DNA of 64,000 bases from Deltaproteobacteria bacterium (GCA_024280335.1 JAJRQI010000069.1:1-64000), one strand, 5' to 3'; numbered from the stretch's first letter, positions 1 through 64,000 are shown. A program made the numbers and translations. Notes: generated by a model not told the origin, from the letters alone.

Positions 1-25
1 ACTTTGTTCAGTAGAGTCTTGATCA

Positions 26-96
26 GCATTGCTTCTCTTTCGTGGAATGGATTGGTTCTCGCAAATCCATCCTAACCCCACTGGGGGAAGCAATGC
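26..96. repeat. Inverted repeat at the left edge
   Basis: The arms GCATTGCTTC (26-35) and GAAGCAATGC (87-96) are perfect complements. A second, inner imperfect stem (ATGGATT against AATCCAT) lies between them. The structure sits just beyond the point where the neighbouring OsmC reading frame loses family similarity, so it may be part of whatever truncated that gene. I do not recognise the element. Confidence 0.5.
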
Positions 97-104
97 TCTA
101 TTTT

Positions 105-479
105 TTACCGCCGCCTACCCACAGATTCTGCGGAGGAGGCGTTAATTCCTTGCGCCGAAGCGTTATAAACAAAGCCGACGCATAAACAAGAGGCCAAGGC
201 ATGTAGTACCGCCTCAACAGCATTTGCGCCATGATCTGCCCCCAACAGAACAGTGGGCTCATCTCCTTCTATCACAAGGGCTTGGGCCCGAGAGCTGTCT
301 TCGGTTTTGGCTCCGTAAAAGTTTTTGAATTCGGTGCGGCAATGCCCACCTTTGATCCATTTTGTTTCTGCCCTAAATTGAAACTTTGCAATATCCGAAT
401 CACCCTTGATCGCTTCAATTGTGCCAATCAGCTGATCAACATTAACACCATTCTTGATATTGGGGACTTCGTTCATCAT
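105..479 (-). pseudogene. OsmC-family protein, C-terminally truncated
   Basis: This 124-residue protein carries the N-terminal half of an OsmC/Ohr-type thiol peroxidase fold. It has a hydrophobic helix with the first redox cysteine (ALASCLCVGF). The similarity stops after the NASAQGIN segment, and about ten unrelated residues follow before the stop. The C-terminal half, which normally carries the second cysteine, is missing. The start at 479 is chosen because an AGGAG-type site lies six bases upstream; an earlier in-frame start would run into the promoter and operator. The gene is divergent from an ArsR-rhodanese regulator, a pairing that suggests a thiol or sulfide stress role. It is probably non-functional. 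A short variant OsmC cannot be excluded. Confidence 0.6.
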
Positions 480-506
480 ACGCTTCTCCTTTGGTTGAAG
501 ATTAAC

Positions 507-535
507 TTGACAGGGTGACAGTCGCATAGTATTCA
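507..535 (+). promoter_or_regulatory. Promoter for the ArsR-rhodanese gene
   Basis: A perfect -35 TTGACA (507-512) is followed after exactly 17 bases by a weak -10, TATTCA (530-535). The -10 lies inside the left arm of the operator palindrome, so a bound repressor would block RNA polymerase directly. The weak -10 lowers confidence. Confidence 0.5.
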
Positions 536-555
536 AAGAATAAATTGAATACTAT
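526..555. promoter_or_regulatory. Operator palindrome, ArsR type
   Basis: The arms ATAGTATTCA (526-535) and TGAATACTAT (546-555) are perfect 10-base inverted repeats around a 10-base AT-rich centre. The palindrome lies between the two divergent genes and overlaps the -10 region. Long AT-rich dyads of this type are typical ArsR/BigR-family sites. Self-repression, with joint control of the divergent OsmC gene, is the natural reading. Confidence 0.7.
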
Positions 556-565
556 GGATGGATTC

Positions 566-1222
566 ATGTCAACCTCAAAACGTCAATTTAAAGATGCCAT
601 TTATGAGCAGTTGGCTCGGATCGGCAAGGGAGTTTCTAGCCCCAAAAGGCTGGAAATTTTGGATTTGCTGTGTCAGACCGAACGTAGCGTTGAAGCCTTG
701 GCCGAAGAAGCGAGTCTTTCTGTCGCTAATACCTCCCGACACCTGCAGGTTTTGAGAGCGGCTCGTTTGGTCGAGGCTGAAAAGAAAGGCCTGTACGTCT
801 TTTATCGACTCGCAGACCCCTCAGTCAGTGAGTATTTTCTGGTCATGAGGAAATTGGCAGAATCCCGTTTGGCCGAAATCAAGCAAATTACACGCAGCTT
901 CTTTTACGAAAAAGATAGTCTTGAACCCGTTGACCGAACAACTCTTATCAGACTCATGCGAGAGGATGCCGTGACGGTCCTGGATGTTCGACCGACCGAG
1001 GAGTACCAGTCAGGCCACCTTCCCGGTGCGGTCTCCATCCCGCTACCAGAACTCAAGCGTCGTCTGGCTGAGTTGCCGCCGGATCAAGAGATCGTCGCTT
1101 ATTGCCGTGGCCCCTATTGTGTTCTGTCTGCCGAGGCGGTTGAACTGCTTCGGGAGGAGGGATTCAACGCGATTCGTTACGAGGAAGGTGTTCTGGACTG
1201 GCAGGTTCATCTCTGCCGGTGA
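566..1222 (+). CDS. ArsR-family HTH regulator fused to a rhodanese domain
   Basis: The 218-residue protein has an ArsR winged helix at residues 1-100, with the recognition helix in the LSVANTSRHLQVL region. A single-domain rhodanese follows at about 115-218. The rhodanese loop CRGPYC places the catalytic cysteine at residue 180 and a second cysteine at 185. Fusions of this type are expected to sense reactive sulfur or thiol stress, with the rhodanese as persulfide carrier. I chose the ATG at 566, preceded by GGATGGA, because two earlier in-frame ATGs (545 and 554) lie in the operator palindrome. The gene is divergent from the OsmC remnant. The effector is not visible in the sequence. Confidence 0.85.
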   Translation: MSTSKRQFKDAIYEQLARIGKGVSSPKRLEILDLLCQTERSVEALAEEASLSVANTSRHLQVLRAARLVEAEKKGLYVFYRLADPSVSEYFLVMRKLAESRLAEIKQITRSFFYEKDSLEPVDRTTLIRLMREDAVTVLDVRPTEEYQSGHLPGAVSIPLPELKRRLAELPPDQEIVAYCRGPYCVLSAEAVELLREEGFNAIRYEEGVLDWQVHLCR

Positions 1223-1240
1223 GCAAAGTCAAATCCATTT

Positions 1241-1440
1241 ATTGTTCCATCACGTTGTAAAAACTATGGACTTTAGTTCAATCCTTTTTCGGTGCTACTC
1301 ATTTTCGTCATTCCCGCGTAGGCGGGAATCCAGTGGTTTTATGAGGCGTGGATCCCCGCATTCGCGAGGATGACGATCTTGACCTTTGATTTTCAGGGAC
1401 TTTCAGTCCCCATCGAACCTATGCACTTTCAGTGCATAGG
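1241..1440. repeat. Hairpin-rich dispersed repeat, copy A
   Basis: The core is an imperfect inverted repeat: CGTCATTCCCGCG..GGCGGGAATCCAG pairs with the rightward GGATCCCCGCATTCGCGAGGATGACG half. It carries the ATTCCC-N8-GGGAAT motif also known from neisserial dRS3 repeats. It is followed by two perfect hairpins with a TTC loop: GGGACT/AGTCCC (1396-1410) and CCTATGCACT/AGTGCATAGG (1418-1440). Related copies lie at 10081-10297, 10298-10474 and 12655-12830. It may act as a transcription terminator for the regulator gene upstream. Confidence 0.8.
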
Positions 1441-1509
1441 TGTTCAGTTCTAAACAGAGGATATACGCAGATCAGTTTTTTCAAATATTCACAACAAAGG
1501 GAGACCAGA

Positions 1510-2691
1510 ATGGCAGACACCGACAAGCAAGGTTTTTCCACCCGTTGTATCCACGCGGGCGAGTCCCTTGATGTGCAGGGCGGGATCCACATGCCGCTCT
1601 ACAATCATTCGACCTTCGCCTTTGAAAATACCGAGAAGCTGCTCGATGTGGTTGAGGGGCGCAATCCTGACGGCAACCTCTACACCCGTTACGGACTCAA
1701 TCCGACCATTCGCGGATTGGAAAAAAAATGCACCGAGCTCGAAGGCGGTGAAGGCTGCCTGGCCTTCAGTTCAGGCATGGCGGCAGAGGCGGCGACATTT
1801 CTCGCCCACTGCAATGCTGGCGATCATATTATCTGCATCGGTGATGTCTACGGTGGAACCTACGATCTGCTCAATGAGAACCTGCCGACCCTCGGCATCG
1901 AGACGACCTTTGTTCTCGGGAATGAACTGGCTGATCTGCCGCAGCAGTTTCGCGCAACCACCAAACTGGTTTTCTTTGAAACGCCGACCAATCCGAACCT
2001 GGAAGTGCTCGATATCCGCAGCATCGCGGCGGTGGCCAAAGAGCAGGGTGCGCTGACGGTAGTCGACAACACCTTCGCCTCGCCGGTCAACCAGCGGCCG
2101 TTTGCGCTGGGCGCGGACATTGTGATACACAGCGCGACCAAATATCTCGGCGGGCACAGCGATCTGACCGGTGGGCTGGTCATCTCCAACGCCGAACTGC
2201 TGGCGCCGATTTGGGTCTGGCGCAAGAATCTCGGCCAGATGATGGCCCCAGAGGTTGCTTTTCTGCTGGCCCGCAGCCTGCGCACCCTGTCGGTGCGGGT
2301 GAAAGCGCAGAATAAGACCGCGCAGCGGGTTGCCGAATTTCTGCAACAGCAACCACGGGTGCTGCGGGTGAACTATCCAGGATTGAAAGACTTTGCTGGA
2401 CATGCTGTCGCCAGCGAGCAGATGAGCGGCTTCGGCGGCATGTTGAGCTTTGTTTTCGACGGTGATGCGGCGGCAACGGCGGCGGTGGTCGACCGGCTGC
2501 AACTCTTCTCGATCGCCGCCAGCCTCGGCGGTGTCGAAAGTCTGGTGACCCAACCGATCACCACCACCCACTATGCCATGCTCCCCGCAGAGCGAGAACG
2601 TCGCGGTATCCCCGACGGCATGGTGCGGCTCTCCATCGGCCTGGAGGATGTCGAAGACCTGATCACCGATCTGCGCCAAGCGCTGGGCTGA
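1510..2691 (+). CDS. PLP-dependent trans-sulfuration enzyme (Cys/Met metabolism family)
   Basis: The 393-residue protein is a full-length member of the cystathionine gamma-synthase / gamma-lyase / O-acetylhomoserine sulfhydrylase family. It has the YTRYGLNPT phosphate-binding segment near the N-terminus, the SSGMAA turn, DNTFASP, and SATKYLGGHSD with the PLP-binding lysine at residue 211. These enzymes make or break C-S bonds in homocysteine, cystathionine or methionine. The exact reaction cannot be read from the motifs; methionine gamma-lyase is an alternative. The ATG at 1510 has an AAGGGAGA site in front; an earlier in-frame ATG at 1432 lies inside the repeat hairpin and is unlikely. It converges with the mer-type operon. 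Confidence 0.85.
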   Translation: MADTDKQGFSTRCIHAGESLDVQGGIHMPLYNHSTFAFENTEKLLDVVEGRNPDGNLYTRYGLNPTIRGLEKKCTELEGGEGCLAFSSGMAAEAATFLAHCNAGDHIICIGDVYGGTYDLLNENLPTLGIETTFVLGNELADLPQQFRATTKLVFFETPTNPNLEVLDIRSIAAVAKEQGALTVVDNTFASPVNQRPFALGADIVIHSATKYLGGHSDLTGGLVISNAELLAPIWVWRKNLGQMMAPEVAFLLARSLRTLSVRVKAQNKTAQRVAEFLQQQPRVLRVNYPGLKDFAGHAVASEQMSGFGGMLSFVFDGDAAATAAVVDRLQLFSIAASLGGVESLVTQPITTTHYAMLPAERERRGIPDGMVRLSIGLEDVEDLITDLRQALG

Positions 2692-2710
2692 GGGGTTTTC
2701 AAGCGGAAGG

Positions 2711-2929
2711 TCATGTTTTTTGCCATTGATGATAGGTTCGCAGGGCCACGATGATCAGGATGACCAACCCCGGCAGCAGCACAAAATCGAGGTAAGGGGT
2801 TATGCTGCTCAGCCCGATCGCTGCCAACAACAGCACCAATGCCGGGCTAAAGCAGCAGAGGGCGACCAGACCGGTGCCCGCGATTGCGGCAAAAAAGCGG
2901 GTGCGTAGTTTGTTGCCGGCGGAACTCAT
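2711..2929 (-). CDS. merF: MerF-like mercury transporter
   Basis: The 72-residue protein has two membrane helices, with a vicinal cysteine pair at residues 25-26 (LVALCCFSP) in the first and the YLDFVLLP segment in the second. This is the pattern of MerF, a small inner-membrane Hg(II) importer. MerF proteins also carry a second cytoplasmic cysteine pair, which is absent here; the chain ends in a basic tail. The start overlaps the stop of the GDCCVxC gene by four bases, so the two are translationally coupled. It is the last gene of the leftward merR-merT operon. Confidence 0.8.
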   Translation of the reverse strand: MSSAGNKLRTRFFAAIAGTGLVALCCFSPALVLLLAAIGLSSITPYLDFVLLPGLVILIIVALRTYHQWQKT

Positions 2930-3132
2930 CCGGCCGCCCGTCGCTGCTGGATCGGCGGGCAGGGAATATCGCCGTAGCTGCAATAAACACAACAGTCTCC
3001 GGATTTCGGCCTGAGCAGTCTGTTACAGTTGCTGCACGGATGGAAAAATTGACAGGCATCGGTCGGCATCCTCAGGGCTTCAGCATGTCCGCAGTGGGGG
3101 CAGGTCAGGGTCGATTCAAGTCGGATGGTCAT
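2926..3132 (-). CDS. GDCCVxC-domain small cysteine-rich protein
   Basis: The 68-residue protein has a zinc-ribbon-like N-terminus (CPHCGH), a middle CSNC pair and the signature GDCCVYCSYGDIPCPP at the C-terminal end. Proteins with this signature are known from mer-type operons, and some homologues replace a cysteine with selenocysteine; here all are cysteine. The likely role is soluble metal or thiol transfer beside the MerT/MerF transporters, but no biochemical function is established. It overlaps merF by four bases and follows the 52-residue [2Fe-2S] protein gene. Confidence 0.75.
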   Translation of the reverse strand: MTIRLESTLTCPHCGHAEALRMPTDACQFFHPCSNCNRLLRPKSGDCCVYCSYGDIPCPPIQQRRAAG

Positions 3133-3183
3133 CAGCTACTCCTTTCTCGCGGCATCCACAACACGGTGGACGTCTCTCAGGCA

Positions 3184-3342
3184 TCAACGCCCCTCCGGGT
3201 GTTTTTCGTTGCAGCGGCAGCTGCCGTTCTTTTTTGCTGCCAGGATTTTTTCCAGAATCCTGCTGCACCCTCCATTCTCCAGAGTATCCCGGCGGATATC
3301 GACTGCGAAATAATTAAAACAGTAGCAGATCTTCTGGTCCAT
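3184..3342 (-). CDS. Small BFD-like [2Fe-2S] / metallochaperone protein
   Basis: This is a 52-residue open frame that is easy to miss. It begins MDQKICYCFNYF, has a CYC pair near the N-terminus, one cysteine in the middle (GGCSRILEKI) and ends with CRCNEKHPEGR. That CxC...C...CxC pattern and the ILEKILAAKKNG helix match the BFD-like [2Fe-2S] domain found in small mer-operon proteins and in the N-terminal part of iron-sulfur CopZ metallochaperones. An AGAAGG-type site precedes the ATG. The gene starts 12 bases after the merT stop and is in the same direction, so it belongs to the operon. A role in cytoplasmic handling of imported metal is inferred. Confidence 0.75.
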   Translation of the reverse strand: MDQKICYCFNYFAVDIRRDTLENGGCSRILEKILAAKKNGSCRCNEKHPEGR

Positions 3343-3354
3343 AATCGCCCTTCT

Positions 3355-3717
3355 TTAAGCGAAGATAATCGGCATAAGCTGCGGCAAGAACAGCATCGTC
3401 AGCGAGATCAGGCTGGCGAGCCAGAGCAGGGCTTTCTGAGTCTTTTTACCCCCCTTGGCGCAGCAGGCAGAATCAACACTGACCGCTTTCGGCTGACGAT
3501 AGGTGAAGTAAAATCCTCCCCCCAGAAACAGCAGGGTCGCAGCCATGAAATAGGGGCGATAGGGATCAAGGTCCACCAGGGCACCGGCGCTGCCGATACC
3601 GAGAAACGCCAACAGCAGTGGACCGATACAGCAGGCCGAGGCGAGGAAACCGGTGGTTATCGCACCGAGCAGGCCGAAACCGAGCAGTGTTTTTTCGCCT
3701 TGCGGGGATGTTTCCAT
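3355..3717 (-). CDS. merT: MerT mercuric ion transporter
   Basis: The 120-residue protein has three predicted membrane helices. The first carries the paired cysteines (LASACCIGPLLL, about residues 29-30), and a cytoplasmic loop carries a second pair (DSACCAKGG, about 84-85). This is the MerT topology, in which Hg(II) is passed from the outer to the inner cysteine pair. No MerP periplasmic partner is present. The ATG at 3717 is preceded by an AAGGAG site. It is the first structural gene after merR, with about 30 bases between them. Confidence 0.9.
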   Translation of the reverse strand: METSPQGEKTLLGFGLLGAITTGFLASACCIGPLLLAFLGIGSAGALVDLDPYRPYFMAATLLFLGGGFYFTYRQPKAVSVDSACCAKGGKKTQKALLWLASLISLTMLFLPQLMPIIFA

Positions 3718-3748
3718 AAAATGAGCTCCTTTTGGATTTCTGTGCTGT

Positions 3749-4165
3749 TCATGGTTCGGACTCCTGCTCCGGATTTTCAGCCAGGGATTCGAGGATCGGA
3801 CAATCACCGTCCCGGTTACCGCATTCATCGACCAGCCCCTGTAGCGCCATCTTCATCTTTTCCAGAGCGGCGATTCTGTTATCCATGTCGGCAATTTTGA
3901 CCTTGGCCCGCCTCTGAACCTCTTCGCAGCTGATCTGCGTATCGAAATAGAAACCGAGCAATTCGCGTATCTCCCGCAGGGAAAAGCCGATCTCTTTGGC
4001 CCGGCGGATGAAGCGAACCTTGCGCACCGTTTCCGGCGGGTAGCGGCGGAAGCCACTGATCGGTTTGGGTGGTTGCTCGATGAGCTTCTGGCGCTCATAA
4101 AAACGGATCGTTTCGACGCCGACGCCGGAGAGTTTGGCGGCATGGCCGATGGTCAGATGATTCAT
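3749..4165 (-). CDS. merR: MerR-family metal-responsive regulator
   Basis: The 138-residue protein has the MerR winged helix at the N-terminus (LTIGHAAKLSGVGVETIRFYE), a dimerisation helix, and three metal-type cysteines at 80, 115 and 122 in the contexts SCEEV, ECGN and GDCPIL. These correspond to the three Hg(II) ligands of MerR, but the last two are seven residues apart rather than the nine usual in well-studied MerR proteins, so metal specificity should be tested. The start at 4165 is preceded by GGGAGAAG; the upstream ATG at 4204 lies inside the operator and is rejected. It is the first gene of the operon, so it controls its own transcription. Confidence 0.85.
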   Translation of the reverse strand: MNHLTIGHAAKLSGVGVETIRFYERQKLIEQPPKPISGFRRYPPETVRKVRFIRRAKEIGFSLREIRELLGFYFDTQISCEEVQRRAKVKIADMDNRIAALEKMKMALQGLVDECGNRDGDCPILESLAENPEQESEP

Positions 4166-4185
4166 TCTCTTCTCCCTGTGTAAAC

Positions 4186-4217
4186 AGCTTAGGTGCCGTA
4201 CCATGGTACGGTGTCAA
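4186..4217 (-). promoter_or_regulatory. MerR-type promoter/operator
   Basis: On the minus strand a perfect -35 TTGACA (4212-4217) is followed by the 16-base palindrome CCGTACCATGGTACGG (4196-4211) and a -10 TAAGCT (4186-4191). The -35 to -10 spacing is 20 bases, longer than the standard 17. Overlong spacing with a dyad between the elements is the hallmark of MerR-family promoters, and the CCGTAC/GTACGG arms match mer operators. It drives the whole merR-merF operon. Confidence 0.85.
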
Positions 4218-4294
4218 GAATAAATTTTAGCCTGAATCGGTGAGGGTGCAAGTGGGTTTAAGATATGGGAACAATCGGCGAATGGCCTCGCGCT

Positions 4295-4376
4295 GCCCAC
4301 AAAGAAGGGCCGCATGAGCCCATCCTTGGGGCTTGACTGACGCCATCCCTGGCGCCAGACACCCTTCTTTGTGGGC
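4295..4376. repeat. Long inverted repeat between merR and a membrane-protein gene
   Basis: Perfect 15-base arms, GCCCACAAAGAAGGG (4295-4309) and CCCTTCTTTGTGGGC (4362-4376), enclose 52 bases that themselves contain smaller dyads. The surrounding 290 bases carry no gene. It could be a bidirectional transcription barrier or a small mobile repeat; no second copy was noticed in the window. Confidence 0.65.
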
Positions 4377-4458
4377 ACCCCGAGGCCAGCGAGCTGAATG
4401 GTTGTGCGATATGTTTAAAATCGGTTGGGGGGGGCTTTATGGGATTTGAAAGGGAGAG

Positions 4459-4908
4459 CTAAAACAGCAGCCGATGGCGTACTTTTTTCGGCGCGTGGGC
4501 ACCGAGCGAAGCGATAAAGAAGACCAGCAGTACGGTTTCTGTCGCGGGGAGAAACCCATGATACGCGGCCCCCAGCAGGAGGATTTTTGCCACGGTGATC
4601 AGCCCCGCGATTTCCCGGAAAATCTGCCGATGGCGCAACCATTCAGTGGCCAGCAGCAAAGCGCCGCTCAGTAGCGCAACCAAGACATAAACCCGCGGTG
4701 GCTCAGGAATGGCATCGAGCAGATAGGCGGCCAGAAAGATCGCTGCACCGATCTGGTGTACCGCTCTGACGAGGATGGAAAGATTGAGAATCCAGTAGGG
4801 ACGCTCGCCGATTCGCCCCATTTTTACGCCGGGTTCAGCAGCGCTTCCGGCTTTATTTCGATTGGTCGGCTCTTGCTGATCCTTCGGTTTTATTTTGTGA
4901 GACATCAT
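4459..4908 (-). CDS. Hypothetical membrane protein
   Basis: The 149-residue protein has a charged cytoplasmic N-terminus (first 35 residues) followed by about four hydrophobic segments, for example AAIFLAAYLL, VYVLVALLSGALLL, LITVAKILLLGAAYHG and VLLVFFIASLGAHAP, and a basic tail. I do not recognise the family. Its ATG overlaps the stop of the Rrf2-type regulator gene by four bases, so it is co-translated with it and is probably a target or partner of that regulator. No catalytic motif is visible. Confidence 0.7.
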   Translation of the reverse strand: MMSHKIKPKDQQEPTNRNKAGSAAEPGVKMGRIGERPYWILNLSILVRAVHQIGAAIFLAAYLLDAIPEPPRVYVLVALLSGALLLATEWLRHRQIFREIAGLITVAKILLLGAAYHGFLPATETVLLVFFIASLGAHAPKKVRHRLLF

Positions 4909-5336
4909 TCTTGCGCAGCGAGCTTGGCGCGCAGACGAGCGCTGTTGAGGGCGGTTTCCAGAGTGATGGTGTCTAGAACCGCCTTGGTGAGATCGTCGAT
5001 CTCCCGGGTAATGCTCTGCAGCTCTTCGATAACCGCTTCACCTGCCTGACCCTTGGGGGTTGGGATGTCGAGCTCGGATTCCAGCGTTTCGAACAGCTCT
5101 ATGATGTCGAGCAATGTGGTGCGATTGACGACCCCGGTAAAACGATAGCCGCCGCCGGCACCACGCACGGCCTGTACCAGTCCCGAGCGGACCAGCGTAC
5201 GCAATATTTTTGCCAGGTGATGGGTGGAAATACCGTATTTATCTGCGATGTCGGTGGCCGAGAGTTGACGCTCGGGGTCGCTGGCCAGTTCGAGTACGGC
5301 ATAGAGTGCAAACAGGCTGGCTTTATGCATTTTCAT
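4905..5336 (-). CDS. Rrf2-family transcriptional regulator
   Basis: The 143-residue protein has the Rrf2 winged helix (ASLFALYAVLELAS...LSATDIADKYGISTHHLAKILRTLVRSGLV), the GAGGGY wing and a C-terminal dimerisation helix. Unlike IscR or NsrR it contains no cysteine at all, so it cannot hold an iron-sulfur cluster by the usual ligands. The signal it senses must therefore be different. It is followed directly by the membrane-protein gene and preceded at 5351 by a GNAT gene in the same direction; the three probably form one operon. Confidence 0.85.
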   Translation of the reverse strand: MKMHKASLFALYAVLELASDPERQLSATDIADKYGISTHHLAKILRTLVRSGLVQAVRGAGGGYRFTGVVNRTTLLDIIELFETLESELDIPTPKGQAGEAVIEELQSITREIDDLTKAVLDTITLETALNSARLRAKLAAQE

Positions 5337-5350
5337 GTCGGAATTCCTGG

Positions 5351-5803
5351 TTAAATGTCGTTCAGCGTTTTTTCCAGTTCGATATAGCGCCCGGTCCGCA
5401 AACCCTGGCTGCGGAAAAACGACAGCGTCAGTTTGTTCTCTCGATCGACCATTGTCCGTACGGTGGTGACCCCCGTCTTTTTCAGCCGTTGGCAGATCTC
5501 ATTCAACATCAGTTGACCGACCCCCGTCTCCCGGGCTTCTGGTGATACGCTTAAGGCGAAGACCCAGCCGCAGGGGGGGGAGCCAAACTCCCAGGCGCGT
5601 ACTTCACCGACGATGAAACCGATGACCTCGCCACTTTTTTCGGCGACGAGAAAAAAACCGCCATCCCTGCCGATCGTTACGTAGCGGTCAAAGATCCCGC
5701 GCCAATAAGCAGGTTTTTCCTCAGGATCGCCGACAAAATCCAATCCGGTCACGGCATCAAAATCAGCCGGTACGGCATTGCGGATGGTGACTTGCTCTGT
5801 CAT
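5351..5803 (-). CDS. GNAT-family N-acetyltransferase
   Basis: The 151-residue protein shows a single GNAT domain. It begins with the usual beta strand (VTIRNAVPADFDAVTGLD), has the acetyl-CoA-binding region VFALSVSPEARETGVGQLML (a variant of the R/Q-x-x-G-x-G/A motif), and ends with the FFRSQGLRTGRYIELEK motif typical of small-molecule or protein N-acetyltransferases. The substrate is unknown. The start is the ATG at 5803, with GGGA upstream. It lies 14 bases ahead of the Rrf2 gene in the same direction. Confidence 0.8.
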   Translation of the reverse strand: MTEQVTIRNAVPADFDAVTGLDFVGDPEEKPAYWRGIFDRYVTIGRDGGFFLVAEKSGEVIGFIVGEVRAWEFGSPPCGWVFALSVSPEARETGVGQLMLNEICQRLKKTGVTTVRTMVDRENKLTLSFFRSQGLRTGRYIELEKTLNDI

Positions 5804-6258
5804 ATCAATTCCCAATCGGCCGTAAATTCTCTACAGAAGTTCATGGATCGGTAAACTTGGTATTGTGGTACCATAAACACTTCTTGCGCCGCAAGTTATT
5901 TTGAAATTCAGGTCGCAAGCGGTGTGGGTGAAAAGATGAAAAAGGGTGAGGCTGCATGGAGATATCGGAATATCAGCAGTCAGCAGCTTGCTGTTCAATA
6001 GCACAAAACACCTGAGTTGAGTTGCTGAAATCAGCTGTTGTAGATGTTTCAACCTGCCCTTCTTGCTTGCATAGTGTTGAAATCGAGTGTTAAAATAACA
6101 CCGTTCTAAAAAAACTGAGTTTTATCCTCCGGTCGATACGGATTTCGTCAATTTACAGCAAGGTTTTAAAGAACGATTCAGGAGAATGGGCTGAGGTCCA
6201 TCCGTCAGCTAGACTGTAAAGTACTGCTTTGATGTAAATGATCAGGAAGAGGGAGCCC
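5804..6258. other. Gene-free region upstream of the sigma-54 activator gene
   Basis: I see no convincing gene in these 455 bases. The region is AT-rich. It includes a perfect dyad GTGTTA-AAA-TAACAC at 6087-6101, a plausible regulator-binding site ahead of the activator gene, and a second partial copy of the GTGTTGAAAT motif just upstream. A short leftward open frame here has no codon bias and no ribosome-binding site. Confidence 0.5.
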
Positions 6259-8013
6259 ATGACCAAACGAAGCAGCCGGCAGCGAAATGGCGATGACGGG
6301 GCCAGCGACGATCTACGCTCTCAAGTGCAATTTTGTGCCGAAAGCGGTCAGATCTGGCTTCATGAGCACCGCATGCTTCTGGTCCATGCCGAGTCGCAGG
6401 CGACCCTGCGCGTAGAATTGATCGAAACCCTCGGCATGGACCGGGCCCGGGGACTGCTGACCCGCATGGGCTACGCCTCCGGGGTGCGCGATGCCGAACT
6501 CATCCGCACCCGCGCCCCGAGTGCCAGTGATATCGAAGTTTTTATGACCGGCCCGAAGCTGCATATGCTGGAAGGAAAGGTCAAAGTTACTCCGATAAAG
6601 CTTGAATTCGACCGTGCCGCCGGTGAATTTTACGGTGAGTTTCTCTGGGAAAACTCTTGGGAAGCCCAATGGCACCGTCGTCACTACGGCATCCATGACG
6701 AATCGGTCTGCTGGAGCCAGATCGGCTATGCCTGCGGCTATACCTCAGCCTTCATGGGGCGGGCGGTTTTGTACAAGGAGGTTGAATGTTACGGCAAGGG
6801 GGACAACAACTGCCGCATTATCGGCCAGCCGGTCGAGAAATGGGCGGATGCCGCCGAACTGGTGCGTTTCATTAATCGTGAATCGATTGCTGAACAGCTG
6901 ATCGATCTGCAAACCCAAGTGGTACAATTGCGTTCAGCCATCGGTAAGAAGAAAAATCTCCCTGCCGATATCGTCGGGGATGCCCCGGCTTTTCAGGCCG
7001 CCTATGAGCTGCTGAAACAGGCGGCCAACAGCCAGATCACGGTGCTGTTGCTGGGCGAAACGGGCGTCGGCAAGGAAGTTTTTGCTCGTTCTTTGCATGA
7101 TCTTGGCCCTCGCAGCGGTAAGTCATTTGTCGCGATCAATTGCGCTGCCATCCCTCATGATCTGGTGGAATCGGAACTGTTCGGTGTTGAAAAGGGTGCC
7201 TATACGGGAGCCCTTGCGTCCCGACCGGGGCGCTTCGAGCGAGCCAGCGGCGGAACACTCTTTCTCGACGAAATCGGGGATCTGCCGCTTTCGACCCAGG
7301 CCAAGCTGCTGCGGGTGCTTCAGGAAGGGGAGATCGAACGGCTCGGTGACGAGAAAACCCGCAAGATTGATGTGCGACTGGTTGCAGCGACCAATGTTGA
7401 TCTGAAACTTCTGGTCAAGGAAGGTAAATTCCGCTCTGATCTCTATTATCGGCTCAACGCCTACCAGATCAATATTCCGCCGCTCAGGGAGCGTAAGGAA
7501 GACATTTCGCCCCTTGCCAAAAGCTTTTTGGAAAAATATTCAGCGATTCATGGTAAGAAGCTGCGCGGGTTCACCGACAAAGCCAAACGGGCGCTGCTGA
7601 ACTACTCGTGGCCAGGGAATATCCGCGAACTGCAGAACATGGTCGACCGCGGTGTTCTGCTTGCTCCCAGCGGCAGTCGGATTGAGGTTAACCACATGTT
7701 TTCATCCTGCAGCAACGACCAGTCCCTGGAATTTGGCCTTGACCACAGCGGCAGTCTCAACATTAACTCGCGGGAGGCCGAAACTGATCTTTGCGAGGCC
7801 GTTTTCAACGGTGCCATGACCCTGGGGCAGATCGATGCCATGCTGGTTGAAACCGCCGTCGACAGGGCGCGCGGCAACCTTTCCGCCGCCGCCAGAATGC
7901 TCGGTCTGACCCGACCCCAGCTGGCCTACCGTTTGGGACGCCTCAAGGACAACCATCCTGCCGGGAACAATGTGGCCCACGCCAGCGACCCGCCGATCGA
8001 TCCGCACCGATGA
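6259..8013 (+). CDS. XylR/DmpR-type sigma-54-dependent aromatic-responsive activator
   Basis: The 584-residue protein has an N-terminal XylR/V4R sensor domain (about residues 25-215), a linker helix, the AAA+ domain and a C-terminal Fis-type HTH (about 545-568). Walker A is GETGVGKE (266-273), the sigma-54 contact loop is GAYTGA (313-318, a Y for the usual F), and Walker B is GTLFLDEIGD. In the sensor, Cys151, Cys159, Cys177 and Cys185 lie in the CW..IGYACGY and ECYGKGDNNC contexts that bind zinc in phenol sensors such as DmpR and PoxR. Phenol or a simple derivative is therefore the likely inducer. The ATG at 6259 has GAGG six bases upstream. The matching promoter lies ahead of ppsA at 21581. 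Confidence 0.9.
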   Translation: MTKRSSRQRNGDDGASDDLRSQVQFCAESGQIWLHEHRMLLVHAESQATLRVELIETLGMDRARGLLTRMGYASGVRDAELIRTRAPSASDIEVFMTGPKLHMLEGKVKVTPIKLEFDRAAGEFYGEFLWENSWEAQWHRRHYGIHDESVCWSQIGYACGYTSAFMGRAVLYKEVECYGKGDNNCRIIGQPVEKWADAAELVRFINRESIAEQLIDLQTQVVQLRSAIGKKKNLPADIVGDAPAFQAAYELLKQAANSQITVLLLGETGVGKEVFARSLHDLGPRSGKSFVAINCAAIPHDLVESELFGVEKGAYTGALASRPGRFERASGGTLFLDEIGDLPLSTQAKLLRVLQEGEIERLGDEKTRKIDVRLVAATNVDLKLLVKEGKFRSDLYYRLNAYQINIPPLRERKEDISPLAKSFLEKYSAIHGKKLRGFTDKAKRALLNYSWPGNIRELQNMVDRGVLLAPSGSRIEVNHMFSSCSNDQSLEFGLDHSGSLNINSREAETDLCEAVFNGAMTLGQIDAMLVETAVDRARGNLSAAARMLGLTRPQLAYRLGRLKDNHPAGNNVAHASDPPIDPHR

Positions 8014-8486
8014 AAAATACGCTGGACGCACGCGTGCAGGAGTACCTGCAAGAGCATCGGGTTGCTACTCTGGCCAGCAACAGCGGCGATGATCTCTGGG
8101 CTGCAGCGGTCTTCTACGTCAATTCCGGCTACACCCTTTATTACCTTTCTGCGCCGACCAGTCGACACTGCCTGAACCTGGCCCATAACCCTCGCGTTGC
8201 CGTGACTATTCAGGAGGATTACGCCGACTGGCTGGACATCAAGGGGATCCAGATCGAAGGGGTTGTCAGTGAACTCTCCGGGGTGGAGGAAGGGGAGGCC
8301 CGCAAACTCTACGGTCAGAAGTATCCGGTCATCGGTAAACTGGCCCAGGCTCCTGCGGCGATCGTCAAGGCCCTGGCCAAGGTACGTTGGTACAAGGTTG
8401 TCCCGCAGCGTCTCTATTTCATCGACAACTCGGTCGGTCTCGGCCACCGCGACGAGGTCGATCTGAGCGATTACTTGGATGGCTGA
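8010..8486 (+). CDS. Pyridoxamine 5'-phosphate oxidase-fold (FMN-binding type) protein
   Basis: The 158-residue protein has the split-barrel fold pattern: RVATLASNSGDDLWAAAVFYV, the LYYLSAPTSRHCLNLAHNPRVAVTI strand-helix unit, and a C-terminal RWYKVVPQRLYFIDN strand. Members bind FMN, F420 or heme and act as small oxidoreductases or flavin carriers. Its ATG overlaps the stop of the sigma-54 activator gene by four bases, so it is co-translated with it. The context links it to control of, or flavin supply for, aromatic metabolism. The substrate is unknown. Confidence 0.8.
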   Translation: MKNTLDARVQEYLQEHRVATLASNSGDDLWAAAVFYVNSGYTLYYLSAPTSRHCLNLAHNPRVAVTIQEDYADWLDIKGIQIEGVVSELSGVEEGEARKLYGQKYPVIGKLAQAPAAIVKALAKVRWYKVVPQRLYFIDNSVGLGHRDEVDLSDYLDG

Positions 8487-8489
8487 CGC

Positions 8490-9536
8490 TTAGGAGGGCA
8501 ACATCAGGGCTGGCAGTTGAGTATGCGATGAAACCAGTCGATCCGGCCCATGCCGCGACAGCATGGCGCTGTCTCCGGCCCCGCTGAGTACGCCGACCAC
8601 ACGCACTCCGGCGGCGTGGCTGGCCTGAATATCTACAGGGGTATCGCCGATATAGATGGTTTCAGCGGGCGCGACATCTAACTGACGAAGACACTTGAGG
8701 ATACCCTCCGGGTCGGGTTTTCCCTTTGCCACGTCGCTGCCGAGAACGATGGACTCGAATCGGTCCAGAATTCCCGCTACGCGAAGTAACTCCAGCACCT
8801 CGCTCCTTGCGCCGCTCACGATGCCGAGCCTGATCCCGAGAGCCTTCAGCGCGTCGAGTGTTTCTGCCAGCCCTTCGAACACCTTTGCATGCTCTTGCAA
8901 TACCCGCGGCCATTCTCGAATGGCGTGCGCCGACAATTCTTTTACAGTGGTATCTCTATCGCGCTGATCCTGCGGCACCACGTCTTTCAAGAAGTTCCTC
9001 CCTGTGGCGAGCGCCCGGCGAACCTGCTCTGTGGACACTTTGAGTCCGAAGGCCTCGGCCGCACCCTGGGCCACCTCGACGTAGGCCGCTACCGAATCGA
9101 CCAGGGTTCCGTCGATATCGAACAACATCGCCTTTGCCGTCAGCGGCCGACACAAATCGACCCTGATCCGCGCATTTTCATCCAGGGATAACTGCTTTCG
9201 TAGCGGCACTGCCGCAACGAGTTCGACCTTGTTCTCGGGATAGTCTTCGCTTTGCGGCAAGAGGACTACGGCCGGGATGCGGCCGGAGATGCGCACGGGA
9301 TAGCAGCGAGCCCGGCAGAAGTTTATCTCGGCAGGTTCAATGGTTGCGGCAGGCAGGTCTCGCCACTGTCGCCAGCGTCTGCGGTTAGCCTCATCTTCCA
9401 GGGCAAGATTGAGTGTCCCCGGATGAGGATCGATCCCGGCGAGTTCGATGAGCTGCCGGCGAACCCAGTCGATCTGAGTGAAATCGGCAGCCCGTCCCAG
9501 GCCGTGGACCAGCGATCCCTCTATGAAGACCTTCAC
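8490..9536 (-). CDS. Archaeal-type CTP-dependent riboflavin kinase (DUF120) domain fused to a HAD phosphatase
   Basis: Residues 1-130 match the archaeal RibK/DUF120 fold in order: GSLVHGLGRAADF, the PHPGTLNLAL nucleotide-flavin loop, AVVLLPQSEDYP, and VPLRKQLSLDENARIRV. Residues 135-348 are a HAD hydrolase with the nucleophile Asp140 in FDIDGTLVDS, motif II in GIVSGA, motif III lysine in GKPDPEGI, and motif IV IYIGDTPVDIQ. RibK makes FMN from riboflavin using CTP; HAD enzymes remove phosphate. The start is a GTG at 9536, two bases after the stop of the upstream FMN-fold gene, so the two are coupled. A fusion of this kind is unusual in bacteria. A link to FMN supply for UbiX is inferred. Confidence 0.8.
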   Translation of the reverse strand: MKVFIEGSLVHGLGRAADFTQIDWVRRQLIELAGIDPHPGTLNLALEDEANRRRWRQWRDLPAATIEPAEINFCRARCYPVRISGRIPAVVLLPQSEDYPENKVELVAAVPLRKQLSLDENARIRVDLCRPLTAKAMLFDIDGTLVDSVAAYVEVAQGAAEAFGLKVSTEQVRRALATGRNFLKDVVPQDQRDRDTTVKELSAHAIREWPRVLQEHAKVFEGLAETLDALKALGIRLGIVSGARSEVLELLRVAGILDRFESIVLGSDVAKGKPDPEGILKCLRQLDVAPAETIYIGDTPVDIQASHAAGVRVVGVLSGAGDSAMLSRHGPDRLVSSHTQLPALMLPS

Positions 9537-9538
9537 CT

Positions 9539-9985
9539 CTATAGCACCAGTGCGTCAGGCGGGTAGGGTTGCCAGACTTCGGGCGTGGTTGATCCGGGAG
9601 TACAGAGTTCAATCCGCTCCGGGGTGATGACAACGATGCCGTAGTTCGGGTCATCCGGCCCGTTGAAGTAAGCAGTGAGCGATTCCTTCCAGAAGCCGTG
9701 CCGCTCAGCCCGGTCGCTGACGAACTCAGCCCGCCCTTGAATCTGCAGGTATGGCCTCATCTCAGCCGGATCGGAAATCCCACAGGTCAGGTGGACCTCC
9801 GGATTCTGCTTGATCTGGGCGACCTTGCGGGAGTTGGTAAAGGTCGCAAAGCGGATGCTCATGTCTGCCTGACCCAGACAGAAAACGTAGCGTACCCATG
9901 GTTTTCCGCTGCCGCTAATGGTTGCAAAGCTGGCTAGTTGCGACTGTTGCAGAATTTCGCCAATGCGTTGTTTCAGCTCGGGCAT
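9539..9985 (-). CDS. Pyridoxamine 5'-phosphate oxidase-fold protein
   Basis: The 148-residue protein is a second split-barrel, FMN-binding-type protein, with FATISGSGKPWVRYVFCLG, the SRKVAQIKQNPEVHLTCG unit and YGIVVITPERIELCTP near the C-terminus. It resembles general stress protein 26-like pyridoxamine oxidase family members. It is the first gene of a two-gene leftward operon with the riboflavin kinase-HAD fusion (two-base gap). Together they suggest flavin handling. No specific reaction can be assigned. Confidence 0.8.
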   Translation of the reverse strand: MPELKQRIGEILQQSQLASFATISGSGKPWVRYVFCLGQADMSIRFATFTNSRKVAQIKQNPEVHLTCGISDPAEMRPYLQIQGRAEFVSDRAERHGFWKESLTAYFNGPDDPNYGIVVITPERIELCTPGSTTPEVWQPYPPDALVL

Positions 9986-10080
9986 CTCGCGGTCCTTCTT
10001 GCTGGACGGAACGGTTACTGTTCAGCTCCTCAGTTTTGCTCTCGAGCGGCCCATTCCAAGAGAACAGTCTACTCCAGTTT

Positions 10081-10297
10081 TATTGTTCCATCACGCTGTA
10101 AAAACCATGGACTTCAGTCCCGGCTTTTCAGTTGCACTCATATTTCGTCATTCCCGCGCAGGCGGGAATCCAGAGATTATCGTGGGGTCTGGATCCCCGC
10201 ATTCGCGAGGATGACGATTGATGCGGGTTGTGACTTTGCTTGTAAGGGGACTTTTAGTCCCGACTCAACCTCTGCACTTTCAGTACAGGGTGGTTTA
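10081..10297. repeat. Hairpin-rich dispersed repeat, copy B
   Basis: It has the same modules as copy A: TTCCATCACG start, ATGGACTTCAGTCC hairpin, the CGTCATTCCCGCGCAGGCGG / CGCGAGGATGACG inverted pair, GGGGACTTTTAGTCCC, and a degenerate TGCACTTTCAGTACA hairpin. It is directly followed by copy C in the same orientation, so the two form a tandem. Together they fill most of the gene-free interval 9986-10468. Confidence 0.85.
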
Positions 10298-10474
10298 GTG
10301 TTCCATCACGTTAGTCAAAACTATGGACTTCAGTCCAGGCCTTTCAGTTGTACTCATATTTCGTCATTCCCGCGCAGGCGGGAATCCAGGGTTTGTCGTG
10401 GGGCTGGCTCCCCGCATTCGCGAGGATGACGATTGATGCGGGTTTTAACTTTGCTTGTAAGGGGACTTTTAGTC
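10298..10474. repeat. Hairpin-rich dispersed repeat, copy C, reaching into the ptb stop codon
   Basis: This is the second tandem copy. It ends within GGGGACTTTTAGTC, and the TTA of that motif (10469-10471) is the reverse complement of the TAA stop of the leftward phosphate butyryltransferase gene. The repeat therefore supplies or abuts the stop codon and would form the transcript 3' end. Confidence 0.85.
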
Positions 10475-11368
10475 GGAAATATAGGTGGCCAGAGCCACCG
10501 ACAGCAGCTTGGTCTCGGTGGAATCGGCGCGCGAGAGCATGACGATCGGCGCGGTGGTGCCCATGATCGCTGCGGCAATCTTTTTGCCGGCGAGAAAGGT
10601 CAACGCCTTGTGCAGCGGGTTGCCGACCTGCAGGTTCGGCACCAGAATGATATCCGCCCTTCCCGCCACCTCCCCGCCGATCTTCTTCTGCCGGGCCGCC
10701 TGCACCGAGATGGCGTTATCCAGGGCAAAAGGGCCGTCGACCAGGGCGTTCTTGATCTGTCCCCGGTCCGCCATCTTGCTCAGGATCGCCGCATCCAGGG
10801 TGTCGGGCATCGCCGGGTTGACCAGCTCGATAGCCGCCAGAACGGCCACTCGCGGTTTTTGATAGCCAAGTTTTCGCGCCAGCAGGACGGCATTTTCGAT
10901 GATCTGCCGTTTTTCATCGAGGCTTGGGTTGATGTTCATGGCGCAGTCGGTGAGCATCTGCAGCCCTTCGCCTTCAACCTTTTCGTAGAGGGTGATCTGG
11001 CTGACCAGATTCCCCGTGCGCAGCCCTTTCTCCTTGTCCAGCAATGCCTTCAAAAAGGTCGCCGTATGCAGCTCCCCTTTCATCAGCACGTCGGCCTGGC
11101 CTGCGACGACCAGGCTGACCGCTGTTTCTGCCGCCAGCCGGTGGTCCCGCTGGTCGTGGATGGACAGGCTCCATTTGTCGAGCCCTTCGGCCTTGAGCAA
11201 GTCAGCGATCTGCTCCGCGTTACCGACCAGGATAAATTCGGCCAGCCCGTCCGCCAGCGATTGCTTGACCAGCTTGATGATGCCGGCTTCTTCGGGGACG
11301 GCGATGACGATCCGCTTCTTGTCCCGCTTTTTGACCGCGCCGAATAGATCATCGAGACACTCGATCAT
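10469..11368 (-). CDS. ptb: Phosphate butyryltransferase
   Basis: The 299-residue protein is a full-length phosphotransacetylase-family enzyme of the Ptb type. It has VLMKGELHTATFLKALLD, the PSLDEKRQIIENAVLLA helix, an ALVDGPFALDNAIS segment and the C-terminal IMGTTAPIVMLSRADS motif typical of phosphate acyltransferases. It interconverts butyryl-CoA and butyryl phosphate in the cytoplasm. It lies upstream of the repeat and just after butyrate kinase in the same direction; the pair forms butyrate and ATP from butyryl-CoA, or activates butyrate in reverse. Other short or branched acyl groups are possible substrates. Confidence 0.9.
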   Translation of the reverse strand: MIECLDDLFGAVKKRDKKRIVIAVPEEAGIIKLVKQSLADGLAEFILVGNAEQIADLLKAEGLDKWSLSIHDQRDHRLAAETAVSLVVAGQADVLMKGELHTATFLKALLDKEKGLRTGNLVSQITLYEKVEGEGLQMLTDCAMNINPSLDEKRQIIENAVLLARKLGYQKPRVAVLAAIELVNPAMPDTLDAAILSKMADRGQIKNALVDGPFALDNAISVQAARQKKIGGEVAGRADIILVPNLQVGNPLHKALTFLAGKKIAAAIMGTTAPIVMLSRADSTETKLLSVALATYISD

Positions 11369-11382
11369 AGTGCTTACTCCCT

Positions 11383-12453
11383 TTAGTAGGTGGACAGGGC
11401 CTCTTCCTGGTTGACGTAACGCATCACCCCCTCGGCCAGGGCCTCCATCTCGTTCTCGCCGGGATTCAGATAGATCGGGGCGAGAAAGGAGATCTTCTTC
11501 TGTAGGCTCGCCATCAAAGTTTTCGAGTAGACCAGACTGCCGGTCAGCGCGATGGCGTCGATCGCTCCTTCCAGCACCGCAGCGCAGGCCCCGACCTCCT
11601 TGGCGACCCCGTAGGCCATCGCCTCGAAGACCTCGGCGGCCTGCTGATCTCCGGCGGTGATCCGTTGCTCGATCTCAATCCCGTCGGTTGTCCCCAGGTA
11701 GGCCATCAGTCCGCCGCCGCCGGTCAGAAGTCGGGTGATCTGCTCCTGGCTGTACTGGCCGGAGAAACACAATTTGACCAGATCCCCAGCCGGCAGCGAC
11801 CCCGCGCGTTCGGGGGAGAAGGGGCCGTCCCCGTCGAGAGCATTGTTGACATCGATAATTTTTCCTTTGCGGTGGGCTCCCACGGAGATGCCGCCGCCCA
11901 GGTGCACGACGATCAGATTGATCTCCTGGTATTTCTTGCCCAGTTCGGCAGCGATCTTTCTGGCGGTTGCTTTCTGGTTCAAGGCGTGAAAGCTGCTCTG
12001 TCGTTCTATTTGCGGGATCCCCGAGTATCTGGCGGACGAGCACAGCTCATCGGTCATCGGCGGGTCGAGGGTGAAGACGGGAATATCAAACTCCTTGCCG
12101 AGGTCGAAAGCGACCAGTCCGCCGACGTTGGTCGGGTGCTTGCCGTAAACGCCACTTTTCATATCCTCAATCATGCGTGGGCAGACTTCATAAATTCCGC
12201 CCGGGATCGGTCTGACGTTTCCACCCCGGCAGGCGATGAGATCGATATCGCGGATCGACAGCCGGTTGTCTGCCAGCACCTTGTGGACCGCCGCTTTACG
12301 AAAGTCGTACTGATCCCAGATGGTCTTGAACGCCTTCAGCTCTTCGGCACTGTGGCTTACCGAGCTGTTTACCTGCATTTCCCCCGACTGGTAGAGACCG
12401 ACTTTAGTGGAGGTGGAGCCCAGATTGATGATCAAAACCTTCTCATTCCCCAT
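11383..12453 (-). CDS. buk: Butyrate kinase
   Basis: The 356-residue protein is an acetate/butyrate kinase (ASKHA fold). It begins with VLIINLGSTSTKVGLYQ, has the HPTNVGGLVAFDLGKEF segment specific to butyrate kinases, NLIVVHLGGGISVGAHRKGKIIDVNNALDGDGPFSPERAG, and the C-terminal AIALTGSL loop. It transfers phosphate from butyryl phosphate to ADP. It is the promoter-proximal gene of the buk-ptb pair (14 bases between them). In a phenol-degrading setting the pair may gain ATP from acyl-CoA intermediates or adjust the CoA pool; this is inference. Confidence 0.9.
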   Translation of the reverse strand: MGNEKVLIINLGSTSTKVGLYQSGEMQVNSSVSHSAEELKAFKTIWDQYDFRKAAVHKVLADNRLSIRDIDLIACRGGNVRPIPGGIYEVCPRMIEDMKSGVYGKHPTNVGGLVAFDLGKEFDIPVFTLDPPMTDELCSSARYSGIPQIERQSSFHALNQKATARKIAAELGKKYQEINLIVVHLGGGISVGAHRKGKIIDVNNALDGDGPFSPERAGSLPAGDLVKLCFSGQYSQEQITRLLTGGGGLMAYLGTTDGIEIEQRITAGDQQAAEVFEAMAYGVAKEVGACAAVLEGAIDAIALTGSLVYSKTLMASLQKKISFLAPIYLNPGENEMEALAEGVMRYVNQEEALSTY

Positions 12454-12515
12454 GAATTTCTCTCTCCCGGCATTCGTTGTTTTTTGTCACGTATATTGTT
12501 TCATCACGGTAATTA

Positions 12516-12644
12516 TTCAGCACAATTCTAGAACTCTTGGCAAAAACGCCCGTCATCCCCGAATGATTCTATCGGGGATCCAGGGGGTTAGGTCTGGATT
12601 CCCGATTACACCCTCGGGAATGACGGATTACTTATTGTGCTGAA
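12516..12644. repeat. Nested inverted repeat element
   Basis: The outer arms TTCAGCACAA (12516-12525) and TTGTGCTGAA (12635-12644) are perfect. Inside, CGTCATCCCCGA...GGGGATCCAG (from 12551) is mirrored by CTGGATTCCCGA...TCGGGAATGACG (to 12625). The inner part is a second family of the CGTCATTCCC repeat class. With copy D it fills the gap between buk and the outer-membrane protein gene. Confidence 0.75.
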
Positions 12645-12654
12645 ATAGTTACCC

Positions 12655-12830
12655 AACACGTTAGTAAAAACTATGGACCTTAGTCCAAGACTTTCAGTTG
12701 CACCTCATCTTTTGTCATTCCCGCGTAGGCGGGAACCCAGAGGTTATCGTGTGCCCTGGATCCCCGCATTCGCGAGGATGACGATTGAAGCGGGTTGCGA
12801 CTTTGCTTGTACGGGGACTTTCAGTCCCGA
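12655..12830. repeat. Hairpin-rich dispersed repeat, copy D
   Basis: It has the same modules as copies A-C (ACACGTTAGTAAAAACTATGG start, CGTCATTCCCGCG-type inverted pair, final GGGGACTTTCAGTCCC hairpin). The final hairpin ends one base before the TAG stop codon (12831-12833, minus strand) of the leftward outer-membrane protein gene, so the hairpin follows the stop directly and could serve as its terminator. Confidence 0.85.
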
Positions 12831-13793
12831 CTAAAAGGCGTAGGCAATCTTGAACTGGGTCTGTGGGCCGGTTGCGATGTTGCGAGCACTGTATTCCCAG
12901 TACTGCTTCAAGGTCATACTGAAGGGGCCTTGCTTCGGCCAGTACTTGACGCCGACACCGATCCCGCCGACGCGGCTGCGGTTGTCCTGGACCTCAATAC
13001 CCGCGACCTCATCATCCGTGGTCTGCCAGTAGTTGTAGCCGACCACGCCGAAACGCAGGCCGGTTTTCACCGCATAGCCGATCGCCCAGTCGACGTGGAA
13101 CTCCTGACCAGGATCGAGATCAACGGTATTGCCGGAAGCAGGATTGAGGTAATCGTCGTTGGTGGTGTTGAAGTCGTACATGAATTTGCCGGAAAAATCG
13201 AAGCCCTTCCAGAGGTAGGTGACGGCCAGGACCGGCTCGAAGGTCCAGTGGTTTTTGGAGAGGATCTGGGTGGCGGGCCGATTCTTATCGTAGTCACCGG
13301 TCGGCGCCCAGATATCAAGGGCTGCGACCACATGGAAGTTGGGGCTGAAGTGCCAGCCGAGGATAAAGGGGCTGAAGATGATGTCGCCGAGCCCCGCTTC
13401 ATCAGAATCGACGATGTTATTCGGCGTGCTGCTGGAGGTGCCGATTTCCAGATCGGCGCTGTAATAGGGGAGAAAGAGATGGGCCGCCCAGCTGGCACCG
13501 AACAGCGTATAGGGACTGACGTAGATAAAGCGCGGAACCTCGACCAGCACATCAGCCGAAAATTCGACCGGGGCGCTGTTGCCGGAATTGTCCTTCAGAC
13601 TGTCTTTCTGGGCGAAGACCAGGTAGTTGACCAGATAGGTTCCGGGTGGCGGCAGGGCACCGACGACAAAATCTTCGACCCCGTTGGGATAATGCTGCCC
13701 GCCGCCCGCCCAGACCTGGGAGACGCTGAGGATGGATAAGAGCAAGGCAACAAGAAGGATGTGAAAAACTCGACGGAATAAAAGGTCAATCAT
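12831..13793 (-). CDS. SphA/MetA-like outer-membrane protein of phenol degradation clusters
   Basis: The 320-residue protein has a signal peptide (hydrophobic residues about 10-28, cleavage near VWAGGG). Alternating beta-strand segments rich in aromatic residues follow, and it ends with a C-terminal phenylalanine (KIAYAF), as in outer-membrane beta barrels. The N-terminal HYPNGVEDFVVGALPPPGTYLVNYL segment matches the COG4313 family ('MetA-pathway of phenol degradation'; SphA). Members are thought to move hydrophobic aromatics across the outer membrane. It is the last gene of the leftward phenol block, separated from ubiX by a MITE. Transport of phenol is inferred from context. Confidence 0.8.
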   Translation of the reverse strand: MIDLLFRRVFHILLVALLLSILSVSQVWAGGGQHYPNGVEDFVVGALPPPGTYLVNYLVFAQKDSLKDNSGNSAPVEFSADVLVEVPRFIYVSPYTLFGASWAAHLFLPYYSADLEIGTSSSTPNNIVDSDEAGLGDIIFSPFILGWHFSPNFHVVAALDIWAPTGDYDKNRPATQILSKNHWTFEPVLAVTYLWKGFDFSGKFMYDFNTTNDDYLNPASGNTVDLDPGQEFHVDWAIGYAVKTGLRFGVVGYNYWQTTDDEVAGIEVQDNRSRVGGIGVGVKYWPKQGPFSMTLKQYWEYSARNIATGPQTQFKIAYAF

Positions 13794-13826
13794 TTTAACA
13801 CTCCTGTTGGTATCTGCAGGGTTTTA

Positions 13827-13988
13827 CCTGAATCCGTGAGTACCCGCCGGCAAATAGCACAAGTCATTGAATTGCCTAAGCGTCCCAAAAATCACCGCTT
13901 AACCTTTGGGTGAAGCTAAGAATTTTTGAAACACTTATTCAATCCAAGCACTTGCACACTTTATCCACCGTTTACTCACGGATCCAGG
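13827..13988 (+). mobile_element. MITE, copy 1 (162 bp)
   Basis: The element starts CCTGAATCCGTGAGTA and ends TACTCACGGATCCAGG, so its ends are terminal inverted repeats. It contains no gene. The flanking pentamers TTTTA (left) and CTTTA (right) differ at one base, consistent with an old 5-bp target duplication. It is inverted relative to copy 2 at 18321-18482, with about seven mismatches over 162 bases by eye. It is a non-autonomous element; no matching transposase is in the window. Confidence 0.85.
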
Positions 13989-14051
13989 CTTTACCGAAAG
14001 GAGGGGCCACGTCCGCAGACCGTGAAAGGAACCCCGTAACGCCCTCCCGGC

Positions 14052-14657
14052 TTATGTTGCAACGCGCAACGAATCCTTCTCCGGTATAGTGCTGTCGTGG
14101 CTGCTCCAGCGCTTGAACAGGTTGTGCTCGATGCCGACCTGGTCGAGCGCCTTGCCGACGCTCTGGTGAATAATGTCCATAATCGATTCGGGCTTATGAT
14201 AGAAGGCCGGCATCGGCGGCAGCAGGATTGCACCGTAATCGGCGGCCCGCGACATCAGGTCAAGGTGCCCTTTGTGCAGCGGTGTCTCGCGTACCATCAG
14301 CACCAGCTTGCGCCGTTCTTTCAGGGTGACATCGGCGGCGCGCACCACCAGGTTGTAGGTGAACGAGTTGGCGATTGAAGAGAGGGTTTTGATGGTGCAG
14401 GGGGCGACGATCATGCCGCGGGTGCGGAACGAGCCGCTGGCGACCGAAGCCGCGATATTTTTGTTGTCGTAGACCACATCGGCCAATGCCTTGACCTCAG
14501 CCAAGGAGTAATCGGTCTCGATCGAGATATTCAGACAGGCGGCTTCGCTGAGAATGAGGTGGGTTTCCTGCCCCGATTCCTTCAGCACGCGCAGCATCTC
14601 TATCCCATAGATCACGCCGGTCGCACCGGTGATTGCTACTACTAATGGAAGGCTCAT
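14052..14657 (-). CDS. ubiX: UbiX-type flavin prenyltransferase
   Basis: The 201-residue protein has the UbiX/Pad1 flavoprotein fold: VVAITGATGVIYGIEML at the N-terminus, SGSFRTRGMIVAPCTIKTLSSIANS with the flavin- and phosphate-binding residues, ERRKLVLMVRETPLHKGHLDLM, and GAILLPPMPAFYHKP. UbiX adds a dimethylallyl group to FMN to make prenylated FMN, the cofactor of UbiD decarboxylases. It is the last gene of the ubiD-UPF0261-ppsC-ubiX operon and so supplies the cofactor for the carboxylase encoded three genes upstream. A good AGAGGAG site precedes the ATG. Confidence 0.92.
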   Translation of the reverse strand: MSLPLVVAITGATGVIYGIEMLRVLKESGQETHLILSEAACLNISIETDYSLAEVKALADVVYDNKNIAASVASGSFRTRGMIVAPCTIKTLSSIANSFTYNLVVRAADVTLKERRKLVLMVRETPLHKGHLDLMSRAADYGAILLPPMPAFYHKPESIMDIIHQSVGKALDQVGIEHNLFKRWSSHDSTIPEKDSLRVAT

Positions 14658-14678
14658 CTTTGCACTCCTCTCGCGGTG

Positions 14679-15359
14679 TTATGCAACCTGCTTCGGTTTC
14701 TGTGCCCCGATCTCGCTGACCGGAAAGCCTGCCGCTTCGAGCGCGGCAACAACATCAGCGACCTCCTCGGCCTGAAAACGCAGGATGACCTTTTTCTCCG
14801 GGTAGCCCTCATGCGACTCTTTATCGTGTCGCCGATGCGGGTAGATTGCCTGCAGTACCGCGCCGGTGGCTTCCACGACATCGGCGATTTTACCCAGTAC
14901 GCCGGGGCCGAGTTTCACCGGTGCCAGGGTCACGCCGGTGCGGCGCTCCCAGGCGCCCAGCAGATGCGCGGCAAGATGGAACATCTCGGCACCCGAGATG
15001 ATGCCCACCACCTGCTCCCCTTCCATGACTGGAAACTGGCCGACTTGCAGCTCCCGTCCCAGTTGCAGGCAATATTCCACGCTGTCCCCGCCCTGCACCG
15101 TGGCCGGATTGCGAACCATAATGTCGCGCACCTTGAGCCGGTTGACGAAGAAGCTGAATTCATCCGGATTCTGGGTGCGCAAAACAAAGTGGCCCATGCG
15201 CAGCATATTGGCTCGCGTCACCAGCCCGCGCAGCTGCCCATTATCGACCACGGCCAGTGCATGCAGATTGTGTTCGCTAAGAAGACGTTTTGCTTCCGAG
15301 GCCAGCGTATCGCTCGGGATGGTCATTGGACTGGTTTGCATCCAGTTGCGCACGATCAT
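14679..15359 (-). CDS. ppsC: Phenylphosphate synthase CBS-domain subunit (PpsC-like)
   Basis: The 226-residue protein (about 25 kDa) has two CBS repeats (MQTSPMTIPSDTLASEAKRLLSEHNLHALAVVDNGQLRGLVTRANM and VRDIMVRNPATVQGGDSVEYCLQLG) and a C-terminal ACT-like region ending VIL RFQAEEVADVVAALEAAGFPV. The third subunit of Thauera phenylphosphate synthase is a 24-kDa CBS protein that stimulates the enzyme, and size, fold and context agree. The ATG at 15359 has AAGGAAGGA upstream; an earlier in-frame start lies in the preceding gene. It sits between the UPF0261 gene and ubiX, away from ppsAB. Confidence 0.85.
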   Translation of the reverse strand: MIVRNWMQTSPMTIPSDTLASEAKRLLSEHNLHALAVVDNGQLRGLVTRANMLRMGHFVLRTQNPDEFSFFVNRLKVRDIMVRNPATVQGGDSVEYCLQLGRELQVGQFPVMEGEQVVGIISGAEMFHLAAHLLGAWERRTGVTLAPVKLGPGVLGKIADVVEATGAVLQAIYPHRRHDKESHEGYPEKKVILRFQAEEVADVVAALEAAGFPVSEIGAQKPKQVA

Positions 15360-15415
15360 AATATTCGTTCCTTCCTTTAGTCGCCTGCCGGTGTCACCGA
15401 AAGTGTGGCGAGTTC

Positions 15416-16669
15416 TCATGCGACCGCCGAAGCCTTTGCTTTTTTGTACAGCTGGACGAATTCGTCGACGGCAACCTGAGCAAACTCTGCGGTATAGAGA
15501 TGCAGGTCGACCTCTTTAACCCGACTTGGATCCGTCAGCTTTTCTTTCAGCCGTGCCACAAAGGCAGCGTCGGCAACCGGGTCGTAGAGGAGTCTGCCTT
15601 CCATGTCCTGAGTGGACCATCCCTTAAGCGGAACCAGGAAGCTCCAAGGTCCTTTGGCCTCATTGAGCCGCTCGGCAATGACCTCGGCGGCCAGGCAAAG
15701 TTCCTCGGCGGAGGTGCGGACCTGAGTGCGCAGCGAGTCCTGTACGTATTGGGGGCGTTCCTTGGTCTTTTCGAGCATGTCGGGACGCCCACCGTAGGAG
15801 AGCATGTCGAGACCGCAAGTCGACACGACCATGGGGATACCGGCTGTGATGGCTGCTTTCAGACGATCCGGGCCCGCGTCGCGATTGCCCTTGAACAGAT
15901 TCTCGACGATGCCGCCGGTGCAGATATCGAGAACTCCCTGGAAAGCTCCGGTACGGATCATGTCCTCCATCGCCTTGTCGCCCTTGCCTTGGGCGTGACA
16001 AACAACCGGAATCATCCCGGCAGTTTCAAGCATGCCAAGCGCAGACTGAACCGCCATCTCGCCGAACCCGAAGGAGCTGATAGCGATGACCGGTTTTTCA
16101 AAGACAAAATCGGTCCCCAGGGTGAGCTCGACCATGCCGCAGATGGCGCCTACCGCATTGGTGATCTGCGCTTTTAGCAGCGGATTCATTTTGACAATAT
16201 CGAGGACCGTGTGATGCATGGTGATGTCGCTGGTGCCGACATACTCACCGACATAACGGGGATGGGCGGCCATCGGCGATGCCATGAGCTTGGGCATGCC
16301 AAAAGGCAACCCCCTCATGACGCTGGTGCCGACCAGTGACGATGTTCCGCCACCAACCCCGAAGACACCCTGAACTTTCCCTTCTTTCATCATGTCGTCG
16401 ACGATTGCGCGGGCACCGCTGATCTGGTTTTTCATCGCCCGATCGCGGTCAGAGCGGTAACATTCGCGAACCTCTTCGATCGTCATGCCGCCGCGTTGCG
16501 CGACCTGTTCACAGGTAATATCGCCCGCGAATGGAGGCGGTTCCTCCATGCTGAAATCGAGGAAATACGCGTTGTGCCCGCGTTGCTCGATCAACTCCTT
16601 GACGAAAATGATATCCTCGCCGCGCGTATCCAGATTGCAGATAATAACGATGCCCTTTTTTGGGGACAT
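15416..16669 (-). CDS. Tm-1-like ATP-binding / UPF0261 family protein
   Basis: The 417-residue protein matches the UPF0261/Tm-1-like family over its length. It has an N-terminal Rossmann half (GIVIICNLDTRGEDIIFVKELIEQRG), a glycine-rich loop GVFGVGGGTSSLVGTSVMRGLPFGMPKLM, and a second half with FGFGEMAVQSALGMLE, DICTGGIVENLFKGNRDAGPDRL and a SYGGRPDMLE motif. The tomato Tm-1 relative binds ATP; no enzymatic reaction is established for the bacterial proteins. Its position between the UbiD carboxylase and ppsC points to an accessory role in phenylphosphate carboxylation. A 12-base perfect hairpin separates it from ubiD. Confidence 0.8.
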   Translation of the reverse strand: MSPKKGIVIICNLDTRGEDIIFVKELIEQRGHNAYFLDFSMEEPPPFAGDITCEQVAQRGGMTIEEVRECYRSDRDRAMKNQISGARAIVDDMMKEGKVQGVFGVGGGTSSLVGTSVMRGLPFGMPKLMASPMAAHPRYVGEYVGTSDITMHHTVLDIVKMNPLLKAQITNAVGAICGMVELTLGTDFVFEKPVIAISSFGFGEMAVQSALGMLETAGMIPVVCHAQGKGDKAMEDMIRTGAFQGVLDICTGGIVENLFKGNRDAGPDRLKAAITAGIPMVVSTCGLDMLSYGGRPDMLEKTKERPQYVQDSLRTQVRTSAEELCLAAEVIAERLNEAKGPWSFLVPLKGWSTQDMEGRLLYDPVADAAFVARLKEKLTDPSRVKEVDLHLYTAEFAQVAVDEFVQLYKKAKASAVA

Positions 16670-16698
16670 TTCAGGACTCCCTCTTTATCGTCTGAGTC

Positions 16699-16726
16699 AT
16701 GGCAGGCGGCAGAAGCCGCCTGCCAT
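16699..16726 (-). promoter_or_regulatory. Intercistronic hairpin between ubiD and the UPF0261 gene
   Basis: The perfect 12-base arms ATGGCAGGCGGC and GCCGCCTGCCAT enclose the loop AGAA. There is no T-tract on the minus strand after it, so it is unlikely to be a strong intrinsic terminator. It more likely protects the upstream ubiD message or lowers expression of the downstream genes. Confidence 0.7.
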
Positions 16727-16733
16727 CTTCCAT

Positions 16734-18257
16734 TTACTTGGCCTTATTAACCACGACTGGTTTGGACAGCCGATCAATCATATCCGCCACGGGACTTGCC
16801 CCCGAAAAGCCGTACTCGTTCCAGCGATCGGAAACCTTCTGCAACACCGTACGGTCCATGAAGATCTCGTTCGGCTTGTTTTTCCACTCGTAAGGTGTGG
16901 TGGCATCCATAATAATACGACTGACAATATCGCGGGCTTCGATCGGCAGGCCTGGATCGAGCGGGGTGGAGCGGCCACGATTAATGATCTGGGTCGAGCG
17001 TTTCGGATCGTAGCGGGTGGCCAGCGCCCACCAGACACGGTCCATGTCGTCCGCCTCGATATCATGATCAACGATGATGATCCCCTTGACGCCGTAATGC
17101 CCGGTGGTACTCCCCATCACCGCGTCGGCGACGTGGTTTGCGTGGCCTGGATACATCTGCTTTACAGAGACGATAACCCAGAAGCGACCGGTGGCCGCGG
17201 CCGGGAAGTAGACGCTCTGAATGCCCGGTACCTTCGCGGTTTCCAGATCGTGCCATAGCGTGGCGGTGCGGTTAATCGACTGGACCATGTGGGTGTCGTT
17301 GATCGGCTTGCCGACCGTGGTTGACCAGAAGACCGGGTTGGTGCGGTGGATGATGCGCTCCACGCGTATCACCGGTTTTGGATAGTCTTTCATCTTGTTG
17401 CCCGAGTAATAACCGGTGTATTCGCCAAACGGCCCTTCCTCCATCAGCTCGTTCGGATCCATCCACCCCTCGACAATGATCTCGGCGTTAGCCGGAAGCG
17501 TCAACCCGGTAAGCTCCGATTTGAATACTTCGATCGGACGACCGCGCAGCGCGCCGCCCACGTCATACTCGTCTGTTTGGGCACTGACCAGGGTGGACCC
17601 GGCCAGGAACAGGATCGGATCGCCCCCCACCACATAGGCGACGGGCATCTTCTCGCCGCGTTCCTGATACTTCTTCATGTGAAAATCGCCGTGCTTGCCG
17701 CTGATTATCTGCGAGCCGAGAATTTTCTTACCCAGAACCTGTGAGCGATAGGTGCCGCAGTTTGTCCAACCGGTATCCGGATCCTGGGTAACCAGGTAGC
17801 CGGAGGTACCGAAAAAACGGCCGCCGTCATCCGGATAAAACCAAGGTGCGGGAAAGTTGTCCAGGTCAACATCTTTCTCTGGAATGATGTTTTCCATGAC
17901 CGCCGGATTGTCTATGAATGTGGGTTTGATCATCTGCTTGGTGGTCAGCTCCATCCATTTCCTGGAAAGCTGACACATGGTAAGGGATGGGTCTTGCTCC
18001 AGGCAGATGGCGATGCGTTCGGGTGTGGTGAAGGCGCTGGTGAAGACCGGAATCGTATGCCCTTTTATGTTCTCATAGAGCATCGCCGGGCCTTTCTGTT
18101 CTTCGTTAACCTTGGATATGTGGGCGAGCTCATACTTCGAGTCCACCTCGGCTTCGACGCGATGTAATAAACCGTGGGCATCCAGTGCTGCGATGTAGCC
18201 GCGGATGTCGTTTATGGGTTTGGTTTCGATGGCCTTTGGTTTCGATTGTTCGCTCAT
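16734..18257 (-). CDS. UbiD-family (de)carboxylase, probable phenylphosphate carboxylase subunit
   Basis: The 507-residue protein is a full-length UbiD enzyme with the prenylated-FMN active-site motif EGPFGEYTG (catalytic glutamate near residue 279), the preceding TVPANAEIIVEG-type strand, and conserved arginine/histidine segments (DPDTGWTNCGTYR, SQIISGKHGDFHMKKY). In anaerobic phenol degradation the UbiD-like Ppc subunits convert phenylphosphate plus CO2 to 4-hydroxybenzoate. The pps genes on both sides support that role. A simple hydroxybenzoate decarboxylase is the alternative. I chose the ATG at 18257, with AAGGAGAC upstream, over a start inside the MITE. No separate PpcC or PpcD gene is visible. 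Confidence 0.85.
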   Translation of the reverse strand: MSEQSKPKAIETKPINDIRGYIAALDAHGLLHRVEAEVDSKYELAHISKVNEEQKGPAMLYENIKGHTIPVFTSAFTTPERIAICLEQDPSLTMCQLSRKWMELTTKQMIKPTFIDNPAVMENIIPEKDVDLDNFPAPWFYPDDGGRFFGTSGYLVTQDPDTGWTNCGTYRSQVLGKKILGSQIISGKHGDFHMKKYQERGEKMPVAYVVGGDPILFLAGSTLVSAQTDEYDVGGALRGRPIEVFKSELTGLTLPANAEIIVEGWMDPNELMEEGPFGEYTGYYSGNKMKDYPKPVIRVERIIHRTNPVFWSTTVGKPINDTHMVQSINRTATLWHDLETAKVPGIQSVYFPAAATGRFWVIVSVKQMYPGHANHVADAVMGSTTGHYGVKGIIIVDHDIEADDMDRVWWALATRYDPKRSTQIINRGRSTPLDPGLPIEARDIVSRIIMDATTPYEWKNKPNEIFMDRTVLQKVSDRWNEYGFSGASPVADMIDRLSKPVVVNKAK

Positions 18258-18320
18258 TGTGTCTCCTTGTTCATTACGTGTTGGAAACTGACTCCAGTCT
18301 TCTTTGCCTGAAGCCACTAA

Positions 18321-18482
18321 CCTGGATCCGTGAGTAAGCGGTGGAGAAAGAGTGCAAGTGCTTGGATTGAATAAGTGTTTCAAAAATTCTTAGCTTCACC
18401 CAAAGGTTAAGCGGTGATTTTTGGGGCGCTTAGACAATTCAATGAATTGTGCTATTTGCCAGCGGGTACTCACGGATTCAGG
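18321..18482 (-). mobile_element. MITE, copy 2 (162 bp), inserted at the ppsB stop codon
   Basis: It has the same terminal inverted repeats as copy 1, in the opposite orientation (starts CCTGGATCCGTGAGTA, ends TACTCACGGATTCAGG). Both flanks read ACTAA, a perfect 5-bp target duplication; the right-hand ACTAA (18483-18487) contains the TAG stop codon of ppsB. It therefore inserted between ppsB and ubiD, inside what was probably one pps-ppc operon. Confidence 0.9.
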
Positions 18483-18483
18483 A

Positions 18484-19575
18484 CTAAGATAATTTCTTGC
18501 CTTCCAGCATGCTGGCGAGAATGTAATCCATCGCTGAGGTCCCCTTGCCGGCGGTGTTCGTTTTTCGTTTTTCGCTCCAGACCGTTTCCGGCCGGGCCTG
18601 CAAAATAAAGATGTTGCCGCCGAACGGCAGGTCCTTGTCGACCGCCCATTCGATGTCCATCGGTCGGCCGTAATGCTTTTCGATCTGTTTGCCCATCCAG
18701 GCCAGGGCGGTGATTTCATCGTCCATCAGCGATTGCACCTTCTGCCGCTCGGGAGGGACGTCGATGACCTGGTTGGTCTGATTCTTGGTGTCGACGGTGT
18801 AGTAGATATCCTTCTGTGAGATGGTCCGCTCCAGAATGTCGAGGGTGACCTTGTTGACGATAAAGTTGTCGGGTGTGACCTCGCCCGAAACCACCGATTC
18901 GCCGAAACCGTAGTTGGAATCGATAACGATCACCGAGCGGTCGCCATTGCCCGGATGCAGGGTGAACATCACCCCGGCGGTGAAGGAGTTGGCCATCTTC
19001 TGCACGCCGACGCTGATCGCCAGCAGTGCGTCATCAAACTTCTGGTTGGCCCGATAGGCAATCGCCCGCCCGGTATACAGGCTGGAGATGCAGCGACGAA
19101 TGTGATGCAGCACCTCATCCGCACCGCGGATCCAGAGATAAGTATCCTGCTGCCCGGCAAAACTTGCCCCGACCAGATCTTCGGCTGTTGCACTGGAACG
19201 TACCGCCACCGGCGCGGCCGGCAGACAGCAACGTAGCGACAGCTTGCGGTAGTATTCGGCGATCAGATCTTCCAGCTCCGTGGATAACGGTTGCGCCTCG
19301 ATCATGCCGCGAATCGTTTCGCTGGTCTTTTCCAGGGCATCCATATCCTGGGTATCGAGACCGGCCAGCAGCGATTGGATCTCCCGGCCGATCCCGGCCC
19401 CGGCCATGAAGCGCCGGTAGCCTTCGGTGGTCAGGGCAAAGCCTGGTGGTACCCGGATTCCGGCATTGATCATTTCGCCAAGGGAGGAGCATTTCCCTCC
19501 GACCAGGGGGGTCGAATCCTTTCGACAGTCCTCAAGCCAGCAAACCAATGGCAGCTCAGTGTTTGCGCCCTTCAT
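18484..19575 (-). CDS. ppsB: Phenylphosphate synthase ATP-grasp subunit (PpsB-like)
   Basis: The 363-residue protein corresponds to the N-terminal ATP-binding part of PEP synthase: KDSTPLVGGKCSSLGEMINAGIRVPPGFALT at the start, VAVRSSATAEDLVGASFAGQQDTYL around 123-147, GFGESVVSGEVTPDNF, and the C-terminal PMDIEWAVDK...ILQARPETVW. In Thauera the 40-kDa subunit 2 provides ATP-dependent phosphorylation of the histidine on PpsA. The size fits. It lies directly downstream of ppsA (about 18 bases). A stand-alone PEP-synthase-like fragment is unlikely because PpsA, which carries the complementary phosphohistidine domain, is next door. Confidence 0.9.
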   Translation of the reverse strand: MKGANTELPLVCWLEDCRKDSTPLVGGKCSSLGEMINAGIRVPPGFALTTEGYRRFMAGAGIGREIQSLLAGLDTQDMDALEKTSETIRGMIEAQPLSTELEDLIAEYYRKLSLRCCLPAAPVAVRSSATAEDLVGASFAGQQDTYLWIRGADEVLHHIRRCISSLYTGRAIAYRANQKFDDALLAISVGVQKMANSFTAGVMFTLHPGNGDRSVIVIDSNYGFGESVVSGEVTPDNFIVNKVTLDILERTISQKDIYYTVDTKNQTNQVIDVPPERQKVQSLMDDEITALAWMGKQIEKHYGRPMDIEWAVDKDLPFGGNIFILQARPETVWSEKRKTNTAGKGTSAMDYILASMLEGKKLS

Positions 19576-19593
19576 GGCACCTCTCCTTTTTAC

Positions 19594-21423
19594 TCAGCGC
19601 TCGATGGAAACGATGCCGGTCGTGCCGTCGATGCGCAGCAGCATGCCGGTTTTGATGATCTTGGTTGCGTGACCGGTGCCGACCACGGCTGGCATCCCGT
19701 ATTCACGACAGACGATAGCCGCATGGCTCATGATCCCGCCGACGTCGGTGACGCAGGCATTGATCTTGGCAAAAGCCGGCGCCCAGGATGGCGAGGTGGT
19801 CGGTGACACCAGAATCTCACCTTCCTGCAACTCACGGATTTCCTTGGCACTGTGGCAGACTCGCGCCCGGCCTTCGACGATGCCGGGGCTGCCGGCGAAG
19901 CCTTTCAGCTCGGTGATGCTGTCCGGATCATCGATATTCTGAACCTCCGACCAGTCGGCCAGGGAGCTGTTGGTCACTCCCCAGAGCACGATGGTAAAGG
20001 GTTCCTGGATCACTTCTGGTGCGGTGCCGATGGCGGCCGGCGCATCCCAGGCGCGGAACTTTTCCATCACCCCTTTACGCCACTCAATCTCGGGCGGCCA
20101 GACAGCTCCGCCGCGCGGCTTGACCCCGGTGGCCCAAGCGGTGACAACGTCCCAGAGTCCCTGTTTGATCTCATCGCGGCGCAGCAGCCAGATGTCATCG
20201 ATCTCCTTGATCAGGCCATGTTCTTTCATGATCGCCGCCACTTCGCGGATTTTCCCCCAGAAGACCGAATGGAACCAATGCTCGACGTAGAAGAGATGGT
20301 TTTCGACATAAGGGAAGACCGTTTTGGCGGTACCGAGCAGCTCGTCGAAGGTTTTGCGATCCTCCTCGGATTCGATCAGGGCGCGATACTCTTCGGTAAT
20401 CCGATCGCGCTCGGCCCGCACCTTGGTCAGCGGCCGTTCGATGTCGGCACCCTCCTTGATTTTTTTGATGTAGGTGGTGATCCCCATCAACGGGATGCTC
20501 AGGTCGTCGTTCCAGCAACAGTCATTGTGTGACCAGCCGGTTCCCGAAGAGATGTAGAACCAGGGGTAGCGGGCCTCTTCGAGGGCTGCGAGCCATTCCT
20601 GACCCTTGGGCAGCTTGTTCAGCGCCGCTTCAACCGGAGCCCACTCCTGACTGCAAGTGATGGCTTGCTCAACCCCCAGGTCGATCGCTTTTTTGGCCAG
20701 CTTTTTCAGCTCGTCGTCAGAGCGGAACATGATTACGTCGATCCCCGAGATCATCTGCGTCACCCGTTGCAGCGGAATACTCGGGAACTGCTTCTGCATG
20801 AAATCGAGAAAGAAGACGTAAGCGGCGTAGCCGAGGTTGAGAAATTCGAAATGGTACTGCCAGCACTTGATGCCGAGGTTGATCAGGTCGTCATACGCCT
20901 TGATCAGGTGGAAGCCCTTCGATTCTCCGACCGCGTCGGTGACCACGCTGATGTCCTCGAGCTCTGGCAGGCCGGGGATCTGCAACTCCTCAAGCTCCTT
21001 GATGGTGGCCTCAATCTTCACCTTCCACTTGGCTTCAAGCTCATCCCAGTTCTGGTAGTAGTAGCCGGCCCGCTCGGTGAAATTCGGCACTCGGCGGCCG
21101 ATCTCCTCCGGATCCTCTACCGGGACCGGAGAGATATAGACGTGGCCGTTGATGATCCGATGGTCGACGCCGCGCACCGGCGGAACCTGGAAAATCCGGT
21201 TATTATATTGAGATAGGGCCAGATACCAGGCTTCATCCCAGATCGTGTCAAAGGGATAGATCGGCTCCGGGTAGTGCAAGCCATCGTAAAACCAGAAGGT
21301 CTTCTCTTCGTACTCTTTGCGTTCCGGGTCATCGGTGGTGAACTGGTACTGGTACGGATACATCCGTTCCCAGCCTTCGGTTCCGGGAATGTCTTTGACA
21401 TCGTGAGGGTTTGGAAATTTCAT
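19594..21423 (-). CDS. ppsA: Phenylphosphate synthase phosphohistidine subunit (PpsA-like)
   Basis: The 609-residue protein (about 70 kDa) ends with the PEP-utilising mobile domain. The phosphohistidine is His567 in TDVGGIMSHAAIVCREYG, close to residue 569 reported for the Thauera enzyme; GFAGSPGIVEGRARV marks the start of the domain. The long N-terminal part, rich in tryptophan and tyrosine, is the region expected to bind phenol. With PpsB it transfers the beta-phosphate of ATP through the histidine to phenol, giving phenylphosphate. It is the first gene of the leftward phenol block, with a sigma-54 promoter about 160 bases upstream and an AAGGGGA site before the ATG. Confidence 0.92.
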   Translation of the reverse strand: MKFPNPHDVKDIPGTEGWERMYPYQYQFTTDDPERKEYEEKTFWFYDGLHYPEPIYPFDTIWDEAWYLALSQYNNRIFQVPPVRGVDHRIINGHVYISPVPVEDPEEIGRRVPNFTERAGYYYQNWDELEAKWKVKIEATIKELEELQIPGLPELEDISVVTDAVGESKGFHLIKAYDDLINLGIKCWQYHFEFLNLGYAAYVFFLDFMQKQFPSIPLQRVTQMISGIDVIMFRSDDELKKLAKKAIDLGVEQAITCSQEWAPVEAALNKLPKGQEWLAALEEARYPWFYISSGTGWSHNDCCWNDDLSIPLMGITTYIKKIKEGADIERPLTKVRAERDRITEEYRALIESEEDRKTFDELLGTAKTVFPYVENHLFYVEHWFHSVFWGKIREVAAIMKEHGLIKEIDDIWLLRRDEIKQGLWDVVTAWATGVKPRGGAVWPPEIEWRKGVMEKFRAWDAPAAIGTAPEVIQEPFTIVLWGVTNSSLADWSEVQNIDDPDSITELKGFAGSPGIVEGRARVCHSAKEIRELQEGEILVSPTTSPSWAPAFAKINACVTDVGGIMSHAAIVCREYGMPAVVGTGHATKIIKTGMLLRIDGTTGIVSIER

Positions 21424-21580
21424 TTCATGTCCCCTTCTGATTGGTGAGAGTTACCGGTTATAAGGATGGTCTTCTTCGCCTCTGTCCGACCTGGAATCTG
21501 CAATCAAATACTGTGTTGAAACGCCCCTGAGATCAGCGAAATTTTATCTTGCTGACCCTTGGATCTCTCCTTCATTAGAA

Positions 21581-21595
21581 GCACTAGGCGTGCCA
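21581..21595 (-). promoter_or_regulatory. Sigma-54 promoter of ppsA
   Basis: On the minus strand TGGCACGCCTAGTGC has the GG (-24) and GC (-12) pairs separated by exactly 10 bases, the invariant feature of sigma-54 promoters; the -24 box TGGCAC is a perfect consensus, the -12 box GTGC deviates at one base from TTGC. It would start the transcript about 145 bases ahead of ppsA. Confidence 0.8.
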
Positions 21596-21741
21596 AACAG
21601 CGTTCTCTTTTTCTTGCAGCGGGATTTATCGACACGACAGAGGTTCTGAATTGACAGCGTTCTCCGGGCTGCCGAGCTGCTCAGTCGCCCTGGAAAATAT
21701 TGCAGGCCGATTTGCGCTTGTCGTGATCTGGCGAGCGCCGC

Positions 21742-21797
21742 TTGATCATTTGATGATTTTACTGTGGAACGGGGCTGCGAATTTGATCATTTGATGA
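21742..21797 (-). promoter_or_regulatory. Paired upstream activating sequences for an XylR/DmpR-type activator
   Basis: The 15-base sequence TTGATCATTTGATGA occurs twice, at 21742-21756 and 21783-21797, 41 bases apart (about four helical turns). It resembles the TTGATCAATTGATCAA-type sites of XylR and DmpR. The sites lie about 150-200 bases upstream of the sigma-54 promoter, the usual enhancer distance. The activator at 6259-8013 is the obvious candidate. The rest of 21424-21987 holds no gene. Confidence 0.75.
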
Positions 21798-21987
21798 AAT
21801 GTCATGGGGGGATAACCGGCGCTGCTTTCACGGCAGGAGAGCAGGCCAAGCCGCTAAAAGCCCCTTGCTTCACGCTCTTTCAGAGGCTAGTCTGTGCCTC
21901 ACCGATGAGGCGTCCGTTTGCGGAAGATTTTTCCGGCGAAGGAGGCCGTTTGCTTCTTCATGGCGCTGATCGCCTGGTCTATAATCG

Positions 21988-24900
21988 ATGAAAAATCTGA
22001 TCATCCGCTGGTTCAAGGTTTATGAAGACGAGATCGAGCTGTTTGTCTGGATGGCTCTGTTGCTGCTGTTTATCCGCAGCTCCAACATCGTTCTGAACAA
22101 TTTTGTTGAGACAGCATTTTTAAAGCGCTACGGGGTGCAGTACCTTCCGGTGATCACGGCAATCAACGCCGTGGCAACCTTCTTTCTGCTCAGCTCCTTG
22201 GGCGGCATCATCGCGCGGGTGCGCAGCGACCGGATGATTGCCCGCAGCCTGATCGCCTGCGGTCTGGTCGTCGGACTGCTCCGTTTTGCGATCCCGCTCG
22301 GTCTGGATCTGATCTACCCGGTTCTGTATGTCCTGAAAACCCAACTCGATGTGCTGTTGACCTTCATCTTCTGGAATCTGGCCAACGACCTGTTCAGTAC
22401 CCGGCAATCGAAGCGGCTCTTTCCGCTGATTACCGCCGGAGGAATTGTCGGCGGAATCATCGGCAGCTTCGGCACCCCCTGGATAGCCAGCCTGGTTTCT
22501 CTGGATAACCTGCTGCTGGTGTTTCCATTGCTAACCCTGGCGGCAGCACTGAGTGCCTGGCGCCTGGGGCTTGTCGCTCCCGGTGGTTCACTGTGGGAGC
22601 AGCAGGAAAAGGGCGGTGAGAAAAAATCGATTTTGCAGGAGATCAGCAAAGTCGGCCCGCTGATCAAATCCTCGACCCTGGCTCAGGTGCTGCTGCTGTT
22701 GGCGTTGTTGCCGAATATCGTGATCCCGGTGCTGAATTATCAGTTTAATTTTGTGGTTGATCAGACCTTCGGCACTGAAGCCGGGATGCTGGGGTTCTAC
22801 AGCTATTTTCGCGGGGCGCAAAATACCATCTCGCTCGTTCTGATTCTGTTTGTCGGCCGCATCTTCGGTCGTTTCGGTTTGCCGATGGCGTTGATGTTTC
22901 ATCCTTTCAACTATCTGTTGGCGTTTACCGCCTATCTGCTCCAGTTTAATATTTTTTCGGCAATCTATGCCGGAACCTCGGTGGGGGTGATCCGCAGAAC
23001 GATCAACGGTCCGGCGACTGCAGCGCTGTACGGCTTGCTGTTGCCGAAGGACCGAAATATTCTGCGTCCTTTTCTGCTCGGGACGGTGGTCCGCTGCGGC
23101 ATCCTGATCGGCTCGGGGATCGTCTGGCTGGGAGCTGCCGCTATGCATCCGCGTTACCTCTCGTTGCTGGCGATCGGCTTTGTGGTGCTCTGGCTGGCGG
23201 CGACCCTGTTGCTGAAAAGGCGCTACTCCCTGATTCTGCTCAATCTGATTCGCGGCGGCCTTCCCGATTTTTACCGGATGAACCGGAAGGAACTCCAAAA
23301 GCTGTTTCGTGGGGTCAATGTGGGTCCGGTTTTGCTCGAACGGTTGCGGGGCAGCAGCGGTGAAGAAGCGGCCTGGTATGCCGATGTTTTGCGCTCGAAT
23401 CGGATCGCCGGGCTGGATGCGGTGATTCTGGAGAAACTGCCGCAATCGGATGATGATACGCGGATCCGGTTGCTTCCCTACCTCTCTGAGCAGAGCGGGG
23501 AACGCAGCCTGACGGTTTTCAGGACGCTGATCGATTCCACCCGGCCGGAACTGCTGGTCGCGCTGGCCAAGGCGGCAAAGCGGATGACCGCGCAGCTGCC
23601 GACGGCAATGGAGCAGGAGATGTTTGCCGCTGCCGCCGATCCCGAAGTGCAGGCCTGTTTTCTCGGCTGGAAGCGGGCCGGCGATCCGGCCGGTCTGTTA
23701 CGTTTGATCGACGGCTGGCTGCAATCGGAGCTGCTTGCCGAACGGCGGGCCGCGGTGCTGGCGATCAGCGAACAGGGGCTGGTTGAGTACACGCAGAGGG
23801 TTTGTCAGCTGCTCGAGGTCGAGAGCGACCCGGCGCTCCTCTGTCTGGTGCTGCGGGTTCTGCCGACACTGAAGGTTGCGGACCGGGGGGGACGGGTTCG
23901 GCGCTTTCTTCGCCATGCCGAATGGAAAGTCCGCCTGGCCGCGGTGGATGTTTTTCCGCTGGCGACCGAGGCGGCAGTGACCGCTCTGATCCCGCTGCTT
24001 GGAGATCCGATCAATCAGGTTCGTCAGCAGGCGATACAGCGGCTGGGAACCGTTGCCAGACCGCTGTACCCGGTACAGGTCGCGGCGATGGGGAATTGCA
24101 GCCGTCGGGTTCTGGATGGTTTGTTTCAGGTTGCCCGGATCCTGGAGATCGAGGAGATCGACATGGTCCGTTTCTGTCGCCGTCAGCTCAAGGTTGCCTG
24201 TCGAGTGGTGGATCTGTCGAATTGGCTGGTCGATGCGCCGCCCGGCGCCAGCCGTGAGCTGCTGCTGATCCATCTAGAAGAGGTTCGCCGGCAGCGGGTC
24301 GACAATGTTGTCCGGGGGTTGGCCGCGCGCGACAAAAGTGGCCGGCTGGAGACCATCTTGCGCGGTTTGAATTCCGCAGGAGCCCGCGAACAGGGAGACA
24401 GCGTTGAGGCTCTTGATGCCTTGCTTGATCAACGACTGTCGCGCATTCTGCTGCCGCAGCTGGAAAATCAATCATCGGCTGAACAGCTTGCGGTCGGTCG
24501 CCGCTATCTGCGGCATCTCCAGCTGGCGACCAGCCAGCGCGATGCTATCGATAAGCTGCTGCAGGATGAGAATGACGTCAGTGTAATTTTGACTCTTGAA
24601 CTGCTGATCGACTGGGGGCGTATCAACGAATTCCGTTGCCGGATTGAAGAATTGACTCGTGCCGAAAGCCCGTTCGTAGCGACCATGGCTGTCGGTGCTC
24701 TGCAGGAAGTGAAGGAGAATGATATGGACGCAGAAGAAGAACTGGTCCGACTCCCCGAGCGGATGTTGCATCTGCGTAAGATCGACCTGTTTCAGGACCT
24801 CTCGGTCAATGAATTGAGTGCGATTGCGCTGGTTGCCGATGAGGTATTCCTGCCGTCTGATACCCAGGTCACCGGTGGCAAGATGGCTTGTCGAAGCGGG

Positions 24901-25293
24901 GCCGGAACCTGTGAGTGCCTGCATGTTCTGATCAGCGGCGAGGTCGTGGTTGAGCATGACCTGAGCAATCGTAGCGTACCGGTTGCTCGTTGGGGAGCCG
25001 GGCAGTCCTTCGGGATCTCCGCCCTGTTCGGCATGAACCAGGTCACCATGAGTGTGCGGACCGTGCAGGAGTCGGTTATTCTCCGGATTTATCAGCAGGA
25101 TTTTTCCGCACTGCTCAAAGAATATCCGGAAATTGCCTTGCGCATGTGTCAGGTTCTGGCCGGACGTCTGGGCGGAGTGGTGGATGAATTGAGCCGGGTG
25201 ACGCAGGAATTCGGGGGTGAGATCAAGCATGGAGAGCCATGCTGTGGGGAACCTCCGGCTATTGACAGCCAGAAAAATCAGGAGGCCGGATGA
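21988..25293 (+). CDS. ATP/ADP-translocase-like membrane domain fused to HEAT repeats and a cNMP-binding domain
   Basis: The 1101-residue protein has about twelve hydrophobic segments in residues 15-415, resembling the nucleotide-transporter/MFS type (VETAFLKRYGVQYLPVITAINAVATFFLL; FWNLANDLFSTRQSKRLFPLITAGGIVGGIIGS). A helical HEAT-repeat region of about 500 residues follows (for example WKVRLAAVDVFPLATEAAVTALIPLLGDPINQVRQQAIQRLG). The C-terminus, about 930-1065, is a CRP-like cyclic-nucleotide-binding domain. That domain lacks a clear phosphate-binding cassette (SFGISALFGMNQVTMSV instead of GE-[LI]-[AS]...RxA), so nucleotide binding is doubtful. It starts a co-directional operon with a GNAT and a PP-loop ATPase (four-base overlaps). 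The function is unknown. Confidence 0.75.
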   Translation: MKNLIIRWFKVYEDEIELFVWMALLLLFIRSSNIVLNNFVETAFLKRYGVQYLPVITAINAVATFFLLSSLGGIIARVRSDRMIARSLIACGLVVGLLRFAIPLGLDLIYPVLYVLKTQLDVLLTFIFWNLANDLFSTRQSKRLFPLITAGGIVGGIIGSFGTPWIASLVSLDNLLLVFPLLTLAAALSAWRLGLVAPGGSLWEQQEKGGEKKSILQEISKVGPLIKSSTLAQVLLLLALLPNIVIPVLNYQFNFVVDQTFGTEAGMLGFYSYFRGAQNTISLVLILFVGRIFGRFGLPMALMFHPFNYLLAFTAYLLQFNIFSAIYAGTSVGVIRRTINGPATAALYGLLLPKDRNILRPFLLGTVVRCGILIGSGIVWLGAAAMHPRYLSLLAIGFVVLWLAATLLLKRRYSLILLNLIRGGLPDFYRMNRKELQKLFRGVNVGPVLLERLRGSSGEEAAWYADVLRSNRIAGLDAVILEKLPQSDDDTRIRLLPYLSEQSGERSLTVFRTLIDSTRPELLVALAKAAKRMTAQLPTAMEQEMFAAAADPEVQACFLGWKRAGDPAGLLRLIDGWLQSELLAERRAAVLAISEQGLVEYTQRVCQLLEVESDPALLCLVLRVLPTLKVADRGGRVRRFLRHAEWKVRLAAVDVFPLATEAAVTALIPLLGDPINQVRQQAIQRLGTVARPLYPVQVAAMGNCSRRVLDGLFQVARILEIEEIDMVRFCRRQLKVACRVVDLSNWLVDAPPGASRELLLIHLEEVRRQRVDNVVRGLAARDKSGRLETILRGLNSAGAREQGDSVEALDALLDQRLSRILLPQLENQSSAEQLAVGRRYLRHLQLATSQRDAIDKLLQDENDVSVILTLELLIDWGRINEFRCRIEELTRAESPFVATMAVGALQEVKENDMDAEEELVRLPERMLHLRKIDLFQDLSVNELSAIALVADEVFLPSDTQVTGGKMACRSGAGTCECLHVLISGEVVVEHDLSNRSVPVARWGAGQSFGISALFGMNQVTMSVRTVQESVILRIYQQDFSALLKEYPEIALRMCQVLAGRLGGVVDELSRVTQEFGGEIKHGEPCCGEPPAIDSQKNQEAG

Positions 25294-25823
25294 GACAGGA
25301 GGTTGTCTATCAGTTCACTGCTCCGGACCAGCTGTCAGCTGACCTGCTGGAAAAAGTCTGCCGATTGGTCGAGGCTGGCGGCGGGGTTCAGGGCCGCTGG
25401 GTCAGGTACAATTTGGCCAGGGCGTTTCTGATCGGCCGGGCAGAAGTCGCCGGAACCCTGATCGGTGTCTCCAGTCTGAAGCATCCCCGGCCGGAATATG
25501 TCCAGCGGATTCGCGAAAAGCTGGGGCTTGATATCGAGGGTTTTCTGGAGCGCGGCTATACCTCGATCCGGCCAGAATATCGAGGGCTCGGTATCGGCAC
25601 GACGCTGCTCGGTGGTTTGACCCGTCGAGCTGCCGGCCAGCGGATCTATTCGTTGATCCGCGAAGATGACCAGGCCACCCAAACGATTGCACGACGTAAT
25701 CAGACGGTAAAAATTGCGACCTTTTTCAGTGAAATTAACGGTAAAGAACTTGGTTTGTGGATGCCGATGACAACCGCCGCAGAATTGAATCTGCCGCCGC
25801 TTGAAGGAGAGGACGTACCATGA
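25290..25823 (+). CDS. GNAT-family acetyltransferase
   Basis: The 177-residue protein has a GNAT acetyl-CoA motif, RGYTSIRPEYRGLGIGTTLLGGLTRRAA, at about residues 89-116. The N-terminal part is less typical. The C-terminal MPMTTAAELNLPPLEGE looks flexible. The ATG overlaps the stop of the transporter-HEAT gene by four bases, and its own stop overlaps the next start by four bases, so the three genes are translationally coupled. The substrate may be a product of the PP-loop enzyme downstream; this is inference. Confidence 0.75.
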   Translation: MRQEVVYQFTAPDQLSADLLEKVCRLVEAGGGVQGRWVRYNLARAFLIGRAEVAGTLIGVSSLKHPRPEYVQRIREKLGLDIEGFLERGYTSIRPEYRGLGIGTTLLGGLTRRAAGQRIYSLIREDDQATQTIARRNQTVKIATFFSEINGKELGLWMPMTTAAELNLPPLEGEDVP

Positions 25824-26995
25824 AGATCACCAATCTGCGGCGAGAGCAGAGTAACGATCGGCTGCGGGTTTCCGCCCGGGTCGAATGGGAAGACTGCAGT
25901 GAGCCTGTTCGGGAGGTTTTTCTGGAAACCATGGCAGACTACGCTCAGGCGTTGACGGTCAACCCGGACAGCTTTCTGATCGGCTGCCTGTTGCCGGCCA
26001 TGCACCGCGGGGAGCGGCGCATCTTGATCGACGGAGCGATCTGCCCGGAATTGTTAGAGAGCCTCGAAACGGCTATGGCTTTGTTCCATTCCTGGTACGG
26101 CCACCGCTATCGCCCGATCCTGCTGGAAACCAGCGGGGCGCGGATGCCGTCTTTGCCGGTTGCTGAGCGGCGGACGGCGATCTTTCTGTCCGGCGGGGTT
26201 GATTCTCTCGCGGCGTTGCGGCGGAATCTGCTGCGCTATCCGCTCGGTCACCCGTCCCGGGCTCGGGATGCTTTTCTGGTGCACGGCTTCGATATCGGCG
26301 GGGTGGTTGAAAAAGGGCTCAAATACCCGGTCTTCGATCGTGCCCTGCAGGCGATGGAGGCGGTTGCCGAAGAGGCACAGCTGGAATTGATCCCGGTCTA
26401 TACCAACCTGCGCCATCTTTGTGATGAACGGGAGCTGTGGCTGAAGAAATTTCACGGCGCGGTGCTGGCCGCGGTCGCCCATGGCTTTACCTGCCGGATT
26501 CAGCGGGCGGAACTTGCGTCGACCTGGGATCTGCAGAGTCTGGCCCCGAGCGGGTCGCATCCCATGCTGGATCCCCTGTACGGCAGCCACGAGCTGCGGA
26601 TTTACCACCGTGATGTCGAGCTGCAGCGGATCGACAAACTGCGGATCATCTCGACCTGGGAGGTCGCTTTCCAGAACTTTCGCGTCTGTCTGCAGAATGT
26701 CCCGGACCGGCTCAACTGCGGCTGGTGTGAGAAGTGTGTGCGCACCATGACCGGTCTGGTGGCGCTGGGCAGGTTGGCTGCAACCCGGGCCTTCGTCGAA
26801 AATGATGTCAGTGTCGAGCTGCTGGAACGGACGAAGATGGCGATCAATCACCGGCAGCCTTTTTATGCCGAACTGATCAAGCCGCTGCGTGAACAGCAGC
26901 GGGACGATCTGGCGGACGTCATTGTCGCAAAGCTGGCGGTTAACGCAGAGCAGCTGCCGCCACCGGGGGGCGAACCGCGACCTGCTGTTCAATGA
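25820..26995 (+). CDS. PP-loop ATPase with a CxxCxxC motif (QueC/asparagine synthase-like fold)
   Basis: The 391-residue protein has the PP-loop SGGVDSLAAL at residues 124-133, a long adenylation-type HUP domain (FLVHGFDIGG; AAVAHGFTCRIQRAELASTWDL), and a cysteine cluster CGWCEKC (Cys300, 303, 306) that could bind zinc or help a metal site. PP-loop ATPases adenylate a carboxyl, amide or carbonyl for attack by ammonia, an amine or sulfur. The family here is not a standard QueC, TtcA or asparagine synthase. It ends 56 bases inside the 3' end of the convergent ATP-grasp gene. With that gene and the GNAT it suggests synthesis or tailoring of a small peptide-like molecule. Confidence 0.75.
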   Translation: MKITNLRREQSNDRLRVSARVEWEDCSEPVREVFLETMADYAQALTVNPDSFLIGCLLPAMHRGERRILIDGAICPELLESLETAMALFHSWYGHRYRPILLETSGARMPSLPVAERRTAIFLSGGVDSLAALRRNLLRYPLGHPSRARDAFLVHGFDIGGVVEKGLKYPVFDRALQAMEAVAEEAQLELIPVYTNLRHLCDERELWLKKFHGAVLAAVAHGFTCRIQRAELASTWDLQSLAPSGSHPMLDPLYGSHELRIYHRDVELQRIDKLRIISTWEVAFQNFRVCLQNVPDRLNCGWCEKCVRTMTGLVALGRLAATRAFVENDVSVELLERTKMAINHRQPFYAELIKPLREQQRDDLADVIVAKLAVNAEQLPPPGGEPRPAVQ

Positions 26996-27950
26996 AATCG
27001 ATCACCTGTTTCTCCAGTTGCACCTGGTCGAGGCGGTTGATCCGCGGGATGCCGCCCGGACTGACGCAGTTGACCTCCACCAGTTTGCCGCCGATGACGT
27101 CGATGCCGACGAAGTGCAGGCCGTCCTTGATCAGACGGGGCCGGATAACTTCGCAGATGTGCCGTTCCGCCGGGGTCAGCCGGTGGGCGTGCTCCTGACC
27201 TCCCGCGCGGATATTGGCGCGAAAGTCGGTGCCGTGCGGCATGCGGCGCATGGCACCGAGGATTTCACCGTTGAGCAGCATAATGCGAACATCCCCCTCG
27301 CTGCGCACCGCTTCCAGGTATTCCTGCACCATGACCGGCTCTCGACGGTTGTAGGGCTCGTAGATGCGGACGTAATAGTTGAGCAGCGAGTTGAGATTTT
27401 CCGGATCCTGAGCGCTGACCTTGATTACCCCCTGACCGCCGAAGCTGCGCAGCGGCTTCATGACCATGGTGCCGCCGAAATCATCAATCACCTTGCGCAG
27501 CCGGGCCGGGTCGCGTGAGACATGAGTTTCCGGGATGATCTCGGGAAAATTGAGCGTATAGAGCTTGCTGTTGCCGAGCAGTTGACCGGCAATGCTGTTG
27601 AGCACGAAGACCCGCTCCTCAACCGAGGCGAGCAGCTCCATCACTTCGTGGAGTAACGGCGGATTCTTGCGCAGAAAGAGCGCGTCAAGCTCGGCGACCT
27701 CTTCGAAAATCCGTTGCTCCTTATCGACACTGGCGACCGCTGCCTGCCAGTAGTTGCGCAGGCTCAGTCCGGGAGCCGCAACGATCTCCTTCATCCGGCC
27801 GACCACCGCGTTGCCCCGCACATAAAGATCGAACGGTTGCAGCACCAGCACCTGATGGCCGCGGCGGTAACATTCGTACATCAACAGGATGCTGGTTTCG
27901 GTGTCGGGGTCGATATGCCCCAGGGCTCCCCGGAGAAAGGCGATTCGCAT
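26940..27950 (-). CDS. Glutathione synthase/RimK-type ATP-grasp ligase
   Basis: The 336-residue protein follows the prokaryotic glutathione synthase pattern: an N-terminal Rossmann-like domain with EVAELDALFLRKNPP and VFVLNSIAGQLLGNSKLYTL, the ATP-grasp lysine/glycine loop MVMKPLRSFGGQGVIKV, VMVQEYLEAV...GDVRIMLLNGEILGAMRR, and the metal-binding FVGIDVIGGKLVEVNCVSPGGI. It joins a carboxylate to an amine via an acyl phosphate. Gamma-glutamylcysteine is the classical substrate, but no gamma-glutamylcysteine ligase is nearby. I chose the ATG at 27950; a longer frame starts at 28022 but lacks family similarity. It follows the N-formylglutamate amidohydrolase-like gene in the same direction. Confidence 0.85.
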   Translation of the reverse strand: MRIAFLRGALGHIDPDTETSILLMYECYRRGHQVLVLQPFDLYVRGNAVVGRMKEIVAAPGLSLRNYWQAAVASVDKEQRIFEEVAELDALFLRKNPPLLHEVMELLASVEERVFVLNSIAGQLLGNSKLYTLNFPEIIPETHVSRDPARLRKVIDDFGGTMVMKPLRSFGGQGVIKVSAQDPENLNSLLNYYVRIYEPYNRREPVMVQEYLEAVRSEGDVRIMLLNGEILGAMRRMPHGTDFRANIRAGGQEHAHRLTPAERHICEVIRPRLIKDGLHFVGIDVIGGKLVEVNCVSPGGIPRINRLDQVQLEKQVIDFIEQQVAVRPPVAAAALR

Positions 27951-28896
27951 GGCGGTGATCCTCGGTCGGTGAAACGAGCAGGGGGAAGGAGGCGGCAGAT
28001 CTCTCTCTCCGATAATCCTCATAGAGATTGTGGATGACCTTTTTCAGCCCGTTCTGCAGCGGCCGAAAAATATCCGGGTCGAGCTGCCCGCTGTGTTCGT
28101 GGCAGTAGACTTTTTTTACTTCAAGGCAGAGGGGCAGGGCCTCGGGAAAGGTTCTGCGTACCCAGTTGACAAAGAATCCGCGGCCCTGAAAGACTTCATT
28201 CTCGGCGACATGACCGGTAATTCCCGGTAGTTCGATACCGCTCAGTCGGTGCAGAAAATTATCCAGCAGTGACCGGTGTCTGCCGACATCGACACCGGCA
28301 GTGCCGAGGTTGAACAGCGGCGCGTCACGGTCGATCTTCGAACCGTTGTAGGAGTGCAGGTCGATCAGTACGCAGAACCCATGACGGCTGATCAGTTGCG
28401 CGATCAGGGTTCCGGCCAGGTGATAGAAACTTGCATGTCTGCTCAGCGCTCTGCGCTGCGCCGGATGTGTCCCTGCCCGCCAGATGTTGCGGCCGAAAAC
28501 AAAGCTGTTGAGTGCCTGCTCGGGGGCGCGGTTCAGGTCGTAATGGTAGCGTGATTCCGAGCCCGCCAGCACGATCGGCAGCGGTTCAAGCAATTGCCGC
28601 GTGTGCGGATCTTCTTCAAAGCGGCGCTCTGCCGGGGAGAGCAAACAGTGCTCTTCCAGTTGACGGGGGAAGGTCGAACCGTCATGCAGGGCAGTGCAGA
28701 CCAGCGGCAGGTATTCGCTGATACTGACTGCGCAGATCCCGTCGGCAAAGGCCCGGAACGGCGTCCGATTGTGGATGCGGCGCACCGCCTCCTTGATTCG
28801 GAGCTGTGAGTTCGTCCCTGTCCCGCTTTTTTCAACGAGACTCAGGTCCGGGCACCCGATCTGAATCAAGCTGTCGGACGCGGCACTGAAATCCAT
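27721..28896 (-). CDS. N-formylglutamate amidohydrolase-like protein with a run-on C-terminus
   Basis: The first 310 or so residues resemble the N-formylglutamate amidohydrolase / zinc carboxypeptidase-like fold: RTPFRAFADGI, HASFYHLAGTLIAQLISRHGFCVLIDLHSYN with likely metal-binding histidines, and CLEVKKVYCHE. Residues 316-391 are read out of frame through the start of the ATP-grasp gene and are proline/arginine-rich without family character, so a real or sequencing frameshift just before 27950 is likely. Families of this type hydrolyse N-acyl or formyl amides and often neighbour ATP-grasp genes. The substrate is unknown. A GAGGGA site precedes the ATG. Confidence 0.7.
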   Translation of the reverse strand: MDFSAASDSLIQIGCPDLSLVEKSGTGTNSQLRIKEAVRRIHNRTPFRAFADGICAVSISEYLPLVCTALHDGSTFPRQLEEHCLLSPAERRFEEDPHTRQLLEPLPIVLAGSESRYHYDLNRAPEQALNSFVFGRNIWRAGTHPAQRRALSRHASFYHLAGTLIAQLISRHGFCVLIDLHSYNGSKIDRDAPLFNLGTAGVDVGRHRSLLDNFLHRLSGIELPGITGHVAENEVFQGRGFFVNWVRRTFPEALPLCLEVKKVYCHEHSGQLDPDIFRPLQNGLKKVIHNLYEDYRRERSAASFPLLVSPTEDHRHANRLSPGSPGAYRPRHRNQHPVDVRMLPPRPSGAGAATVRSLCAGQRGGRPDEGDRCGSRTEPAQLLAGSGRQCR

Positions 28897-29230
28897 GATT
28901 TTCCCTCGGTAAACGGCAATAAATTCCCCCGCCGCAAGCAGCAGGCAATAGATAATTCAGCTGTGACGAAAGACTCCGCCGACAGCCGTTTGAATGGGCT
29001 GTTGGTGTCACCTTTTCTCCGGCACAAGACTATGCGGCATCCTGCCGATCTGTCAACCGTTTCCCGGTCGATGAGAGGATGAGGAGACGGCGTAAAGAAC
29101 GCCGTTATATTCTCTTGACGACAAAGCAGTATTGCGGTACCTTTTTACACGAATCCACATTTGGTATCTGTCGATCCAGGGAAAGACGACAGCAGGGCCG
29201 ACCGTACGGGTCACTTAAAAGGGGTAAGAA
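28897..29230. other. Gene-free region upstream of bamB
   Basis: I see no gene here. The sequence holds a compact hairpin ACGGCGT-aaaga-ACGCCGT at 29087-29105 and, rightward, a possible sigma-70 promoter with TTGACG (29115-29120), 17 bases, and TACCTT (29138-29143), about 90 bases ahead of the bamB ATG. The hairpin just upstream of the -35 could be a regulator site or the end of a transcript. No clear sigma-54 motif was found. Confidence 0.5.
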
Positions 29231-31237
29231 ATGAGGTACGCAGAGACAGGATTTAACTTGGAGATTGATCTCTCCCGCGGAAACATTGAGAAGGTTGCCA
29301 CGGATCCGAGAGATACTGAACTTTATCTCGGCGGCTTGGGGACCAACGCCAAGATTCTCTGGGATCGGGTTCCCCCGGAGGTTGAGCCTTTTTCCCCGGA
29401 AAATCTGTTGATCTTCGGTGCCGGTCTGCTCTGTGGAACACCGGCGACCGGCTGTAACCGGACCATCGTCTCGACCATCTCCCCGCAGACCAAGCTGTTG
29501 GCTTTTTCGATGATGGGCGGTTTCTGGGCACCGGAATTGAAGTATGCCGGTTATGACAAGGTGGTGCTGCGCGGCAAGTCGCCCGAGCTGGTCTATCTGT
29601 GGATTCACGATGACAAGGTAGAAATTCGCGATGCCGCCCATTTGCGCGGCAAGGGCGCGATTGAAACCGCCGAGCTGATTAAAGCGGAATTGAACGAGCC
29701 GAAAGCCCAGGTGGCGGCGATCGGCATGGCCGGGGAGAACCGGGTTTTTTATGCTTCGGTCGAGCAGGGCCGCTCAAGTGCCAGCCGCGGCGGCATCGGC
29801 GCGGTGATGGGCGACAAGGGGCTGAAGGCGATCGTGGTGCGCGGCACCAAGGATCTCAATGTTGCCCAGCCGGCGGAGTATATGGAGCTGTGCAACGAGG
29901 TGCTGGAATATATCAAGCACCGCGAAGACAATCCGATCCCGGGCGTGATGCCGATTCTGGCCGGGCTCGGTTCACCGCAAGAGATGAAAGTTCACGATGA
30001 AAAATGGCACACCGAAAACTTCATGTGGGGCAACTCGCGGGAGCGCAAAAGAGATTTCTGGAATGATGAGGTCGCAAAAGAGTGGACGGAGACGATGGAG
30101 AAGGCCCGGACGCGGCTGATCAGTTGCTTCAACTGTCCGATGAAATGCGGCGCCACCATCTCGATGCCGGGGTTGCCGACCTACATGATGAAATGCTTCA
30201 CCAAGCTGACCTATACCATGGGCGCTTTTTCAGACCTGGATTTCGGTTTGAGGATTGCCCAGAAAGCCACTGAATATGGTGTGGATGGCTTTTCTGCTCC
30301 GCAGGTGATGGCCTTTGCCCTGGAGCTGCTGGAGAACGGCATTCTGACCGACGAGGACTTTCCTGAAATGCCGGAGGACAGTGAAGGCAGATTTTTCTAT
30401 CTGCTCGACAAGATTGTCCGCCGCGAAGGGATCGGCGATATCCTGGCTGACGGCACTCATTGGGCGGCCGAGCGGATCGGAAAGGGTGCTGCTGCCTATG
30501 CGCATAACAATATCAAGAAGACCGAGCAGCTGCCGCTGAAACTGTCGATGCTGAATCCGGTCTATTTCCTGATGTACGCGACCGGCGAAAAAATGAATAT
30601 CACCCAGATTGAGGGGCAATTTCCGCAAGCGCCGTTTGCGACCAAAGAGGAACGGGAAGCCTTTGTTTCCGATTGGATTCAGGTTCCCGACGAAAAGTTC
30701 AAGCAGTATCTGCTCGACTGGGAATTCCGCGGCGAGAACTCGAACCCCTACTATCCAACCGTCCAAATGTCCTGCGATATCGTCGATTGGCAGGAGACGA
30801 TGCACTATATTGATGACGCTCTGGGTCAGTGTGCCGGGTTGTCATCCTTCCCCCTCAAGCCGCCCTACCATATCCACAACTACCCCAAATTTATCTCGGC
30901 GGGGGCCGGTATCGAGATGGACGAAGAGAAGCTCAAGCAAGCTGCCAAGCGCTATCGGACCCTGGTTCGGGCCCTTAATACCCGCAGAGGGATGCGGCGT
31001 AAAGATGAGAAGCCGCCAGCAAACCATTGGAAGAAGCGATTCCCCGAACTCGAAGAAGAGCTGCTGGATACTTACTACAAGTTCAAGGGCTGGAATAAAG
31101 AGGGTATCCCGACCATAGAGTCCCTGCATGAATTGGGTCTGGGTTATGTGAGTGACGACTTTATCGAGCGCGGTATCCTGGTCGAGGGTGAAGAGGACTT
31201 TCCCCAAGAGGTTTCGGCGGCGACAGAAGAGTCTTAG
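29231..31237 (+). CDS. bamB: BamB-type tungsten aldehyde oxidoreductase-family benzoyl-CoA reductase subunit
   Basis: The 668-residue protein belongs to the aldehyde:ferredoxin oxidoreductase (AOR) family, with the N-terminal pterin-binding domain (DLSRGNIEKV...YLGGLGTNAKILWD) and the [4Fe-4S] cysteines Cys299, Cys302, Cys306 (CFNCPMKC) and Cys534. In class II benzoyl-CoA reductase the W-bis-pterin site reduces benzoyl-CoA to the dienoyl-CoA. A generic AOR is the alternative, but the following genes are exactly bamC-I in order, which decides for BamB. A GGGG-type site precedes the ATG. A sequence check of the zinc and substrate residues would settle whether it acts on benzoyl-CoA. Confidence 0.88.
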   Translation: MRYAETGFNLEIDLSRGNIEKVATDPRDTELYLGGLGTNAKILWDRVPPEVEPFSPENLLIFGAGLLCGTPATGCNRTIVSTISPQTKLLAFSMMGGFWAPELKYAGYDKVVLRGKSPELVYLWIHDDKVEIRDAAHLRGKGAIETAELIKAELNEPKAQVAAIGMAGENRVFYASVEQGRSSASRGGIGAVMGDKGLKAIVVRGTKDLNVAQPAEYMELCNEVLEYIKHREDNPIPGVMPILAGLGSPQEMKVHDEKWHTENFMWGNSRERKRDFWNDEVAKEWTETMEKARTRLISCFNCPMKCGATISMPGLPTYMMKCFTKLTYTMGAFSDLDFGLRIAQKATEYGVDGFSAPQVMAFALELLENGILTDEDFPEMPEDSEGRFFYLLDKIVRREGIGDILADGTHWAAERIGKGAAAYAHNNIKKTEQLPLKLSMLNPVYFLMYATGEKMNITQIEGQFPQAPFATKEEREAFVSDWIQVPDEKFKQYLLDWEFRGENSNPYYPTVQMSCDIVDWQETMHYIDDALGQCAGLSSFPLKPPYHIHNYPKFISAGAGIEMDEEKLKQAAKRYRTLVRALNTRRGMRRKDEKPPANHWKKRFPELEEELLDTYYKFKGWNKEGIPTIESLHELGLGYVSDDFIERGILVEGEEDFPQEVSAATEES

Positions 31238-31265
31238 AGAAAAACCAGAGTGGAGGGCGTGAGCC

Positions 31266-31802
31266 TTGAAGAAGACTAAAATAATTAAAAACATAATCAT
31301 CGATGTCGACAAGTGCAACGGTTGCCGTGCCTGTGAGGTTATCTGCTCCTCCTTTCACGCGATGCCGAAATACAGCAACAACAACCCGGAGAGATCTCGG
31401 ATCAGGGTGATCCACGAGCCGCTTCGAGACGTCTATGTCCCGATCTACGCGGGTGAGTATGCGGTTGCTGAGTGTGCAGGCCGGGACAAGTATATTATCG
31501 ACGGCAAGGAATATGACGAGTGTGCTTTCTGTCGAGCTTCTTGCCCGTCGAGAGACTTGTTCAAGGAACCGGATTCCGGTCTGCCGCTGAAATGTGACAT
31601 GTGTGAAGGCGAAGATGAGCCGCTCTGTGTCAAGTGGTGCCTGGCCGAGGCCCTGATCTATGAAGAAAGAGAAGTCGAAATCGAAGAGGATGAAGAGGCG
31701 CCGGACGAGATTGCCATCGGCCTGGAATCTCTGGCCAACAAGCATGGGATGGAAAAGGTCATCGATACGATCGCACAGCTTTCCAAGACATTGAAGAGCT
31801 AA
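31266..31802 (+). CDS. bamC: BamC-type ferredoxin-like iron-sulfur subunit
   Basis: The 178-residue protein has several [4Fe-4S] motifs: DKCNGCRACEVICSSFH near the N-terminus, CAFCRASCPSRDLF, and KCDMCEGEDEPLCVKWC. The polyferredoxin pattern is that of the subunit that shuttles electrons between BamB and the rest of the complex. The C-terminal 45 residues are acidic and lack cysteines. The start is a TTG at 31266 with a GGAGG site in front; no in-frame ATG or GTG fits better. It follows bamB by 28 bases. Confidence 0.88.
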   Translation: MKKTKIIKNIIIDVDKCNGCRACEVICSSFHAMPKYSNNNPERSRIRVIHEPLRDVYVPIYAGEYAVAECAGRDKYIIDGKEYDECAFCRASCPSRDLFKEPDSGLPLKCDMCEGEDEPLCVKWCLAEALIYEEREVEIEEDEEAPDEIAIGLESLANKHGMEKVIDTIAQLSKTLKS

Positions 31803-31840
31803 ACAGTTGCCAAAATAGAATCAATAGGACAGGTGAAATT

Positions 31841-32992
31841 GTGGAAACTGTAGCCCCCGAAAAAGAAATCATCGAGGTCATAAAAGAGAACGGCGGCGAC
31901 TCGTTCAAGTACTGCTACCAGTGTGGCAAGTGCGACGTGGTTTGTCCCTGGAACCGGGTGCGGGATTTCAGTATGCGTAAGCTGATCCGCCAGGCAACCT
32001 TCGGTTTGACCGAGATCGACCAGGAAGAGATGTGGCGCTGTACCACCTGTAAGACCTGCGTCGACAACTGCCCGCGCGGCGTCGATCAGATTACCGCCGG
32101 GGTTGCCCTGCGCAAGCTCGGCGCCGAGTATGACGTCTATCCCGGGAATATCGGTCCCATCCAGTCGGTGGTTGCCAGTCTGACCTCCGAGGGCAACTCC
32201 TTAAGCGGCGAACGCGACAAGCGGGCGGAATGGGCCCAGGGGCTGGCGGTCAAGACCTACGCCGAAGGAATGGAGGTGCTCTATTTCACCGGCTGCTACC
32301 TCAGCTACGACCCGCGCATGCGCGAGGTGGCTGCTGCGACTGCCGGCATCCTCAACAAGGCCGGCGTCGATTTCGGTATCCTCGGCAGCAAGGAGAGCTG
32401 TTGCGGTGAAAGTATCCGCAAGGCCGGCAACGAAGATCTCTTCAAGCGCCTGGCCAGGGAGAACATCAAGGCGTTTATCGAGAACGGCGTCAAGAAAGTC
32501 GTGGTCTCTTCACCCCATTGCTACCACAGCTTTAAGAACGAATATCCGGAATTCATGGTCAACTTCGAGGTGGTCTTCATCTCGCAATATGTCGCCGAAC
32601 TGGTGAACGATGGCCGGCTCGAGCTCAACAAAGAATTCGCCAAAAAAGTCACCTATCACGACCCCTGCTACCTGGGCCGGCATAACGATATCTACGACGA
32701 GCCCCGCAAACTTCTGCAGCAGGTCTCCGGACTGGAACTGAGCGAGATGGCCGATAACCGCGAAAAAAGTCTCTGTTGCGGCGGTGGTGGCGGGCGCATC
32801 TGGGTTGAGACCCCCAAGGAGGACAGATTCTCCGATCTGCGCGTGAGGCAGGCCGTTGATGTCGGTGCCGAGGTTCTGGTGACTTCCTGCCCCTATTGCA
32901 TCACTAATTTTACCGACAGCTGCCTCGGCTTGAACGAGGATGAGTCCCTGAAGATCATGGATATTACGGAAATCATTCAGGCCGTGCTGTAA
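31841..32992 (+). CDS. bamD: BamD, HdrD/GlpC-like iron-sulfur protein
   Basis: The 383-residue protein has two N-terminal [4Fe-4S] motifs (CYQCGKCDVVCPW and CTTCKTCVDNCPRGV) and two CCG domains (FTGCYLSYDP...ESCCGESIRKAG and HDPCYLGRHNDIYDEP...KSLCCGGGGGR). This is the heterodisulfide-reductase D-type module that relays electrons in Bam complexes. Each CCG cysteine set is complete. The start is GTG at 31841 after AGGACAGG. The gap after bamC is 38 bases. Confidence 0.9.
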   Translation: METVAPEKEIIEVIKENGGDSFKYCYQCGKCDVVCPWNRVRDFSMRKLIRQATFGLTEIDQEEMWRCTTCKTCVDNCPRGVDQITAGVALRKLGAEYDVYPGNIGPIQSVVASLTSEGNSLSGERDKRAEWAQGLAVKTYAEGMEVLYFTGCYLSYDPRMREVAAATAGILNKAGVDFGILGSKESCCGESIRKAGNEDLFKRLARENIKAFIENGVKKVVVSSPHCYHSFKNEYPEFMVNFEVVFISQYVAELVNDGRLELNKEFAKKVTYHDPCYLGRHNDIYDEPRKLLQQVSGLELSEMADNREKSLCCGGGGGRIWVETPKEDRFSDLRVRQAVDVGAEVLVTSCPYCITNFTDSCLGLNEDESLKIMDITEIIQAVL

Positions 32993-33055
32993 CGGCGGCA
33001 GCACCTCCTCCCGCTGAAGCAGTTACGGCACGGCCTTTGGTAAAGGACAAATATT

Positions 33056-36000
33056 GTGGATAACAGTCTCGTCGAAAGACAACTTATGGATACTTCCGTA
33101 GACAGAAATTTGGGTGATGTGCTGATTGTCGGTGGCGGGATCAGCGGAATTCAGGCCTCTCTCGACATGGCTAATTCTGGTTTCCGGGTCTATCTGGTCG
33201 ACAAAGCACCGTCGCTCGGCGGCAAAATGTCGCAGCTGGACAAGACCTTTCCCAGCAATGACTGCTCGATGTGCATCGAGTCACCCAAGTTCATTGAGTG
33301 CTCGCGGCACCCCAATATTGAGATCATTACCTATGCCGAGGTCGACGAGGTGGCTGGCGAAGCCGGCGATTTCAAAGTAAAGGTGACTAAAAAACCGCGC
33401 TATATTCTCGAAGACAAATGTACCGGTTGTAACATCTGCGTCGATTACTGCCCGGTCAAGATACCCGACCCCTTCAACCAGGGGCTGTCGGAGTCAAAGT
33501 CGGTTCATATCTACTTTTCACAGGCCGAACCCCTAGTGACTTACGTCGACCCCGAGACCTGCCTCTACCTCAAAGAGGGGAAGTGCCAGATCTGTGTCGG
33601 CGTCTGCAAGCCGAATGCGATTGACCTCCACCAGAAGCCGGAGCAGATCGAGCTGGAGGTCGGGGCGATTCTGCTGGCACCCGGTTATGATACCTTCGAT
33701 CCCAAGCTGCGGACCGACTTCGGCTATGGCGTCATGGAAAACGTCGTCACCAGCCTTGATTTCGAACGGATCCTGTGTTCCACCGGGCCTTACGATGGCA
33801 ATTTGTTGCGCCCCTCCGACAAAACACATCCGCAAAAGATCGCCTGGATTCAGTGTGTCGGCTCCCGCCAGGTGATCCCCGGCGGCAACAGCTACTGTTC
33901 GGCCGTCTGCTGTACCTACACGCAAAAACAGGTGATCCTGGCCAAAGACCATGATAATGGTCTCGATGCCACCATCTTTCATAATGATATCCGCGCTCAC
34001 GGCAAGGATTTCGAGCGCTTCTATCAGCGTGCTGAAAAGCTCGATGACGTCCGTTTCATCAGAAGTTATGTCACTATCGGGCGAGAAATCCCCGAGAACA
34101 AGAACGTCACTATCCGTTACTCCACGCTGGACGAGGGGGTCAAGGAAGAGGAATTCGATCTGGTCGTACTGTCGGTCGGACTCAATCCGCCGAAAGATGT
34201 CGAGAGGCTGGCGACTACCTTCGACATCGAACTGAACGAGCACGGTTTCTGCAAGACCGACCCGCGCAACCCGATCCTGACCACCCGCGCAGGGGTGTTC
34301 GTCAGCGGTGCCTTCCAGGGCCCGGCCGACATCCCCGAGGCGGTCGTCAGCGCAAGTGCTGCCGATGCCCAGATCGGTGAACTGCTCAACAAACGGCGGG
34401 ACAGGTTGAGCCGGGAACGGGTCTACCCTGAAGAACGGGACACCTCAGAAGAAGAATTGAAGATCGGGGTGGTGGTCTGTCACTGCGGTGCGAATATCGG
34501 CCGGGTGGTTGATATTCCTGCGCTGGTTGAATACTCCGCAACCCTGCCGAACGTTTCCTGGGCCGGTGAGAACCTGTTCGCCTGCTCCACCGAAAACGCC
34601 AATCAGATCTCCAAGCAGATCGTCGAAAAAGGCCTCAACCGGCTGGTGCTGGCGGCCTGTACTCCACGAACCCACGAACCCTTGTTCCGGGACACCTGCC
34701 GTGAAGCGGGGATCAACCAGTATTTCTTCGAATTCGCCAATATCCGCGAGCATTGCTCCTGGGTTCACTCCAAGGAGAAGGAAAAAGCCACGGAAAAGGC
34801 CAAGGACATCGTCCGGATGTCGGTGGCCCGCGCCGCCCATCTGCAGCCGTTGAAGGAATTTGACCTGCCGGTCAACAAGACAGCGTTGGTGATCGGCGGC
34901 GGACCGGCCGGGATGACCAGTGCCCTGAGCATGGCCGAGCAGGGGTTCGAGGTCTATCTGCTCGAAAAAGAATCCGAGCTTGGCGGGATGGCCAGAAACA
35001 TCCACTACACCCTGGATGGGATGGATGTTCAGGAATACCTGAAGGGGTTGACCCGCAAGGTCTACCAGCACTCCTCGCTACGGGTGCTGACCGATTGCCG
35101 CATCGATGACGTCAGCGGTTATGTTGGTAATTTTCTCACCTCTGTCACCGCTGAGGGACGCGTGCGGGAGATCGCTCACGGCATCGTCATCATCGCCACC
35201 GGGGCCGAGGAGCATCGGCCGACCGAATACCTTTACGGTGAGAGCGATCAGGTTGTCACCCAGCTGACACTCGAAGCTGAAATCGTCCAGCAGAGCGACA
35301 GGGTGCAGAAGGCCAAGAACCTGGTGATGATCCAGTGTGTCGGTTGTCGGCAGGAAGACAAGAATTACTGCAGCCGCGTCTGTTGCGGCCAGGCGGTCAA
35401 GAATGCCCTGAAACTTAAAGAGATCAACCCGGAGATGGAGATCAGCATCCTCTTCCGTGACATGCGCACCTACGGTTTCAAGGAAGATTATTACCGCGAG
35501 GCGGCAGATAAAGACATCAAGTTCATCCGCTTCGAACCGGACAACAAGCCGGTCGTCGAAGTTGCTGGGGACGGTCTGCAAGTGACGGTGCCCGATCTGG
35601 TGCTGGGACAGAAGCTTGAGTTGGAAGCTGATCTGGTCGTGCTGTCGGCGGCGGTCAACCCGTCCGATTCCGGCCCGGATATGGCCCGCTTTTACAAGTG
35701 TTCGATGAACCCGGACGGCTTCTTCCAGGAAGCCCACGTCAAGCTGCGACCGGTCGACTTTGGTTCTGACGGGGTGTTCTTGTGCGGCACCGCGCATTAT
35801 CCGAAGCATATCAGCGAGACGATCAGCCAGGCTTACGGCGCGGCTGGCCGTGCCGTCACGATCCTCTCGGGGGAGACGGTCACCGCCTCCGGGTCGGTCT
35901 GCGATGTCAACGTGCATGACTGTATCTCTTGCGGGGCCTGTATCACCTGTTGTAACTACGACGCCATCGAATTTGTTGAAACTCCGTACGGCAAGAAAGC

Positions 36001-36142
36001 CAAGGTCAAGGAGATCCTCTGTAAGGGGGATGGCCTGTGCAATGCCAAGTGCCCGACCGGGGCGATTTATCTGAAACACTACACGGATGATGAGATCTTC
36101 GCCCAGATAGATCAGGCGATACGCGAGGAAGTAACCTCGTAG
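33056..36142 (+). CDS. bamE: BamE, large HdrA-like flavoprotein
   Basis: The 1028-residue protein is an extended HdrA. Residues 20-470 carry the first FAD site (LIVGGGISGIQASLDMAN), a cysteine-rich insert (NDCSMCIESPKFIECSRHPN) and ferredoxin motifs (CTGCNICVDYCPVKI; CQICVGVCKPNAI). A second FAD-like segment lies near residue 608 (ALVIGGGPAGMTSALSMAEQG). Two C-terminal [4Fe-4S] motifs (CISCGACITCCNYD; CKGDGLCNAKCPTGAI) end the chain. HdrA proteins with this build can split electrons between high- and low-potential acceptors. In Bam complexes it is the proposed bifurcating centre. The start is GTG at 33056; an ATG at 33086 is a possible alternative. Confidence 0.9.
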   Translation: MDNSLVERQLMDTSVDRNLGDVLIVGGGISGIQASLDMANSGFRVYLVDKAPSLGGKMSQLDKTFPSNDCSMCIESPKFIECSRHPNIEIITYAEVDEVAGEAGDFKVKVTKKPRYILEDKCTGCNICVDYCPVKIPDPFNQGLSESKSVHIYFSQAEPLVTYVDPETCLYLKEGKCQICVGVCKPNAIDLHQKPEQIELEVGAILLAPGYDTFDPKLRTDFGYGVMENVVTSLDFERILCSTGPYDGNLLRPSDKTHPQKIAWIQCVGSRQVIPGGNSYCSAVCCTYTQKQVILAKDHDNGLDATIFHNDIRAHGKDFERFYQRAEKLDDVRFIRSYVTIGREIPENKNVTIRYSTLDEGVKEEEFDLVVLSVGLNPPKDVERLATTFDIELNEHGFCKTDPRNPILTTRAGVFVSGAFQGPADIPEAVVSASAADAQIGELLNKRRDRLSRERVYPEERDTSEEELKIGVVVCHCGANIGRVVDIPALVEYSATLPNVSWAGENLFACSTENANQISKQIVEKGLNRLVLAACTPRTHEPLFRDTCREAGINQYFFEFANIREHCSWVHSKEKEKATEKAKDIVRMSVARAAHLQPLKEFDLPVNKTALVIGGGPAGMTSALSMAEQGFEVYLLEKESELGGMARNIHYTLDGMDVQEYLKGLTRKVYQHSSLRVLTDCRIDDVSGYVGNFLTSVTAEGRVREIAHGIVIIATGAEEHRPTEYLYGESDQVVTQLTLEAEIVQQSDRVQKAKNLVMIQCVGCRQEDKNYCSRVCCGQAVKNALKLKEINPEMEISILFRDMRTYGFKEDYYREAADKDIKFIRFEPDNKPVVEVAGDGLQVTVPDLVLGQKLELEADLVVLSAAVNPSDSGPDMARFYKCSMNPDGFFQEAHVKLRPVDFGSDGVFLCGTAHYPKHISETISQAYGAAGRAVTILSGETVTASGSVCDVNVHDCISCGACITCCNYDAIEFVETPYGKKAKVKEILCKGDGLCNAKCPTGAIYLKHYTDDEIFAQIDQAIREEVTS

Positions 36143-36226
36143 GTGTACCGTCCAGCCCTTCTCCCTCAGGGAGAGGGGAATAGACTCAAAACAAAAATGA
36201 ATTACCAACCACGAAAGGAGGTACAC

Positions 36227-37003
36227 ATGTCAGCCGGATTCGAATACACACCCAACGTCATCGGTTTTTTGTGCACCTGGTGAGCATACGGGGCTGCGGA
36301 CCTGTCTGGAGTTTCCAGGCAACAATATACAACTGAAACAAAGATTATCCGGGTCATGTGTACCGGCCGGGTTGATATCGCCTTTGTCCTGCGCGCCTTC
36401 TCCAACGGGGCGGACGGTGTCTTTGTCGGCGGCTGCTGGCCGGGCGAGTGTCACTATGTGACCGAGGGCAATTACGACACCCTGTTCAATATGCTGTTCA
36501 CCAAAAAACTCCTTGAACAGGTCGGCATCAACCCCGACCGGCTGCGGCTGGAATGGATCGCGGCCTCAGAGGGTAGCCGCTATGCCGAAGTGATGAATAA
36601 TTTCGGCAAGCAGCTCAAGGGACTGGGCCCACTTGGCTCAAGCGAAGAGCTGGACGCAAAGACCTTGAAGCTCAACTTGCAAGCGCTCACCAAGCTGATC
36701 CCTTATGCCAAACTGGTGGAACGGGAGCGGCTGCGGGTGCGATTCAAGACCGAGCAGGAGTATCTGGAGTATTTCGCCAGCGACGAGTTCAACCGCCTCT
36801 TCGAAGAATTACTGGTGGACAAGCTGGCCATCAGCCAGATCATGTTGCTGCTGCGCGAGCATCCCCTGTCCGCCCGAGATATCGCCAAAAATCTTGGCAT
36901 CAATCCGGCGGCTGTTTCGAAACATCTCAGCAGTTCTTCGCGGCTCGGATTGGTCAGCTTCGATGAAGAGCAGAAGTGCTACGCGCTGGCTGCTGGTGCA
37001 TAA
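36227..37003 (+). CDS. bamF: BamF, selenocysteine-containing MvhD-like subunit
   Basis: Read through an in-frame UGA at 36281-36283, the gene encodes 258 residues with Sec at position 19. The N-terminus MSAGFEYTPNVIGFLCTW-U-AYGAADL matches the MvhD/FrhD signature, where a cysteine normally stands in the Sec place. Further MvhD motifs follow (VMCTGRVD, GVFVGGCWPGECHY). MvhD carries a [2Fe-2S] cluster and links a dehydrogenase to HdrA. Residues 205-255 form a winged-helix-like region (SARDIAKNLGINPAAVSKHLSSS), unexpected in an electron carrier. An AAAGGAGGT site precedes the ATG at 36227. A frame without Sec would start only at 36356 and lose the metal site. BamF of Geobacter is also described as a selenoprotein. 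Confidence 0.88.
36281..36320 (+). promoter_or_regulatory. Sec UGA codon and bacterial SECIS-like hairpin in bamF
   Basis: After the UGA (36281-36283), the stem GTCTGG (36304-36309) pairs with CCAGGC (36315-36320) around the loop AGTTT. The loop, about 26 bases after the UGA, contains the GU expected of bacterial SECIS elements and lies in the usual distance range. The stem is short (six pairs, one of them G-U). Confidence 0.7.
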
Positions 37004-37076
37004 ACCTTCTCTCTGGGAGAGGGGATGTTGTTTCGGTGCAACTGAAGGTTGATCCAGGAAGATAAGGACGACGACA

Positions 37077-37607
37077 ATGGATATCGGTAAAATCGATCAG
37101 ATTATTGAAAAACATGACAGCGAAGCCAGTTTGTTGATTCAGATATTGCTCGACATTCAGAGCACCAATAATTGGCTGCCCAAGGAGGCACTGACCCGCG
37201 TCAGCGAGAAGCTGGCCGTGCCCATGAGCCGTATCCAGCATATCACCACCTTCTACAAAACCTTCAGCCTCACACCCAAGGGTCGTCATGAGATCCACGT
37301 CTGTGTCGGCACGGCCTGTCATGTCCGTGGTGCCCAGGATATTCTCGCCACGGTCGAAGCGGTGACCGGCGTTAAACCGGGCGAAACCGACCCGGACCTG
37401 CAGTTCAGCGTCGAGACGGTCAGCTGTCTGGGCTGTTGCGCCCTGGGCCCGGTCATGGTTGTTGATGGCGAATATCACGGCAACGTGGTGCAGGCCGAAA
37501 CGGCAGAAGTCTTGGAAAAGTTGAAACTGGCTGAGACGGCTGAAACCTTGGAAAAATTGAAGCAGTCCGAGACCGCAGAGGTCGTGAACCTCTGCGCCTG
37601 TCAATAA
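37077..37607 (+). CDS. bamG: BamG, NuoE-like [2Fe-2S] subunit
   Basis: The 176-residue protein matches NuoE/HoxE over residues 1-145: YKTFSLTPKGRHEIHVCVGTACHVRGA with the first cysteine pair, and VETVSCLGCCALGPVMVVDGEYHGNV with the second. These four cysteines bind the thioredoxin-fold [2Fe-2S] cluster. Residues 142-176 are a low-complexity tail built from a 12-residue repeat (AETAEVLEKLKL, AETAETLEKLKQ, SETAEVVNLCAC), probably a short coiled coil for docking. It begins 73 bases after bamF and starts the NuoEFG-like module. Confidence 0.9.
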   Translation: MDIGKIDQIIEKHDSEASLLIQILLDIQSTNNWLPKEALTRVSEKLAVPMSRIQHITTFYKTFSLTPKGRHEIHVCVGTACHVRGAQDILATVEAVTGVKPGETDPDLQFSVETVSCLGCCALGPVMVVDGEYHGNVVQAETAEVLEKLKLAETAETLEKLKQSETAEVVNLCACQ

Positions 37608-37616
37608 GGAAAGACT

Positions 37617-39515
37617 ATGTCCAGGATAAATTCACCTGCTGAACTGGAAAGCTTCCGCAAGGAGATCCTCTCCCAAAGAGATCCGGATAAACCTTGTATC
37701 ACGCTCTGCTCCGGCAGCGCCTGCCTGGCGACCGGCAGTGGCAAGGTTTTCGCCGCGCTTGAGCAGGAAATCGAAAAACAGGGTATCACAGCAGAGGTCA
37801 GTTTTCGCACAACCGGTTGCCACGGCTTCTGCGAGCAGGGTCCGATTGTGGTTATTTATCCGCAAGGGATCTGTTACCTCAAGGTTCAACCTGAGGACAT
37901 CGCCGAGATCATCTCCGCAACGATCAAAGAGCAGAAGATTGTCGAACGCCTGCTCTACGTCGACCCGAACACTGGCGAAAAATCCTCCCTCGAAGAGGAT
38001 ATCCCCTTCTATAAGCATCAGCAACGGCTGGTACTCGGGGCCAATCGCAAGATCGACCCTAAAAGTCTGGAAGACTATCTCGCTGTCGAAGGTTATCAGG
38101 CTCTGGCCAAAACCCTCTTCGAGATGACCCCCGAACAGGTGGTCGGCGAAGTGAAAGATGCCAAGTTACGCGGACGCGGCGGGGCCGGTTTTCCCTCGGG
38201 AGTGAAGTGGGATTTCGCCCGCAATGCTCCCGGCGACCAGAAGTATGTCGTAGTGAACTGCGATGAGGGCGATCCGGGCGCCTACATGGATCGTTCGGTG
38301 ATGGAAGGCAACCCCTTTGCGGTGCTTGAGGGCTTGATGATCGGTGCCTACGCGATCGGTGCGAACGAAGGCTATGTTTACGTTCGCCAGGAGTACCCGC
38401 TGGCGGTTTCCAATCTGGCGATCGCCATCGAAAAGGCCGAGAAGTACGGTCTGCTCGGCAAGGATATTCTCGGTTCCGGATTCGATTTCACGGTCAAGGT
38501 TCATCGCGGCGCCGGGGCCTTTATCTGTGGCGAGGAAACCTCGCTGCTCAATTCTCTGGAAGGCAAGCCGGGGGAGCCAAATGCCAGACCACCCTTCCCG
38601 GCAACCAAGGGCCTCTGGGGCAAACCGACCAATATCAATAACGTCGAGACCTGGGCGAACATCCCGCTGGTGATCAATAAAGGCGCTGATTTTTTCAGTG
38701 CAATCGGCACCGAAAACAGCAAAGGCACCAAGATCTTTTCACTGGTCGGCAAGGTCAACAACACCGGTCTGGTCGAAGTGCCGATGGGCGCAAGCCTGCG
38801 CGACATCATCTTCAAGATTGGTGGCGGGGTTCCCGATGGCAAGCAGTTCAAGGCGGTACAGACCGGTGGCCCGTCGGGCGGTTGTCTGCCGGAAAATCTG
38901 CTCGATACCAAGGTCGACTTCGATGAGCTGACCAAGGCCGGCGCCATGATGGGTTCCGGCGGGATGATCGTCATGGATGAGGATACCTGCCTGGTCGATA
39001 TCGCCCGCTACTTCCTCGAATTCCTCAGCGACGAATCGTGCGGCAAATGTACTCCCTGTCGCGAAGGTATCCGCCAGATGCTGAAGATTCTGACCAATAT
39101 GACCAACGGGCTTGGTCAGGAGGGGGATATCGAACTGTTGCAGGAGTTAGCCGAAACGACCAAGGGCTCTTCCATGTGCGCGCTGGGTAAGACTGCCCCC
39201 AATCCGGTCTTGAGTACCCTGAAACATTTTCGGCACGAGTACGAGGCACACATCAATCACCAGAAGTGCCCGGCGCTCGCCTGTAAGGAGCTGATTGCTT
39301 TTTATATCGACCCGGACAAGTGCAAGGGCTGCGGAGCCTGCCTCAGGAAATGCCCGGCAGATGCGATCACCGGTGAAAAGAAAAAGATTCACGTCGTTGA
39401 TCAGGGGAAATGCACCAGATGCAAGGGCTGCTTTGAGGCTTGTCCGGCCGCGTTTGATGCGGTGAGGATTCTTTCAGGTGAACCGGTGCCGGTCGCTGTC
39501 CCTGAAGAAGTATAG
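37617..39515 (+). CDS. bamH: BamH, NuoF-like NADH/flavin subunit
   Basis: The 632-residue protein has an N-terminal thioredoxin-fold [2Fe-2S] domain (CSGSACLATGSG; TTGCHGFCEQGP), the NuoF core with the FMN/NADH-binding KLRGRGGAGFPSGVKWDFAR and GAYICGEE-type segment (GAGAFICGEETSLLNSLEG), and the [4Fe-4S] motif SCGKCTPCREGIRQML. Two ferredoxin motifs close the chain (CKGCGACLRKCPADAI; CTRCKGCFEACPAAF). It would exchange electrons with NAD(H). Ten bases separate it from bamG. Confidence 0.9.
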   Translation: MSRINSPAELESFRKEILSQRDPDKPCITLCSGSACLATGSGKVFAALEQEIEKQGITAEVSFRTTGCHGFCEQGPIVVIYPQGICYLKVQPEDIAEIISATIKEQKIVERLLYVDPNTGEKSSLEEDIPFYKHQQRLVLGANRKIDPKSLEDYLAVEGYQALAKTLFEMTPEQVVGEVKDAKLRGRGGAGFPSGVKWDFARNAPGDQKYVVVNCDEGDPGAYMDRSVMEGNPFAVLEGLMIGAYAIGANEGYVYVRQEYPLAVSNLAIAIEKAEKYGLLGKDILGSGFDFTVKVHRGAGAFICGEETSLLNSLEGKPGEPNARPPFPATKGLWGKPTNINNVETWANIPLVINKGADFFSAIGTENSKGTKIFSLVGKVNNTGLVEVPMGASLRDIIFKIGGGVPDGKQFKAVQTGGPSGGCLPENLLDTKVDFDELTKAGAMMGSGGMIVMDEDTCLVDIARYFLEFLSDESCGKCTPCREGIRQMLKILTNMTNGLGQEGDIELLQELAETTKGSSMCALGKTAPNPVLSTLKHFRHEYEAHINHQKCPALACKELIAFYIDPDKCKGCGACLRKCPADAITGEKKKIHVVDQGKCTRCKGCFEACPAAFDAVRILSGEPVPVAVPEEV

Positions 39516-39524
39516 GATGAAAAT

Positions 39525-40148
39525 ATGAGTGAAATCAGTTTGCAGGTCGATGGAAAACAGGTGACCGTCGAAGAAGGCATGACCATTCTGCAGGCGGCGC
39601 GCAGCGTCGGGGTTGCCATCCCCACCCTCTGTGACCATGAGAAACTGGCGCCTTACGGGGCTTGCCGGCTTTGCACGGTTGAGGCGGATGCTCACGGCAG
39701 GACAAATCTCATCGCGGCCTGTCAGCACCCGGTCGAAAAAGACCTGGTGATCAGAACCAGAACCGAACAGCTGGACAGGATTCGCAAAGTCCTGCTGGAG
39801 CAGATGCTCGCGCATGCACCCGACTCTGAGCAAATTGTGGCCCTGGCTCAGATCTACGGCGCCGACCCGAATCGTTTTGAAAAGGACGCTAACTTCTGTA
39901 TCCTCTGTGGTCTCTGCGTAAGGTATTGCGCCGAGATCAAACAGAAGCACGCCGTTGGTTTTTTCGACCGGGGTGCGAAGCGCGAAATAAATTTCATTCC
40001 AGAGATCGCAGTCAGGGAATGCTGGGACTGTAAAGAATGTTTTCCGCTCTGCCCAACTTCAGCGCTACAGGCTGCATACGTTTTAACCGAAGCGCTGATG
40101 TCTCCCCCGGAACCCGTTGCAAAGGGTTGCGGCGGCTGCGGAGGATAA
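39525..40148 (+). CDS. bamI: BamI, NuoG-like iron-sulfur subunit
   Basis: The 207-residue protein corresponds to the N-terminal part of NuoG/HydA-type subunits: a [2Fe-2S] ferredoxin domain (CDHEKLAPYGACRLCTVE...AACQHPV), a His-Cys cluster region with CILCGLCVRYCAEI, and a last ferredoxin-like motif CWDCKECFPLCPTSALQ. It completes the NADH-oxidoreductase module of the Bam complex. Nine bases separate it from bamH. A nested inverted repeat follows its stop. Confidence 0.9.
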   Translation: MSEISLQVDGKQVTVEEGMTILQAARSVGVAIPTLCDHEKLAPYGACRLCTVEADAHGRTNLIAACQHPVEKDLVIRTRTEQLDRIRKVLLEQMLAHAPDSEQIVALAQIYGADPNRFEKDANFCILCGLCVRYCAEIKQKHAVGFFDRGAKREINFIPEIAVRECWDCKECFPLCPTSALQAAYVLTEALMSPPEPVAKGCGGCGG

Positions 40149-40237
40149 ATCCCCCTCAATCCCCCTTTGCCAAAGGGGGAGGCCAGTACATTGCGCTCAA
40201 TTCCCCCCTTTGAAAAAGGGGGGCGAGGGGGGATTTA
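40147..40237. repeat. G/C-tract nested inverted repeat between bamI and fdhD
   Basis: Two tight hairpins, CCCCCTTT-gcc-AAAGGGGG (40161-40179) and CCCCCCTTT-gaa-AAAGGGGGG (40203-40223), are enclosed by AAATCCCCCTC and GAGGGGGGATTT. The two hairpins are similar to each other, so this is a pair of repeats in tandem. It probably ends or attenuates the long bam transcript before fdhD. The fdhD start lies only 15 bases after it. Confidence 0.75.
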
Positions 40238-40251
40238 AAGAAGGGCGAGTG

Positions 40252-41028
40252 ATGGCAGAGCAATCCAGCCGAAAAATAGTCCGGGTCATCAAGGGGCAGA
40301 GCGAGCAGGTCGAGCGTAAAGTGGTCGAGGAGTATCCGTTGCGCCTGCGGGTCAACGGCCGCGAACTGGCGACCCTGGTCTGCTCACCGCACCAGCTCAA
40401 TTTTCTGCTGGTCGGGTTTTTTCGCCTGCAGGGTTTTATCGACAGCCTTGACGATATCCTCTCAATGGGGGTGTGCAGCGAATACGGTCTGGCCGAACTG
40501 CGCCTCCGCACCGAATTGCCGGAACGTCTGCAACCGACCCTGACCTCCGGGTGCGGCAGCGGGATCACCTACAATCTGCCGCAAAACCTGCTCGATCTTT
40601 CCCACCGACAGCCTCGCAGCTACCGCAGCGAAGAGCTGTTTGGCCTGATGAGCTCCCTGCAAAGCCTGACCAAACAATACAGCAGTCACGGCGGCATCCA
40701 TTCTGCGGCGATCGGTGGCGACCAAGGTCTGCTGCTGCATGCCGAGGATCTCGGCCGGCATAACACCTTTGACCGGCTGGCTGGTGAAGCACTGTTTAAG
40801 GGGATCGAACTGCAGAACAAAATGCTGGTCACTTCCGGGCGGGTCTCCACCGAGATGGTCGCCAAGGCGGCACGACTCGGGATCGGCCTGATCGCCTCAC
40901 TCACCTCACCGACCGATAAAGCGATCGAACTCTGTGAACAGGCCGGAATCACGCTGGTCGGTTACCTGCGCGGCAGCAGCATGGAAATCTACAGCCACCC
41001 GCAACAGCTGCAATTCCTCCTCGATTAG
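40252..41028 (+). CDS. fdhD: FdhD-type sulfurtransferase for Mo/W cofactor insertion
   Basis: The 258-residue protein matches FdhD/NarQ: EYPLRLRVNGRELATLVCSP, the cysteine loop TSGCGSG in place of the E. coli CxxC loop, SSHGGIHSAAI, and the C-terminal HNTFDRLAGEAL and SGRVSTEMVAKAARLGI. FdhD passes sulfur from IscS to the bis-pterin metal cofactor and is essential for formate dehydrogenase. No formate dehydrogenase gene is in this window; the nearest bis-pterin metal enzyme is BamB, so maturation of BamB is the natural inference. It follows the bam cluster in the same direction. Confidence 0.85.
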   Translation: MAEQSSRKIVRVIKGQSEQVERKVVEEYPLRLRVNGRELATLVCSPHQLNFLLVGFFRLQGFIDSLDDILSMGVCSEYGLAELRLRTELPERLQPTLTSGCGSGITYNLPQNLLDLSHRQPRSYRSEELFGLMSSLQSLTKQYSSHGGIHSAAIGGDQGLLLHAEDLGRHNTFDRLAGEALFKGIELQNKMLVTSGRVSTEMVAKAARLGIGLIASLTSPTDKAIELCEQAGITLVGYLRGSSMEIYSHPQQLQFLLD

Positions 41029-41042
41029 ACTTCCGCAACCTC

Positions 41043-43694
41043 TCAGGTTGGATGAATCGGCAGGTCGATGGTAAATCTTGTTCCTTTGCTCGGAGCAGAA
41101 GTGACATCGATAGCACCCTGATGGTTCTGGGTGATAATGAAGTAAGAAATCGACAGGCCCAGACCGGTTCCGACGCCCTCAGCTTTGGTGGTATAAAAGG
41201 GTTCAAAGATCCGCTTCCGCACCGTCTCCGGCATACCAGGACCATTATCCTCAATGATAATCCGAACCGATTCTCCGCTTGTTTGGGTATGAATTGTGAG
41301 TTTCTGCGGTTGATTCATCTGCTGCCAGTCCGCCATCGCTTCGGCGCCATTTTTGATGATGTTGAGTAACACCTGCTGTATCTGTGTTGCTGAGCAGTTG
41401 ACCGGCGGAAGTTCTCCATAGATCTTTCGCACATCGATCTGCTTGAAATCGTATGAGCTGTGCTCTTTCTCAGCGAATTTGATCGCCAGGTCGACCAGTT
41501 CATGGATATCGATCGATCGCTTCTCGGTGTTTTCCCGGCGGCTGAATCTCAGCATATCCTGGATGATATCTGCCGCTCTGCTGCCCGATTTCAGGACCGT
41601 TTCAAGCATTGCCGGAATCTTTCGCTGTTCCAGATATTCTGCGATATTTTCAAAAGGCAGTCCCACCAGCTCTGCAGCCTGGATGTTTGCCGGCAGGTCG
41701 GGGGACATCCTGCGCAAGGCAACTTGCACGGTTTGTATGATCGCGGCAAGCGGGTTGTTGATTTCGTGGGCCATCCCGGCCGCCAATCCGCCGATGGTCA
41801 TCATCTTTTCCGTCTGCACCATCACCTGCTCTATCTGGATCTGTTCCGTCACGTCGTCCAGATGCAGAATGGCACTGTCCATTGCCTTGAGTGACAGTGG
41901 ATAAACCAGGATGTCCCAAAACCGCTCTTCGCCGGAAAGATCTCTTGGGGCCCGTTTTTCAGACAGGGTTTGCTGATGTGCCAAGGCCTGGACGACCTTT
42001 TCCTGTTCACCAGCCAGGGCAGGCAGCAGCTCGGCCAGGAGTTTCCCATGCGCCTCCTCTGAAGTGATGCCGGTCGTTTTTGCTGCCTGATTATTCCAGA
42101 GGGAGACATAACCCAGGCCGTCGGTACCGATCAAAATGCTCGGCATCAGGTTGACCACATTTTGCAGATAGAGACGTACCAGCAGCGCATCCTGTTCCGC
42201 CCGGCGGATGTCGCTGATGTCGATCAGGCTGCCGCGCAAGCCGCTGCCGCCTGTTGTCAACTTGGATGACCGCGAGTAGACCAGAACCGGGACCACCGAA
42301 CCATCCTTTTTGATGAAGCGATATTCGTTGCCTTGTGAGCTGTTTTCATCATGAGTGCGGGCAATATTTTTCTGCAGACGGTTGTGGTCATCCGGATGGA
42401 AAATGTCAAGAACTGACAGCCTGTCATGCAGGTCATCGTGGCTGTAGCCGCTCCAGTCCAGCCCGAATTGATTCGTGTAGTTTAACTGCCCCTGTTCATC
42501 CGTTTCAAAAATGGTCTGCGGCAGCATTTCCGTCAGCCCTCGGTAGTGTGCCTCGCTTTCCTGAAGCTGTTTTTCGGCATGGATTCTGCGCCGCGTATTA
42601 ATCGCAAGGTAGATGGTGCTCGCTAAAAGAATCATAACTACCGTGGCAACAAAGAAGATCAGCGCGCGGTATTCTTCAAAAGGATTCTGGACGTGATTGA
42701 TAATAATGGAGTCTACGGGGAGGTCGCTGCGGTTGATCTTGAACCGTGACAGGGCCGTTTCGTCAAACATGTAATGATTGGGGCTTTGCCATTGGAGGGG
42801 AAGAGCTGTCGTCGGTTCGCCGTTGATAATTCTGACCGCATATTCTCCGGCGGCACTCCCCTGATAGTACCCGCTGGCGAGTTTTCCGCCGACTATCCCG
42901 GATCCCAGATCGTAGTCCCAGCCGCCATAAACCGGCACCGGGGAGGTGCGACTGATTTCACGGGCAATTTTGTCAAATTTAAAGGTTTTGCCGAGACGGT
43001 CACAAAAGAACGACGTGAACAGAACGACATCTGCGGCCGCCAGGCTTGCGAGCCGCTGCATCAGTTCAGCGTGTGAGAGATCGTACCAGTGATCAAATTT
43101 GACCTGGGTGAAATAGAAGGGTTCGAAAGAGTTGATTCGGGTGCGATTGATCTTGCCTGATAGGGTCAGGTCGCTGATCGCAACGATCCGTTTGGCCTTC
43201 GGATGTAATTCGAGGATCAAGTCGATGTTGGCCCGATGGTCGACGGTTTCATTGATGCCGGTATAGTTCTCCAGGCCCAGGAGTTTTGCTTTGCTGAGAA
43301 AATTCACCCCGCAAAAAACCAGTGGTGTTTTGTTGCAGATCCGCGACCGGTAGGTTTTTATGAAGTTGAAGGCGCTATCATCAGCGGTAATGATGACATC
43401 CAGGGGGAGTTTTTTGTATTTGTCGGCAAAGGTTTTTGCCAGCCGGTCCAGATCCTGATCCGGGTAACGTTTGCTATCTAGATGCTCGATATGAATATTG
43501 ACGTTCTCGAAGGCTGCCAGCAACGGTTGCCTGAGCCCTTCGATAATCTCATCCGACCATTTAAAGCCTTGATGGTAGGAATTCAGAACCAGGACGTGAT
43601 GTGTCGTCGTCGTCGGCTGGTCAGCAAACGCTGACAGAACCCCGCTGAACAGACAATAGATCAATAATACTATCCTGCAGAAAAAGCGAATCAT
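41043..43694 (-). CDS. Membrane sensor histidine kinase with a periplasmic ABC-substrate-binding-like domain
   Basis: The 883-residue protein has a signal/anchor at residues 1-25, a periplasmic domain of the ABC transporter substrate-binding type (HHVLVLNSYHQGFKWSDEIIEGLRQPL; VFCGVNFLSKAKLLGLENYTG; YDLGSGIVGGKLASG) to about 330, a membrane helix around 345-365, two PAS domains (about 380-620), a HisKA domain with the phospho-acceptor His643 (GMAHEINNPLAA), and a HATPase domain (IIEDNGPGMP; GTGLGLSISYF). It has no receiver domain, and no response regulator gene is next to it. The ligand is unknown. It lies between the bam and bcr operons and converges with fdhD. Confidence 0.85.
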   Translation of the reverse strand: MIRFFCRIVLLIYCLFSGVLSAFADQPTTTTHHVLVLNSYHQGFKWSDEIIEGLRQPLLAAFENVNIHIEHLDSKRYPDQDLDRLAKTFADKYKKLPLDVIITADDSAFNFIKTYRSRICNKTPLVFCGVNFLSKAKLLGLENYTGINETVDHRANIDLILELHPKAKRIVAISDLTLSGKINRTRINSFEPFYFTQVKFDHWYDLSHAELMQRLASLAAADVVLFTSFFCDRLGKTFKFDKIAREISRTSPVPVYGGWDYDLGSGIVGGKLASGYYQGSAAGEYAVRIINGEPTTALPLQWQSPNHYMFDETALSRFKINRSDLPVDSIIINHVQNPFEEYRALIFFVATVVMILLASTIYLAINTRRRIHAEKQLQESEAHYRGLTEMLPQTIFETDEQGQLNYTNQFGLDWSGYSHDDLHDRLSVLDIFHPDDHNRLQKNIARTHDENSSQGNEYRFIKKDGSVVPVLVYSRSSKLTTGGSGLRGSLIDISDIRRAEQDALLVRLYLQNVVNLMPSILIGTDGLGYVSLWNNQAAKTTGITSEEAHGKLLAELLPALAGEQEKVVQALAHQQTLSEKRAPRDLSGEERFWDILVYPLSLKAMDSAILHLDDVTEQIQIEQVMVQTEKMMTIGGLAAGMAHEINNPLAAIIQTVQVALRRMSPDLPANIQAAELVGLPFENIAEYLEQRKIPAMLETVLKSGSRAADIIQDMLRFSRRENTEKRSIDIHELVDLAIKFAEKEHSSYDFKQIDVRKIYGELPPVNCSATQIQQVLLNIIKNGAEAMADWQQMNQPQKLTIHTQTSGESVRIIIEDNGPGMPETVRKRIFEPFYTTKAEGVGTGLGLSISYFIITQNHQGAIDVTSAPSKGTRFTIDLPIHPT

Positions 43695-44160
43695 ACGACC
43701 TGAGAGTGGGTTAAAGGGAGTCAGTAGCGAAAGCAGAAGGCCATACTATCAACACTTGTAAGTTGATTCAAATTAAATACAAATAATTATAGGTGTGATT
43801 TTTACTCTCTGCGCACCTTTTAGCAAAACCGGTATTCTGCCCGGTGCAATATGGAGAAGTGTTTGATGCATAAAGGATAGTCAGTTGCTTGCCCGCTTGC
43901 GACAAGGCTATTTCGGGATATGATTGTATTTTTAATTAGCGGTGTGGCCAGAGGGGCAAGGAGACCGTCGAGCGGACTTGCATCGATCCTGAATCGCTGG
44001 ATCATTTGACGTTGACAGGAAAGAGGTATTGAGGTACTCTTTTACCGTAATGAGGAATCGCAGGATTGATTTCTAAAAAATTGTGCCAGGGTCTGATATT
44101 GGGTTTCAGAAGCTGAAGAACCGTTTGTCAGGACGTTTTCCCTCAGTCAGGAGAACTTTT
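43695..44160. other. Gene-free region upstream of bcrC
   Basis: No gene is seen in these 466 bases. The sequence is AT-rich near the kinase start. A possible bcr promoter is listed separately. There is no clear repeat or sigma-54 motif. Confidence 0.5.
44012..44040 (+). promoter_or_regulatory. Candidate sigma-70 promoter of the bcr operon
   Basis: A perfect -35 TTGACA (44012-44017) is followed after 17 bases by TACTCT (44035-44040). It lies about 120 bases ahead of the bcrC ATG, leaving room for a leader. The -10 matches the consensus at only three positions. Confidence 0.5.
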
Positions 44161-45336
44161 ATGCGTAGTAAATCGGTCAAGGAGATCGTCGATTTCTGCC
44201 AGGAAATCTTCGAGGACATTTCTTTCAGCAAGGCGCGGCAGTGGAAAGCCGCCCAGCCGGGGCGCAAGGTGATCGGTTATATGCCGGTCTATGTACCGCG
44301 CGAAATCATCCACGCCGCCGGTATGCTGCCGCTGGGAGTTCTCGGCGGCGGCGCTGACATGGAAGTAATCCACGGCGACGCCTACTACCAGAGTTACATC
44401 TGCCGGATCCCTCGTTCGACCATCGAACTGGCGATCACCGGAAAACTCGACTTCGTCGACGGCATGATGTTCCCCTCGATCTGTGATGTCATCCGCAACC
44501 TGTCCGGTATCTGGCAGATCATGTTCAAGGACAAGTACGTTCGTTACTTCGATACGCCGCAGAACTTCAAGGACGAGGTCGGCGGGGTGTTCTACGGCAA
44601 CGAGCTGCGCGAGCTGAAAGCGGGCCTCGAAAAGTTGGCGGGGCGTGAAATCACCGCTGCACAGATCAACCGCTCGATCGCCGTTTACAATGAGAATCGC
44701 GCCTGGGTCAACAAGGTCTACGACTACCGGGCGGAAACCCCCTGGAATGCTCCGGCTGCCGAGGTCTACCTGTTGATGCGCGCCGGTATGGTGCTGCCGG
44801 TCGAGGAGCATACCCGGCTGATGAAGGAGTACCTGCTTGCCGCAGGTGCCGAACAGCGGCCGATGCGCGATAACTGCCGGGTTACGTTAATCGGCACCTT
44901 CTGCGAGCAGCCGCCGCTCAACCTGATCAAGTCGCTGGAGATGGCCGGCTGCTACATCGTCGATGATGACAGCATGCTGGTCACCCGCTGGTTGCTCGAA
45001 GATGTGCCGAGCGATGGCGATCCGATCGAAAATCTCTCACATGCCTTTCTGCATCACAGCGCTGAAACCGCCGCCAAGTACGAGCCCAATCTCGAAGAGA
45101 AGGGTAACTACATGCTCGAATCGATCCGCAAGCGGGGTGCCGACGGGGTGATTTTTGCCGCTCCGAGCTTCTGCGATCCGGCCCTGCTCGATCAGCCGAT
45201 GATGGTGCAGCGCCTGGAAAAGGCGGGAATCCCCTACATCACCATGCAGTATGCCGAGAACTCGGGACAGATGCAGCCGATCCGCGAACAGGCCGGCACC
45301 TTTGCCGATTCGATCAAATTATGGAGTGCCTCATGA
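44161..45336 (+). CDS. bcrC: BcrC/BzdN-like subunit of an ATP-dependent aryl-CoA reductase
   Basis: The 391-residue protein belongs to the 2-hydroxyacyl-CoA dehydratase / benzoyl-CoA reductase BC family. It starts with the SVKEIVDFCQEIFEDI helix, has PGRKVIGYMPVYVPREIIHAAGMLPLGVLGGG, the YYQSYICRIPRSTIE segment with a likely cluster-ligand cysteine, and FAAPSFCDPALLDQPMM. The set of four genes in order and size matches BcrCBAD/BzdNOPQ, which couple ATP hydrolysis to two-electron reduction of benzoyl-CoA. A 3-hydroxy- or methyl-substituted benzoyl-CoA is an alternative substrate. The ATG at 44161 has a CAGGAGA site; an earlier frame start at 44083 is not needed. Confidence 0.85.
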   Translation: MRSKSVKEIVDFCQEIFEDISFSKARQWKAAQPGRKVIGYMPVYVPREIIHAAGMLPLGVLGGGADMEVIHGDAYYQSYICRIPRSTIELAITGKLDFVDGMMFPSICDVIRNLSGIWQIMFKDKYVRYFDTPQNFKDEVGGVFYGNELRELKAGLEKLAGREITAAQINRSIAVYNENRAWVNKVYDYRAETPWNAPAAEVYLLMRAGMVLPVEEHTRLMKEYLLAAGAEQRPMRDNCRVTLIGTFCEQPPLNLIKSLEMAGCYIVDDDSMLVTRWLLEDVPSDGDPIENLSHAFLHHSAETAAKYEPNLEEKGNYMLESIRKRGADGVIFAAPSFCDPALLDQPMMVQRLEKAGIPYITMQYAENSGQMQPIREQAGTFADSIKLWSAS

Positions 45337-46604
45337 GTCATCAAGATGTCGTTAAGTCTCAATCGCAATTGCTGCAGAAAGAGATGATCAGCCGCAATTA
45401 TGATCGGATCACTAGCGGCGAATCCAAGGTTTCTTCGACCTTTGTTCCGGGCAATCTGAACGAACTGTTGATGTGTTTCGATATCGCCAACAACCTGCCC
45501 GAGATCAACGCCATCCAGAACGCCATGCGCAAGAAATCGGGTGAGATGATCGCCAGCGCTGAACGCTCCGGCCATTCGGAAGATGTCTGCACCTACGTCA
45601 AAGCGGATATCGGCATGATGGAGAAGGGCAACATCGCGCCTAACGGCAAACCTTTTCCTAACCCCGATATGCTGCTGCTCTCCTACACCGGCTGTTTCAC
45701 GTTTCTCAAGTGGTTCGAGCTGCTGCGCGAACAGTACCGGTGCCCGACGGTGATGCTGCATGTGCCCTATGCCGCCGACGGCAAGCCGACACAAAACATG
45801 CGTGACTACATCGTCAAGCAGCTCAAGGAAGAGGTCATCCCGTTGATGGAGCAGGTCTCCGGGATCAAGTTCGATATCGACCGGCTGCGAGAGTATCTGC
45901 GCAAGTCGGCTTTGGCCGAGGATGATCTGGTCTGGATGCTGGAGCAGTCGAAGCGCAAACCCTCGCCGATCGACTGCTATTTCGGCGGCGTCTACTACAT
46001 GGGGCCGATCTTTACCGCTTTTCGCGGTACCGACGAAGCGATCGACTACTATAAAATGCTGCGCGCCGAAATCGAGCAGCGGATCGAACTCGGCCTCGGC
46101 GCCCAGACCCCGGAAGGGGAGATGCCGGAGGAGAAATATCGACTGGTGGTCGAAGGGCCGCCCAACTGGACATCGTTTCGCGAATTCTGGAAGATGTTCT
46201 ACGAGATGGGTGCGGTGGTGGTTGCCAGCAGCTACACCAAGGTCGGCGGTGTCTACGATTACGACAACTTTCGCCACGACCCGGAGCATCCGCTGGAGTC
46301 GCTGGCCGATTACTGTCTGGGTGTCTACACCAACCGCAACCTGCCGACCCGGGTCGATATGCTGGCCCGCAACGTCAAGGAATATGAAGCTGACGGTCTG
46401 CTGATCAACTCGATCAAGAGCTGCAACAGCTTTTCAGCCGGACAGCTGGTGATGATGCGCGAAGTCGAGAAACTGACCGGCAAGCCGGGCGCCTTCATAG
46501 AAACCGATCTGGTCGACCCGCGCTATTTCTCAGCCGCCAACGTCAAGAACCGCTTGGAGAGCTACTTCCAGATGATCGATCAGAAACGCCGGGCCGGCGC
46601 CTAG
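45333..46604 (+). CDS. bcrB: BcrB/BzdO-like subunit of an ATP-dependent aryl-CoA reductase
   Basis: The 423-residue protein is the second active-site subunit of the same family. It has [41 protein letters not shown], with the conserved LLSYTGC cysteine, the [18 protein letters not shown] segment, and [23 protein letters not shown] with another conserved cysteine. Together with BcrC it holds the [4Fe-4S] cluster that binds and reduces the aromatic ring. Its ATG overlaps the bcrC stop by four bases, so the two subunits are coupled. The start codon context chosen is MSHQDVV. Confidence 0.87.
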
Positions 46605-46678
46605 GGGGACACAATTTTAACTTAGTCATCTGGTGGGGAATTAGCCATCAAATATACAGGTCGAGGAAAGGTTATGAG

Positions 46679-47983
46679 ATGAAGACATTTATCGGCATTG
46701 ATTTAGGCTCGACGACCACTAAGGCGGTGTTGATGGATGAGAACCGTCAGGTTCTCGGCCGGGGGATCACCAACTCGCGCTCCAACTACGACGTTGCCGC
46801 CCGGGTTTCCAAGCAGGAAGCGAAGATCGCTGCCCGTTTTACCCTGTTCCAAAATGCCCTCGGCAGCGGTGGCGGCGCCGACCTGCTGCTGGCTGATCTG
46901 GAGCGCAACTTTCGGCTTGAACAGTTTCTATCCGAGCTTAATCAGCTCGAAGAAACTTGCAACGGCTATCTGGATCATGAGCGGTTCAAGGATCTCAAGG
47001 GGCCGCTGCGCGAAGCGCTCGACTCGGTGTTCAAGGCGATCACGGCCGAAGCGCCGACGATCTACGCTCCCGGTGCCGAGCGCAAATCGGATTTTTTCCG
47101 TGACATTGCCGGTTCACGTTTTATGAGTCTTGCCGAAACGGTCGGTAAACAAGCGGGAATCAGCTTTGATGTGCTGCTCAATGTTTACGATAAATCGATC
47201 ATCGATATCGAAAGCCTGGTGTCGAGCGACGAGACCGTTTCAAGGCAGCTGCTCAACGGCCTGTCACGGGCCCTGCGTGAGGTGGCTGGGGTGAAAGTCA
47301 GTGAAGCGGCCGCACAGCAAGCGCTTGAATCTGTCCTCGCTCAGGAGCTGGAAGAGACCTACGTGGTCGGCACCGGTTACGGCCGGGTGCGGCTGCCCTT
47401 TCCCAAGGAGCATATCCGCTCGGAAATCCTCTGTCACGGGCTGGGCGCGCATATGATGTTTCCGGGGACCCGCACCGTGCTCGATATCGGCGGTCAGGAC
47501 ACCAAAGGGATTCAGGTCGACGAGAACGGTATCGTTGTCAACTTTCAGATGAACGACCGCTGCGCCGCCGGTTGCGGCCGTTACCTGGGGTACATCGCCG
47601 ACGAAATGAATATCGGGCTGCACGAGCTCGGCCCGATCGCCATGAAGGCGACCAAGGCGACGCGGATCAATTCCACCTGTACTGTCTTTGCAGGCGCCGA
47701 ACTGCGCGACCGGATGGCGATGGGCGAGAACCGCGCCGATATTCTGGCCGGCCTGCACCGGGCGATCATGCTGCGGGCGATGTCGATCCTCTCCCGTTCC
47801 GGCGGAGTGGACGAAGAATTCACCTTTACCGGCGGCGTCGCCAAGAACGAAGCTGCCGTCAAGGAGTTGCGCCAGTTGATCTTCGAGAACTACGGCGAGA
47901 AGACCATCAACATCAGCGCCGAATCGATCTACACTGGCGCCCTCGGCGGTGCCAGCTTCGCGCATAGCGCGGTGGTGTTGTAG
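46679..47983 (+). CDS. bcrA: BcrA/BzdQ-like ATPase subunit (activator)
   Basis: The 434-residue protein is an ASKHA-fold ATPase of the BadF/BcrA type. It has the phosphate-binding [16 protein letters not shown], a long insert (about residues 50-240) typical of the larger A-type subunit, [18 protein letters not shown], and the cluster motif [12 protein letters not shown] with the bridging cysteine. The C-terminal [11 protein letters not shown] completes the fold. With BcrD it forms the dimer that bridges a [4Fe-4S] cluster and fires electrons at the expense of ATP. It starts 74 bases after bcrB. Its TAG stop overlaps the start of an inverted repeat. Confidence 0.9.
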
Positions 47984-48066
47984 GGGCGATCCTTGTGATC
48001 GCCCTTGTCCATCAATAACCGGAATGCGGGCGATCGGAATGCGGGCGAATACAAGATTCGCCCCTA
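47980..48066. repeat. Inverted repeat between bcrA and bcrD
   Basis: The outer halves GTAGGGGCGA (47980-47989) and TTCGCCCCTAC (48056-48066) pair, and inside lies a hairpin GGGCGATCC..GATCGCCC plus two GGAATGCGGGCGA copies. The first TAG of the element is the stop codon of bcrA. It may lower or time expression of bcrD relative to bcrA. Confidence 0.7.
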
Positions 48067-48112
48067 CGTTGGGTTAAATAGCGATGCATCAAGTTCACAT
48101 AGGAGAATCGAT

Positions 48113-48955
48113 ATGACAACTGCAATCGGTATTGACGTCGGCTCCGGCGTGATAAAAACCGCTCTGTTTCGGATCGCTGGTGATAATGTCGAGTGGCTGG
48201 CCCGTTGGAATGCGCGGATCCGCCAGCGCGATGCGCATACTCTGGTTGAGGAGTCGATCGGAGCGGTGCTCGAACAGAGCGGCCTGAAGCGGCAGCAGAT
48301 CAGCTATATCGCCAGCACCGGCGAAGGGGAGACCCTCAAAGGGACCACCGGGCATTTCTATTCGATGACCACTCATGCTCGTGGCGCTATCTACCTGAAC
48401 CCCGATGCCCGTGCGGTGCTCGATATCGGTGCTCTGAACGGTCGCGCGATCAGTATCGATGAAAAAAGCAAGGTGCTGACCTATCGGATGACCAGTCAGT
48501 GCGCTTCTGGATCGGGCCAGTTTTTGGAGAATATCGCCCGCTACCTGGGGATTGGCCAGGACGAGATCGGCAGTCTCTCGCTGCAGTCGACCACGCCGGA
48601 GAAAGTCAGCGGCATCTGTGCGGTGCTGGCCGAGACCGATGTCATCAACATGGTCTCCCGTTCGATTGCACCCTGCGACATCCTGCGCGGCATCCATGAA
48701 TCGATGGCTGACCGGCTGATCAAGCTGCTTAAATCGATCGGCGTCAATCAGGGGGTGGTGCTGATGACCGGCGGTTTAGCGCTCGATGTCGGGCTGGTCA
48801 AGGCGATTCAGGACGGTATGGACAAGCAGAATATGGGCACCCAGGTTGCCGCTCATCCCGATTCGATGTTTGCCGGAGCCATCGGTGCCGCATTGTGGGG
48901 TGCTTTTCGTTATCAAAAATTGAAAGAACGCGGACAGTTACCGAAAGCATCTTGA
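48113..48955 (+). CDS. bcrD: BcrD/BzdP-like ATPase subunit (activator)
   Basis: The 280-residue protein is the smaller ASKHA ATPase partner. It has TAIGIDVGSGVIKTALFRI, the SYIASTGEGETLKGTTGHFYSMTTHARGA region, AVLDIGALNGRAISID, and the cluster motif SQCASGSGQFLENIARYLG with the bridging cysteine; MTGGLALDVGLVKAI ends the fold. The DIGAxxGRA motif, rather than DIGGQD, is typical of the D-type subunit. The start ATG 48113 has an AGGAGAAT site. The upstream repeat separates it from bcrA by 129 bases. Confidence 0.88.
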   Translation: MTTAIGIDVGSGVIKTALFRIAGDNVEWLARWNARIRQRDAHTLVEESIGAVLEQSGLKRQQISYIASTGEGETLKGTTGHFYSMTTHARGAIYLNPDARAVLDIGALNGRAISIDEKSKVLTYRMTSQCASGSGQFLENIARYLGIGQDEIGSLSLQSTTPEKVSGICAVLAETDVINMVSRSIAPCDILRGIHESMADRLIKLLKSIGVNQGVVLMTGGLALDVGLVKAIQDGMDKQNMGTQVAAHPDSMFAGAIGAALWGAFRYQKLKERGQLPKAS

Positions 48956-48994
48956 GCTGCTGTTTTTTCCTTTAATGACATGGGAGTTCCCGCA

Positions 48995-49978
48995 ATGAGT
49001 CATTTAACTTTCAGATCACTTTGTCCAGAAGATCTTGAGCAGGTTTCGGCCATCGACAGTCGTATTCTCGGCACGCCGCGCCGGGGATTTTTCGAGAAGC
49101 GCCTGACGGTCGCCGTGGCTGCACCTGAGGCGTTTATCACCTGTGCCGCCTGTGCCGGTGATAAAATTCAGGGCTACGCGTTTGCCCGGGTGCAGGATGG
49201 GGATTTCGGTTCTGCGCAGAAGGTTGCCGTGCTCGATGTCCTAGGCGTTGATTCTGCTGCCCAGGGACAGGGGGTCGGGAAAGCGCTGCTGAGCGGTATT
49301 GAAGAGCGGCTGACCAAGAAAAATATCACCACTCTGCGTACTGAGATCGACTGGGCGAACCACGCCATGACCGGTTTCTTCGCGGCGAGCGATTTCAAAC
49401 TGGCGCCGATCCAGATCGTTGCCCGCGATACCTCAACGCTGCCGGAAAAGGTTGAAGAGATATCGACCGTGAAAATGGATGGTTACTGGCAGGTTCATGG
49501 CGCCGGGGGTAACGATTTCGATACCCTCTGTCGCGACCGGGTGCTGATTCGCTCGCTCCGGGAAGAGGATCTGGATACCGTGGTCCGCCTCGACCAAAAA
49601 CTCTCCGGTCGGGACCGGACCGGCTATTATCGCAGCAAGTTTCAGGAAATGCTGGTAGAATCGGGAATTCGCGTTTCGTTGGTGGCGCAGAAAAAAGATC
49701 TGGTCGCTGGATTTATCATGGCCCGCGTCGATTACGGCGAGTTCGGCAAGCCGATTCAGACCGCCGTGATCGATACTATCGGTGTCCACCCGGCGGAAAA
49801 AGCTACCGGTGTCGGCCGGGCGCTGCTTGCGCAGCTGCTGATCAACCTTTCGATCCTGCAAGTCGAATCATTGCACACCCAGGTTCAGTGGGATCAGGCC
49901 GAATTGCACAAGTTTCTGCAGGGGTGCAGTTTTGCTCCTTCGCAGCGGCTGGTGCTGTGCAAAGACGTTTTGCCGTAG
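48995..49978 (+). CDS. Tandem GNAT-domain acetyltransferase
   Basis: The 327-residue protein has two GNAT domains in a row. The first (about 1-150) carries LDVLGVDSAAQGQGVGKALLSGI, a good acetyl-CoA loop; the second (about 185-320) carries IDTIGVHPAEKATGVGRALLAQLL. Both have the acetyl-CoA-binding G-x-G/A pattern, so both may be active. GNATs near aromatic genes can acylate and switch off CoA ligases (as BadL-type enzymes do in Rhodopseudomonas), which would suit the acyl-CoA ligases encoded downstream. The specificity is unknown. The gene follows bcrD by about 40 bases. Confidence 0.8.
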   Translation: MSHLTFRSLCPEDLEQVSAIDSRILGTPRRGFFEKRLTVAVAAPEAFITCAACAGDKIQGYAFARVQDGDFGSAQKVAVLDVLGVDSAAQGQGVGKALLSGIEERLTKKNITTLRTEIDWANHAMTGFFAASDFKLAPIQIVARDTSTLPEKVEEISTVKMDGYWQVHGAGGNDFDTLCRDRVLIRSLREEDLDTVVRLDQKLSGRDRTGYYRSKFQEMLVESGIRVSLVAQKKDLVAGFIMARVDYGEFGKPIQTAVIDTIGVHPAEKATGVGRALLAQLLINLSILQVESLHTQVQWDQAELHKFLQGCSFAPSQRLVLCKDVLP

Positions 49979-50058
49979 CGGGTTCTACAGGTATTTACTC
50001 CGTGGCAAAAAATGATCTACAAACAACGGAAACCTCTTAACCAGACAGGAGTATCCCC

Positions 50059-50487
50059 TTGAAAGATCGAAAAATCCTGGTCCCCCTTGATCGGTCACCG
50101 CTTTCAGTCGAAACCATCAAGGGGCTGATCGCCTTGAAGGAGAATATCACCGTCCCTTTGACTTTGCTGCATGTGCTGGATATAGATGCCATCTCCTATC
50201 GCGGTTTTGCGCAGAAAAGTTTCAGTGAGATTGAGGAGCAAGTCAGGGAGGAGGCAAGGCAGTTTGTCACCAAACAGCAGGAACTGTTTGCCGCGGAAGG
50301 GATGGAGGTCAATGTCCTGGTCAAGGAGGGCCGGCCCCGCGAAACCATCTGCGCTCTCGCCGACAGTGGTGACTATGATCTGTTGGTGATCGGCAGAAAT
50401 CCTGACAGCGATTTGCGTAATCTGCTTTTCGATCAGGTTTCCAATCATGTTATTCATGAAGTGAAGTGTCCGGTACTGATTGTTTGA
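50059..50487 (+). CDS. UspA-family universal stress protein
   Basis: The 142-residue protein is a single Usp domain: RKILVPLDRSPLSVETIKGL at the start, TLLHVLDIDA, the GRPRETICALADSGDYDLLVIGRNP segment with a partial ATP loop, and the C-terminal VSNHVIHEVKCPVLIV. Usp domains bind ATP or AMP and act as small regulators. It is in the same direction as the bcr genes, with a TTG start after ACAGGAG. The link to the reductase is contextual only. Confidence 0.8.
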   Translation: MKDRKILVPLDRSPLSVETIKGLIALKENITVPLTLLHVLDIDAISYRGFAQKSFSEIEEQVREEARQFVTKQQELFAAEGMEVNVLVKEGRPRETICALADSGDYDLLVIGRNPDSDLRNLLFDQVSNHVIHEVKCPVLIV

Positions 50488-50543
50488 TGGCATAGCCATC
50501 TAATTCGTTTTTGCGAGACTGGTCGATAAAGGATTGAGCTGAC

Positions 50544-52310
50544 ATGATTGTGAAGAACCTGCCGAAAGGCGGTGAATTTCTCCTGACCGAGGCGCTCGGT
50601 ACCAGCCTGTTTGTGCCGGAGGATTTCAGTTCGGAACAGCGCCAGATTGCCGAGACCACCGAGGCTTTTGTCAATAACGAAATCCTGCCCGATCTGCAGC
50701 GGCTGGAGGAGCCGGACTTCGACCTGCTGGTCGAAAAACTGCGCAGCTGCGCCGAACTGGGTCTGTTCCTGGTCGATATCCCCGAAGAGTACGGTGGGCT
50801 GGAACTCGACAAGGCGACCAGCATGCTGGTCGCGGAAAAGATCGGTCCGACCGGCTCCTTTGCCATCACCTCTAGCGGCCAGACCGGGATCGGTTCCCTG
50901 CCGCTGGTCTATTACGGCACTGCGGAGCAGAAAAAAAACTACCTCGATAAACTCACCACCGGCGAGTGGATCGGCGCTTACTGTCTGACCGAGCCGGATT
51001 GCGGTAGCGATCCCTTAAGCGCCCGGACCACCGCGACCCTGTCTGAAGACGGTTCCTGTTACATCCTCAACGGCGTCAAACAATTTATCACCAACGCCGC
51101 TTTTGCCGACCTGTTTACTGTATTTGCCAAGATTGACGGCCAAAAGTTCAGCGCCTTTCTGGTCGAGCGAACGATGCCCGGTCTCTCGATCGGCAACGAA
51201 GAAAAAAAGCTGGGGCTCAAGGGGACTTCGACCGCCCAGGTGGTGCTGGAGAATGTCCGCGTGCCGGTGGCAAACCTGCTCGGCGAGGCGGGCAAAGGAC
51301 ATAAAATCGCCTTCAATGTCCTCAATATCGGCCGCTTGAAATTGTCCGCCACGGTGACCGGTGCGGCCAAGGCAGCGTTTGCCGAGGCGGCAGGTTATGC
51401 TACGGAGCGCAAACAGTTCGGCCAGCAGCTGGCTGACTTCGGCGCCATCCGCGAGAAACTTGCCGATATGAGCGCGGCGATCTTTGCCGCCGAGTCGCTT
51501 CTCTACCGGGTTGCCGGGTTGCTGGATGCGCGGCTCGCAACCCTCGACCGGAGCGGCGACGATTATTACCAGCGTTACCAGCAGGCGATTGAGGAGTATG
51601 CCGGAGAGTGTGCCATCGCCAAGGTCTTCTGTAGTAATACGCTGGCTAAAGTGGCCGATGAAGCGCTGCAGATTCACGGCGGCTACGGTTACATCAAGGA
51701 CTATCCGGTCGAGCGTTTCTACCGCGATGAGCGGATCAACCGGATCTTCGAAGGGACCAATGAAATTAATCGGCTGCTGATCCCGACGCTGCTGTTCCGG
51801 CGTGCCGACACCGGCGGGCTGGATCTCTGGGGGCAGGTTCGGGCTGCCGCAGAGGAACTTCATGCGCAAGGGATTGAAGAGGCTGGCGGGAGTACCGCTT
51901 TCGGCGGCGAATTTTACCTGCTGGGCCGACTGAAAAAACTCTTTCTGCTGCTGCTTGGCAGCGTTGCAGCGCGGCGGCAGGAGCAGGAGGTTCTGCTGGC
52001 GCTGGGAGATCTGGTCATCGGTATCTTTGCCCTGGAGAGCAGCCTGTTACGTGTCGATAAAATATTTGCTGCTGCCAGTGAGCGGAAAAAAACTCTACTG
52101 CAGTCGCTGGTGAAAAGCGTCGCTTTCGATCTGCTCGTACAGATTCAGGCGGCCGCCGTCCGCTGCGCAGCCTACGGGGTTCAGGATAAGGAGCTTGCTG
52201 TCGTACAGAAAGCTATCGCCCGACTGACAGCCTATCCGGTCAGCGGACTTTTGGTCGCCAAACAGCAACTGGCCGCTGCCGCCAGTGAGTCGGGAGTCTA
52301 CCCGTTTTGA
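50544..52310 (+). CDS. Acyl-CoA dehydrogenase, long form
   Basis: The 588-residue protein has the acyl-CoA dehydrogenase core (YCLTEPDCGSDPLSARTTA; LGLKGTSTAQVVLENVRVPVANLLGEAGKGHKIAFNVLNIGRLK; QIHGGYGYIKDYPVERFYRDERINRIFEGTNEINR with the probable catalytic glutamate). It has an extra C-terminal region of about 170 residues, as in VLCAD/ACAD9-type enzymes. It oxidises acyl-CoA to enoyl-CoA with FAD, passing electrons to electron-transfer flavoprotein. Its neighbours, a feruloyl-CoA synthase-like ligase and a hydrolase, suggest side-chain oxidation of phenylpropanoid or alicyclic acids. The substrate is not visible. Confidence 0.85.
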   Translation: MIVKNLPKGGEFLLTEALGTSLFVPEDFSSEQRQIAETTEAFVNNEILPDLQRLEEPDFDLLVEKLRSCAELGLFLVDIPEEYGGLELDKATSMLVAEKIGPTGSFAITSSGQTGIGSLPLVYYGTAEQKKNYLDKLTTGEWIGAYCLTEPDCGSDPLSARTTATLSEDGSCYILNGVKQFITNAAFADLFTVFAKIDGQKFSAFLVERTMPGLSIGNEEKKLGLKGTSTAQVVLENVRVPVANLLGEAGKGHKIAFNVLNIGRLKLSATVTGAAKAAFAEAAGYATERKQFGQQLADFGAIREKLADMSAAIFAAESLLYRVAGLLDARLATLDRSGDDYYQRYQQAIEEYAGECAIAKVFCSNTLAKVADEALQIHGGYGYIKDYPVERFYRDERINRIFEGTNEINRLLIPTLLFRRADTGGLDLWGQVRAAAEELHAQGIEEAGGSTAFGGEFYLLGRLKKLFLLLLGSVAARRQEQEVLLALGDLVIGIFALESSLLRVDKIFAAASERKKTLLQSLVKSVAFDLLVQIQAAAVRCAAYGVQDKELAVVQKAIARLTAYPVSGLLVAKQQLAAAASESGVYPF

Positions 52311-52351
52311 ACTGAGTATTTTGTATTTCTATTGCAATCAGGAGGTGTTCC

Positions 52352-54196
52352 GTGGATTCCAGCGAATTTGCCGCTATCGATTTTGCCCCGCCCCATGTCT
52401 CGCTTGTAGGTTCTGCTGAAAGCGGGTATCTCTTTACCTCGACACTCCCTCTGCAGCCTTATCGGGAAAATCTCGGCCAGATGTTGCGGCATTGGGCGGA
52501 GCAGACCCCCGAACGCATTTTCCTCGCTGAACGACAGGCCGCCGGCGACTGGCAGCGCTTGACTTACGCTGAGGTCAAGCGGCAGGCGGATGCTGTTGCT
52601 CAGTCGCTGCTCGACCGAAAGCTGGGGCCCTATCGGCCGGTGATGATCCTCTCCGGCAATTCAATCGACCATGCGCTGCTGATGCTTGGCTGCTTCATTG
52701 CCGGCGTGCCGGTGGTGCCGGTCTCGGTTCCCTATTCGCTGCTGAGCAAGGATTTTCTCAAGCTCCGCTTTATCTTTGCTGAAATCTGTCCGGGGATGAT
52801 CTATGTCGCCGATAGTGATCTGTTTGCCGCACCGCTGGCCAGCCTTAATCTGTCCGGGATTGAAGTGGTGGTCGGACAGGGTGGGCCGACAGAATTCCCG
52901 ACCACCCCCTTTGCCGAGCTGCTCGAAACCGAAGTGAGCGCTGCTGTCGACCGGGCACTGTTGCAGGTCGGCGCAGATACGGTGGCAAAAATCCTCTACA
53001 CTTCCGGCTCGACCGGGCAGCCCAAAGGGGTGATCAACAGCCACGGAATGCTCTGCGCCAACCAGCAGATGCTGGCGCAGATCTGGCCGTTCACCGATCA
53101 GACCCCGCCGGTGCTGGTTGACTGGCTGCCTTGGAACCATACCTTCGGCGGTAACCACAATTTCAACCTGGTCCTCAATCAGGGCGGCACCCTTCATATC
53201 GATGGCGGCAAACCGGCACCCGGATTGGTGGAACAGACGGTGAAAAATCTGGCCGAGATCTCGCCGACCATTTATTTTAACGTGCCGGTCGGTTACGCCA
53301 TGTTGTTGCCGTACCTCGAGCAGGATGAGGCGCTGCGCAACAACTTCTTTAAAAATCTGCAGCTGATCTTTTATGCCGGAGCGGCCCTGCCGCAGGATCT
53401 GTGGGAGCGGTTGGAAAAGGTCGCGATTCAGGCGACCGGCAAGAAGGTGGTGATGACTTCCTCCTGGGGCTCGACCGAGACCTCACCTTTGGCGACCGCC
53501 GCCCACTTTACTCTGGAGAAGGCCGGGGTGATCGGCATCCCCTGTCCCGGCGTCTCGCTGAAAATGCTGCCGAACGGTGATAGCTATGAGCTGCGCGTCA
53601 AGGGGCCGAACGTTACCCCCGGATATTTCCGCCGGCCCGATCTGACCGCCGCTGCCTTCGATGAGGACGGCTATTATCTGATCGGCGATGCCGGTCGTTT
53701 CGTCGATCCCGCTGACCCGAGCAAGGGGATCTCTTTCGATGGCCGGGTGGCGGAAGATTTCAAGCTGACCAGCGGCACCTGGGTGCGGGTCGGTCTGCTG
53801 CGGGTCGCTGTGTTGGCGGCGGTTGCGCCGGTACTGCAGTTCGCACTGGTGACCGGCCACGACCGGGAAACGATCGGTATCCTCGGCTGGCCGAACCTCG
53901 CGGCTTGCAACGGGCTGTGCAAAGATTTAAATGAGGATATCGCCGCAGAGGAGCTGATCCGTCGTCCCGAAGTCGAAACCTTCCTGCGTAGAGCACTGGA
54001 AACATTCAACGCCGAACAGCAGGGTTCCTCGACCCGCATCGCCCGGATCATGCTGATGAGCGAACCACCGGACAGCGACGCAGGCGAGATTACCGACAAG
54101 GGTTATATCAATCAGCGGGCGGCATTGCAGCGGCGCAAGGAGCTGGTTGAACAACTCTACGCGGAGTCGCCGGGGGCGGGAGTGATCGTGCTTTGA
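52352..54196 (+). CDS. Feruloyl-CoA synthase-like AMP-dependent ligase
   Basis: The 614-residue protein is an ANL-family ligase with the phosphate loop LYTSGSTGQPKGVINSHGM, the AMP-binding SSWGSTETSP and YLIGDAGRFVDP, and a DGRVAEDFKLTSGTWV hinge variant without a canonical catalytic lysine segment near the C-terminus (the usual PKTxxGKI is replaced by ITDKGYINQRAALQRR, with a candidate lysine). The W-WNHTFGGNHNFN segment and length match feruloyl-CoA synthase-type enzymes. It would activate hydroxycinnamic or related aromatic acids. The start is GTG at 52352 after AGGAGGTG. It follows the dehydrogenase by 41 bases. Confidence 0.8.
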   Translation: MDSSEFAAIDFAPPHVSLVGSAESGYLFTSTLPLQPYRENLGQMLRHWAEQTPERIFLAERQAAGDWQRLTYAEVKRQADAVAQSLLDRKLGPYRPVMILSGNSIDHALLMLGCFIAGVPVVPVSVPYSLLSKDFLKLRFIFAEICPGMIYVADSDLFAAPLASLNLSGIEVVVGQGGPTEFPTTPFAELLETEVSAAVDRALLQVGADTVAKILYTSGSTGQPKGVINSHGMLCANQQMLAQIWPFTDQTPPVLVDWLPWNHTFGGNHNFNLVLNQGGTLHIDGGKPAPGLVEQTVKNLAEISPTIYFNVPVGYAMLLPYLEQDEALRNNFFKNLQLIFYAGAALPQDLWERLEKVAIQATGKKVVMTSSWGSTETSPLATAAHFTLEKAGVIGIPCPGVSLKMLPNGDSYELRVKGPNVTPGYFRRPDLTAAAFDEDGYYLIGDAGRFVDPADPSKGISFDGRVAEDFKLTSGTWVRVGLLRVAVLAAVAPVLQFALVTGHDRETIGILGWPNLAACNGLCKDLNEDIAAEELIRRPEVETFLRRALETFNAEQQGSSTRIARIMLMSEPPDSDAGEITDKGYINQRAALQRRKELVEQLYAESPGAGVIVL

Positions 54197-54214
54197 AAAA
54201 AGGCAGATTATCCA

Positions 54215-55003
54215 TTGTTTGCATCTGAGGGCTTTTTTAATGTCGATGGGACAGCGCTGGAATATCAGCTGCTCAAACCATCGCAACCTACTGACCTGAC
54301 GCTGGTTTTTCTGCACGAGGGGCTTGGCTGTGTTGCCATGTGGAAAGATTTTCCGCGCCGGGTTGCGCAGTTGACCGGTTGCCGGGTTCTGACGTACAGC
54401 CGGGCGGGCTACGGCCGATCGGCTCCTTGCCCCCTGCCACGTCCGCTTTCCTTTATGCACGATGAAGCGCTGCGAGTCCTGCCGAAAATTCTTGATCAAG
54501 CAGAAATTCAAAAGGCCGTTCTGGTCGGGCACAGCGACGGTGCCTCTATCGCCCTGATCAACGCCGGTGGTATCGACGATACACGCCTTCAGGGGCTGGT
54601 CCTGATGGCTCCGCACCTGTTTGTCGAAGAACTCACCCTGTCCAGCATCCGCACGGCCAGAACCGCCTACGAAACAACCGATCTGCGTGAGCGGCTGGCC
54701 CGCTATCATGGTGACAATGTCGACTGTGCTTTTTGGGGCTGGAACCAGGTCTGGCTGGACCCCGATTTTCTGGACTGGAACCTGGAAGCCTATCTGCCGA
54801 AGATTAACGTTCCGGTTCTGCTGCTGCAGGGCGAAGAGGATAACTATGGAACCATCCGGCAACTGGAAACGATCAGCGAGCAGCTTCCGCAAACGGAAAC
54901 GATCCTGCTGCCCGAATGTGGCCACTCACCTTTTCGCGATAAAGCCGCTGAGACCCTGCAATCGATCGCTCAATTTTGCAGTGCGAAATTGAGTTTCGAA
55001 TAA
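54215..55003 (+). CDS. Alpha/beta hydrolase
   Basis: The 262-residue protein has an oxyanion region LVFLHEGLGCVAMWKDFP, the nucleophile elbow GHSDGAS, the acid in LLLQGEEDNYG, and the catalytic histidine in PECGHSPFRDK, so the triad is complete. It resembles the ring- or C-C-bond and thioester hydrolases found in aromatic pathways. The TTG start at 54215 lies 19 bases after the ligase stop; no ATG start is available. The substrate is unknown. It may hydrolyse an aryl-CoA or a ring-cleavage product. Confidence 0.8.
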   Translation: MFASEGFFNVDGTALEYQLLKPSQPTDLTLVFLHEGLGCVAMWKDFPRRVAQLTGCRVLTYSRAGYGRSAPCPLPRPLSFMHDEALRVLPKILDQAEIQKAVLVGHSDGASIALINAGGIDDTRLQGLVLMAPHLFVEELTLSSIRTARTAYETTDLRERLARYHGDNVDCAFWGWNQVWLDPDFLDWNLEAYLPKINVPVLLLQGEEDNYGTIRQLETISEQLPQTETILLPECGHSPFRDKAAETLQSIAQFCSAKLSFE

Positions 55004-55017
55004 CACCGTTTTATTTA

Positions 55018-55046
55018 TTGACATCCCCGCTCTTTTCTAGTGATAT
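55018..55046 (+). promoter_or_regulatory. Candidate promoter of the benzoate-CoA ligase/transport operon
   Basis: A perfect -35 TTGACA (55018-55023) is followed after 17 bases by TGATAT (55041-55046), or after 18 by GATATT, a better -10. It lies just after the hydrolase gene and about 130 bases ahead of the ligase ATG. Confidence 0.5.
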
Positions 55047-55177
55047 TGGTTGTCAGCAACCAGCCAACGAAATATTCAAAGGCACAGATTTCCTGTATCC
55101 CAGCATGACTTCAGCGGCTGGGATGAAGCAAGCAAGATCATCTACAGAACACCCGGTATCCATAAGGAGAAAGTATC

Positions 55178-56773
<1,596 letters not shown>

Positions 56774-56861
56774 CTACGATGAAGCTTTCAACGACCGGAT
56801 CTGCAGCCTGTCAGCCTGTCAGCCTGTGAAACCGGATCGATAACCTTTGGAGGACTCAATC

Positions 56862-58076
56862 ATGACCGAAAAAAACCAGAACGGGATCTCAAGGCGCGAT
56901 TTAATCATCAAGGGCGCGGTTGTTACCGCCGGGTTGGCCGCATCGTCGGTGCTGGTTCCGGCCCGCTTTGCCATCGGCGGCCAGGCCAAGGTCAAGGTCG
57001 GCATTCTGCTGCCTTACACCGGCACCTATGCCAAATTGGGGACTCATATCCGGGACGCCATGCTGATGCGCTTCGCCGAGGCGAACAATATGCTCGGCGG
57101 CCGGCCGATCGAGTTTGTCGATATCGACAGTGAGGCCAAACCGGCCAAGGCGCAGCAGCTGACCGACAAACTGATCAAGAAGGAGAATGTTGATTTTCTG
57201 GTCGGCCCGGTGCATTCAGTGGTCGGCATGGCGATGGTCAAGATGGCCAGAGGCAATGGCCCGATTACCGTTATCCCCAACGCCGGTGCCGATCAGTTGA
57301 CTGGTGTGTTATGCGCCCCTAACGTTTTCCGCACCTCTTTCTCCAGTCACCAGATGGGCTACCCCGGCGGACCGGCGATGCTCGAGGATGGCCACAAGCG
57401 GGTGGTGTTGATGTACTGGAACTACGGCTTCGGCAAGCAGGTCGCGGCGGCGTTCAAGAAATCCTTTCTGCCCGCCGGGGGGACCATCGTCAAGGAGATC
57501 CCCACGCCCTTCCCGAAAGTCGATTTCCAGGCCTACCTGACCGAACTGGCAGCACTCAAGCCGGATGCGGTCTACACCTTTTACGCCGGGGGCGGTGCCG
57601 TCAAGTTCGTCAAGGACTTCGCTGCGGCAGGTCTGAAGAAATCGATCAAGCTCTATGGTGCGGGTTTTCTGACCGAGGGTTTGGGGGCGGCGCAGGGTGA
57701 TGCTGCCGAAGGGGTACGCACCATCCTGCATTATGCCGATACCCTGGATAATCCAGCCAATCAGCGTTTCCGTGCCGCCTTCAAGGCAGCCACAGGAGCT
57801 TCGGCCGATGTTTATGCGGTGCAGGGCTATGATGCCGGCGAGCTGATCCTGCGCGGAATGAACGCGGTCAAGGGGGATACCGGCGCCCGCGCCGAGATGA
57901 TCGCGGCGATGGAGAATGCTGTAATCGACAGCCCGCGCGGCCAGCTGCGTTTTTCCAAGTCGCACAACCCGATTCACGATATCTACCTGCGCGAAGTGGT
58001 CAAGGGAGAAAATCGCGTCGTTCGGGTGGCCGCCAAAGATCAGGACGATCCGGCCACCGGCTGCTCCATGGCGTAA
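56862..58076 (+). CDS. livK: ABC transporter periplasmic binding protein (LivK type)
   Basis: The 404-residue protein is a branched-chain amino-acid-type (Peripla_BP_6) binding protein. Its N-terminus has a twin-arginine signal (GISRRDLIIKGAVVTAGLAASSVL), so it is likely exported folded by the Tat system. The domain shows VKVGILLPYTGTYAKLGTHIRDAM and LKPDAVYTFYAGGGAVKFVKDF. Related binding proteins beside aromatic acid ligase genes bind benzoate, hydroxybenzoate or phenylpropanoids. The ATG at 56862 has a TTGGAGGAC site. A strong hairpin separates it from livH. Confidence 0.87.
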   Translation: MTEKNQNGISRRDLIIKGAVVTAGLAASSVLVPARFAIGGQAKVKVGILLPYTGTYAKLGTHIRDAMLMRFAEANNMLGGRPIEFVDIDSEAKPAKAQQLTDKLIKKENVDFLVGPVHSVVGMAMVKMARGNGPITVIPNAGADQLTGVLCAPNVFRTSFSSHQMGYPGGPAMLEDGHKRVVLMYWNYGFGKQVAAAFKKSFLPAGGTIVKEIPTPFPKVDFQAYLTELAALKPDAVYTFYAGGGAVKFVKDFAAAGLKKSIKLYGAGFLTEGLGAAQGDAAEGVRTILHYADTLDNPANQRFRAAFKAATGASADVYAVQGYDAGELILRGMNAVKGDTGARAEMIAAMENAVIDSPRGQLRFSKSHNPIHDIYLREVVKGENRVVRVAAKDQDDPATGCSMA

Positions 58077-58085
58077 CGTCCTGCT

Positions 58086-58117
58086 CCAGTTCGGCGCAGC
58101 AGTCTGCGCCGAACTGG
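58086..58117 (+). promoter_or_regulatory. Intercistronic hairpin between livK and livH
   Basis: A perfect 14-base stem, CCAGTTCGGCGCAG and CTGCGCCGAACTGG, encloses the loop CAGT. No T-tract follows. Such hairpins after binding-protein genes protect the upstream mRNA end and keep the binding protein in excess over the membrane parts. Confidence 0.8.
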
Positions 58118-58141
58118 ACAAATCTTCCGAACAGGCTGACA

Positions 58142-59011
58142 ATGGAACTCTCTTTCTACCTGGTCCAACTTCTCAATGCCATCCAGTACGGATTCCTGCT
58201 GTTTCTGGTCGCCAGCGGTTTGACCCTGCTGTTCGGGATTATGGGGATCATCAACCTGGCTCACGGCTCCTTTTACATGATCGGTGCTTATCTGGCCTAC
58301 TGGTTGACCGGTGTGACCGGCAACCTCTGGCTCGGCATTCTGCTGGGGCTGCCGATTGCGCTGCTGGTCGGCTATCTGGTCGAGCGTTTCGCCATCTCCT
58401 TTCTCTACCAGCGGGACCATCTCTATCAGGTTCTGCTGACCTTCGCCATGATCCTGATCTTCAATGAGCTGCAGCAGATCCTCTGGGGGACCGATGTCCA
58501 CGGGGTGGCGATCCCAGAGATTCTGGCCGGATCGATCCCCTTGACCGAGAACCAGAGTTATCCGATTTATCGTCTGTTTATCTCGGCCGTCTGCATCGCT
58601 ATCGCCTGCGGTATGTCCTGGGTGATCCAGAAGACCCGTCTGGGGATGATGATCCGCGCCGGAGCGAGTAATCGCGAAATGGTCCAGTCGCTCGGCATCG
58701 ATGTGAACCGGCTGTTCGCTCTGGTTTTCAGTTGCGGGGTGGCGCTGGCGGCGTTCGCCGGGATGTTGGCCTCACCGGTCGATTCGGTTTATCCGGGGAT
58801 GGGGGAGAATGTCCTGATCATCTCCTTCGTGGTGGTAGTGATCGGTGGCACCGGCTCAATCAAGGGGGCCTTCGTCGGCGCCATGCTGATCGGGCTGGTG
58901 AGTACCTTCGGCAAGGTTCTGTTGCCGGAAATGGCCAGTATCATGGTCTACGCGCTGATGGCGGCGATTTTACTCTGGCGGCCGCAGGGGCTGTTCGGGA
59001 GGGCTGCCTGA
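58142..59011 (+). CDS. livH: ABC transporter permease, LivH type
   Basis: The 289-residue protein is very hydrophobic with about eight membrane helices and the LivH signature GLTLLFGIMGIINLAHGSFYMIGAY near the N-terminus. Further motifs are RMGAG-type EAA loop (TRLGMMIRAGASNREMVQSLGIDVNRLFALVFSCGVALAAFAGMLASP) and VVVIGGTGSIKGAFVGAML. It forms the membrane pore with LivM. One base separates its stop from livM. Confidence 0.9.
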   Translation: MELSFYLVQLLNAIQYGFLLFLVASGLTLLFGIMGIINLAHGSFYMIGAYLAYWLTGVTGNLWLGILLGLPIALLVGYLVERFAISFLYQRDHLYQVLLTFAMILIFNELQQILWGTDVHGVAIPEILAGSIPLTENQSYPIYRLFISAVCIAIACGMSWVIQKTRLGMMIRAGASNREMVQSLGIDVNRLFALVFSCGVALAAFAGMLASPVDSVYPGMGENVLIISFVVVVIGGTGSIKGAFVGAMLIGLVSTFGKVLLPEMASIMVYALMAAILLWRPQGLFGRAA

Positions 59012-59012
59012 G

Positions 59013-60017
59013 ATGTCGGCGCTCTCCCGTTTTCTGCCGCTGTCGGCACTGTTGGTGCTGCTGCTGTTTCCGTTGCTCGGCTCCGAGTACTATGTCGGAT
59101 TGCTGAGTCGCATCATCATTCTGGCTATTTTCGCCATGAGTCTCGATCTGTTGATCGGTTATACCGGCTTGGTCAGCTTCGGCCACGCGGCTTTTTTCGG
59201 TATCGGCGGCTATGCGCTGGCGATCGCATTTCAGGATGCTAGCGTGATTCATCTCTGGCAGGCGCTGCCGCTGTCGCTGGCGGCAGCGGCGCTGGCCGCC
59301 CTGCTGGTCGGCTGGATCAGTATCCGCACCAGCGGTATCTATTTCATCATGATCACCCTGGCTTTTGCTCAGATGTTTTTCTACTACTTCTTCGAGTCGC
59401 CCAGCTATGGCGGTGATGACGGGATCTTCCTGTTTTTAAAGCCGGTGCTGATGATCGGCTCAGAGGATATTCTCAAGCTTGAGCAGGAGAATAACTTCTA
59501 CTATTTTGCCCTGAGCTGTCTGGTCGCCGGTTATCTGTTGTTGACGATGATTCTGCGCGCGCCCTTCGGCAAGGTGATCACCGCGATCAAGGCCAACGAA
59601 CACCGGGTCTGCGCTCTGGGCTATTCGGTGAACCGTTACAAACTGGTCAGTTTTGTGATCGCCGGAACCCTGGCGGGGCTGGCCGGTTTTCTCGAAGGGG
59701 CACATAGCGGCTATATCAATCCGTCCTACATGAGCTGGCACGAGTCGGGGATTGCCATCGCTATTGTTGTCCTCGGCGGCATGGGAACCCTTTACGGTCC
59801 GGTCGTCGGCGCTTTCATCGTTGTCCTGCTGCAGGATTTTCTGCCTTCACTGACCGAACACTGGCAACTGCTGTTCGGTAGTATTATCATCTCAGTGGCG
59901 CTGTTTCTGCCCCGTGGGGCAACCAGCCTACTGCCGCGCATCCTCGCTCTGCTGCGCAGGGAGAAGAGCGAAGATGCGTCGTCGGAAGAAGATCCGCTGG
60001 AGAAAACCGATGGCTGA
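59013..60017 (+). CDS. livM: ABC transporter permease, LivM type
   Basis: The 334-residue protein has about ten membrane segments with the LivM pattern: MSLDLLIGYTGLVSFGHAAFFGIGGYALAI, SGIYFIMITLAFAQMFFYYFF, and the cytoplasmic EAA-type loop GKVITAIKANEHRVCALGYSVNRYKLVSFVIAGTLAGLAGFLEGA. The C-terminus is a charged cytoplasmic tail. It overlaps the start of livG by eight bases. Confidence 0.9.
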   Translation: MSALSRFLPLSALLVLLLFPLLGSEYYVGLLSRIIILAIFAMSLDLLIGYTGLVSFGHAAFFGIGGYALAIAFQDASVIHLWQALPLSLAAAALAALLVGWISIRTSGIYFIMITLAFAQMFFYYFFESPSYGGDDGIFLFLKPVLMIGSEDILKLEQENNFYYFALSCLVAGYLLLTMILRAPFGKVITAIKANEHRVCALGYSVNRYKLVSFVIAGTLAGLAGFLEGAHSGYINPSYMSWHESGIAIAIVVLGGMGTLYGPVVGAFIVVLLQDFLPSLTEHWQLLFGSIIISVALFLPRGATSLLPRILALLRREKSEDASSEEDPLEKTDG

Positions 60018-60768
60018 TACCATTCTGCGTACCGATCGGTTAAGCAAGAGCTTCGGCGGCCTGATTGCGACCAACGGCGTCTCGCTCGATTTCGAGCGCG
60101 GTCAGGTACACGCCATCATCGGCCCCAACGGTGCCGGGAAAACCACCCTGATCAACCTGCTGTCGGGGGATCTGTTGCCCAATGACGGCAGCATTCTGTT
60201 CAATGGCAAGGAGATTACCAACCTGCCGCCCAACAAGATTTCGCAGCTGGGCATCGGCCGCAGCTATCAGAAGACCAATATCTTCGCCGAGTTCAGCTGT
60301 TATGAAAACTGCTGGGTCGCTGCCCAGTCGCGGCTGAACAGTTCGATGCGGTTTTTTCGGCCGGCCAGCCATTTGAAAGCGGTACGTGAGCGGGCCGAAC
60401 GGGCGCTGGAACTCTGTGGCCTCAGCCGACGGCACAACAGTCGGGCTGCGGAGATGAGCTACGGTGAGCAGCGGCAACTGGAGATCGGTATGATGCTGGC
60501 GACCGAGCCGGAGCTGCTGTTGCTGGATGAACCCCTGGCGGGGATGGGCAGCGAGGAGTCGATCCAGGTTATCGAACTGTTGAAACGTCTGGCCGAAGAG
60601 CATACCTTGATCCTGATCGAGCATGATATGGATGCGGTATTTTCGATTGCCGAACAGCTTACGGTGATGGTCAACGGCCGGGTGTTGGCAACCGGGACGG
60701 TCGAGCAGATCCGTAACAACCAGGCGGTGCAGGAGGTTTATCTGGGTGAGGACGAGGAGGAGCTGTGA
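60010..60768 (+). CDS. livG: ABC transporter ATPase, LivG type
   Basis: The 252-residue protein has Walker A GPNGAGKTT, the ABC signature region MSYGEQRQLEIGMML (an S-Y-G-E variant of LSGGQ), Walker B LLLLDEPLAGM and the switch histidine in LILIEHDMDAVF. It begins with ILRTDRLSKSFGGLIATNGVSLDFE. It energises import together with LivF. The ATG at 60010 overlaps livM, and its stop overlaps the livF start by four bases. Confidence 0.92.
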   Translation: MADTILRTDRLSKSFGGLIATNGVSLDFERGQVHAIIGPNGAGKTTLINLLSGDLLPNDGSILFNGKEITNLPPNKISQLGIGRSYQKTNIFAEFSCYENCWVAAQSRLNSSMRFFRPASHLKAVRERAERALELCGLSRRHNSRAAEMSYGEQRQLEIGMMLATEPELLLLDEPLAGMGSEESIQVIELLKRLAEEHTLILIEHDMDAVFSIAEQLTVMVNGRVLATGTVEQIRNNQAVQEVYLGEDEEEL

Positions 60769-61493
60769 CGGCACAAGCGACGAAGGTTCCGATTATTGAG
60801 GCCGAGCAGCTGCATACCTATTACGGCGCCAGTCATATTCTGCACGGCATCAGCCTCAGTGTCGCCCCCGGAGAGACCCTGAGTTTGATGGGTCGCAACG
60901 GCATGGGCAAGACCACCCTGCTGCGCTCGTTGCTGGGCTTGACCCCGCCACGGCGGGGGACGGTGAAGATCTATGGCCGGGAGATGACTGGGGCAGCAAC
61001 ACAAAAAATCATTCGGCAGGGGATCGCCTTCGTGCCGGAGGATCGCGGTATTTTCCCCAATCTGACCGTCAGGGAGAATCTGATCATGGCTGCCCGCTCC
61101 GGACTTGATGGCCGCAAGGACTGGGATCTGACCCGAGTGCTCGAAACTTTTCCCCGGCTGGCGCAGCGTCTGAGCCACATGGGCAACCACCTGTCCGGCG
61201 GTGAGCAGCAGATGCTCACCGTCGGCCGGGCGCTGATGACCAATCCCGAGCTGCTGATTCTCGACGAGGCCACCGAAGGTCTGGCCCCGCTGATCCGCAA
61301 GGAGATCTGGTCGGTGGTGCGAACAATCAAGCAGAGCGGCATCGCCACGGTGATCGTCGATAAGGATATCAAGGCGCTGCTGGAACTGGCCGACCGGAAC
61401 CTCATCATCAGCAAGGGACGGATTGTCTATCAGGGAAGTTCAGCGGAGTTGGCTGCTGATCCCGAGATTCATGCCCGCTATCTGGGCGTTTAG
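60765..61493 (+). CDS. livF: ABC transporter ATPase, LivF type
   Basis: The 242-residue protein has Walker A GRNGMGKTTLL, the signature LSGGEQQMLTVGRALM, Walker B LLILDEATEGLAP and a switch region (VIVDKDIKALLEL) with aspartate/lysine in place of the usual histidine. The GTG start at 60765 overlaps the livG stop. It completes the importer operon with livK, livH, livM and livG; the aromatic ligase gene upstream points to an aromatic acid as cargo. Confidence 0.92.
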   Translation: MTAQATKVPIIEAEQLHTYYGASHILHGISLSVAPGETLSLMGRNGMGKTTLLRSLLGLTPPRRGTVKIYGREMTGAATQKIIRQGIAFVPEDRGIFPNLTVRENLIMAARSGLDGRKDWDLTRVLETFPRLAQRLSHMGNHLSGGEQQMLTVGRALMTNPELLILDEATEGLAPLIRKEIWSVVRTIKQSGIATVIVDKDIKALLELADRNLIISKGRIVYQGSSAELAADPEIHARYLGV

Positions 61494-61502
61494 GAGGCTG
61501 AC

Positions 61503-62368
61503 ATGGAAAACGGGACAGAGAAAAAAGTCGGTTCTGCTGAATGGGTGGAACAGCTGATCCATGAATATTGGGCAACCAGCCCGCAGAATACCCTGGAAAA
61601 CGGCAGCGGAGAAAGGCCTGGGATGAGCCATTGGTCGGTTATGTAAGGGCCGTCCATCCGCTCTTTCGGCAACTTGCCGCCGATCTGTCGCCCTTCTACT
61701 GGACGCCGGAGCAGGCTTTTCAGTTGGCCTTTCCGCAAGCCCCGGTGCCGGCCGAAGAGCTGAGTATCATCAGTTGGGTGCTGCCGCAAACCGCCGCGAC
61801 CCGAGCGGATCAGAACCGGGAGACCGATCTTCCCGCCGAGCGCTGGGCCCGTTCACGGGACTTCGGCGAACGTTTCAACTGTGCGCTGCGTCTGCACCTT
61901 GCCGCCGCTTTAACCAGCGCTGGCTATCCGGCCGTTGCCCCGGAGCGTCTCCCCGAGTTCGCTATCCAGCGTTCGGAACGTTTCGGTTTTGCCTCGAACT
62001 GGTCAGAGCGGCACACCGCTCACGCTGCCGGACTCGGTACCTTCGGCTTAAGTGACGGGCTGATCACTCCACGCGGCAAAGCGGTGCGTGTCGGCTCGGT
62101 CATCGCCCGCATCGACCTGCCGGGCACCCCGCAGGCCTACGCCGATCACCAGGCCTGGTGCCTGTGGTACGCCAAAGGGACTTGCGGGGTCTGCGCGCAA
62201 CGCTGCCCGGTGGATGCGATCAGCGATGCCGGGCACGACAAGGACAAGTGTTTCGAATATATCCAGCAGGTCACCGCCCCCTATGCACAAAAAGAATTCG
62301 GTACCGAAGCAACCCCCTGCGGTCTGTGCCAGGTCGGTATCCCCTGTGAGGCTCGGATTCCGCTCTGA
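61503..62368 (+). pseudogene. 4Fe-4S epoxyqueuosine reductase-like protein, frameshifted
   Basis: The N-terminal frame from the ATG at 61503 (MENGTEKKVGSAEWVEQLIHEYWATSPQNTLENGSGE) ends at a stop near 61645, while the family continues in another frame from about 61615 (KAWDEPLVGYVRAVHPLF). The single-base loss lies at about 61614-61617. The C-terminal part has the QueG-like WSERHTAHAAGLGTFGLSDGLITPRGKAVRVGS region and two iron-sulfur sets (CGVCAQRCPVDAI; PCGLCQVGIPC). It may be a sequencing error or a pseudogene. A spurious TTG start at 61568 would rescue only the truncated frame. It is co-directional with the liv genes. Confidence 0.7.
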
Positions 62369-62448
62369 ATCTTACGGGTGGATCAGGATCGCCCGGTCGT
62401 CTTTGTTGAAGATCAGTAGCTGCTCCTTTTCGTCGGGCTACCGACCGG

Positions 62449-62934
62449 CTATTGTTCTTCTGCGGTTGAAGCCAGCTCCGCAGCCATCTGCGTAACGATC
62501 TCGATATCCTCTTCCTTGAACTCTTCAACCCAGAGCGCTGTTGCCAGGTAGAGTTTGATCCATGGCGAATCCTTGTAGCTGTGCGCAAGTTGCGCATAAA
62601 TCTTCAGCTTGGTCTCCGACTCTTCATTCCCGGCACTCTCAAGCTTCGCGAGATATTGGTCATTAATCTCCGGGGCCAGTTCGGTGAAGTAGGCAACCAG
62701 CAGGTCGGAAGCCAGCTGCCCCTCTTCGGCTTTGAACAGCATCGCGTCAAGGCGTGACCCCGAGCCCGCTTTACGTTTGACCAGCGATTCGTGGCGAAAC
62801 GTTTTCAGCCCGGCGGCTTCGATCCAGCGGCTGAAGATGAGCGGCTGTTGTTTGGCGCATAAACGACACATGGCCGTTTTTTTATTCTCTGCAAGTTCTG
62901 TCCAGGCGTCACTGACTGTCTTGGGAACCATCAT
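62449..62934 (-). CDS. Hypothetical protein with CxxC
   Basis: The 161-residue protein is not recognised. It starts MMVPKTVSDAWTELAENKKTAMCRLCAKQQPLIFSRWIEAAGL, with a CxxC, and is then helical with an acidic C-terminal third (KEEDIEIVTQMAAELASTAEEQ). No signal peptide or membrane segment is seen. An AAAGGTAC-type site precedes the ATG. Downstream of its stop, at about 62390-62435 on the same strand, a short open stretch ends in LLIFNKDDRAILIHP, which reads like a protein tail; it may be a remnant or a frameshifted end of a neighbouring gene. Confidence 0.6.
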   Translation of the reverse strand: MMVPKTVSDAWTELAENKKTAMCRLCAKQQPLIFSRWIEAAGLKTFRHESLVKRKAGSGSRLDAMLFKAEEGQLASDLLVAYFTELAPEINDQYLAKLESAGNEESETKLKIYAQLAHSYKDSPWIKLYLATALWVEEFKEEDIEIVTQMAAELASTAEEQ

Positions 62935-63052
62935 CCGGTACCTTTCGTGTGAAATGAAGAATCGAATATTTCGAGCACTATGACATCATCAAATAAGGAG
63001 AACAAGCCGGGATTGAGGTCGGAAGAGAAACATCTTTGCATTGATCGAATTC

Positions 63053-63066
63053 CATTCTACGGAATG
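63053..63066. promoter_or_regulatory. Candidate IclR operator
   Basis: CATTC-TACG-GAATG is a perfect five-base dyad inside TTCC-N7-GGAA, about 105 bases ahead of the IclR gene. IclR-family sites commonly contain TTCC/GGAA half sites. It may mediate autoregulation. Confidence 0.5.
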
Positions 63067-63171
63067 CGATTTCAAAAAACTGTTGACTGGTGATTTTTCC
63101 TCCTGTAAATTTACGCACAGATAGAGTTGAACATCAGCTAGGGAGAGATTCCCGCCAAAGATCGGCAGAGC

Positions 63172-63957
63172 ATGAGTGCCCCCAATGAAACGGTCATAAA
63201 AGAAAATAACCCCCAGATCGTCACTGCGCTGGCACGGGGCTTAAGCCTGCTGCGTTGTTTTCGGCAGGGCGACCGTTTTCTCGGTAACCAGGAGCTCGCT
63301 GAACGTACCGGACTGCCCAAGGCGACCGTCTCGCGGTTGACCCATACCCTGACCGAGCTGGGGTATCTGAACCGTTCCAAGCGCTTCAACCAGTACAGTT
63401 TGGGGGCTGCCGTTCTTTCCCTGGGCTATTCGATGCTCGGCAATACCGACATTCTTAAATCCGCCCGACCGCTGATGCAGGAGCTGGCCGACAGTGCAGA
63501 AGCCTCGGTATCTTTGGCGGCCCGCGACGGCCTGCACATGGTCTATCTGGAAAACTGCGTTGCTCGCGCCAACATGATTACTCTGCGTATCGACGTGGGG
63601 GCTCGTACCCGGATCGCCAACACCGCTATGGGGCGGGCGTTGCTCTGTGGACTTCCCGAAGAAGAGCGGGTCGATCTTATTGCCCTGATCCGTAAAACTA
63701 CACCGAAAGGGGAGTGGCTACAGATCAAGGCAGGGATCGAGCAGGGCGCGATCGACTACCGGGAGAGAGGGTTCTGCTTTTCCCTCGGGGACTGGCGCGA
63801 AAATGTCAACTCGATCGCCGTTCCGCTGATCTCCGCCGACGGGTCTGTACAGGCGATCAACTGCGGCGGGCCGGCCTGGCAACTCAGCGCCGAAAAGCTT
63901 GAGAAGGATATCGGACCGCGGCTGGTTGAGATCGGTCGTCGACTAGAAAATTTTTAG
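63172..63957 (+). CDS. IclR-family transcriptional regulator
   Basis: The 261-residue protein has the IclR winged helix (ARGLSLLRCFRQGDRFLGNQELAERTGLPKATVSRLTHTLTELGYL) and the C-terminal effector domain (LADSAEASVSLAARDGLHMVYLENCV; ANTAMGRALLCGLPEEER; YRERGFCFSLGDW...VNSIAVPLIS). IclR regulators often control aromatic-acid catabolism genes, responding to acids or CoA esters. An acid-type inducer for the benzoyl-CoA genes is inferred. The ribosome-binding site is weak. It ends close to the window edge. Confidence 0.88.
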   Translation: MSAPNETVIKENNPQIVTALARGLSLLRCFRQGDRFLGNQELAERTGLPKATVSRLTHTLTELGYLNRSKRFNQYSLGAAVLSLGYSMLGNTDILKSARPLMQELADSAEASVSLAARDGLHMVYLENCVARANMITLRIDVGARTRIANTAMGRALLCGLPEEERVDLIALIRKTTPKGEWLQIKAGIEQGAIDYRERGFCFSLGDWRENVNSIAVPLISADGSVQAINCGGPAWQLSAEKLEKDIGPRLVEIGRRLENF

Positions 63958-63988
63958 AACGATGATGAAACCCAAAAACATATTTCTC

Positions 63989-63995
63989 AGGAGGT
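63989..63995 (+). promoter_or_regulatory. Ribosome-binding site of a gene beyond the window
   Basis: The strong site AGGAGGT lies five bases before the window end, about 30 bases after the IclR stop. It shows that a co-directional gene starts at or just past 64000. Confidence 0.75.
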
Positions 63996-64000
63996 AAGAG

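Follow-up and report, generated by a model that had tools for sequence, protein, structure and literature searches.

The five genes at positions 21988-28896 of the window, i.e., the whole 64,000-nucleotide stretch of Deltaproteobacteria bacterium DNA that was analysed, are strongly supported as acting as one unit. They encode a membrane protein of the NTT-HEAT-cNBD family, a GNAT acetyltransferase, a PP-loop protein, an ATP-grasp ligase (GRASP1), and an FGase-like amidohydrolase. There is about an even chance that the five form one module for building and trimming a small amide-linked (peptide-like) metabolite and for moving it. The linkage of the genes, their intact motifs, and the loss of a nucleotide-binding cassette are established, as is the fold class of the PP-loop protein at the level of a predicted model. 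The parts belong to known families and the combination is new: the set was not found described in the open-licence literature or in the databases searched, and the PP-loop family and the NTT-HEAT-cNBD family are without a known role.

Layout of the locus

An earlier note on this DNA had read three plus-strand genes and two convergent minus-strand genes here, and all five ORFs were found.

21988-25293, plus strand: NTT-HEAT-cNBD gene, 1101 aa (ORF reading)
24889-24918, plus strand: CX6CXC insertion (C968, C975, C977) in the cNMP-type domain (alignment)
25290-25293, plus strand: ATGA overlap of the NTT stop and the GNAT start, with AGGAGG upstream (sequence)
25290-25823, plus strand: GNAT gene, 177 aa (ORF reading)
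25820-25823, plus strand: ATGA overlap of the GNAT stop and the PP-loop start (sequence)
25820-26995, plus strand: PP-loop gene, 391 aa (ORF reading)
26940-28022, minus strand: ATP-grasp (GRASP1) ORF; with the probable corrected start, 26940-27950, 336 aa
27721-28896, minus strand: FGase-like ORF, 391 residues as an ORF; conserved part 28030-28896
27721-28029, minus strand: 3' remainder of the FGase-like ORF, made up of the FGase end and then an out-of-frame overhang over GRASP1 that homologues do not have

The plus-strand genes form a three-gene operon with ATGA overlaps at both of its junctions. An AGGAGG- or AAGGAG-type ribosome site precedes each overlap, and translational coupling of the NTT, GNAT, and PP-loop genes, as claimed in the earlier note, is thus plausible from the sequence. 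On the minus strand, the FGase-like gene comes first and GRASP1 second, both converging on the operon. The GRASP1 and PP-loop genes overlap tail to tail by 56 bp at their 3' ends. No promoter common to the units of both strands was found above chance at the locus.

Two of the gene calls need adjustment. GRASP1 probably starts at 27950 (MRIAFLRGALGH) and not at 28022, because all homologues begin there. Homologues of the FGase-like protein stop near residue 290-306, and the window ORF extends about 90 residues further; this overhang probably reflects a lost stop or an assembly indel near GAGAGAGA. The enzyme families named in the earlier note hold, with Pfam/NCBIfam domain matches for GNAT, GSH-S_ATP, and FGase, and with the SGGVDS and Cys4 motifs for the PP-loop protein.

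Conservation and linkage

All five genes recur, in a different order, in Geothermobacter hydrogeniphilus (L010/L017), in a second member of its genus-level group (G067, L011), in a same-family MAG (G030, L012/L016), and in a third genome of the order (G047, L013). Four of the five are also found in a Deferrisomatales MAG (L018). The other genes are present at the loci of PP-loop relatives and also on contigs that were found independently. In Geothermobacter, the FGase gene faces the PP-loop gene and the ligase lies upstream of the NTT gene. In G047, all five genes are on a single strand. All five proteins give broadly the same similarity ranking of these genomes, as expected for a unit moving together.

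Within the family, the only carriers among 44 sampled members are G000 and G030. The flanks of the module also differ among genomes, e.g., his genes in L012 and an HD-GYP gene in L010/L011. Given this sparse distribution and the differing flanks, the module has probably often been transferred or lost. A tie to the phenol and benzoyl-CoA-type degradation genes that flank the set in the window was considered and rejected, as the module has other flanks in the other genomes inspected.

Linkage was sampled phylum-wide in 395 genomes. GRASP1 is a discrete family present in 25 of these, with a bimodal score distribution in which members score at least 471 bits and the next match scores 241. NTT proteins are found in 37 genomes and the GNAT family in 21. 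An NTT protein is encoded in 23 of the 25 GRASP1 genomes, and in 18 of them, from eight families, the two genes share a contig and lie within 7 kb of each other. The GNAT family behaves likewise: 20 of its 21 genomes have NTT, and in 17 the genes share a contig at no more than 7 kb. Co-occurrence over the 395 genomes has p values of ~1e-22 to 1e-28, which are optimistic, as shared ancestry inflates significance. Across the eight families, the linkage persists with varied flanks and gene orders, and on the strength of this linkage chance adjacency is rejected. The earlier note had named the set as a candidate undescribed pathway, to be given up if related genomes did not conserve it. The neighbourhood comparison, which finds the five together in four relatives, decisively meets that objection, and the repeated, rearranged linkage with the 395-genome co-occurrence supports one undescribed functional set.

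Wider versions of the set exist in more distant genomes. In G379 (L037), an ATP-grasp, FGase, GNAT, RimK-like ligase, and PP-loop gene form a same-strand run, with the NTT gene opposite. In L037, L087, and L088, the GRASP1 and FGase genes come in that order and overlap by 4 bp. Sets from families f39 and f71 comprise an NTT gene (the cNBD is sometimes separate), ATP-grasp and FGase genes, a RimK-like ligase, and an oligopeptide-type ABC transporter composed of a substrate-binding protein, permeases, and ATPases. Their GNAT forms a fusion with a B12-binding radical SAM protein or with a degenerate relative; the radical SAM fusion is seen in many relatives. Nucleotide cyclase genes are common neighbours in these versions. 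The PP-loop gene is missing from the f39 loci and from most f71 loci that retain NTT, GNAT, and the ligases, and it is therefore not part of the core.

The RimK-like ligase matches only within these loci in the genomes tested, with no match in the window genome or its close relatives. The importer orthologue is likewise missing from the window genome, which has only a 31% paralogue, and from its close relatives, though G253 has it. With importer and RimK-like ligase missing, the window carries a reduced version of the set, which may do something different. Relatives of the module combine a biosynthetic set with an oligopeptide/nickel-type ABC importer and a possible exporter, a grouping that recalls the opine metallophore systems of staphylopine and pseudopaline (PMC5719457). 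The likeness is an analogy only, as no opine dehydrogenase or nicotianamine-synthase-like gene was seen and the window genome has no importer orthologue.

The five proteins

Other carriers of the NTT-HEAT-cNBD transporter family are Chlamydia trachomatis (as NTT-HEAT) and oomycetes. The window protein, the only NTT-HEAT-cNBD match in its genome, has the following regions.

Residues ~1-430: transmembrane
Residues ~560-700: HEAT
Residues ~925-1070: cNMP-type

HEAT repeats are thus followed by a cNMP-type domain on a single chain. In Pfam, cNMP_binding is above its cut-off (7.5e-11, 42.3 bits), HEAT lies just below, and TLC (ATP/ADP transporter) reaches 19.0 bits against a cut-off of 21. HEAT and TLC are clearer in relatives. 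Among six NTT family members, TLC has an E below 0.01 in five, and HEAT_2 is found in all six; HEAT and HEAT_2 are weak in the window copy. The NTT domain is a weak match to the true nucleotide transporters. The predicted structure of the transmembrane part had a pLDDT of 38 and was discarded. Given the weak NTT-domain match and this model, the protein is a candidate transporter only.

The NTT-HEAT-cNBD fusion is a published family with Deltaproteobacteria among its carriers, and the accessible part of that paper gives no function for it (Major, Embley and Williams 2017, PMC5381601). The fusions described there have the same three-domain order as the window protein. A cNBD encoded by a separate neighbouring gene is also reported there, as is seen here in family f39. 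The accessible part of the paper names no neighbourhood partners beyond the cNBD (PMC5381601), whereas here the partners are ATP-grasp, FGase, GNAT, and sometimes PP-loop genes.

The cNMP-type domain had been described as degenerate, and the alignment agrees: the phosphate-binding cassette has lost its Glu and Arg (FGISALFGMNQVTMSV), and the cassette motif FGE..ALF...RSA is not found in the window protein. The closest relatives also lack the Glu and Arg, and the protein of L018 retains the Glu. Relatives outside the window's clade have the canonical GDYFGEMALF..PRSATV or close variants, so the loss of the ligand motif is confined to this clade. This loss sets the clade apart from the family as presented in the accessible part of PMC5381601. 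Many relatives with a canonical cassette have an adjoining cyclase gene; a search for class III cyclases had no match in the window genome and matched in ten other genomes tested. The CX6CXC insertion is present in the proteins of the window, L010/L011, and L012 and absent from those of L013, L018, L035, L041, and L075. A Cys-containing tail accompanies it in the window, Geothermobacter, and G030 proteins. The insertion, conserved in part of the window's clade, is a possible metal or redox site or input.

The GNAT protein matches PF00583 above the cut-off and has an intact acetyl-CoA motif, RGLGIG.

The FGase-like protein matches PF05013 (1.3e-17, 65.1 bits against a cut-off of 28.9) and is the sole FGase of its genome. 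Aligned conserved residues are H71, DLNR at 120-123, and D179-x-H181, which are putative zinc residues. HutG has the FGase domain and the His/Asp/DLNR residues in common with it, and a solved relative is 2q7s. The window protein, however, is far under the HutG equivalog cut-off of NCBIfam (15.9 bits vs 278.75) and is not encoded in a histidine-utilisation operon.

GRASP1 is a GshB-like carboxylate-amine ligase that matches GSH-S_ATP (9.7e-54) and also GSH-S_N in Pfam. It conserves the residues aligned with R210, R225, D273, E281, and N283 of E. coli GshB, which we take to be ligands of Mg and of the substrate carboxylate.

The PP-loop protein contains SGGVDS at residues 124-129 and a zinc-type Cys4 motif, C290-x9-C300-x2-C303-x2-C306, whose residues are invariant in an alignment of 17 PP-loop sequences. 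The SGGxDS loop, the zinc motif, and a YPDC-type substrate motif are described features of the QueC family (PMC13329287, PMC13279940). Compared with the SGGxDS loop and C(x)8CxxCxxC of that superfamily, the first cysteine spacing is one residue longer. No Pfam match was found up to E 10, PF06508 included, nor any NCBIfam match or strong match among PDB sequences. With no match to PF06508, the protein would represent a QueC-like branch outside the 2026 PF06508 survey, the text of which does not mention ATP-grasp or acetyltransferase (PMC13329287). With hhalign, only the P-loop of E. coli QueC was aligned (30 columns).

An AlphaFold2 model of the PP-loop protein (pLDDT 85) gave weak Foldseek matches, the best with E 0.014. 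On structural re-alignment, QatC was the top match (Z 15.4, rmsd 4.7, 297 residues) over the whole chain (model residues 1-374). It was followed by QueC (Z 12.6) and Cap9 (12.2), with MnmA, ThiI, TilS, and LarE at ~9-10. QatC of qatABCD (PMC13279940) has an N-terminal extension before its QueC-like core, and so does the model. The predicted fold thus resembles QueC and QatC, a resemblance only. Four of 78 relatives encode the protein at 55-80% identity, and three more have weaker matches.

Proposed role and alternative readings

For substrates, product, transport direction, and gating, we infer the following. Two carboxylate-activating ATP enzymes with an N-acyltransferase and an amidohydrolase suggest assembly and trimming of amide bonds. 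GRASP1 would convert a carboxylate to an acyl phosphate that is then joined to an amine, and the QueC/QatC-like enzyme would convert a carboxylate to an acyl-adenylate that is then amidated. The GNAT protein would acetylate or acylate an amino group. Removal of an N-acyl group or cleavage of an amide by the FGase-like zinc hydrolase would serve deblocking or recycling. The RimK-like ligase, the radical SAM/GNAT fusion, and the oligopeptide-type importer of relatives fit a peptide-like product. The NTT protein, being the sole membrane protein of the core and its most constant partner, is the strongest candidate for a carrier of the product, and most likely moves product or precursor. Its cytosolic HEAT/cNBD part could act as a gate. 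In most lineages, cyclic nucleotides, often made by a cyclase encoded next door, would probably control this gate. The window's lineage has lost the nucleotide site, and its conserved Cys cluster hints at control by a metal or by redox state.

A more specific proposal is tentative and falls somewhat short of an even chance. It holds that the genes are an undescribed Desulfobacterota pathway, spread in pieces, with a new amide-linked metabolite carried by the NTT-HEAT-cNBD protein, a QueC-like amidating enzyme outside PF06508, and a cyclic-nucleotide gate that is replaced by a cysteine metal/redox sensor in the window's clade. If true, it would give the NTT-HEAT-cNBD transporter family its first functional context. 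The tight phylum-wide tie of this family to an acetyltransferase, an amidohydrolase, and two ligases that depend on ATP makes its role testable biochemically. The set also adds a QueC/QatC-like family outside the surveyed PF06508, just as unexpected conjugation chemistry is being found in QueC relatives. Should the product prove to be a metabolite of these organisms, it would represent a class new to such anaerobes.

Distant homologues of the PP-loop protein (~26-41% identity) are encoded in exopolysaccharide-type clusters of Nostoc, Gloeothece, Azospirillum, Priestia, and Gemmobacter, where a polysaccharide pyruvyl transferase often adjoins them; in Gemmobacter, the cluster includes an ATP-grasp gene and a GNAT gene as well. 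These would fit a role in decorating cell-surface glycans, with the PP-loop enzyme amidating uronic-acid-like carboxylates and the ligases adding amino acids to a membrane-carried glycan precursor. This reading is unlikely, as glycosyltransferase and sugar-nucleotide genes are absent from the window set and not consistently present in the conserved relatives, and the glycan clusters inspected yielded no GRASP1, FGase, or NTT. That PP-loop homologues also occur by themselves, in polysaccharide clusters and phage-like contigs, counts against a single-module reading.

It is quite unlikely that GRASP1 is the organism's glutathione synthase, with the other genes transporting, acetylating, or hydrolysing glutathione or a glutathione-like thiol. 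Its similarity to bacterial GshB is full-length with conserved active-site residues, and the presence of a GCS2-type glutamate-cysteine ligase (C61), with no second strong GshB, makes this a possible reading for the window genome. GRASP1 nevertheless misses every curated GshB equivalog cut-off (259.3 vs 272 bits for PRK05246 and 233.5 vs 299 for TIGR01380), and its distribution follows NTT and GNAT, not glutamate-cysteine ligase. GCS2 is found in 59 of 78 relatives, and a close relative of the PP-loop protein, the module marker, in 5 of 79; G253 has GRASP1 and no GCS2 match. A glutathione-only reading is weakened by this GCS2 distribution.

The structural ranking of QatC, QueC, and Cap9 would also suit protein modification or anti-phage defence like that of qatABCD or type IV CBASS, in which a small molecule is attached to the N-terminus of a protein by a QueC-like enzyme. 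Distant PP-loop homologues do lie in phage-like contigs, near structural genes. Such a function is nonetheless distinctly improbable. The partners of QueC and QatC systems do not accompany the window protein: QatA, QatB, and QatD are absent from the locus, the set has no CD-NTase, and in the ORF reading neither queD/queE at the locus nor YPDC in the PP-loop sequence was found. PADLOC had no QatC match for the PP-loop protein, and none of the five proteins matched it convincingly, the best hits being partial and low-scoring. Many module versions are without the PP-loop gene, and the linkage is to ligases and transporters.

The opposite strands, the 56-bp tail-to-tail overlap, and the want of a common promoter above chance could suggest that NTT-GNAT-PP-loop and ATP-grasp-FGase are independent units, convergent here by accident, but this is very improbable: both halves are linked, in several arrangements, in all five genomes with a complete set, and GRASP1 lies less than 7 kb from NTT in the 18 genomes of eight families.

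Flanks of the module and the 3' end of the FGase ORF

The module is an island between two flanking gene groups, located at 14052-21423 and 29231-36142 of the window. One flank is made up of phenylphosphate carboxylase beta, with a TIGR02724 match that exceeds the cut-off, a UbiX-type gene, and split PEP-synthase-like genes. The other contains aldehyde:ferredoxin-oxidoreductase/Hdr-type genes.

Within the module, the FGase ORF has no stop codon where its homologues have one; it continues for ~230 bp and overlaps the ATP-grasp gene in a different reading frame.

27721-28029, minus strand: 3' remainder of the FGase ORF, including the overrun

A GAGAGAGA run adjoins this overrun. The stop codon was either genuinely lost or is missing because of an indel in the assembly.

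The NTT-HEAT-cNBD gene and neighbouring genes in relatives

The degenerate cNMP domain of the window protein contains a cysteine motif.

24889-24918: CX6CXC insertion

This insertion and a Cys-containing C-terminal tail are common only to the window, the Geothermobacter group, and the G030 MAG. In the latter, the NTT-HEAT-cNBD gene is split by an in-frame stop at about position 2985 of L012/L016.

In several genomes, the gene is adjoined by SUMF1/formylglycine-type proteins (L035:3424-4239, L036:7173-8102, L092, and L094), as called from sequence reading and mutual similarity. An HD-GYP-like gene adjoins NTT in the Deferrisomatales MAG (L018), and two genomes of the Geothermobacter group carry a gene for an HD-GYP-type (HD_5) membrane protein (L010:7492-8793 and L011:3325-4626) next to their ATP-grasp gene.

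GNAT fusions and PP-loop homologues

GNAT is fused to a B12-binding radical SAM part at two loci.

L075:8441-10747: GNAT and B12-binding radical SAM fusion
L089:9609-11921: GNAT and B12-binding radical SAM fusion

The radical SAM part resembles RiPP C-methyltransferases. The L036 counterpart has an N-terminal part without a radical SAM match.

Distant PP-loop (QueC/QatC-like) homologues are carried by phage-like contigs (L082, L084, L085, and L086), some apparently close to tail/structural genes and resembling phage cargo genes. In a polysaccharide region of a Gemmobacter plasmid (L047:7962-11426), consecutive genes encode a PP-loop homologue, an ATP-grasp protein, and a GNAT, and a polysaccharide pyruvyl transferase adjoins them.
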